From IMG/VR virus record IMGVR_UViG_3300030106_006475, positions 1 through 30,087 of that record: a stretch of 30,087 nt of DNA, one strand, 5' to 3'. The position numbers and the translations under genes are program-made. The notes under the pieces were generated by a model. It was not told where the DNA came from. It did no database searches and was given only the letters and a program-made list of their open reading frames with translations. This stretch comes from a virus. Below, one piece after another: positions 1 through 30,087 of the stretch; position 1 is the first letter of the stretch; each line of letters opens with the position of its first letter.

Positions 1-3000
1 AACTCCTATACCCAAACGACCCTGTGATGTCAGACGCATCTTTTCGGTTTCACTACCAGCAAGATGGCTGTCGTGCATGGTGTAAAACGCTATGTTTGTT
101 TGCAGGTAAGATGGGTTATTGTTTGTCCATACATTCGCTATTTTACTTGCGTAAACACCACCTGCTCTACCCATAGTAATGCCAACTCCATTTCCAGCAG
201 TTCCTGTTGTAGACACATTATTATGAATAAGTAACCCCGAAGTAATCTGATGTAATGAAGAAGTTTGAACTTCTAATTTAGCTACGGGACCAGTCGTTCC
301 TATACCAACATTTCTGGTATCCTCCTGAATATACATTGCCGCAGAAGGAGAACTCGATACACCAACATCAAATTGCAAAGCAGCATCACTTCTTACTTTT
401 GCTATACTACTTTGATTTCTAAAGTAAATGCTTCTATCAGTAGTCCCTCCACTATCTAACCTCATGTCACCACGAAGATCTAATTCTTCTTGTGGGTTGG
501 TTGTGCCTATCCCTACTTTACTTCCAACCAAACTTAAAATATCAGACCCTCCTGCGCGAAGATCCATTCTATCACTTGAATGATAATATCTTACATAGCC
601 TTGGTTAGCTGAAGCTGTATCGCCAAAAGCTAAATATTGGTAACTGCTTGCGGGGCTTGATAATTGAATGCCGCAATTGCCATTATTTTCTATTATTAAA
701 TCATCATGGCTTGCATTTGTGGCTATGGTTCCACCCGCATCTGCTGTGTAAATATGAGTAGTCCCAATAGGATCGGTTGTTCCAATACCAACCTTACCAG
801 AGATATCCATTGTGATACCATCGTTAGTGCTAGAGTGTATCTTTAATTTATTAATAGAGTTATCGTATTTAAAGAAGTAATCTGCTCCATTGCCCAGTGA
901 TAATTGACCATCATCATAAATTCTGAACTGATCGTCTGTATAAACAAATGTTCCAGCAGAAAGTTGAAGGTAATTTTCTGCGCTTACCTTAAGGTAACCA
1001 TCAGCACCATTTGTGCTTTGTGAAAGTTCTGCATGACCATTACTTTTTACAAAAAGTTTTGCAAAAGAAGATGAATGGTCATCATATCCATTTATTCTAA
1101 TACCATTGCTATCAGCAGTTTGATTAATGGTAAGAATATCAGTAGGGTCAGTTGTCCCTACACCAACATTACCCCCAGGTTCTATGGTCATACGACTTTC
1201 CCCTACAGTCTGGAACATCATTGTTTGGGCAGATTGATTTGCACCAATGACACCTGTAGAACCTTCAACCCATAAATCTAATCTCTTATTTCCTCCTGAA
1301 TCACTCTCCTCAAGTCTTAACCAAGGGTTGGAGCCACCAAGTTGTAATTGTTTAGCTGGCGTATTGGTTTCTATTCCTACATATCCTCCCCCACTTTGCA
1401 GAACTAAATCATGTGAGCTATTATGAGTATGGATATACATGTTATTGGAACCCGCTTGCATACGACCTCCAACATTGTGCCACTGACCAACAGCAAAGAA
1501 GCTATCGCCAGCAGTGTTTCCATCTACCCAAGAACCGTAGTAATTATTTTGTGAGTCAAAGTTTGATCTGGCTCCGACAGTAAATTTTTGATTCGCAGCA
1601 CTTGTTATTCCTATGCCGACATTACCTCCATTTGCAATAATCAATCTAGGATTAGTCTCTAATGCTCCACCTTCAGCTATTCTAAAAGAAGTATCAGTGC
1701 TATCTTTCCCTATGGCAAAATTATCAGTGCCATTTGTTTGAAATTTCAGTATAGCGTCTCCCCCAGAAGGATTAATTGCCATATATGCAGTTCCAGCATT
1801 CGATCTATTTACAGTGAGAACATCTTGTCCAGCTTTAGTAATAGAAGCTCCACCATTAAGGCTAACAGCAGTGGTTGTAGTTGCTCCTCTTGCAGTAACA
1901 GTAGCTAAAGTATCTCCTTCTGACGCACTACTTCCAGTAACAACAGGATTACCATTAATAGTTATTGCTGTTTCAAAGTTACCACTTGTTCCGTGAATTG
2001 TTCCATCAACGTCGAGTTTATAAGCAGGACTGCTTGATCCTATACCAACGTTGCCATCAGTCGCAAAAGTCGCAGCCGTTCCGTAGCTTTGGGGCTGAAT
2101 TCTTATTAATCCATCAGCTTTAACATTTAAGTTATTGCTGTTCTTGGCCCAAATTTCATTATTATCTAAATATAGAGTATCACCTATGTTTACAGGACCA
2201 AGCGGTATGTCTACTCTTCCATCATTCCTCACACTAAGTAGACTTGCGCTAGAAGAATTTCTAGCTATGAAAGCATTGGCTGAACTGTCACTTGTTCCTC
2301 CTTTTAGTTCAAGCCTAGCTGAAGGAGAACTCATTCCCACACCTAAACTTCCACCAGCAATCCAACTGTTTCCATTGGAGTTTAGTCTAATGTCTTCATT
2401 GGTGCTACTATCATATAAACTTAAGTAACCATGTGATGAGGATGGCCGCACTTTAAATATAAGATCCCCACTTTCTCTCACCTCTAGACCATCTTCGTCT
2501 CCATCGCTGCCTACAGTTAATTTTGTTTGAGGATTAGTTGTCCCGACACCCACCAATGGACCATCATTAGTTCCATGTATGGTAAGTCCCACCTCTTCTG
2601 AACCTGCGGTAGCTTTAACGCCAAACCGCATATCAGTTCTATATGCACTTGAGTTTGTTCTTACCCATATGCTACCTACTTCATTTGGTGAAGAGGAATA
2701 ATCTGTTTTAAATTGTATTCTGCCTATATCTGTATCAGTGCTTGGATCAGAGCCATCTCTACTGATCTGCATTTCTGCTATGGCATTTTCTTTATTTAAA
2801 TGTAATTGATGTGCTGGACTCGTAGTTCCTATTCCAACTCCAGCAGAGCCTATCATAGCTATATCATTGCCACCTACTCTGAAGAAGTGATTTGATACAG
2901 TGTGATTAAAAGGAGCGGCACTCCTTCCATAATAAGCACTTGTTCCATTCCAGAATATTAATTGAGTGCCTGTTGAGCCACCCTCTCCTATTAGAGCATT

Positions 3001-4716
3001 ATTTGATCCTATTCTTATACCGTGATTAGCTGATCCATCTACGTCGAGTATGGTTTGAGGAGAAGTTGATCCTATTCCAACAAAACCATTAGCATCATCT
3101 ACAACGAATTTAACATCACTGCTTAAAGTTGCAGAGTTAGCTATAATATACTTATCATTATTGTCTATTCCGACTGACCAAGTAGTCTCTGGACTTACAT
3201 ATTGACTATATGCCCAACCAGCAGAGTAATTGGTTTCTGCTCTAAAGGTAGGATTCGCTCCCTCAATATGTATAGTTCTGTCGTATTGCGCTGTCGGATT
3301 ATTTGTTCCTATGCCGACACTACCACCTGACTCAAGAACCAAAGTGTCAGTGGCTACTCCTGCCTCAATTTTAAATGGGTATGTGCTTTGAGTGATATCT
3401 CTAACATAAAAATCACCACCTAATCCAAATACACTAAATTCTTGGTTACTAGAATCTGTCTCCCTTAAAACCAAACTTGGAGCGGTTGTAGCCATCCTAA
3501 TTGAACCTCCAACATCAAGAGCATAAGTTGAAGATGGACTACTTTGGTTTATACCAACAGTGCCATCAGGGCTTAGTAATAAGTCTTGATCTGCTTCAAT
3601 AATTAAGTCCTCTGGAGTTTCAGCGTTAGTATAAATTCTAGTATTTGCATCATTAAATCTAATACCATACTGCGAATCAACTAAAATATTTCCTCCTGCT
3701 ACATGAAGTCTAGTTGATGGATTGGTTGTTCCTATACCAACATTACTACTGCTTCCATCAACATACAAAACAGCAGAATTTTTACCATTACCAACAAAGA
3801 AGTTTTTGAAATAAGTAGTGCCGCCGTCTGCGTCTGAATTCCAGTTAATCCCGACTCCACCCTCGTTCCCTATATATTCATAGCTATTAATAAGACCCCA
3901 ATCCAAAGCTGACCCATCCACATTAATATCTTCAGCAGCTTCCAATGCTAAGTATGGGCCATCCACACCCCGAGCAGAAACAGATTCCCCTATATAAAGT
4001 TTAGCTGTTGCTGTCCCAATTTGCAAGTCTACTGCTGGATTAGTTAATCCTATACCTACATTGCCGCCTGTAATCCAGCTATCACCATTTGATGCAAATC
4101 TAATGTTTTCAGCAGTGCCACTATATATAGCTAATCTTCCAGCAGAAGATTCGTTATTGTTTATAGCAACTCCATTTGTATGACTAGTTTTAATATGGAA
4201 ATTACCTCCACCTTGTTGTAATACAGTATTTCTTCCAGCAGAACTAGTTAATGCAATTTTAGACTCGCTTCCATATACATCTAGTAATTGAGTTGGACCA
4301 GTTGTTCCTATGCCGACATTACCCCCCATCATAACGATGTTGGGGTCATCAAATTTTATATAAGAATCTGTTTCAGACCTATTATAGATAAATCCTCCAC
4401 CTGCTACCCCGCCCACACTTATGCCACCATTTGCATGTAAAGCATCATCTGTTCTAAGTATATTACTGCCATCTCTATACAGGCTTACATCACTACCTAA
4501 ATAGAGATATTGACTGGATTTTATAGCCCCATTAACTTCTAGTTTTTGAGATGGATTAGTTGTTCCTATACCTACATTACTACCAGTAAACCACACATTT
4601 CCCCCTGTGGCATCTAGCCTTATGGGGGCTGTAGAAGTTGAAAAAGAACTACTACCCGCCGTGCCATTATTAAATTCTATTACGCCTGACTGTGGGCTGA
4701 TAACAATGTTTGACAT
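1..4716 (-). CDS. Giant tail fibre 2, VGIGTT-repeat protein (partial, 3' end off the window)
   Basis: The frame opens with ATG at 4716 and has no stop down to position 1, giving at least 1572 codons; the C-terminus lies beyond the left edge. The protein starts MSNIVISPQSG and is then built almost wholly from degenerate modules of the type NVGIGTTNPxxxLxVxG, about 18 by eye, spaced 60-110 residues and separated by beta-rich linkers. Such modules are common in phage fibres and large surface proteins, usually ahead of a C-terminal trimerisation or chaperone domain that would be outside this window. It follows fibre 1 by 6 nt, so it is probably co-transcribed. A GTGTAAATTAA element overlapping the fibre 1 stop could give it its own promoter. 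The expected role is receptor binding; the receptor cannot be read from sequence. Confidence 0.85.
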   Translation of the reverse strand, partial: MSNIVISPQSGVIEFNNGTAGSSSFSTSTAPIRLDATGGNVWFTGSNVGIGTTNPSQKLEVNGAIKSSQYLYLGSDVSLYRDGSNILRTDDALHANGGISVGGVAGGGFIYNRSETDSYIKFDDPNIVMMGGNVGIGTTGPTQLLDVYGSESKIALTSSAGRNTVLQQGGGNFHIKTSHTNGVAINNNESSAGRLAIYSGTAENIRFASNGDSWITGGNVGIGLTNPAVDLQIGTATAKLYIGESVSARGVDGPYLALEAAEDINVDGSALDWGLINSYEYIGNEGGVGINWNSDADGGTTYFKNFFVGNGKNSAVLYVDGSSSNVGIGTTNPSTRLHVAGGNILVDSQYGIRFNDANTRIYTNAETPEDLIIEADQDLLLSPDGTVGINQSSPSSTYALDVGGSIRMATTAPSLVLRETDSSNQEFSVFGLGGDFYVRDITQSTYPFKIEAGVATDTLVLESGGSVGIGTNNPTAQYDRTIHIEGANPTFRAETNYSAGWAYSQYVSPETTWSVGIDNNDKYIIANSATLSSDVKFVVDDANGFVGIGSTSPQTILDVDGSANHGIRIGSNNALIGEGGSTGTQLIFWNGTSAYYGRSAAPFNHTVSNHFFRVGGNDIAMIGSAGVGIGTTSPAHQLHLNKENAIAEMQISRDGSDPSTDTDIGRIQFKTDYSSSPNEVGSIWVRTNSSAYRTDMRFGVKATAGSEEVGLTIHGTNDGPLVGVGTTNPQTKLTVGSDGDEDGLEVRESGDLIFKVRPSSSHGYLSLYDSSTNEDIRLNSNGNSWIAGGSLGVGMSSPSARLELKGGTSDSSANAFIARNSSSASLLSVRNDGRVDIPLGPVNIGDTLYLDNNEIWAKNSNNLNVKADGLIRIQPQSYGTAATFATDGNVGIGSSSPAYKLDVDGTIHGTSGNFETAITINGNPVVTGSSASEGDTLATVTARGATTTTAVSLNGGASITKAGQDVLTVNRSNAGTAYMAINPSGGDAILKFQTNGTDNFAIGKDSTDTSFRIAEGGALETNPRLIIANGGNVGIGITSAANQKFTVGARSNFDSQNNYYGSWVDGNTAGDSFFAVGQWHNVGGRMQAGSNNMYIHTHNSSHDLVLQSGGGYVGIETNTPAKQLQLGGSNPWLRLEESDSGGNKRLDLWVEGSTGVIGANQSAQTMMFQTVGESRMTIEPGGNVGVGTTDPTDILTINQTADSNGIRINGYDDHSSSFAKLFVKSNGHAELSQSTNGADGYLKVSAENYLQLSAGTFVYTDDQFRIYDDGQLSLGNGADYFFKYDNSINKLKIHSSTNDGITMDISGKVGIGTTDPIGTTHIYTADAGGTIATNASHDDLIIENNGNCGIQLSSPASSYQYLAFGDTASANQGYVRYYHSSDRMDLRAGGSDILSLVGSKVGIGTTNPQEELDLRGDMRLDSGGTTDRSIYFRNQSSIAKVRSDAALQFDVGVSSSPSAAMYIQEDTRNVGIGTTGPVAKLEVQTSSLHQITSGLLIHNNVSTTGTAGNGVGITMGRAGGVYASKIANVWTNNNPSYLQTNIAFYTMHDSHLAGSETEKMRLTSQGRLGIGV

Positions 4717-4722
4717 TCTGAT

Positions 4723-4733
4723 TTAATTTACAC
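4723..4733 (-). promoter_or_regulatory. GTGTAAATTAA late-type element before fibre 2
   Basis: On the minus strand GTGTAAATTAA begins 17 nt upstream of the fibre 2 ATG. It also encodes the last codons and stop of fibre 1 (S-V-N-stop). The same 11-mer form (W = A/T at position 9) occurs before three other gene starts in the window. No Shine-Dalgarno is seen between it and the ATG. The promoter role is inferred. Confidence 0.45.
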
Positions 4734-7700
4734 TTTTTAATGGTTCAATCTCTAGTTTATCTATGTCTTTTCGTTCTCCATAGACCACATAGTCATAAAA
4801 CCCCTCTACTCCCCCAATCAATATAAGTTCGGGGGTTTTGGATTTTATATATAAATCTTGTTTTTTGCCGATTGGAGTAACCACTACAGTTATAGAGTCT
4901 TCATGAATCAACTCCGACCAGTATTCTGGTAGCTCTATAGACTTACTGCTTGTTGTTCCCCTGACGTATACCCCATTCTCTGGACCCTCCAAACAAGCAT
5001 ACTGAAGCTTTTTGTTTTCTTCGATTGGGTGATCAATAAGGAATGACTTACTGGTTGCAGAAAGATGCCCATTAACATCAAGAGCATTAGATGCATAGCT
5101 TGTTCCGATACCTACATTGCCTTCAATTATTGCCCCGTTAGATGGTGCAGAGCTTCCAGCAAAGCTAGATCCAATCGCTATGGCTCCTGCCACATCAAGC
5201 GTGTTAGAAACAGAGCTTGTTCCAATACCCACATTGCCTTCAATAATAGCTCCATTGCTTGGAGCAGCAGTTCCAGCATAACTGGAACCGATACCTACAC
5301 TTCCCGCTACATCTAATTTATTGGAAATAGAAGTTGTGCCTACACCTAAAGAGCCATCGCCCTTCAGAGTCATTAACTCTGTGGTATTATTTAATGTCCA
5401 ATGAGCCTTACTGTTTGTGGCATCGTATCCTATATTAGTTTGGACTTTTCCCCAATTGCTTGAGTTGCCATAAATCTTAATAAACCCATCATTTGTCAGT
5501 GTATCTGATCCTCCATAAAGACCTAAAAATGAATTTTCTACATTTTTAAATATATGATTAGCTACAGTTATAGCTCCACTAATATTAACCGCAGTAGTGG
5601 TTGTGCTACCATTATCACAAACGTCTTGGAGAGTTTGAGTCTCCGCAGGAGAATCACCAGAGAGTAAATAAGGAACCCCTTGATTAGTTATACGATTACC
5701 AGCACCTGTTCCTAAGAAGCTGCCAGAACCAGAGATGTCGCCAATAACTTGTAACTCTGCGGTTGGATTAGTTATGCCGATACCCACTCCATTTACCCCT
5801 CCACCAAAGTCGGCATCAACAATGGTCATTTTGGTGGCATCGTCTATATTAAATCTAATATAATTATTTCCTACAGTATTAAAACGGTTGTGAGCCATTT
5901 CCATGTAGTAAGAAGAATTATAAGAGTTTCTTATTCCGTAGGTGTCAGCGCCATTTGTTGATACATCAAGTTTTCTAACTGGAGATGTGCTTCCTATGCC
6001 GACATTACCAGCATCTTTTATCGTCATCCTAGCAGCCGCAGTTGCAGATGTTGTAACGTGGGTTGTTAAAAATGTTAAATCAGAAGAGCCGTCATTTAAT
6101 GAACTTCTTTCTCCTCTTACTATTGCATTAAAAGCATCTTTAGCTCCAGCACTAGCGGAAGTGCTAAATATTAACTCTCCTCCACCCCCGACACTATTAC
6201 TTCCATCTACATCTAAATAAAGTTGAGTAGTAGGTGATGACGACATAGTAGTCGCCAGTTCAAGTGTTGTTTCTGGATCAGTTGTTCCAATACCAACCTT
6301 GCCCTCTGTGATAATCATATCAACAGTGCCAGCCTCATCTACTCCGTTTCTGGCAAATGTTATACTATCGTTAGTTCCATTGTTATCTCCATCATAATTA
6401 ATATGCAGAGAACCAGAAACATTTATAGCAGAAGTATTAGAACCCAAGAAATCAATTTGTTGTCTTGAAGTTCCTCTATTAGTTATTTCAACTCCATCTG
6501 TTCCATCCCAGAATTTGGCGATACTATTAGTCCCATAGGCAACTGTTCCAACTTCAAATTTAGAAGTCGGGCTGCTTGTTCCAACACCAACTTTTCCGTA
6601 AGAGGGATTTAATAATAAAGTATAATTAGTGTTGCTACCAGTATGACGAGATTCAATGTAAGAGGCACTTGATGCTCTATCTACACCCATCTCTAATGCC
6701 ATCGCTCCATTTGCGCTGTCGGTGACAATCAAACCGCTTGGATTGGTCTGACCGCGATTCATAGGAGTATCTACAACAAGTCTTGTTATAGGTGCAGTTG
6801 TTCCAATCCCAACACTGCCATCACTCTGTATTCTAACTTTGTCAGATGCCGCGACTTGAAATTGCAAGTAATCAGAGTTACCAATTATTCTTGTGTTACT
6901 ACTATTCCAAGTTAAGTAATTATTATCTAATAATTTTATACCACCAGCGACATCAAGTTTTGCTGATGGAACATTACTGCCTATACCGACATCTCCATCG
7001 GTTGCGATACGCATGAACTCCGTTTCAGTAGTCCCATTATCTCCAGCGAATAAAAAGCCTCCGTTAGAAGAATTAGCTCTAGAGTAGAAATATAAATAAT
7101 CTCCACCTTTTTCTATTTCACTAAAAGTATTTGTTAAATCGGAATCTGTTAATCTTATAGTAGCTACTGATGCAGCTATCTCTAGTTCTGCATTAGGAGC
7201 CAGAGTGCCAATACCTACAGTGTTATTAGCACCTATAAACATTCTACCACCACCACCTGCACCAATACGGAATCCTTCATCGCCGTGCCTATACTGGATG
7301 AAACCCTCGTAAGACGAATTACCACCTGTTCCGTCAGCAAAATTTATACTCGCACTATGAGCAGGTCCAGAAAAGATTGTCAAGCCTTCTGCTCCTACTC
7401 CATCACCAACTACAAGCCTATTCGCTTCACTGTTAAAGTCTTCTGGGTTATTTAATCCTATACCTACTCTATCGCCAAACAATCCAGAGATTCCAGAGAT
7501 GTGCGGTCCAGTAGAAAGGATGGAGGTTGTTGTCGTATTACCATTATCACAAACGTCTTGGAGAGTTTGGGTCTCCGCAGGAGAATCACCTGAAAGGAGA
7601 TAGGGAACACCGTTATTTGTTATTCGATCACCCACACCTGTTCCTTTGACGCTGCCTGTTACTGTGAGGGATGATCCAGTTATATCTAGACTATTAAAAG

Positions 7701-10700
7701 TTGGTGAGTCACCAGAGGCGACACCTTGATTCATCGCGTCTGCGAAAACATTATCTGTAAACCTTCCATCAAGGTCTACCGTTACGGCGCTTAAACCCTC
7801 CCTGTTAAGAGTTAAAATTCCGTCAGAGGTATTAAAACTCGCAGAGGTTAAATAGTTATTTGTGTCAGTATCTGTAACATCTCCCGAAATGAGATAAACC
7901 TTACCATTTTCTGCGGTTATTCTATTTCCTATTCCCGTTCCGATAAAGTCGGCTCCTCCTGAAATACCTGCGGCTCCAGTTACAGTTAAACCATTGAATG
8001 TCGGAGAGTCGCCAGAAGCAACTCCCTGATTCATGGCATCAGCAAAAACGTTGTCAGTAAACCTTCCGTCTAGATCCACGGTCACGGTTGCCGCATCGTT
8101 TCTATTTAACGTTAATACTCCATCACTTGTCCCAAATGAAGCTCCCGTAATAAAAGTATTTGTATCAGTATCGGTGATGTCTCCAGAGACTAGATAGACT
8201 TTACCATTTTCTGCGGTTATCCTATTGCCTATCCCTGTTCCAATAAAATTAGCTCCCCCAGATATACCAGCCGACCCCGTAACAATTAATGCATTAAAAG
8301 TTGGAGAGTCTGTAGTAGCTACTCCTTGATCCATGGCATCGGCGTATACGTTGTCTGTAAATCTGCCATCGAGATCTACAGTAATTGCGCTTAAACCTTC
8401 TCTACCAAGCGTTAATATTCCATCTGAAGTATTAAATGATGCAGAATTGAGATAATTGTTAGTATCTGTGTCTGTAAAGCCTGTCAAAACAGGGACACCA
8501 CTTACATGTAATCCATCTCCAAAATATCCAATCGTAGGAACATAAACACCACTAGCATAATCTAAGGTTATAGTATGCCTCCCGCTTGAAGTATGGACTC
8601 TATCTTGACCATCTGCTAAAACAGCAGCGCCAATGTATCCTGATGGAATCTCTGCTTTGTTTCCTACCGCAAAACCATACCACCCACTAATTTTATTTGA
8701 ATTTCCACCCGCAATAGCAGATTGATCTCCTGAAATCTCATTACCAACTCCCCCCGCAATAACAGCCCCCTGTCCAGCATGGATTATATTTGTTCCACCT
8801 GCACCAATAAATGAAAAAGTAGAATAAACTTGGTTTTGTGTTCCTCCTGCAATAGCACTAGAGCTATAGTTACCACTTATAGTGTTCTCAAAACCTCCAC
8901 CAATAAAACTTTGGGTTGTAGTGTGAAGATCGTTTTGATATCCCCCCCCTATGACACCTCCTTGACCTTCTGTAATTTTATTTTGATATCCTCCCCCAAT
9001 AAGAGATTGGTCACTTTTTAGAATATCATTATTATATCCTCCAATACTTGAAGAATATTGACTTCCTGTAATATCAACACCTGATCCACCTCCAATAAAA
9101 TTAAAGTTTCCACCAGAAATATTACCTAACACTCCCCCTGCGATAACATCGAAGTCTCCGCTAACTACATGTCCAGATCCTCCAAGTATAGCTACACCTG
9201 TTGAATAGGCATTTGAATCAATAGCTCCTATTCTAGATTTTTCTTTTGTAGATATACCATATCCATCATTTGTCCCCAAAGTTGTGACACTCTTATCTCC
9301 GATAATAATTAGTTTTTGTTCACTTCCTGGGTCTGTGCCAATACCAACATTTCCAGCTAATTTAGCTTGTTGCGAAGAATCAATGGTTAGTGCTTCACTT
9401 GCTGCGGTTCTTAATTCGAAACTATCGTTGCCATTGAAACCAAAATAAGTATTAGTATCTCCGTAATGAGTGATGTAATCATTGAGAGATATTCCTCCAT
9501 TACTTATTTCAATCCCTTGATCAGTAGTATTTCCATTTTCCGTTACTTCTTGTAATGTATCTGCCGAACCTACTTGAGCATCTACATAACCTTTTGATGC
9601 AGCATCTGTTGAGGCTAAAGGGGTGGAGGGTATTGTTACTTGACTTGTAAATTTGCCAGCCCCTGCGACATCTAATGCGACTGTTGGGGCTGTTGTCCCT
9701 ATTCCTACATTTCCCTGCACCAACATGCCATCTGAAGGCGCTGTATTTTGCCCTCCGTAACTTGAGCCAATTGATACCGCTCCAAGCACATCTAACTTGT
9801 TAACTGGATCACTTCCTATCCCCACACCAGCAGCTTTAACAGAAGCTATTGCGGAGCCAGCAATATTAAAATTAATTTTTTTTGCGCTAGCCGCATTTAA
9901 ATGAGTTTCCCCAAGATGATCTTGTTTTAAGGCATAATTACTATATGTAAATTGATCTAGATGTCCAAAAGCTGCCGTGTCGGACTCGGACATGTGACCA
10001 ACTTTTGCCTTTCCAATGATTGCGCTTTCGTCCTCATCCTTTGCAACTTCTAATTTTTCAGTGGGAGTAGCACTAGAACCAATCGCTACAGAATTTGTGG
10101 TTGTATTCCCTTCATCAGTGACTCCTTGAAGGTTTTGACTTCCTCCTCCTGCTTCATCTCCAGAGAGCAGATAAGGTAAATCACTAGGACCAGTCAATCT
10201 ACCTCCATCTCCTACTCCAATAGCTCTCCCATTAACACTTAACTTAGCTCCCGCTTGAAGTGCTGTTGAAGTTCCTATCCCAACGTGTCCTTGGTGAGTT
10301 CTAATAGTGTAAGGGTAATCGTAATCAGGGGGTCCAACAGTTAAACAATTTCCCGTTATGTATCCCCCCATGCCATTCTCGCCCGACTTGAAAATAACGC
10401 TTCCTTCCATGAAACCGTTACCTTTATTGGGTATGAAATCCATGTTAGGAAGAGGAATTTCTTCCATTTTAAAAGGACCAACTGGCATCTCTATCGGAGT
10501 TAATCCTGCTGGATTATTGAAAAGCAGTTTAATGTGTTGGTCCTCATTAAGAGGAAAACCATTACCGTCTCTCAGAATAATTTGTTGGACCTTTTGTTGA
10601 GCTAACGGGAAAACTCCGATTAAACTTCCCTCATCTGTAGCGAATTGAGCGTTGTCGCCAGCCATTATCACCAACTCTCCAGCAGTTGTGTAGGTGGGAT

Positions 10701-11760
10701 CACTACCATGAATAGTAATTGCGATTTGCCCCGTAACGGTATCAGAACTTAAATACTGTTTATTGTGATATTGGACAGCTTCAGCGGCATCTCCCGTGTT
10801 TGGAATACTCCCTGTGTCGGGAGCGGGGGCATCTGATGTAGACTCATTTAACCAAATACCACTAGCATCTTGAATGTAAACTTTTTCGGGATACCATTGG
10901 TTAGAATTAATCTTGTAATCATTTCGAGAAACTTGGCCATCATAGTTAATAACCTCGTTTCTTACTATTAATTTATTGGTATCAGTGCCAAATAAGTCTC
11001 TTCTTTCTTGTCTAGTTAACGTAAATGAGGAGTCTATGTAATTTCTAAAATTACGAAAAACCATATTTCCATCAATATCAAGAATACTAATTCTTTGACC
11101 ACTGACAAACGGATCGTCTCTGATTTCTGCTGGTGTGCTAAGAGTGTTACCCATAGGGCTAACAATCTCAAATTCTAATGTTGCATCTGCGTTTAGAAAC
11201 ACTCCACTTCCAGTGTTGTGTAACGTCAAATCTCCTGTATCTACAGAAAATGATTGATCAAATTCCCAGATATCCCTCGTCGTGTAGGATGTTTCGTAAA
11301 AACCATAAGCCCCAGTGTCTCCTGCGGATATTCCTATACCGACTTTTCCTGTGTATTCTGACTGAGCAACAGATGCTTTTTTATAAATAGCGTATAAAGC
11401 TCCACTATAAAGAGTATCTCTAGCAAGAGTGTAGGGGTCAGATCCCCCCGCTCCGACACCGACAAAACCAGTTCCTTCTCCTCTTACATCTCCAATAGGA
11501 GTGGCTCCACCAATGATTACACCCGTGGAAGCATATAAATCAAAAAATGAGGTGCTTATTTGATAAGGAACTGTAGTTCCAGCGCCAACAACATTAATAA
11601 AAGAAACAGTATCCCATCCCGAAGTGACTGCTAGAGAGTTCAAATAACCAGCCGCTCCCGTTGCTCCAGTAGCTTGATCGTATGCTCCTGACGCATACAT
11701 AAAAGCACCATCATCACTGGTGATTTTTAGTATCTGGTATTGGTTATCGTTGTAGGACAT
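4723..11760 (-). CDS. Giant tail fibre 1 with VGIGTT modules, YadA-like roll and C-terminal capping domain
   Basis: This 2345-aa structural protein starts directly at the J stop (TAA then ATG, no spacer). Layout: an N-terminal region (about 1-230) that probably docks on the tail; many GVGIGTxxPxxxLDVxG modules; a Gly/Ser-rich stretch of short IGGGxxNxI repeats (about 855-1040) resembling the YadA-type left-handed beta-roll; three tandem 100-residue repeats (about 1097-1396); more VGIGTT modules; and a conserved C-terminal domain (about 2235-2345). The latter carries SFLIDHP, CLEGPENGVYVRG, ELPEYW, VTPIG and VYGERKD, a block I recognise from C-termini of other phage fibres, where it likely caps or folds the trimer. 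A classical S74 endosialidase-chaperone site was not recognised. The expected role is a trimeric receptor-binding fibre. Confidence 0.88.
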   Translation of the reverse strand: MSYNDNQYQILKITSDDGAFMYASGAYDQATGATGAAGYLNSLAVTSGWDTVSFINVVGAGTTVPYQISTSFFDLYASTGVIIGGATPIGDVRGEGTGFVGVGAGGSDPYTLARDTLYSGALYAIYKKASVAQSEYTGKVGIGISAGDTGAYGFYETSYTTRDIWEFDQSFSVDTGDLTLHNTGSGVFLNADATLEFEIVSPMGNTLSTPAEIRDDPFVSGQRISILDIDGNMVFRNFRNYIDSSFTLTRQERRDLFGTDTNKLIVRNEVINYDGQVSRNDYKINSNQWYPEKVYIQDASGIWLNESTSDAPAPDTGSIPNTGDAAEAVQYHNKQYLSSDTVTGQIAITIHGSDPTYTTAGELVIMAGDNAQFATDEGSLIGVFPLAQQKVQQIILRDGNGFPLNEDQHIKLLFNNPAGLTPIEMPVGPFKMEEIPLPNMDFIPNKGNGFMEGSVIFKSGENGMGGYITGNCLTVGPPDYDYPYTIRTHQGHVGIGTSTALQAGAKLSVNGRAIGVGDGGRLTGPSDLPYLLSGDEAGGGSQNLQGVTDEGNTTTNSVAIGSSATPTEKLEVAKDEDESAIIGKAKVGHMSESDTAAFGHLDQFTYSNYALKQDHLGETHLNAASAKKINFNIAGSAIASVKAAGVGIGSDPVNKLDVLGAVSIGSSYGGQNTAPSDGMLVQGNVGIGTTAPTVALDVAGAGKFTSQVTIPSTPLASTDAASKGYVDAQVGSADTLQEVTENGNTTDQGIEISNGGISLNDYITHYGDTNTYFGFNGNDSFELRTAASEALTIDSSQQAKLAGNVGIGTDPGSEQKLIIIGDKSVTTLGTNDGYGISTKEKSRIGAIDSNAYSTGVAILGGSGHVVSGDFDVIAGGVLGNISGGNFNFIGGGSGVDITGSQYSSSIGGYNNDILKSDQSLIGGGYQNKITEGQGGVIGGGYQNDLHTTTQSFIGGGFENTISGNYSSSAIAGGTQNQVYSTFSFIGAGGTNIIHAGQGAVIAGGVGNEISGDQSAIAGGNSNKISGWYGFAVGNKAEIPSGYIGAAVLADGQDRVHTSSGRHTITLDYASGVYVPTIGYFGDGLHVSGVPVLTGFTDTDTNNYLNSASFNTSDGILTLGREGLSAITVDLDGRFTDNVYADAMDQGVATTDSPTFNALIVTGSAGISGGANFIGTGIGNRITAENGKVYLVSGDITDTDTNTFITGASFGTSDGVLTLNRNDAATVTVDLDGRFTDNVFADAMNQGVASGDSPTFNGLTVTGAAGISGGADFIGTGIGNRITAENGKVYLISGDVTDTDTNNYLTSASFNTSDGILTLNREGLSAVTVDLDGRFTDNVFADAMNQGVASGDSPTFNSLDITGSSLTVTGSVKGTGVGDRITNNGVPYLLSGDSPAETQTLQDVCDNGNTTTTSILSTGPHISGISGLFGDRVGIGLNNPEDFNSEANRLVVGDGVGAEGLTIFSGPAHSASINFADGTGGNSSYEGFIQYRHGDEGFRIGAGGGGRMFIGANNTVGIGTLAPNAELEIAASVATIRLTDSDLTNTFSEIEKGGDYLYFYSRANSSNGGFLFAGDNGTTETEFMRIATDGDVGIGSNVPSAKLDVAGGIKLLDNNYLTWNSSNTRIIGNSDYLQFQVAASDKVRIQSDGSVGIGTTAPITRLVVDTPMNRGQTNPSGLIVTDSANGAMALEMGVDRASSASYIESRHTGSNTNYTLLLNPSYGKVGVGTSSPTSKFEVGTVAYGTNSIAKFWDGTDGVEITNRGTSRQQIDFLGSNTSAINVSGSLHINYDGDNNGTNDSITFARNGVDEAGTVDMIITEGKVGIGTTDPETTLELATTMSSSPTTQLYLDVDGSNSVGGGGELIFSTSASAGAKDAFNAIVRGERSSLNDGSSDLTFLTTHVTTSATAAARMTIKDAGNVGIGSTSPVRKLDVSTNGADTYGIRNSYNSSYYMEMAHNRFNTVGNNYIRFNIDDATKMTIVDADFGGGVNGVGIGITNPTAELQVIGDISGSGSFLGTGAGNRITNQGVPYLLSGDSPAETQTLQDVCDNGSTTTTAVNISGAITVANHIFKNVENSFLGLYGGSDTLTNDGFIKIYGNSSNWGKVQTNIGYDATNSKAHWTLNNTTELMTLKGDGSLGVGTTSISNKLDVAGSVGIGSSYAGTAAPSNGAIIEGNVGIGTSSVSNTLDVAGAIAIGSSFAGSSAPSNGAIIEGNVGIGTSYASNALDVNGHLSATSKSFLIDHPIEENKKLQYACLEGPENGVYVRGTTSSKSIELPEYWSELIHEDSITVVVTPIGKKQDLYIKSKTPELILIGGVEGFYDYVVYGERKDIDKLEIEPLKSVN
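5607..5658 (-). repeat. 52-bp repeat copy A inside fibre 1
   Basis: This segment, encoding a TQTLQDVCDNG-type linker, matches 7539-7590 over 52 bp with one mismatch by eye. The flanking repeat units have drifted much more at the DNA level, which suggests recent duplication or gene conversion. Confidence 0.8.
7539..7590 (-). repeat. 52-bp repeat copy B inside fibre 1
   Basis: This is the partner of the copy at 5607-5658, about 1.9 kb away in the same gene and in the same frame. It is a possible recombination site that would remove or add the intervening fibre modules. Confidence 0.8.
7573..8472 (-). repeat. Three tandem 300-bp (100-residue) repeats in fibre 1
   Basis: Units begin at 8472, 8172 and 7872, each with DTDTN, at an exact 300-bp period. 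Each unit then carries TVDLDGRFTDNV, ADAM(D/N)QGVA and DSPTFN; the first two end GIGNRITAENGKVYL(V/I)SGD, and the third changes over to a GVGDRITNNGVPYLLSGD ending. Protein identity is high but the DNA has many silent changes, so the array is old and kept by selection. Confidence 0.85.
8640..9195 (-). repeat. Short IGGGxxNxI repeats (YadA-head-like beta-roll) in fibre 1
   Basis: About twelve degenerate repeats of 14-18 residues follow the pattern (I/A)(G/A)GGxxNxIxxxxSx. They match the left-handed parallel beta-roll of trimeric autotransporter heads, and the run ends in an AVGNKAEIPSG-type segment as in YadA-like heads. This is a family-level reading by eye. Confidence 0.6.
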
Positions 11761-14700
11761 TTATAAAATGGTTATTTGGTCTAAGAATGATTTATTAAAA
11801 ACGAGTAACTGGTCATATACTACGAAAATTCCTGTGGAAGAAGTAACTGAATCAAAATAAGCATTTGTATTAGCTATTCCCCCATTGTTTCCAAGTGCAT
11901 TTACACTAAGATTAAAGACACCAACTTGACCCAAGCCTGAAAATTCTATTCCTGTTGCGGTTGTAGATTCCTCTTGCTCAATGGCCCCGTTAGGATAAGT
12001 AAGACTCGCTTTATATCCCGTGCTATTATCAACAGCTTCCCACATACCACTTATAGAAAAAGTTTGAGTGGCTAGATCTGGTATTCCAGTTGTAATAGAA
12101 GCTAGAGTTGGGGCTGGTAAAGTTTCATAGGTAATCCCGTTTATTGTTTGTGCGACTTGATAACTCAAAGTATCCGACTCATTCTCAATACTGATATTTT
12201 TTTCAATTAAATTAAATTTACCTGTGTTATATTTTGTAGCAGTAACCAAATATTCATTTGGTTCCTGTTCTTTCATGGAGATAACCTTATAAATAAAGGG
12301 ACTTGCATTTTTTATCTCAAATTTAGCTGGGCTTCCTAATTTAACAAAAGGCAGAACCTCAGGCTTATCGAAACCCGAAACTAAAGATCCATATGTTTTA
12401 TTTACAACAGAGCCCGTGACCGATAAAACGGTTATCTGTTCAGGCGAAACTCCTGAAATCTCATTATTCATTACTCCCCTGTAAGGACCAACAAAGCTTT
12501 CGTAATCAAAACCAGAAAAAGCGGCCAAGGTGCTACCTCTCCTATCATCTTGAGTTCCATCAAAATTTGCTATTTGACCTGTTCCAAACGAAGTGAGTGT
12601 TTGATCGCCTGTGTAGGGAGAAATAAAGTCCCCTGAATCAAGACTTCTCGCGTCTCCAGATGAAAAGATCCACCCAGTTACACCTGTTTCAAAGTAAATC
12701 TCAGTTACCCTTTCTGTTCCTCCAAGACCTGTAGTTAAACCAGTATACAGTCCATATTCTTCAAACCTTTCTTCGCCATTATCTGCCGCTCCTATTGTGG
12801 CATCACTATATCCTACAGTGTAACCAGAAAAACCATAATATCCTGTATACTCAACCCACGAATCCGCTGGTGCTCCTGTTATAGTGAATGATTGAAAGCG
12901 CTCTCTATTTACATCAGCAAGGTCATCTATTTCATTCAGAGTATCCCTCCCCGTAGGATAGTAAACAGTTAACCTGCCCGTATTCATCGAGCTATCAAAT
13001 TTATTAGTTAGGCGAATCGTTTCGGCTTCTAAATCTACTCCTAGAATCTTTCCAAAGTTTGCTTTATTTGTTTTTAACTCATCTTCAATAATAACTAAAT
13101 CTCCAGGCTGACATAATAAACTCTCAACCCCTGCCGTGAATGCAACCGTTTGGTTTTCTGAAATAGAAGAATATATTAAATGTTGCCCCATCCTTCTAGC
13201 CATAGCCCTAGAAGTAATACCTACACCCTCTATTTTTTTCTTGAAAACACCTCTTTCTTTAATGTCATTTTCATCCTCAATACACTCTATCTTGGGCGCG
13301 TAATTATCAAACCTGTCTTTAAAACCTACTTCAATAGTATTATATTGTTCATCTCTCCTATTATTAGAATAGAAAAATAAACCTTCTTTTACGGATTCAT
13401 TTGTAAATAAATTGACTGGTTTTCTAGGTCTATCATCAACAAAATTTATCTCTGAATTACCAAAGAAAACTCTTCCCCTAAAAATTTGAGCGATTGTATT
13501 AATAGCATCGTAAATTTTTTCACCTCTATCAAAAACAACATTGCAAGAAAATCTTGGTTCTCTTCCACCTCGACCATCAGTTACTCCTTCAAAATAACCT
13601 TCATCGTCTACAGCGTCACAAAACCTTCCTATTTTATATAATTGCCACTTATTAATTGTATTGATATCAATGTGACTACCCATTCCATATCTTTCGTTAG
13701 TAAGTAGATCATATAAGATCCATGCTGGGTTGTCTGTCCACACTAACTCATCTCGGAAAGTTCCATCCCAATCACCTTCATAAATTAATAATTTATTTTT
13801 AATTGATTCGTCAGAGCTATTTTTAAATGTATTATATTGTTCAATAGTTTTATGATATCTATAATCTATCCCATCACGGGTAGGAAAATAATTACTAGGA
13901 ACTTTTACTAACTTTAGCTTGCAATCAAAGCTGCGCTTGGGAATTGCTCCAAAAGCCCTAGAATCAAGCCTAGTTCCGATAATTGCGGAAAAAGGATAAG
14001 GTAAATCTGCTTCAATTATTTCTGTTACTTTTTGCAGACCTATGTCTTTAGAGAGAAGAACGGAATTAGTTTCAAAAGAAAGTTTAGTTACCCTTACAAA
14101 ACGTTCTTCTACACTGTCTTGGTCAATTGTTCCCGCCTCAATTCCCCTTTCACCATCAGGACTTAATATATCATTATTTTTAATATTAACTTTTGGTAGT
14201 CTAAAGGGAACATTTAACTTTTGTTGCCTAGCATCTCCTGCTTGTAGATTTATAACATATTGTTTGTCTATATCTTCATGAGCAGCGTTATCAGGATTAC
14301 CTATATCAATTAAGGTTTCTCCTTCAACTAAAGCTACGATGCGATAAATATATGTCCTTACGTCACTTTCGTATCCCGTTTTACCAACCCTGCCCGTTTC
14401 AACCTTGAAGTTTACAACTGTTGGGAACTTAGTTCCGACCTTAAAGTCGTAACTACTGTTTCCTGATACATTGTTTACCTCAGTAACCAACGTATCCATT
14501 AACGTTGAAACATTTAGAGTAATAAATACTGCCGTAACATTTGGATTATAAACAGTATGGACAACTGGTATAGCTTGTTCGTCCCACTTAGCTAAAGAGT
14601 TATTAGCCCACGCAGAATAGTCCCTTGTCGTTCCTCCTGCATCTTGCCTCTCGTCATCACTGCCCTCATTTAGTGGCAAACGATCACTTCCTAGTTCTAA

Positions 14701-16374
14701 ATTATAATTAGTAGCATCGTAGTCAACCACCTTGCTCTTAGTGAGCATATCGACATTGGGATTTATTCTCTGGGGGGCTACTTTATCTTTAGCCCCAAAT
14801 GGCCCAAAAAGAGGGGAGGCATATATATGGTCTATATATACTCTTCTAAAATAACGAAATGGAGTTTGTGTTTCTTCGCCTTTTTTTACCTCCGCTAAAA
14901 CATTTGCATAGTTATATTTTAAATTACTGGTTTCAAATTCATTTTGCTGAACAACCTCTTCATTTTGTAATTCTTTTGAATACTTTAAATCTTCTATATC
15001 TTTAAGCGCGTCCTTTACTGCTTTAGGGATGGCAACGGTATAAGTTCCAAACGTTTTTCTTTTAGAACTGCACTTTTGATAGGTCTTTTTATATACAGGT
15101 GTAAATTGAAAAGCCAAGAAACCATATAGTTTTCCAGTCATAATTCCATCAGCATCTACTTCTGGACAAGTGACATCAGCTATTCTTATACCAGCATTTT
15201 TCATCGTCCTTTCCAGATTCCATCCGTAATTTTGCCCATACGGGTAGGTTCTCATATTGGCGACCGCGCCATCTTCCACTACAGTTTTACCTGCTAAATT
15301 AGGGTTATCTCTTTCAACCATAATGATAGCATGAGCTTTTCTACTGTTACTTTTTTCCAACCAATTATGGAAAAGACCGTTTCCAGCAGCCCCAGTTCCT
15401 GGGTTCATTTGAGACCCATTCCAGTTCAGCGCACTCAAAGCTTTTGCCGCAAGAGTTTGCTGAAATAGATTATTATCGGGATTTAAATCATTATTATTAT
15501 CGTTCCAAAGATTCATTAGGTTTTGAATCTCGCTCTGAACTAATTGCTCAGATCTGTCAGAGGTTTTCTTAAAGTTTTGTCTGCTAAAAAAACCTCCCCC
15601 TGATCTATGTCCGAAACCAAAGAAAAACTTTGCCGTGGATAAGTGATTGGTATCCAACCAAAACATTCTAAAAAGCCTACTCCAAGATTTATTTCCATTT
15701 CTATAAACGGCATTATTTTGACTAGTCCCGACATCAGAGCGAGGACTAGTGTTATCATTCATAAAGAAATAAAATCTTTTATCAGATGAGCCATAATATT
15801 TCATATAAGCTCTCATATAAATAGCGTAGAAAGATTTAGATCTTGGGACACTACTACTGCACCCACTTTTCTTCCTCCATCTTAAAACCCACATCGAAAC
15901 ATTGGGTAGAAAACCATACTCCCCACTGCTTTTCGGACCTCTAGTTCCATTTTTCTTCAATAAGGTAACATAACCCCCTTCACTGCGAAGTTTTTGTTGA
16001 TTAACGGCTTGAAAAAATTTCCTAAAATTTCTAACACCATTACCTTTTGTTAGGGTTGCAGTTTTAATTTCTAAAGTTCTTGTCGCTGAAGAAGGAAGAG
16101 TGTTAGAGCTTCTCTTTAACTCACTCGAAACTGCGACAGGAGTATCATCGAGGTAAATTCCTTGTAATAAATTAGCTCCATCTACAATTTCTCCATAGCG
16201 ATTACAGAGACCCTCAATAGGTCCATCACTAATTAAATCTAAAGTTTCAGAATAGCTATAGGAAGCTCCATACTGAAGCTCCCCCATTACAGGGGGTTTA
16301 TAGATGGGGGGCTTTGGTTTTTTATTTTTTCCTCCCGCACCACCAATAGCGATTTTTTTTAGTATATGGCTCAT
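11761..16374 (-). CDS. J: Tail-tip host-specificity protein, lambda J-like
   Basis: This 1537-aa protein sits at the tail tip and contacts the host receptor in lambda-type phages. The N-terminus shows a KPKPPIYKPP segment, then LDLISDGPIEGL and IYLDDTPV, as in J. The conserved core is clear: DWDGTF, TNERYGMGSHIDINTINKW near residue 896, EPRFSCNVVFDRGEKIYDAI, FGNSEINFVDDRP, and SENQTVAFTAGVESLLCQPGD. The C-terminus (about 1420-1500) has a fibronectin-III-like stretch (GYKASLTYPNG, FSGLGQVGVFNLSV). It is about 400 residues longer than lambda J, mostly from a large extra region between about 90 and 700. ATG lies 3 nt after the I-like stop, and fibre 1 starts immediately after its own stop, as in a single late transcript. 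Confidence 0.93.
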   Translation of the reverse strand: MSHILKKIAIGGAGGKNKKPKPPIYKPPVMGELQYGASYSYSETLDLISDGPIEGLCNRYGEIVDGANLLQGIYLDDTPVAVSSELKRSSNTLPSSATRTLEIKTATLTKGNGVRNFRKFFQAVNQQKLRSEGGYVTLLKKNGTRGPKSSGEYGFLPNVSMWVLRWRKKSGCSSSVPRSKSFYAIYMRAYMKYYGSSDKRFYFFMNDNTSPRSDVGTSQNNAVYRNGNKSWSRLFRMFWLDTNHLSTAKFFFGFGHRSGGGFFSRQNFKKTSDRSEQLVQSEIQNLMNLWNDNNNDLNPDNNLFQQTLAAKALSALNWNGSQMNPGTGAAGNGLFHNWLEKSNSRKAHAIIMVERDNPNLAGKTVVEDGAVANMRTYPYGQNYGWNLERTMKNAGIRIADVTCPEVDADGIMTGKLYGFLAFQFTPVYKKTYQKCSSKRKTFGTYTVAIPKAVKDALKDIEDLKYSKELQNEEVVQQNEFETSNLKYNYANVLAEVKKGEETQTPFRYFRRVYIDHIYASPLFGPFGAKDKVAPQRINPNVDMLTKSKVVDYDATNYNLELGSDRLPLNEGSDDERQDAGGTTRDYSAWANNSLAKWDEQAIPVVHTVYNPNVTAVFITLNVSTLMDTLVTEVNNVSGNSSYDFKVGTKFPTVVNFKVETGRVGKTGYESDVRTYIYRIVALVEGETLIDIGNPDNAAHEDIDKQYVINLQAGDARQQKLNVPFRLPKVNIKNNDILSPDGERGIEAGTIDQDSVEERFVRVTKLSFETNSVLLSKDIGLQKVTEIIEADLPYPFSAIIGTRLDSRAFGAIPKRSFDCKLKLVKVPSNYFPTRDGIDYRYHKTIEQYNTFKNSSDESIKNKLLIYEGDWDGTFRDELVWTDNPAWILYDLLTNERYGMGSHIDINTINKWQLYKIGRFCDAVDDEGYFEGVTDGRGGREPRFSCNVVFDRGEKIYDAINTIAQIFRGRVFFGNSEINFVDDRPRKPVNLFTNESVKEGLFFYSNNRRDEQYNTIEVGFKDRFDNYAPKIECIEDENDIKERGVFKKKIEGVGITSRAMARRMGQHLIYSSISENQTVAFTAGVESLLCQPGDLVIIEDELKTNKANFGKILGVDLEAETIRLTNKFDSSMNTGRLTVYYPTGRDTLNEIDDLADVNRERFQSFTITGAPADSWVEYTGYYGFSGYTVGYSDATIGAADNGEERFEEYGLYTGLTTGLGGTERVTEIYFETGVTGWIFSSGDARSLDSGDFISPYTGDQTLTSFGTGQIANFDGTQDDRRGSTLAAFSGFDYESFVGPYRGVMNNEISGVSPEQITVLSVTGSVVNKTYGSLVSGFDKPEVLPFVKLGSPAKFEIKNASPFIYKVISMKEQEPNEYLVTATKYNTGKFNLIEKNISIENESDTLSYQVAQTINGITYETLPAPTLASITTGIPDLATQTFSISGMWEAVDNSTGYKASLTYPNGAIEQEESTTATGIEFSGLGQVGVFNLSVNALGNNGGIANTNAYFDSVTSSTGIFVVYDQLLVFNKSFLDQITIL

Positions 16375-16377
16375 TGG

Positions 16378-17037
16378 TTAATTTTTATCCCCCACTACTT
16401 TATTAGTTCTAAAGGTGGAGTTGGAGTTCTCTCCGACCTTAACTGGTGTTATCGAACCATCTCGGTTAGTTACGCCCACATTCCTTAAAGCATTTTTTGT
16501 TTTAACTCCCTGAGGAAAAGATTTAATTGTTGCTTGCACAACTTGAGAGCCAACTATCAATCTACCATACCCTACAGGTAAAGGAGCGCCTTGACTGGCT
16601 ACATTTGCCGTATTGCTAAAAATTAAAGATTCCTTACTCCCATCTGCGGTGATCTCCAATGCTTCTACTTCGGGTTTAGGAGTAAGCGCATAAGAAATCG
16701 CTGCAAATAATACTGCTTTAGCAACTGTAGCGAGGAATCCCCCCCCTGTAAAAAGTCCTATGATTGGTGCAAGAAAACCACTACCAACGATGGCTGGGAC
16801 TAAATCAATAGTCTGTGGCTCTTCATGGTTAGCCATTTCCTGAGGGGTGTTTATAACAGTTTTATCAACTATTATTTGATAGAGAAAACCTTCCTTTTGT
16901 AATTCTATTAATCTGGAGATAAAACCTCGTTTATTACAGTCTAAAGCATCTAAAACATTACGAGGATTACCGACGGAAAGAGCAAAGGTGTCTCCAAATT
17001 CTTTAGCTAAAATTCCATGTAATTTTACTTGTGTCAT
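16378..17037 (-). CDS. I: Tail assembly protein, lambda I-like
   Basis: This 219-aa protein helps build the tail tip together with J, K and L. The N-terminal half (VKLHGILAKEFGDTFALSV) has the ubiquitin-like look of TAPI-family proteins. The middle has a Gly/Ala-rich hydrophobic segment (about 82-118). The C-terminal half carries the family signature NTANVASQGAPLPVGYGR with a following VGSQVV. Its ATG overlaps the stop of the upstream JAMM gene (ATGA), and the J start follows 3 nt after its own stop. Length and position match lambda I. Confidence 0.85.
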   Translation of the reverse strand: MTQVKLHGILAKEFGDTFALSVGNPRNVLDALDCNKRGFISRLIELQKEGFLYQIIVDKTVINTPQEMANHEEPQTIDLVPAIVGSGFLAPIIGLFTGGGFLATVAKAVLFAAISYALTPKPEVEALEITADGSKESLIFSNTANVASQGAPLPVGYGRLIVGSQVVQATIKSFPQGVKTKNALRNVGVTNRDGSITPVKVGENSNSTFRTNKVVGDKN

Positions 17038-17453
17038 ATAGAACCCTTAATCCTTTCTAGTATATTTACATTCGCTTCTACATTTTTGGGCTGATAAATA
17101 TTTATTTTTTTAGTATTTAAACTATAGATCAAAAATGGTTGGCAACAATTGTCTGCCATTTTTATGTCAAACTCCGAAGGCTCTTCATCTCCCATTATGT
17201 GACTATGGAAAATTGCGACCATTTCGTAGTTTTCTTTAAATAAAAGATAATTTAAAGGATTAATTAAAAAGTAAGATGCTGGATCAGGCGATACGTTTTC
17301 TTCATGCTGAAGAACAAATTTCATTTGGTCAGTATCAAACCCAATAAAACCACAAATTTCTCTTTTAAAATGTTTATGAGAAACTTGTTTTATATTACTA
17401 ATGAGAGACTCAACGCCTTTAATATGAAGTGTTTCTGCCATAGCTAAATCCAT
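17034..17453 (-). CDS. K: JAMM/MPN metallopeptidase, tail protein K-like without NlpC/P60 domain
   Basis: This is a JAB1/MPN+ protein of 139 aa. From the ATG at 17453 the zinc-site residues are E32, H83, H85, S93 and D96 in the pattern HSH-x7-SxxD, which is complete. Lambda K has this domain plus a C-terminal NlpC/P60 cell-wall hydrolase; here the protein stops after the JAMM domain. I chose 17453 because AGGA lies 4 nt upstream. An in-frame TTG at 17474 would add 7 residues, and ATG at 17438 would remove 5. It overlaps the 3' end of the L-like gene by 35 nt and the I start by 4 nt. Confidence 0.85.
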   Translation of the reverse strand: MDLAMAETLHIKGVESLISNIKQVSHKHFKREICGFIGFDTDQMKFVLQHEENVSPDPASYFLINPLNYLLFKENYEMVAIFHSHIMGDEEPSEFDIKMADNCCQPFLIYSLNTKKINIYQPKNVEANVNILERIKGSI

Positions 17454-19551
17454 CTGTTCCTGGGAATCCTCCAAAACGGGGATTATTTGGTGTTGGGTTT
17501 GGAATACTTGTTAGTTCTCCCTCGCTGTAATTTTCTTGAACTGCTTCAAATTCTCCACTTCCAGTTAAATGGTAGGGTCCAGCAGTATGTATATCCATCA
17601 TTCCAAGAGTGCTCCCTCCATCTACAATACCAGTAGTTCCATCCCACCATGCCACAAGACTATCTTGCCCCCATGTTAATGGAGCGCTTCCTTCAGGTAA
17701 ACCATCTCCAGTTCCCCCTGTTAACGTGCTTAATTGACCAGTGCATTCGTTATATTCAAGGGGGACAAATTCAAGCTGTGCGTCTACATCATTCGGTCTG
17801 ATAACTCTTCTTCTTAAAGCGTTCATTTCATTTTCCTGTAATGCTCTATTCCAAACAGCCCAAGTTCCAAGTTGACCATTCATGGAAGATGTATATTTAG
17901 GATCTCCATCCTCATAACCCCTAGTCTGATATGATAATTCTACAGCACCCAGCATAAAGGTTTGAGGAAGTGCTCCTGTTCCACCATCCCATGTCATTCC
18001 AGTTCTTTCGCTATAACTCGCAAAATTACCTAAGTTATTGATAAACCTTCCATCGTCATGCACATTTCTGGCTACCATCTCTCCATCTACCATGAAGTTT
18101 ATAATAGTATCTTGTTCATTTCCTTGTCCATTAACAAAGGTAGCTGTTCCTGTTGTATGTGTGATGATGTAACAATGCCATTCAGCAACGTTATCATCAC
18201 TTGCGTTTAATTCCTCTAGGTTATGTAAATAAGGTATTCTGTAAGCGTTTGAATTACGATTGCTAGTTGTTTTGTTAATTAAATAACCCATATGATAGGC
18301 TTCTACTCTAGTCTGAGCACTTCCGTCCCTAGTTCTACCAATATTAAGATATCTACATGCTGGCCAAGATCCATCGTCTCTCTGCGAGGTGCTGAAAACC
18401 CCTGCGCCTATCGCTGAGTTTTCATTAACATTAACCCAACCTAATATAGTCCACTCTCCAGTTGGTTGGATAGCACCAGTAATTGCAGTAGAGTGAGTAT
18501 GAAAAAGACCTGTGTGATCAGGAACATAAGCGTTTGTATTGCTCCTTGTTCCAGAAAGCATGACGGTATCAAAAGTTTTGGTCTCCACTTCACCCCCAAC
18601 AAAATCTGCTGTGTCCTGCTTACCAAATCTTTTATTACATGCGTTAAGTTTTTTGGTGCATCCGTCTTTAACCCAATAACTTGGGTTTTGTTCAGGATGT
18701 TGATTTAGATTACTGTCTTTTATAGAAACATAAACAGTTTTAAGTGGAACGCCCGCTTCATTTGTGTTGTAGCTTACATCTTGTATTGGAGGAATTGTTA
18801 TGCTTGGGCTTTCTATCCAGACTACTCCACTTTTTGCATATGTTCTTGTAGCGTCCCATTTTGCTGATGGGTCAAAGAAAAAATCTACAGGTGAGTTTTC
18901 TATTTTTTCGTAATTAGGAATAACAGCGTTACCGTCAGCGTCTAAAAAAGGCGACCCATCATCTTTCTCAATTGGTAAACCATTATAACGGCATCCCTGC
19001 CCTCTGTATTGCCAATAACAAAATTTAGAGACGACTCCCCGAGAATTAATACTAAAATTCTCTAGATCTAGAGGTGAATTCAACTCAAACTCAGCAAATA
19101 TTTTAGATTCTTGGGTTTTTCTACCCATTATCCAAGTTTCATTAATTAATTCTGCTTGAGGATCGGCTACTCCAAAAGGATTTCCTCCTTCAAAGTTTAC
19201 ATCATCAATAAATTTTACTTGGACTTTTTTCCTAATTACCTTTGCATGAATTAGGTCTTTGTAGTTTTGCAGAAAGTTTGTAATTAAATTATTTTGATTT
19301 GCTATTCTAATTTTGGGTCTAGGTAATTTCCCATCTCCAAGAACATCAAAACCCTCGCTTTCAATGGCTAACGGCAGGTATTGAACACCCTGCCATGTAA
19401 CTGATTTATCATAAATAGAACCTCCATGAAACCCTAAAAACAAAGACGGTTTGTTAATTCTATCAGGGTAAATTTGAAACAATTCTAGTATTGCTGTTGG
19501 TTGCATGTCAACCAAGCTACTAGCTACTTTATTTTGTCCTTCTGCCGCCAT
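17419..19551 (-). CDS. L: Minor tail protein L-like with inserted carbohydrate-binding-like and LamG-like domains
   Basis: This 710-aa protein is about three times the length of lambda L. Residues 1-190 follow L (VTWQGVQYLP, SEGFDVLGDG, RPKIRIANQ, VKFIDDVNF). Four cysteines, C178-x8-C187 and C298-x6-C305, keep the spacing of the lambda L iron-sulphur ligands. Between C187 and C298 lies an insertion ending in YVSIKDSN...SYWVKDG, like CBM5/12-type chitin-binding modules. After C305-NKRFG comes a 260-residue concanavalin/LamG-like sandwich (about 328-590), then a linker. The usual L ending (NNPRFGGFPG) appears only at residue 692 onward, so LamG is inserted inside the L fold rather than appended. 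It is the first gene of the leftward tail operon, with a GTGTAAATTAA element 14 nt before the ATG. Confidence 0.85.
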   Translation of the reverse strand: MAAEGQNKVASSLVDMQPTAILELFQIYPDRINKPSLFLGFHGGSIYDKSVTWQGVQYLPLAIESEGFDVLGDGKLPRPKIRIANQNNLITNFLQNYKDLIHAKVIRKKVQVKFIDDVNFEGGNPFGVADPQAELINETWIMGRKTQESKIFAEFELNSPLDLENFSINSRGVVSKFCYWQYRGQGCRYNGLPIEKDDGSPFLDADGNAVIPNYEKIENSPVDFFFDPSAKWDATRTYAKSGVVWIESPSITIPPIQDVSYNTNEAGVPLKTVYVSIKDSNLNQHPEQNPSYWVKDGCTKKLNACNKRFGKQDTADFVGGEVETKTFDTVMLSGTRSNTNAYVPDHTGLFHTHSTAITGAIQPTGEWTILGWVNVNENSAIGAGVFSTSQRDDGSWPACRYLNIGRTRDGSAQTRVEAYHMGYLINKTTSNRNSNAYRIPYLHNLEELNASDDNVAEWHCYIITHTTGTATFVNGQGNEQDTIINFMVDGEMVARNVHDDGRFINNLGNFASYSERTGMTWDGGTGALPQTFMLGAVELSYQTRGYEDGDPKYTSSMNGQLGTWAVWNRALQENEMNALRRRVIRPNDVDAQLEFVPLEYNECTGQLSTLTGGTGDGLPEGSAPLTWGQDSLVAWWDGTTGIVDGGSTLGMMDIHTAGPYHLTGSGEFEAVQENYSEGELTSIPNPTPNNPRFGGFPGTDGFSYGRNTSY

Positions 19552-19554
19552 ATT

Positions 19555-19565
19555 TTAATTTACAC
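19555..19565 (-). promoter_or_regulatory. GTGTAAATTAA late-type element before the L operon
   Basis: The minus-strand GTGTAAATTAA begins 14 nt before the L ATG, with no Shine-Dalgarno between. It is the same 11-mer as before fibre 2. Its complement supplies the TTTACA -35-like box of the divergent rightward promoter, so the two directions share bases. Confidence 0.5.
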
Positions 19566-19587
19566 TTTTATTATTATATCATATAAT
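19559..19587 (+). promoter_or_regulatory. Sigma70-like promoter for the rightward genes
   Basis: TTTACA (19559-19564), a 17-nt spacer, then a perfect TATAAT (19582-19587). The inferred transcription start lies within a base or two of the GTG start codon at 19594, so the mRNA may be leaderless. Confidence 0.55.
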
Positions 19588-19589
19588 AA
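19571..19589. promoter_or_regulatory. Perfect 19-bp palindrome in the divergent promoter region
   Basis: TTATTATAT, a central C, then ATATAATAA: nine-base arms with no mismatch. It places TATAAT on both strands, so it could serve as a two-way -10 region, a repressor site, or both. It lies centrally between the L operon and the rightward genes. Confidence 0.6.
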
Positions 19590-19593
19590 AGAT

Positions 19594-20307
19594 GTGAAAA
19601 TTACACAGTTAAAACCAGATGATCATAGGCTTTGGCCCCAATTTTTGGAGTTTTTCATCAAATCCCAACCTTACAACTTAACGAATTTTCATTCGCCAAG
19701 TTTAAAAAGAAAAAAAATAGAGCAGATGTTTAAGTTTTATATGGAAACTTGCGTTGTTTATTTAGCGGAGGAGGATTCTAAAACAATGGTGGGGGTATTC
19801 CTTGGAGAACACGCATCTTATTTTGATGTTAATTTTGTGTTTGGAATAAGAAAAGACTTCACAAGCGAGAAACTAATAAATGCGACTCATAGGATATTTG
19901 ATGTCGCCCTTGATAAATATAATAAAAATTATTTAAAAAGCGAAATAAGAAGAGAACATAAAGTTAGAGCTTACAAAAAATGGATTGAAAGATACGATAA
20001 ACGAGCCATAATATTTAATGACCCACCAAATACAGTGGTTTGGTGTAAAAGTGACAACATGAAAGCTCAATTCAAAGTAGTAGGAGTCAATCTAGTTACA
20101 GAACACTTAATGGGACAGACTGCTTCGTTAAGTAAAAAGTTCGCAGGATCAATGAGAGAATTGACCTTTGGCGAGAAAAAATATTTTTTTGATGAAAAAA
20201 GCGTTGACTTTTTGGCTCAGTGTGTTGTAGTCAATGGACTTCTGTCCGATGACAAAGAAAACGTTGGAAGAGTAGCACTTGAATTCATACCACAAAATGA
20301 AAAGTAA
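19594..20307 (+). CDS. Unknown protein, possible GNAT-like acetyltransferase fold
   Basis: This 237-aa protein is read from GTG at 19594; the only upstream in-frame starts lie inside the L gene. The first half has the layout of a GNAT protein: an N-terminal ITQLKPDDHRLWPQFLEFF segment, beta strands around VVYLAEEDSKTMVGVFLGE, a DVNFVFG strand, and a basic helix near RREHKVRAYKKWIER where GNATs often end. I do not see a clear acetyl-CoA P-loop (QxxGxG/A), so this is weak. The second half (about 150-237) matches nothing I know. It is the first gene of the rightward unit and is divergent from the tail operon; the next gene overlaps its end by 11 nt. Confidence 0.7.
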   Translation: MKITQLKPDDHRLWPQFLEFFIKSQPYNLTNFHSPSLKRKKIEQMFKFYMETCVVYLAEEDSKTMVGVFLGEHASYFDVNFVFGIRKDFTSEKLINATHRIFDVALDKYNKNYLKSEIRREHKVRAYKKWIERYDKRAIIFNDPPNTVVWCKSDNMKAQFKVVGVNLVTEHLMGQTASLSKKFAGSMRELTFGEKKYFFDEKSVDFLAQCVVVNGLLSDDKENVGRVALEFIPQNEK

Positions 20308-20497
20308 ACCTGTTTTATATAGAGTATATACCCGCAAAGGAGAGTATCACCATGCTTATAATGCATCTTTAGAAGGCTCCCTACTTTGGGCTATTGATTG
20401 TGCTAAGACAGTCAGTGGCTCTGTTAAAGAGGTCTTCGAAGATAAGACCGAGAAAGAAGTTTTTAATTGCATCAAAAACAAAAAATGTTCTCTTTAA
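20297..20497 (+). CDS. Small unknown protein
   Basis: This 66-aa protein starts at ATG 20297 (MKSKPVLYRVYTRKGEYHHA), overlapping the upstream gene by 11 nt. It is basic at both ends, with no membrane segment and two cysteines near the C-terminus. I do not recognise it. It is translationally linked between the divergent first gene and the spanin pair. Confidence 0.6.
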   Translation: MKSKPVLYRVYTRKGEYHHAYNASLEGSLLWAIDCAKTVSGSVKEVFEDKTEKEVFNCIKNKKCSL

Positions 20498-20748
20498 TTA
20501 AATCTGTTTTAAAATCAGTCGAGCTTTTCTTAAGCTTGAAAAATAAAAAATTTTATTATGACTTATACATCGAACACCGAGAAAGAGAAGATGAACTCGT
20601 ATGGCAAATTGAAGAACTTAGGGAGAGCGGTAACAGCAATGATGCTGATCGGGCTGACCTCCTGCGCCAGCGACTCAATTATGAGCGTCAACAATTTGAA
20701 CATCTATCAACCTTCTACTCTAAGGCTGGAGAAGAGTCAACCGATTAA
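20485..20748 (+). CDS. Possible i-spanin (Rz-like), coiled-coil protein
   Basis: This 87-aa protein is read from ATG 20485. The first 22 residues form a hydrophobic but lysine-punctuated helix (MFSLIKSVLKSVELFLSL), weaker than a normal membrane anchor. The rest is a charged helix with coiled-coil character (REREDELVWQIEEL, RADLLRQRLNYERQQFEHL). The call rests on architecture: a lipoprotein gene begins inside it in the +1 frame, as with Rz/Rz1. Inner-membrane spanins normally have a clear N-terminal TM segment, so the function is inferred. It overlaps the preceding gene by 13 nt. Confidence 0.55.
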   Translation: MFSLIKSVLKSVELFLSLKNKKFYYDLYIEHREREDELVWQIEELRESGNSNDADRADLLRQRLNYERQQFEHLSTFYSKAGEESTD

Positions 20749-20842
20749 AACAAAAGATGGTATCTACACCCCGCAGACTGACGAGGTGTGGCACTCAGAC
20801 GCTCGTTATCGTAGACTTGAAAGAGAAATTTACTCTAAATGA
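20591..20842 (+). CDS. Outer-membrane lipoprotein, probable o-spanin (Rz1-like)
   Basis: This 83-aa lipoprotein starts at ATG 20591, preceded by GAGAAAGAGAAG, a purine-rich ribosome site. The signal peptide has a basic n-region (KLKNLGR), a hydrophobic core (AVTAMMLIGL) and the lipobox LTSC with C25 as the lipidated residue. It overlaps the upstream coiled-coil gene by 158 nt in another frame and runs 94 nt past it. O-spanins join the i-spanin to fuse inner and outer membranes in the last step of lysis of Gram-negative hosts. The mature part is not very proline-rich, unlike lambda Rz1. The deaminase gene starts at its stop (ATGA). An ATG at 20558 would add 11 residues but spoils the signal peptide. 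Confidence 0.7.
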   Translation: MNSYGKLKNLGRAVTAMMLIGLTSCASDSIMSVNNLNIYQPSTLRLEKSQPIKTKDGIYTPQTDEVWHSDARYRRLEREIYSK

Positions 20843-21246
20843 GGACTCCTTGGGAGAAATACGCATTAGATTTAGCTAAAACCGCATCTCAACGTAGTGA
20901 AGACCCCCATATGAAAGTGGGGGCTTGTGCTTTAAATAAGCATAATATGGTTTTAGCCTTGGGTTATAATGGTTTAGCGCCAAGAAAACAAGTTGATGAT
21001 TCTTTTTGGGAAGACAGAAATGGTCGTAGACCTTACATGATTCATGCTGAAGCTAACTGTTTGAGTCTTGTAAAAAGGGGAGAAGTAAAACTTTTAGCTG
21101 TAACTCTTTTGCCATGTTCCTCTTGCGCCACGTTGATAGCATCCTACGACATTCCGAAGGTTGTCTATGGGGAGATATATGAACGAGACATGAAGTCTCT
21201 GGAGATTTTTGACTTTTATGACATAGAATGTGTAAAATTGAGTTGA
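20839..21246 (+). CDS. Deoxycytidylate (dCMP/cytidine-type) deaminase
   Basis: This 135-aa zinc deaminase converts dCMP to dUMP (or a related cytidine substrate), feeding thymidylate supply for phage DNA synthesis. Zinc and catalytic residues are complete: H69-A-E71 (the HAEANCL motif) and C93-x2-C96 (LPCSSCA). GYNGLAPR near residue 42 fits the dCMP deaminase subgroup. At 135 aa it is shorter than T4 dCMP deaminase and shows no obvious allosteric dCTP-binding extension. Its start overlaps the lipoprotein stop (ATGA). The promoter of the next unit begins within its last codons. Confidence 0.9.
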   Translation: MRTPWEKYALDLAKTASQRSEDPHMKVGACALNKHNMVLALGYNGLAPRKQVDDSFWEDRNGRRPYMIHAEANCLSLVKRGEVKLLAVTLLPCSSCATLIASYDIPKVVYGEIYERDMKSLEIFDFYDIECVKLS

Positions 21247-21270
21247 CAAAGATTAAAATTCTGTAATAAT
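21243..21270 (+). promoter_or_regulatory. Sigma70-type promoter of the outer-membrane protein gene
   Basis: A perfect TTGACA (21243-21248) is followed by a 16-nt spacer and AATAAT (21265-21270), with TG at 21262-21263 as an extended -10. The -10 ends 8 nt before the ATG at 21279 and no Shine-Dalgarno is present, so the mRNA would have almost no leader. Confidence 0.75.
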
Positions 21271-21278
21271 ACAAAAAT

Positions 21279-21962
21279 ATGAAGACACTATTGTTTAGTC
21301 TCACGACCATGTTGGGCATTGCTTTTAGCATTGCAGGTTCTCAAGCCACTACTCTTGCAACAGATTTATCTGTTAAAGGTGGGGCATCAATCTCAAACTT
21401 TAGCACCGATAGGGGTCTAGCAACAAGAGAAGACTCTATTGGAGGTTCTCTTGCTTTATCTACCGCTGTCGGAGTGGGAGATCTCTCATTTGGAGCATCA
21501 CTTTTCGACACTGACGGTGGTGGCGAAATGGACTTCGGAGCCAGTTATAGCCTTGGAGTTGATCTTTTTGGTCAAAACATTGGCTTGACTGCTGCTTTAA
21601 AAGATACCGAGTCTATCTTTGGAGACAGGGAAGAATTATCTTTGACCGCTAGTTATACTTATATTGCAGACCTCTCTGTTGGTGTTTGGTATGAGGATAA
21701 CAACGATTGGTTTGGAGTCGAACTTGGAGTTTCATATGACTTCAAAACACCTGTCGAAAACCTTACTTTAAGTCCTTTTGTTACCGTAAATTTTGCGGAA
21801 GAGTATGAAGCACTTGAGCTTGGTGTTAAAGCGGATTACGTTTTGACAGAAGATGTCTCAATTATTGGGAAAGTCTCGTTTAACAATAATACCCTTGAAG
21901 GTTCTTCTCTTGAAGTAGATGAAGAGTGGGTTGTTGGAGCAGGATTGTCCTACAAATTCTAA
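21279..21962 (+). CDS. Outer-membrane beta-barrel protein
   Basis: This 227-aa protein has a clear signal peptide (MKTLLFSLTTMLGIAFSIAGSQA, cleavage near residue 23) and then alternating amphipathic strands (SIGGSLALSTAVGVG, LSLTASYTYIADLSVGVWYE, WFGVELGVSYDF, YEALELGVKADYVL), ending in SYKF. The terminal aromatic is the usual recognition signal for outer-membrane barrel assembly. The strand pattern suggests about ten strands. No known porin signature stands out. Phage-encoded barrels such as lambda Lom sit in the host outer membrane, and roles in receptor masking or host surface change are possible but not shown. The gene has its own promoter and a strong terminator. Confidence 0.85.
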   Translation: MKTLLFSLTTMLGIAFSIAGSQATTLATDLSVKGGASISNFSTDRGLATREDSIGGSLALSTAVGVGDLSFGASLFDTDGGGEMDFGASYSLGVDLFGQNIGLTAALKDTESIFGDREELSLTASYTYIADLSVGVWYEDNNDWFGVELGVSYDFKTPVENLTLSPFVTVNFAEEYEALELGVKADYVLTEDVSIIGKVSFNNNTLEGSSLEVDEEWVVGAGLSYKF

Positions 21963-21992
21963 TAACCTCAGGTTTTTAAAAAAATAAAAGAA

Positions 21993-22019
21993 AAGCCTCC
22001 CGCAAGGGGGGCTTTTTTT
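21993..22019 (+). terminator. Rho-independent terminator after the outer-membrane protein gene
   Basis: The stem AAGCCTCCC pairs with GGGGGGCTT (nine pairs, one G-U) around a GCAA tetraloop, followed by a T run. The A-rich stretch on the left makes it partly two-way. It isolates the outer-membrane gene from the lysis cassette. Confidence 0.9.
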
Positions 22020-22026
22020 GTATCGA

Positions 22027-22037
22027 GTGTAAATAAA
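22027..22037 (+). promoter_or_regulatory. GTGTAAATAAA late-type element before the holin cassette
   Basis: It begins 16 nt before the holin ATG and lies directly after the terminator, so a new transcript must begin here for lysis genes to be expressed unless read-through supplies them. No usual -35 is seen, because that position falls inside the terminator hairpin. Confidence 0.5.
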
Positions 22038-22042
22038 TAAAC

Positions 22043-22360
22043 ATGGAGCCTGAAAAGTCTATTTTAAAAGAGTTTTTAAACGGAGGATGGTTGGTGCCGC
22101 TTGTGGGTGCCGCCGCCATGTTTGCTAGATTGTTATCGGGAAACAGTGGGTTGTCTTTAAAACAACAGTTTAAAAGAGTAATCACCGCCGCAATTGCGGC
22201 TGGTATTGCATGGTTTGTGTTAGAGCAAACAGATGTATCCTCCCTTACAAAAGCGATCACTTATGGTATCATTGGTGTAATTAGTCCAGAAGTAATTAGC
22301 GGTATCGTGCGATTAGGAGAAAAATTCGCTAAGAACCCAGAAAAATTTATTAAAAAATGA
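22043..22360 (+). CDS. Probable holin (three membrane segments)
   Basis: This 105-aa protein has three hydrophobic segments at about 15-30 (GGWLVPLVGAAAMFARLL), 46-64 (VITAAIAAGIAWFVLE) and 70-90 (AITYGIIGVISPEVISGIV), then a basic C-terminus (KFAKNPEKFIKK). Size, topology and position two genes before an endolysin fit a class I-type holin, which forms the inner-membrane holes that release the endolysin. It resembles LydA-type/phage_holin_3 proteins by feel rather than a firm motif. It is the first gene after a terminator and has a GTGTAAATAAA element. The next gene's ATG overlaps its stop (ATGA). Confidence 0.75.
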   Translation: MEPEKSILKEFLNGGWLVPLVGAAAMFARLLSGNSGLSLKQQFKRVITAAIAAGIAWFVLEQTDVSSLTKAITYGIIGVISPEVISGIVRLGEKFAKNPEKFIKK

Positions 22361-22962
22361 GACCTAAGTTTATTGTTTATTGTTTAGCAGCTATCTGTTT
22401 AGCGTTTGCGTGGAAAGGATTGATTCTTACAGAGGATATTGAATCTACTCTAGAGGAAAATGCTAGGCAATCAGAGTCATCTATCATGGAAATAGGGATG
22501 TGTTTTGATTGGTATGGAGTTATTATAGTTAATTCTGTTGTTAAAACTTCTCATGGTTCTATAACTCCTGCTGAAATGGTGGACATTTTAGAAGAGGAGA
22601 GAGGCTACAAGGATGAATATCTAGAGGGATATAAGAAAGATATTACTCCAGACGAAATAGAATATGCTGACTTTGTATTCGCACAAGAAAAGAAAATAAA
22701 TCTTTATGTTGATGAGTTAATAGACTGGGCAAATAAAGGAGATATAGAGATGATAAAAGCCTCTATTCCTCGCATGTATGACATGACTGACCCTACAATT
22801 GACGCGATTAATAACATCATGGATACGAAGATGTATTACAATGAAGCCCAAGCGGAGATTTTAAATGCAAAAATATTATTTTATAGAGACTTCATGATCT
22901 TAACTATCGTCTTATGTATTGTGATGTCTATCTGCGCTGGTTTTAGTAGAAAGTGTGCATAA
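22357..22962 (+). CDS. Two-TM protein with helical periplasmic domain (MCP 4-helix-bundle-like)
   Basis: This 201-aa protein has TM1 at about 4-24 and TM2 at about 178-196, with about 150 residues between them that are helical and acidic (DITPDEIEYADFVFAQEKK, LYVDELIDWANKGDIEMI, DPTIDAINNIMDTKMYYNEA). This is the layout of the four-helix-bundle ligand domain of chemoreceptors, including the typical WANKGD helix turn. The chain stops right after TM2, with no HAMP or signalling domain. It sits between holin and endolysin, overlapping both (ATGA and TAATG), which suggests a lysis-timing role such as an antiholin that senses the periplasm. That role is inferred; the family match is by eye. Confidence 0.6.
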   Translation: MRPKFIVYCLAAICLAFAWKGLILTEDIESTLEENARQSESSIMEIGMCFDWYGVIIVNSVVKTSHGSITPAEMVDILEEERGYKDEYLEGYKKDITPDEIEYADFVFAQEKKINLYVDELIDWANKGDIEMIKASIPRMYDMTDPTIDAINNIMDTKMYYNEAQAEILNAKILFYRDFMILTIVLCIVMSICAGFSRKCA

Positions 22963-23582
22963 TGAATTTTAAGGGAAAAAAAGAAGTAGTAAGAGCAGTG
23001 CAGAAACTCCTTGGGGTATCTGCTGACGGTGCTGACGGACCTGTTACTTGGAATGCTATCTTAGCTAAACTCTCAACTAAGGACACTCCCGCAATCAATG
23101 GGAGTATACCACAAAAAATGGTTTCTTTAGCTAGAGAGGAAATAGGAGTATCCGAAGTAGACGGTAGTAATTGTGGACCAAGAGTTGATGAATACAAAGC
23201 AGCTACATGGCTAGATGCTGATAAAGGTTGGCCATGGTGTGCCGCTTTTATTTGTTGGTTAGTAAGGGAAGCTATCGAGCAAGAGGATGTAAACTTTAAA
23301 AGACCTAGAACCGCTGGAGCTTGGGACTTTGAAAACTGGGCCAAGCAAGAATCAAATAGAGGAATTGAATTGCGTAAACCTACAAACGAAGACATTAAAG
23401 CTGGTGATATTGTTGTGTTTACTTTTTCCCATATTGGTTTAGCAGTTAAAGACGTAGACTCAAGTGGCTATGTTGTTACTATAGAAGGCAATACAAATGG
23501 AGCAGGAAGTCGTGAAGGAGGATCGGTTTTAGAAAAGAAGAGGCACGTTTCAAAAATTCGCAGTAGGATAAGAATTCTGTAG
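22962..23582 (+). CDS. Endolysin: peptidoglycan-binding domain plus CHAP peptidase/amidase
   Basis: This 206-aa protein starts at ATG 22962, which overlaps the upstream stop (TAATG). The N-terminal part (about 6-38, VVRAVQKLLGVSADGADGPV) is a PG_binding_1-like repeat. The CHAP domain (about 55-206) has C93 (GWPWCAAFICW), H157 (FSHIGLAV) and E175-x-N177 (TIEGNTN) as the expected catalytic set. It cleaves peptidoglycan after holin opening. No signal peptide or anchor is seen, so it depends on the holin. This modular order, binding domain first, is normal for Gram-negative phages. Confidence 0.88.
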   Translation: MNFKGKKEVVRAVQKLLGVSADGADGPVTWNAILAKLSTKDTPAINGSIPQKMVSLAREEIGVSEVDGSNCGPRVDEYKAATWLDADKGWPWCAAFICWLVREAIEQEDVNFKRPRTAGAWDFENWAKQESNRGIELRKPTNEDIKAGDIVVFTFSHIGLAVKDVDSSGYVVTIEGNTNGAGSREGGSVLEKKRHVSKIRSRIRIL

Positions 23583-23594
23583 ATTAACTTAGTC

Positions 23595-23615
23595 TTCCCG
23601 TTATAATAAGGGGAA
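23595..23615. promoter_or_regulatory. Dyad covering a TATAAT box and ribosome site
   Basis: Left arm TTCCC-G-TTAT and right arm ATAA-G-GGGAA sit around a central A at 23605; the only mismatch is the G/G pair at 23600/23610. It holds TATAAT (23602-23607) and the AAGGGGA ribosome site, and ends on the first base of the ATG at 23615. It could be an operator or an RNA hairpin hiding the start. No good -35 was found at the right distance. Confidence 0.5.
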
Positions 23616-23905
23616 TGGAAAAAGTTAATATCCAAGTCAACAGCAACGATATCTTTAATTACGTTGTGGGAAACTCTGTGTTTGACCCTATCGAAAGATG
23701 GGTTGACCCCACAAGATACGAAGTCTTAGATGGTTTTATCTATGATTCCGAAACAAAAGAAAAGATTACTCAAAGTAGCGAGTATCAAAGATTTTGTTGG
23801 GAAGTAACTAAACTTAAACAGTTAACAGATAAAATGCAGCGACGAGAAATCGAAAGTGTTTGCGAGGAAATTGCTGAGATCGCACCAACTTATGTTCTTA
23901 TTTAG
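23615..23905 (+). CDS. Unknown small soluble protein
   Basis: This 96-aa protein starts at ATG 23615 with AAGGGGA directly upstream, one of the few clear Shine-Dalgarno sites here. It is acidic, with no TM or signal peptide. The C-terminal half is helical (WEVTKLKQLTDKMQRREIESVCEE cut across about 62-86). I do not recognise the family. A dyad overlaps its start. A small basic protein gene begins two bases after its stop codon. Confidence 0.65.
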   Translation: MEKVNIQVNSNDIFNYVVGNSVFDPIERWVDPTRYEVLDGFIYDSETKEKITQSSEYQRFCWEVTKLKQLTDKMQRREIESVCEEIAEIAPTYVLI

Positions 23906-23907
23906 TC

Positions 23908-24054
23908 ATGGCCAAAAAAACATCACTCCAATCTAAGTATTCCCTTAAGAAAAAGGTTAAAAATAAGGGAGTCCACGCTAGAAGTAAAACTTCTAATCAT
24001 AAACAGAGTAAACTCTATAAGAAAAAATATCGAGGGCAGGGCAAGAAGAGATGA
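23908..24054 (+). CDS. Small highly basic protein
   Basis: This 48-aa protein starts at ATG 23908; it begins MAKKTSLQSKYSLKKK and ends KKYRGQGKKR, with more than a third Lys/Arg and almost no acidic residues. Its stop overlaps the pyrophosphatase start (ATGA), which supports it as a real gene. Small basic proteins with KGVHA(R/K)xK and a KKYRGQG tail occur in many marine phages with no assigned role, to my memory. Nucleic-acid or ribosome binding is plausible from charge alone. Confidence 0.75.
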   Translation: MAKKTSLQSKYSLKKKVKNKGVHARSKTSNHKQSKLYKKKYRGQGKKR

Positions 24055-24650
24055 ATTTAGTAAATGATATTCCGATTACAGAAGATGCTTACAAGCACAT
24101 CAATTGTATTGTTGAAATCCCTAAGGGAACCAATACAAAATACGAATACGACGAGAATTTAAATATATTTAAATTAGATAGATGTCTTGTTTCTTCTTTA
24201 CAATACCCAATTAATTATGGTTTTGTTCCGCAAAGTTTAGCTTTAGATAATGATCCTTTAGATGTGTTGATCTTTAACCATGACCCTATTGATAGGGGAA
24301 GCATGGTAAGTTGCAGGGTCTTGGGGGTATTAGGTTTTGTTGATGGGGGAGATGTCGATAATAAAATTATTGCGGTTCCTCATTGGTCTCCACCAGAAAA
24401 ATACAAAACAGTTCATGATATTGAGTCTGCTCATCTTAAAATATACCGTCAATTTTTCAAAATTTACAAAATAGATAGGGATTCTAAGACTAAAGTGGGG
24501 GACTGGAGGTCTCGTCACGTAGCAATGCAAATAACAAAAGATTCCCATGAACGCTGGAAACAAGCTAATAAAGAGAGATTTCACGAACAGTGGGCAAATA
24601 AAGTTTTTTGGAAAAAAATGAGAAACTCGGGTTTCGTTCAGCCCGATTAA
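24051..24650 (+). CDS. ppa: Inorganic pyrophosphatase, family I
   Basis: This 199-aa protein hydrolyses pyrophosphate to two phosphates and so pulls nucleotide polymerisation forward. All active-site positions of E. coli PPase can be matched: E22, K30, E32, R44, Y52, Y56, D66, D68, D71 (signature DNDPLDV), D98, D103, K105, Y139 and K140. The C-terminal 25 residues (after about 174) extend beyond the bacterial enzyme and are basic and aromatic. The start overlaps the basic protein stop. A second holin-like gene follows 15 nt downstream behind a GTGTAAATAAA element. Host acquisition is likely, since PPase is not a standard phage gene. Confidence 0.95.
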   Translation: MNLVNDIPITEDAYKHINCIVEIPKGTNTKYEYDENLNIFKLDRCLVSSLQYPINYGFVPQSLALDNDPLDVLIFNHDPIDRGSMVSCRVLGVLGFVDGGDVDNKIIAVPHWSPPEKYKTVHDIESAHLKIYRQFFKIYKIDRDSKTKVGDWRSRHVAMQITKDSHERWKQANKERFHEQWANKVFWKKMRNSGFVQPD

Positions 24651-24651
24651 T

Positions 24652-24662
24652 GTGTAAATAAA
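24652..24662 (+). promoter_or_regulatory. GTGTAAATAAA late-type element before a small membrane protein
   Basis: It begins 14 nt before the ATG at 24666, and AAAGAT separates its core from the ATG. The same AAAGAT separates TATAAT from GTG at 19594, which supports a shared promoter-to-start geometry. Confidence 0.5.
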
Positions 24663-24665
24663 GAT

Positions 24666-24848
24666 ATGGATACTATTCTACAACTAGTTCAGGATAACCC
24701 TTGGTTTGGAGTTGTGACAGCCGCAATTGCTTTTGCTTCTGCTATCGCCGCCGCGACACCCACCCCCAAAGATGGGACGTTCCTGTCCAAGCTTTACAAA
24801 GTTATTGATTGGGCAGCTTTAAACATTGGGAAAGCCAAGCAGAAGTAA
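24666..24848 (+). CDS. Small membrane protein, possible second holin
   Basis: This 60-aa protein has one strong hydrophobic segment (about 13-31, WFGVVTAAIAFASAIAAAT), followed by PTPKDGTFLSKLYKVIDWAAL, an amphipathic helix, and a basic end (GKAKQK). A TPTPK(D)G turn followed by a YKVI(D/E)xxALNxGKAK tail is common in small phage membrane proteins sometimes labelled holin; I base this on memory, not a search. It has its own late-type element and is followed by a terminator, so it may form a one-gene unit. Confidence 0.7.
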   Translation: MDTILQLVQDNPWFGVVTAAIAFASAIAAATPTPKDGTFLSKLYKVIDWAALNIGKAKQK

Positions 24849-24883
24849 GTCTACGGGTTAGTCTAAGGACTAAACTCTAGGCA

Positions 24884-24909
24884 CCTCCATCCTGTGGGTG
24901 GGGGTTTTT
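24884..24909 (+). terminator. Rho-independent terminator after the small membrane protein
   Basis: CCTCCATCC pairs with GGGTGGGGG (nine pairs, two of them G-T) around a TGT loop, followed by five T. A smaller hairpin just upstream (TTAGTC-TAAG-GACTAA, 24858-24873) may fold first; its role is unclear. Confidence 0.85.
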
Positions 24910-24918
24910 GCTCTATAT

Positions 24919-25035
24919 ATGAACTACTCTCTACTATTTTTAGTAACATCTTTAGTTTTGAGCAGCATAACTCTGTATGTTTTTGCTGGAATTTTATTAA
25001 TTCTTCAATTAATATACTCAAATGATATCAGATAA
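24919..25035 (+). CDS. Tiny membrane protein (38 aa)
   Basis: ATG 24919 begins MNYSLLFLVTSLVLSS and the frame continues as an almost wholly hydrophobic chain with a short polar end (YSNDIR). One or two TM passes are possible. It lies directly after a terminator and overlaps the next gene by 14 nt. No ribosome site or promoter is obvious; CTCTATATATGA upstream holds a weak -10-like TATATA. It could be chance, but five more small membrane genes follow in the same cluster. Confidence 0.5.
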   Translation: MNYSLLFLVTSLVLSSITLYVFAGILLILQLIYSNDIR

Positions 25036-25555
25036 GGCAAAGGGACTTTCAGGATTAAGCCATGTAGCTCACACAAAGAAGCTTATGGACGAGTCCACTA
25101 AGCGTTACCATCATTCTTGTCTATCTGCTGGGTTAACAATTAAAAAGACTGGTAAAGCTCAAGATATTGGGCATGTGGACTTTGTTGTAAACGGAGAGAC
25201 TGTTGATTTAAAAGGATTAAAAAATTCAACCAGAGAAGGTAAAATTCTTTTAGAGTTCCTCAATGTTAATGGAAAAACAGGTTGGTGTAATGAAAATGGG
25301 ACACCTCTTTGGATAGCTTTTGATTTCGGAGCATTCTTTCTTCATGCTAAAAACGTTGATTTATATAACCTCGCAAAACAAAAATGCAATCTAAGAGAGA
25401 CTGTCGATAAGGTAGATCAGTGTCTATATAAAGGGTATCGACGCAAAGGTAGAAAAGATATGATGTCTATGGTCTTATTGAAAGATGTATTAAAGGATTG
25501 CGAGCATTGGTTTTTGCCTTACTCGGAATATGAAATACCCATGGACAAAGTTTAA
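25022..25555 (+). CDS. PD-(D/E)XK nuclease-like protein
   Basis: This 177-aa protein has the core HVDFVVNGETVDLKGLK, giving D53-x8-D62-x-K64, the metal-binding pattern of the PD-(D/E)XK fold. It is followed by a strand with E78 (ILLEFLNVNG) and a later WIAFDFGAFFLHAK strand. N-terminal helices precede the core, as in restriction-like and resolvase-like nucleases. The exact activity cannot be named. Its stop TAA shares the sequence TTAA with the stop of the convergent gene on the other strand. Confidence 0.65.
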   Translation: MISDKAKGLSGLSHVAHTKKLMDESTKRYHHSCLSAGLTIKKTGKAQDIGHVDFVVNGETVDLKGLKNSTREGKILLEFLNVNGKTGWCNENGTPLWIAFDFGAFFLHAKNVDLYNLAKQKCNLRETVDKVDQCLYKGYRRKGRKDMMSMVLLKDVLKDCEHWFLPYSEYEIPMDKV

Positions 25556-25839
25556 GGGTAATCTCTAAAATCCCCTGTTCCTTGATAGCTGTATCCTGCA
25601 TTATACGGATCAATAAATAATCCTGTGGTTACAGGTGATGCTCCAGTCCATGCTTCGTAGCGAGAATTAATATTTCTATTATATTCCCTTATTAAATGTT
25701 GGGAATACCATTCTGATGATCCACTTGGGTATCCACCGCTTAAAATATACATGCCCGTAACCTCACTCCTAAAACTAGCCCAATCCCCTGAACCCGAAGC
25801 GTTGCTTGAATGAATTTCTCCTAATAAATCTAGTGGCAT
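25552..25839 (-). CDS. Lone leftward gene, unknown, possible virion protein
   Basis: This 95-aa protein is rich in Gly, Ser, Tyr and Asn (GSGDWASFRSEVTGMYILSG, ASPVTTGLFIDPYNAGY, ending FRDYP), with no TM or signal peptide; the composition is that of a phage structural protein. It is the only minus-strand gene among the rightward genes. Its stop overlaps the convergent nuclease gene by 4 bp. A GTGTAATTAAG variant of the late-type element begins 16 nt before its ATG, which would fit late virion expression. I do not recognise the family. Confidence 0.65.
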   Translation of the reverse strand: MPLDLLGEIHSSNASGSGDWASFRSEVTGMYILSGGYPSGSSEWYSQHLIREYNRNINSRYEAWTGASPVTTGLFIDPYNAGYSYQGTGDFRDYP

Positions 25840-25844
25840 ACTAT

Positions 25845-25855
25845 CTTAATTACAC
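25845..25855 (-). promoter_or_regulatory. GTGTAATTAAG variant late-type element
   Basis: The minus-strand GTGTAATTAAG is one A shorter than the GTGTAAATWAA form and begins 16 nt upstream of the ATG at 25839, the same distance as the others. Confidence 0.35.
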
Positions 25856-25862
25856 TTTTTTC

Positions 25863-25881
25863 AGAATTCTTGAAAAATTCT
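25863..25881. promoter_or_regulatory. Inverted repeat next to the -35 box
   Basis: AGAATT (25863-25868), seven spacer bases, then AATTCT (25876-25881), ending one base before the TTGACT -35. The position fits an operator, but the arms are short and AT-rich. Confidence 0.3.
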
Positions 25882-25882
25882 C

Positions 25883-25910
25883 TTGACTGCCTCTAAATAC
25901 TGTATATAAT
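25883..25910 (+). promoter_or_regulatory. Sigma70-type promoter of the small-membrane-protein operon
   Basis: TTGACT (25883-25888), a 16-nt spacer and a perfect TATAAT (25905-25910). The ATG of the first gene lies 8 nt after the -10, so the mRNA would be leaderless or nearly so. Confidence 0.75.
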
Positions 25911-25918
25911 CGAAGTCC

Positions 25919-26041
25919 ATGCTACTATGGATATTTATTGTCATCGCCTGGATAGCGTTTGTATTATTTATTTGCCGTTGTATGGGAATTAATTCAGACC
26001 AAGAACGCTACATTGAGCGCAAACAGAAAGAAAAAAAATGA
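25919..26041 (+). CDS. Tiny membrane protein (40 aa)
   Basis: ATG 25919 begins MLLWIFIVIAWIAFVLFIC, a single strong TM helix, followed by a polar tail ending in YIERKQKEKK. The tail charge suggests N-out/C-in topology by the positive-inside rule. It is the first gene after a good promoter, and its stop overlaps the next start (ATGA), so it is probably real. I do not know its role; cysteines near the end of the helix (FICRC) could hold lipid or disulphide links. Confidence 0.7.
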   Translation: MLLWIFIVIAWIAFVLFICRCMGINSDQERYIERKQKEKK

Positions 26042-26271
26042 AACAACAGCTATATGAAATGTTGCGATCTCAAGCCATCGCAGAACAAAAGAAAGCCCTT
26101 CTTTCTTTAGACCTGCTTGCGGATCACCCCGCAGGTATCGGAGACCACTCTACAGAAGATTACTGGAAGAATGCTAACGAAGCTTTAGAACTTTTGGTTG
26201 ATGCAGATGATAAGCTTGCGTGTTTGGAAAAATATTTTCCCGATGAGCATGTGTCGAGAGTGACGACATGA
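26038..26271 (+). CDS. Small unknown soluble protein
   Basis: This 77-aa protein (MKQQLYEMLRSQAIAEQKKA) is acidic and helical. A pattern of MKxQLYExL, then NPAGIG/HPAGIGDHS, and a C-terminal KYFPxE occurs in small proteins of T4-like and other marine phages, as I recall, with unknown function. It is embedded in the operon by ATGA overlap at its start, and an alternative tiny frame begins at its stop (ATGA at 26268). Confidence 0.75.
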   Translation: MKQQLYEMLRSQAIAEQKKALLSLDLLADHPAGIGDHSTEDYWKNANEALELLVDADDKLACLEKYFPDEHVSRVTT

Positions 26272-26278
26272 CTGTAAT

Positions 26279-26311
26279 ACATGTCGAAGAATTCACCGTA
26301 AATCGACATGT
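26279..26311 (+). other. Perfect 9-bp inverted repeat covering a start codon
   Basis: ACATGTCGA (26279-26287) pairs fully with TCGACATGT (26303-26311) across a 15-nt loop. The right arm contains the ATG (26308-26310) of the next tiny membrane protein, so an RNA hairpin would hide that start. Confidence 0.6.
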
Positions 26312-26388
26312 CCAGACTAGAAGCTTTCATTTATTTGTTATTTTTTATTTTTGCATTTATAATGCTATCGAGTTTATTATTTAAATAA
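26308..26388 (+). CDS. Tiny membrane protein (26 aa)
   Basis: ATG 26308 begins MSRLEAFIYLLFFIFAFIML and the frame ends SSLLFK: essentially one TM helix. Its TAA shares an A with the next ATG (TAATG), as elsewhere in the cluster. The start lies in a 9-bp hairpin arm. A competing frame, 26268-26384 (38 aa, from ATGA at the upstream stop), overlaps it; that product is less membrane-like. Either may be the true gene, or neither. Confidence 0.45.
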   Translation: MSRLEAFIYLLFFIFAFIMLSSLLFK

Positions 26389-26753
26389 TGTCTACTTATA
26401 TTAAGGTAATTCATATTTTTATTTCTATTGTTGCGGCTTTAACGGTTGGTGTCTTGCTTGCTGTGTTTATAGGTGTCGCAACCATGATTGATTCATTCTT
26501 AAAATTTCCAGTGCAGGTATATATGAACTTGCGGGAACAGGAAAGGATACGTAGATTGACTCAAGCCTTCACCCCTTATCATGAGGATGATGAGGAACAA
26601 ATAGAAGAGGGAATCTGGGATAAGCATATCCGCAGGATGGAAGAAAAAAAAAAGAGAAACGAGAAACTTAAACAACAAATAGAAGCTAACAGTCCCTACA
26701 ACGATGGGTGGACTAAAGACTTCTACCAAAAACAAATAGACGAAGATGAATAA
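26388..26753 (+). CDS. Single-TM protein with long charged cytoplasmic tail
   Basis: This 121-aa protein has an N-terminal hydrophobic stretch at about 5-35 (YIKVIHIFISIVAALTVGVL and on), then an EER-rich tail (LREQERIRRL, RRMEEKKKRNEKLKQQIE) with coiled-coil character. No known domain was recognised. It overlaps its neighbours by 1 and 8 nt. The arrangement suggests a membrane-anchored scaffold, but the role is unknown. Confidence 0.7.
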   Translation: MSTYIKVIHIFISIVAALTVGVLLAVFIGVATMIDSFLKFPVQVYMNLREQERIRRLTQAFTPYHEDDEEQIEEGIWDKHIRRMEEKKKRNEKLKQQIEANSPYNDGWTKDFYQKQIDEDE

Positions 26754-27231
26754 AAAAGATTTAATAAAAGCATTGGGGGCAGGTTTACTGTTTGGTTTGA
26801 TAATATTTGTATGTATGCAGATATTTATTTACTTCATAGACGAGCATACCGTGGAGTATGATGATATTTTTGAAACTGTTGTTGAAGAGGCTACACCCCC
26901 GATGCAACCTCCCATTGACCCCGACAATCCCAAGGATGACCTAGCTATGGTTACATTTAAATATGAGATTAGAATCCAGAACGCATATGATGACCAACAG
27001 TTAGAACTTTTACCTACAATTGAAGATGTGCTTGACTACTTCGCTGAGTATACTAGATTCCATGAAGACTTGTATGTTTATGAAATAGAAACAAGAGAGT
27101 TAGTTTTAGATTCTAAAACCTACAATCAAGTAAGACAGGAATTAGCAAGCAAAGAAGAATTACTAATTAAAGCCTCCAGAAACCCCGAAGCATTTACTGA
27201 CGAAGAAATTTTTAACTTACTAGTAGACTAA
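26746..27231 (+). CDS. Single-TM protein with exported acidic domain
   Basis: This 161-aa protein has a basic N-terminus (MNKKDLIK), TM at about 9-31 (ALGAGLLFGLIIFVCMQIFIYF), a Pro-rich acidic linker (EEATPPMQPPIDPDNPKDD) and a C-terminal mixed domain (about 70-161). The positive-inside rule puts the large domain in the periplasm. I do not recognise it. It overlaps the upstream gene by 8 nt, and the next gene starts in its stop (TAATG). Confidence 0.7.
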   Translation: MNKKDLIKALGAGLLFGLIIFVCMQIFIYFIDEHTVEYDDIFETVVEEATPPMQPPIDPDNPKDDLAMVTFKYEIRIQNAYDDQQLELLPTIEDVLDYFAEYTRFHEDLYVYEIETRELVLDSKTYNQVRQELASKEELLIKASRNPEAFTDEEIFNLLVD

Positions 27232-27566
27232 TGAACAAAAGAACACTAATCATTCTATCTTGTTGTTTTATTTTAACCCTCTTCTGTGTTAGCCTAATAC
27301 TGGCAAATAACACGGAGACTAAGGTTGATAAAATAACGGTCACCTACGAGAATAAAAAACAAAAACAATTCCCAGTCACCGTTACCCTCACCAAATACCA
27401 ACTGTGCAAAATGTTAGAAACCCTTGAGGAAGAGAGAGGTTATGGTCGTCCTGCTGACCCACAAGACAGCTTCACCTACACCTCAATTGCCAAAGGTAAT
27501 CAACACTCCGAACAATACAACATCTCCTCGACTCATTTAGCTAAAAAACCAATATCAGATGATTGA
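27231..27566 (+). CDS. Signal-anchored small periplasmic protein
   Basis: This 111-aa protein starts MNKRTLIILSCCFILTLFCV, a basic n-region plus hydrophobic segment (about 5-25), either a TM anchor or an uncleaved signal. The rest is polar, with VTYENKKQKQFPVTVTLTK and LETLEEERGYGRPADP. Cysteines at the core of the segment (LSCC) are a poor lipobox. The motif LEEERGY also occurs in the lysis-cassette two-TM protein at 22357. The function is unknown. Confidence 0.7.
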   Translation: MNKRTLIILSCCFILTLFCVSLILANNTETKVDKITVTYENKKQKQFPVTVTLTKYQLCKMLETLEEERGYGRPADPQDSFTYTSIAKGNQHSEQYNISSTHLAKKPISDD

Positions 27567-28101
27567 GGTTTCGCTCTCAGACAAACAGCTAAAATGGTGT
27601 AGGGACCATGCCCAAAAAATAGTGGATCATTATGGGGGTAATAACACACTAGGGTCTGGTTCCTACAACCACAATAAAATAAGTAGTAATTTAGTTGGTG
27701 TTAAGTCTGAGGTTGCAACTACAGTGTGGCTCAAAAGACACATTGATAATAGGGGAATTACTCCTAACTTTGTTGACTTTAAAAACAAAAAATTAAAGGG
27801 TGATTTAGATATAGTAGGTAGGTGCATAGAAATAAAAGGTTTACGACCTCACCAGTGGGATGACTTCAAGAGATGCATTCCCCCAAAACAATTAAAGTCT
27901 TACGTCAGAGATGACGCTATTGTTGTTTGGACAACGACAGCAGGAGACACAAAAGATTTTAAAGTAACACTACAGGGATGGAACTATGCCAAAGACGTAG
28001 ATGAGAATGGGGTCTATCGTAAAACAATATGTGATAACATTTGGTTAGAGGAAGACTCTCAAATGCGAGACATGGAAAGCTTAATAAAAAAATTAAAATG
28101 A
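27559..28101 (+). CDS. PD-(D/E)XK nuclease-like protein
   Basis: This 180-aa protein has GVKSEVATTVWL (E51) as the leading helix of the fold, then KGDLDIVGRCIEIKGLR, giving D84-x6-E91-x-K93, a complete PD-(D/E)XK site. The following strands (AIVVWTTTAGD) fit. The N-terminal 50 residues have an NxxxG-type loop. It is related in layout to the protein at 29174 (same xxxGxKxExA helix before the site). It could be a restriction-like or repair-type nuclease, but the target is unknown. It overlaps the upstream gene by 8 nt and the next by 4 nt. Confidence 0.7.
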   Translation: MIEVSLSDKQLKWCRDHAQKIVDHYGGNNTLGSGSYNHNKISSNLVGVKSEVATTVWLKRHIDNRGITPNFVDFKNKKLKGDLDIVGRCIEIKGLRPHQWDDFKRCIPPKQLKSYVRDDAIVVWTTTAGDTKDFKVTLQGWNYAKDVDENGVYRKTICDNIWLEEDSQMRDMESLIKKLK

Positions 28102-28472
28102 TAAAAAAACTAATTTTAATTCCAGTCTACTTATTTATTTCTTTATTTTGTAGAGCGGATGACCATTGGGGCGAATCCCCTCCTGTCCCAGAACTACAGA
28201 TAAATCATGATATACTCACTGGCAGAGTAGAAGTTGGCTGGATATCTGATTCATCTTTTGAAAAGCCTATTTGGTATATAGTAGAAGTAAAACAAGTAGA
28301 TGAAAACAGAGTTGTCGATCCCGAGTTTCTCTGGTTCAGACCTTTTATACCAATACAGAGTAATTTTAATGAATATATTACAATAAGTTTAAATTACAGA
28401 AATCAATTTGGGGCAGTAAAAGATTGGAGTAGAGCGGAGATGTTTAGGATAAGAGTAATGTGGGGGGCTTAA
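28098..28472 (+). CDS. Secreted small beta-rich protein
   Basis: This 124-aa protein starts at ATG 28098 in the stop of the nuclease gene (ATGA). The signal peptide is MIKKLILIPVYLFISLFCRA, cut before DDHWGE. The mature part has alternating strands (RVEVGWISDSS, IWYIVEVKQVDE, FNEYITISLNYRN, MFRIRVMWGA) resembling a fibronectin-III-like sandwich. It is likely periplasmic or exported. No enzyme motif was seen. Confidence 0.65.
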   Translation: MIKKLILIPVYLFISLFCRADDHWGESPPVPELQINHDILTGRVEVGWISDSSFEKPIWYIVEVKQVDENRVVDPEFLWFRPFIPIQSNFNEYITISLNYRNQFGAVKDWSRAEMFRIRVMWGA

Positions 28473-28477
28473 ATATA

Positions 28478-28490
28478 AAACATAAACCAT
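28478..28490 (+). repeat. 13-bp direct repeat, left copy (flanks endonuclease VII gene)
   Basis: AAACATAAACCAT lies 9 bp before the endonuclease VII ATG and is repeated exactly at 28922-28934, just past the gene stop. Confidence 0.75.
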
Positions 28491-28499
28491 CATTAAAGA

Positions 28500-28922
28500 A
28501 TGATTCAGGACGAGTTATTTAAAGATTTTTATTCCATACCCGAAGGATCGGAAACAATAGTTTGTTCCAAGTGCAACCGAAGATTACCCCGTTCATCATT
28601 TAGTCCTGAGAGCGGTGCTAAGTATCTAAAAACAGTGTGTAAGTCATGTATGTCAGAATATGTTCGACTTCTAAAACATCTTAGAGAGACTACACCTCCC
28701 CCTCCTGATGATTACGTTTGTCCAATATGTAATAAAAACAGAGAGCAACTTACCAATAACGGCAGGGAGAATCGCTCCTTAACCACACCTTGGGTATTAG
28801 ACCATGATCATAAAACTGGTAAATTTAGAGGTTACATTTGCCAACTTTGTAATAGAGCTATAGGGTGCTTTCATGACAATCCAAATACTTTAGCCAGAGC
28901 TATTAAATATCTTAAACAATGA
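28500..28922 (+). CDS. Recombination endonuclease VII-like (HNH/His-Me)
   Basis: This 140-aa protein has an N-terminal zinc finger with C22-x2-C25 and C47-x2-C50. The catalytic domain has C74-x2-C77 and C114-x2-C117 as zinc ligands around the motif DHDHKTGKFRGYICQLCNRA (D101-H102-D103-H104, R110, N118), the T4 gp49-family signature, with the usual ending NPNTLARAIKYL. This nuclease resolves branched DNA or acts as a homing-type nicking enzyme. Because it is flanked by 13-bp direct repeats and lies among nuclease-fold genes, a mobile history is possible. Confidence 0.9.
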   Translation: MIQDELFKDFYSIPEGSETIVCSKCNRRLPRSSFSPESGAKYLKTVCKSCMSEYVRLLKHLRETTPPPPDDYVCPICNKNREQLTNNGRENRSLTTPWVLDHDHKTGKFRGYICQLCNRAIGCFHDNPNTLARAIKYLKQ

Positions 28923-28966
28923 AACATAAACCATTACCACCACTAGAAGAATTAAAAAGGTATTAA
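28919..28966 (+). CDS. Very short ORF (15 aa), possible remnant of a homing-endonuclease N-terminus
   Basis: ATG 28919 overlaps the endonuclease VII stop (ATGA) and encodes MKHKPLPPLEELKRY before a TAA. A LPPLEELKRY-like start is familiar from HNH homing endonucleases of marine phages (from memory). It may be a fragment left by deletion of such a gene, or a chance frame. It includes the right 13-bp repeat. Confidence 0.35.
   Translation: MKHKPLPPLEELKRY
28922..28934 (+). repeat. 13-bp direct repeat, right copy
   Basis: This second copy of AAACATAAACCAT gives KHKP in the short ORF starting at 28919. In the left copy the same bases also read KHKP, but with no start codon before it. Confidence 0.75.
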
Positions 28967-28970
28967 CATT

Positions 28971-29177
28971 ATGAAAGAAGAAGAAAAAAGTATTTGTTGG
29001 TTGGGTGTAATCCCAGAGGCTGACAAACATAAGGTTCGTTATCCCACTAACGAAGAAATAGATATGGCTCTTTATGAGGCAGAGAATTTAACAGAAGAGG
29101 AGTATGATTCTATGAGCGAAAAAGAACGAGATGATTTCTATAAAAAAGCAAAGGAGGAGATCAAAAAAAACCAATGA
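28971..29177 (+). CDS. Small acidic unknown protein
   Basis: This 68-aa protein (MKEEEKSICWLGVIPEADKH) is very rich in Glu and Lys in its C-terminal half (NLTEEEYDSMSEKERDDFYK), without a membrane segment. Its stop overlaps the next ATG (ATGA). I do not recognise it. A highly charged small protein in this position could be an inhibitor of a host nuclease or polymerase, but that is a guess. Confidence 0.6.
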   Translation: MKEEEKSICWLGVIPEADKHKVRYPTNEEIDMALYEAENLTEEEYDSMSEKERDDFYKKAKEEIKKNQ

Positions 29178-29671
29178 TTATTCAATTGACCCCAGAAGAC
29201 TTAGAAGAAATAGATCGTATTGCTCACATTCGTAATGATACAAAAAAGCAAGCGTGGAATCGTAGGTTTTGCCAAAAGACAGATGATTTAGAAATGAACA
29301 TCATTGGCTTGAAAGGTGAGATGGCATTCAGTAAACTTTTCAATGCTGAGATTGATGATAGTGTTCAACTATCTGGAGATAATGGTTTGGATTTTACATT
29401 AAAGGGGAGAACTTATCAAATAAAAGCCACTAAATATAGAGGGGGTGCTTTGTATTTTAATTCTTTAAAAGACTTTAAAACTGATTTTGCTATGGTTACT
29501 TATCCTTTTGAAGATTCAATGGGTAGCTGTGTAGAGATAGGGGGCTTTACGACCAGAAAAGTTTTCAAGGAAAGACATTCGGTAACTAATTATGGTTACG
29601 GTGATAGGGTTGCAATGCAAAAAAAAGACTTGTATGACATAGAAAAATTAATAAAGTGGATTAAAGAATGA
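29174..29671 (+). CDS. PD-(D/E)XK nuclease-like protein with QxK variant site
   Basis: This 165-aa protein has GLKGEMAFSKLF (E49) followed by SGDNGLDFTLKGRTYQIKAT, placing D73 and Q82-x-K84 at the active site. The QxK form replaces ExK but is known in some active members of the fold. GDxGxDF is a usual lead-in to this site. It shares the helix-plus-site layout with the protein at 27559. The ATGA overlap links it to both neighbours. The function is unknown; a DNA-binding or nicking role is plausible. Confidence 0.7.
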   Translation: MIIQLTPEDLEEIDRIAHIRNDTKKQAWNRRFCQKTDDLEMNIIGLKGEMAFSKLFNAEIDDSVQLSGDNGLDFTLKGRTYQIKATKYRGGALYFNSLKDFKTDFAMVTYPFEDSMGSCVEIGGFTTRKVFKERHSVTNYGYGDRVAMQKKDLYDIEKLIKWIKE

Positions 29672-30009
29672 ACACTAAAGAACTACTTAAACTTCACGAT
29701 GATACCTGCAAAGCTTGTAGGGTAATCATGCAAAAGAAAAACAGTGATTATACTGGTGGCAAGGGTGCTACCGATCCCTTCGCTAATTTTAATGCATCAA
29801 AGATACTGGACATCCACCCTGTGCAGGGTTTGCTTCTCCGTGTAATCGACAAAATAAAAAGAATCTACTCGTTCACTAATGACAGTGAACTATCTGTCCC
29901 AAATGAAACTGTAGAAGATGCTTGCGATGACATAGTAAACTATGCTATCTTAGCTAAAGCAATGCTTCTGGAAGAAAGATCCCAGATCGAACAAGAAAAC
30001 ACCAAATAA
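29668..30009 (+). CDS. DUF1599/Nmad1-like nucleotide-modification-associated protein
   Basis: This 113-aa protein shows CRVIMQKKNSDYTGGKGA, DPFANFNASK, LLLRVIDKIKRIYSF and ETVEDACDDIVNYAILA. This matches my memory of the DUF1599 (nucleotide modification associated domain 1) pattern, an all-helical, MazG-like family often near phage DNA-modification or nucleotide-metabolism genes. The EDxxDD residues are candidates for metal binding. Its start overlaps the previous stop (ATGA). Confidence 0.75.
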   Translation: MNTKELLKLHDDTCKACRVIMQKKNSDYTGGKGATDPFANFNASKILDIHPVQGLLLRVIDKIKRIYSFTNDSELSVPNETVEDACDDIVNYAILAKAMLLEERSQIEQENTK

Positions 30010-30011
30010 GC

Positions 30012-30087
30012 ATGAATATATTTGCAGTAGACACTGACCCTAAGACCGCCGCACAACAATTGTGTGATAAGCACGTTGTTAAAATGA
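30012..30087 (+). CDS. Conserved phage protein, 5' end only
   Basis: ATG 30012 opens a frame that runs off the right edge, with 25 codons visible: MNIFAVDTDPKTAAQQLCDK, then HVVKM. MNIFxxDxDPxxAAQxxCDKHVVKM is a familiar start of a conserved protein of phages, often next to DUF1599-type genes; its role is not established to my knowledge. ATG follows the DUF1599 stop by 2 nt. Confidence 0.7.
   Translation, partial: MNIFAVDTDPKTAAQQLCDKHVVKM

Follow-up and report, generated by a model that had tools for sequence, protein, structure and literature searches.

Two loop insertions, one of them a predicted LamG/pentraxin-type sandwich, in a lambda gpL-type tail-tip protein

Gene L of phage lambda encodes a tail-tip protein of 232 aa, whereas the window, i.e., the whole 30,087-base virus record analyzed here, encodes a homologue of 710 aa at positions 17419-19551 on the minus strand. 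This raises the question of what the additional residues represent, where they are accommodated in the gpL fold, and whether they may take part in host recognition. The initial annotation had given the same coordinates and protein length, leaving out the strand, and had described an L protein with two glycan-binding-like domains inserted in its loops.

That the product is an L protein was borne out by profile, sequence, and fold matches. It matched the Pfam family Phage_tail_L (PF05100) with 145.1 bits (cut-off 25, E 2.4e-42), a family also matched by 49 out of 49 relatives, as well as PHROG 18 (E 2.2e-53) and lambda gpL in the PDB (8iyk, E 2.6e-25). In the full-length structure model, the N-terminal part reached a pLDDT of about 28 owing to a shallow alignment, and it was replaced by a second model, which covered residues 1-320 and was based on 89 sequences (mean pLDDT 82). 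Comparison of the latter using the program VIA-align placed residues 18-166 on lambda gpL (8iyk_L) with Z 16.1 and an rmsd of 2.2 over 143 residues; further fold matches were obtained for T1 (Z 12.3), the RcGTA hub (10.4), and JBD30 (10.4). The matches span residues 10-166 only and, hence, describe the HDI (attachment) domain (residues 1-166; 19054..19551, minus strand) and not the first insert. At the other end of the chain, the C-terminal clip (residues 686-710, NNPRFGGFPGTDGF...; 17422..17496, minus strand) matches the lambda-type L ending, its NNPRFGGFPG motif starting at residue 689. Three long related contigs each carry one L per record and, therefore, the window-type copy must do the assembly job. 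As judged from these gene inventories, the 710-aa protein is the sole gpL identified in the phage.

Between these two parts lie the iron–sulfur cysteines. In lambda gpL, the Fe–S ligands Cys173, 182, 205, and 212 were seen by cryo-EM (PMC10721106), and the window protein keeps their spacing, with C178-x8-C187 corresponding to Cys173/182 and C298-x6-C305 to Cys205/212, as the initial annotation had noted. The four cysteines were found to be invariant in 89 aligned L proteins and the x8 ... x6 ligand set was kept in all 82 of 82 distinct complete relatives, which argues that the spacing is not due to chance. Accordingly, the iron–sulfur domain can be divided into a first half (residues 178-195, C178 and C187; 18967..19020, minus strand) and a second half (residues 291-312, C298 and C305, the latter opening the motif CNKRFG; 18616..18681, minus strand). 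By analogy to lambda, the four cysteines would bind a [4Fe-4S] cluster exposed on the outside of the tip. Further cysteines are present at positions 399, 460, and 603; C603, part of an ECTG motif within the LamG-type segment, represents a fifth cysteine that is invariant in 49 aligned relatives.

Sorting the relatives by two gaps, namely the one between the cysteine pairs and the one from the last cysteine to FGG, revealed a natural series. Plain L proteins feature gaps of 22 and about 10 residues. L241, L243, and L244 carry the first insert only (99-100 and 10), the clip following directly after the last ligand in L241 and L244, and L274 (145 and 10) likewise lacks the second insert. In L242, L270, and L272 (88-91 and 45), the first insert is accompanied by a 45-residue spacer, and the window type, comprising 82 distinct complete proteins, shows gaps of about 90-119 and 360-420. 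The longest form, L276 (1108 aa; 3986-7309), has gaps of about 100 and 780 and contains many cysteines, and no Pfam family match was obtained for its added domains. Since shorter natural forms lack the two segments, these are real insertions with known sites: both occupy loop positions of gpL, as had been proposed, and are found throughout the window-type family. In the scans performed, the LamG-type segment occurred within L only, at 249 loci, many of them overlapping; each of these either is in frame with the L core or clip or is truncated where its contig stops. On inspection, the 22 out of 249 rows labelled 'other' proved to be L proteins in which the ending reads YGGFPG or GGYPG or the cysteine motif varies, or else truncated contigs. 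The insert-1-only L241 is encoded on a contig (JABXKB010000040.1) assigned to a Lokiarchaeota MAG; this contig is probably of phage origin and misbinned.

The first insert (residues 196-290; 18682..18966, minus strand) extends the gap between the cysteine pairs to 110 residues, compared with 22 in lambda-type L proteins and 88-145 in relatives, and it was modelled with pLDDT values mostly between 66 and 97 (model of residues 1-320). Its consensus, conserved in 12 diverse members, features W, Y..G..V, T.YV, and P..NP..W elements and weakly recalls CBM5/12. The corresponding profile (PF02839) weakly matched two of the 12 members (best E 0.029) and did not match the window protein, so that of the 'carbohydrate-binding-like' segment proposed between the pairs, the segment itself stands, while its CBM5/12 label is weak. 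A profile search of the PDB with the first insert yielded nothing significant, the matches being at chance level; the chitin deacetylase region 4nz1, obtained at E 1.2, would agree with CBM5/12 without being evidence for it. The position of the insert is precedented. In the hubs of RcGTA (6tba, residues 168-249) and roseophage R4C (residues 162-243), a domain called oligosaccharide-binding lies at the same place between the two halves of the Fe–S domain, and a gap of this kind is also found in JBD30 gp50 (8rk3; Cys147, 156, 238, and 245). Sequence similarity between the first insert and the R4C hub domain was not found using hhalign, where the alignment was confined to the Cys motif (probability 0.5%).

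The second insert (residues 313-685; 17497..18615, minus strand) separates the last ligand from the terminal FGGFPG by about 385 residues, compared with about 10 in lambda. In the full-length model, this region appears as a single sandwich with block mean pLDDT values mostly between 75 and 94. VIA-align matched residues 325-681, the folded core, to the LamG-like domain of PAPP-A (Z 17.5, 218 residues, rmsd 3.9), to pentraxins (Z 12-14), and to laminin G domains (about 11); according to the model, the insert is one LamG/pentraxin-type beta-sandwich. A separate sandwich between the last ligand and the normal ending is thus present as predicted, although considerably larger than the 260 residues originally assumed. 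The assignment is based on the fold because the sequence signal is very weak: Pfam Laminin_G_3 (PF13385) was matched by seven out of 49 relatives (best E 0.0014) and did not match the window protein. The long strands 314-333 and 668-684 may form a two-stranded stalk in the model. A circular permutation of the LamG domain, considered because the motif LVAWWDG resembles a LamG start, was set aside, as the PAPP-A alignment spans 325-681 as one listed range.

To what extent this arrangement is new was evaluated by database comparisons. The LamG segment gave no significant match in 50,697 annotated phage records (one at E 6) and no match in plasmids, and a first scan of the genome collection using the full alignment found nothing. 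Among the 60 best L matches listed, similarity ended at or before residue 244, and a literature search combining gpL with laminin G returned nothing. The first insertion has positional precedents in RcGTA, R4C, and JBD30, while the annotated phage records searched gave no match for the LamG insertion at the second site. In BFVD, marine virus proteins often show LamG-like folds, suggesting a source of the second insert; going by IMG sample numbers, many contigs of the relatives presumably originate from marine samples.

The genes following L are arranged as in lambda, the tail-tip operon having the order L-K-I-J with L first. The K counterpart (146 aa; 17034..17474, minus strand) overlaps the end of L and consists of a JAB domain only (PF14464 Prok-JAB, E 5e-9); the NlpC/P60 half that some other K proteins have is absent. 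It is followed by the I counterpart (16378..17037, minus strand; PHROG 32 tail assembly protein, E 1.5e-27) and the counterpart of J, the hub and central fibre (11761..16374, minus strand; Pfam Phage-tail_3, E 2.7e-17; PHROG 31 central tail fiber J, E 1.6e-96). After J, two very large fibre-like frames of over 1572 and 2345 aa (1-4716 and 4723-11760, respectively, minus strand) have the PHROG profiles 9942 and 18345 (tail fibre) in common; the two frames are likely to be the main adhesins.

Taken together, we consider it reasonably probable that the gpL of this phage is a hub protein closing the tail together with gpJ and carrying two surface modules that add envelope contacts. The HDI domain would stack on the distal-tail ring and the clip would pack into the hub. 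The chain would leave the surface iron domain, form the sandwich, and return to the buried clip, a path that would put the sandwich outside. The two modules, in three copies each, would then point outward close above the cell surface, where they could add contacts to envelope polysaccharide or glycoprotein and assist J and the fibres as separate adhesins. The inserted domains probably let the tail tip grip the host surface, with glycan or envelope binding as their putative function. Many LamG domains bind proteins or only act as a scaffold, and a shared LamG fold is no proof of sugar binding.

A rather unlikely alternative is that the inserts are structural decoration, bracing the tip or packing on the giant fibres or gpJ without binding a host molecule. 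Jelly-roll domains often serve as scaffold, and the two very large fibre-like frames beside J could be the adhesins. However, no other part of the protein changes as fast as the inserts, while conservation would be expected of surfaces that pack. Among 76 members, the mean pairwise identity was 0.79 for the HDI domain, 0.81 and 0.73 for the iron halves, and 0.82 for the clip, compared with 0.52 for the first insert and 0.48 for the LamG segment; in the same members, indels amounted to 9-12% in the inserts (LamG 12%) and at most 1.5% elsewhere. This pattern fits, at the level of sequence, a scaffold that would be held constant while its recognition modules diversify, and the faster divergence of the inserts can also be read as relaxed constraint. 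Distances for HDI and LamG correlate with each other (r 0.77), so that wholesale module swapping within the family is not evident.

An enzyme-like or depolymerising function of the second insert, instead of a binding one, appears very improbable. ConA-like sandwiches do include glycoside hydrolases and lyases, and the alginate lyase PyAly was found far down the Foldseek list, but the best fold matches were LamG and pentraxin domains, which are non-catalytic, and hydrolase or lyase families gave no sequence match. As to an assembly or frame artefact fusing L to another gene, its probability is close to nil, given 82 distinct complete proteins from many contigs with the same single-frame architecture. 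Extending the favoured reading of gpL as a hub protein with surface modules, it is conceivable, if doubtful, that in uncultured phages host-recognition domains are taken up at the loop after the last Fe–S ligand, whose length is 10, 45, about 385, or 780 residues. Binding at this landing site would be relayed to the hub via the iron–sulfur domain and clip and would contribute to tail-tip opening, with the cluster serving a receptor sensor as its mechanical or redox anchor.

Compared with known systems, the window protein shares with lambda gpL (8iyk) the HDI fold, the four cysteines with x8/x6 spacing, the FGGF ending, and the L-K-I-J gene order. Lambda gpL has no inserts, whereas in the window protein the distance between the pairs has increased from 22 to 110 residues and that after the last Cys from about 10 to about 387. 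The hubs of RcGTA, R4C, and JBD30 likewise have an inserted domain splitting the iron-binding domain and a clip at the end, but none of them has been described to carry anything like the LamG insert that here separates the clip from the last ligand. That sandwich fold is common to PAPP-A, pentraxin, and LamG domains (PF13385; Z 11-17.5), with a very weak sequence signal. A further comparison is offered by the evolved Dits of lactococcal and streptococcal phages, in which carbohydrate-binding modules inserted in loops of the Dit bind hosts (PMC7291167). In both cases, a core tail assembly protein carries modules in its loops, but evolved Dits use the Dit ring for this and their binding has been measured, whereas in the window protein L carries modules whose binding is presumed. 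By this analogy, the window protein could be termed an 'evolved L', in an extension of the 'evolved Dit' concept to the gpL hub. Both underlying ideas are known in phages, and it is the LamG domain between last ligand and clip that found no counterpart among the annotated phage records. Furthermore, the natural series shows domain addition without disturbing the iron–sulfur site and marks, in an essential assembly protein, an insertion point tolerating hundreds of residues.

A candidate host-recognition module is thereby added for a phage group without a close cultured relative as judged by its terminase, for which matches covered about half the protein with identities of about 29% or less. 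The phage is most likely a long-tailed siphophage, because a tape measure protein is present and a sheath family match was absent in the longest relatives; its genome would comprise roughly 90-105 kb if the contigs of the relatives are complete. In two longer relatives (G001 and G003), the tape measure gene lies >40 kb from L on the other strand, meaning that the tail-tip operon is detached from it. In the window, the start of L forms a divergent junction (19551-20842), beyond which the genes run the opposite way, among them a dCMP deaminase-like gene (20839-21246, plus strand; PHROG 174, E 1e-31).
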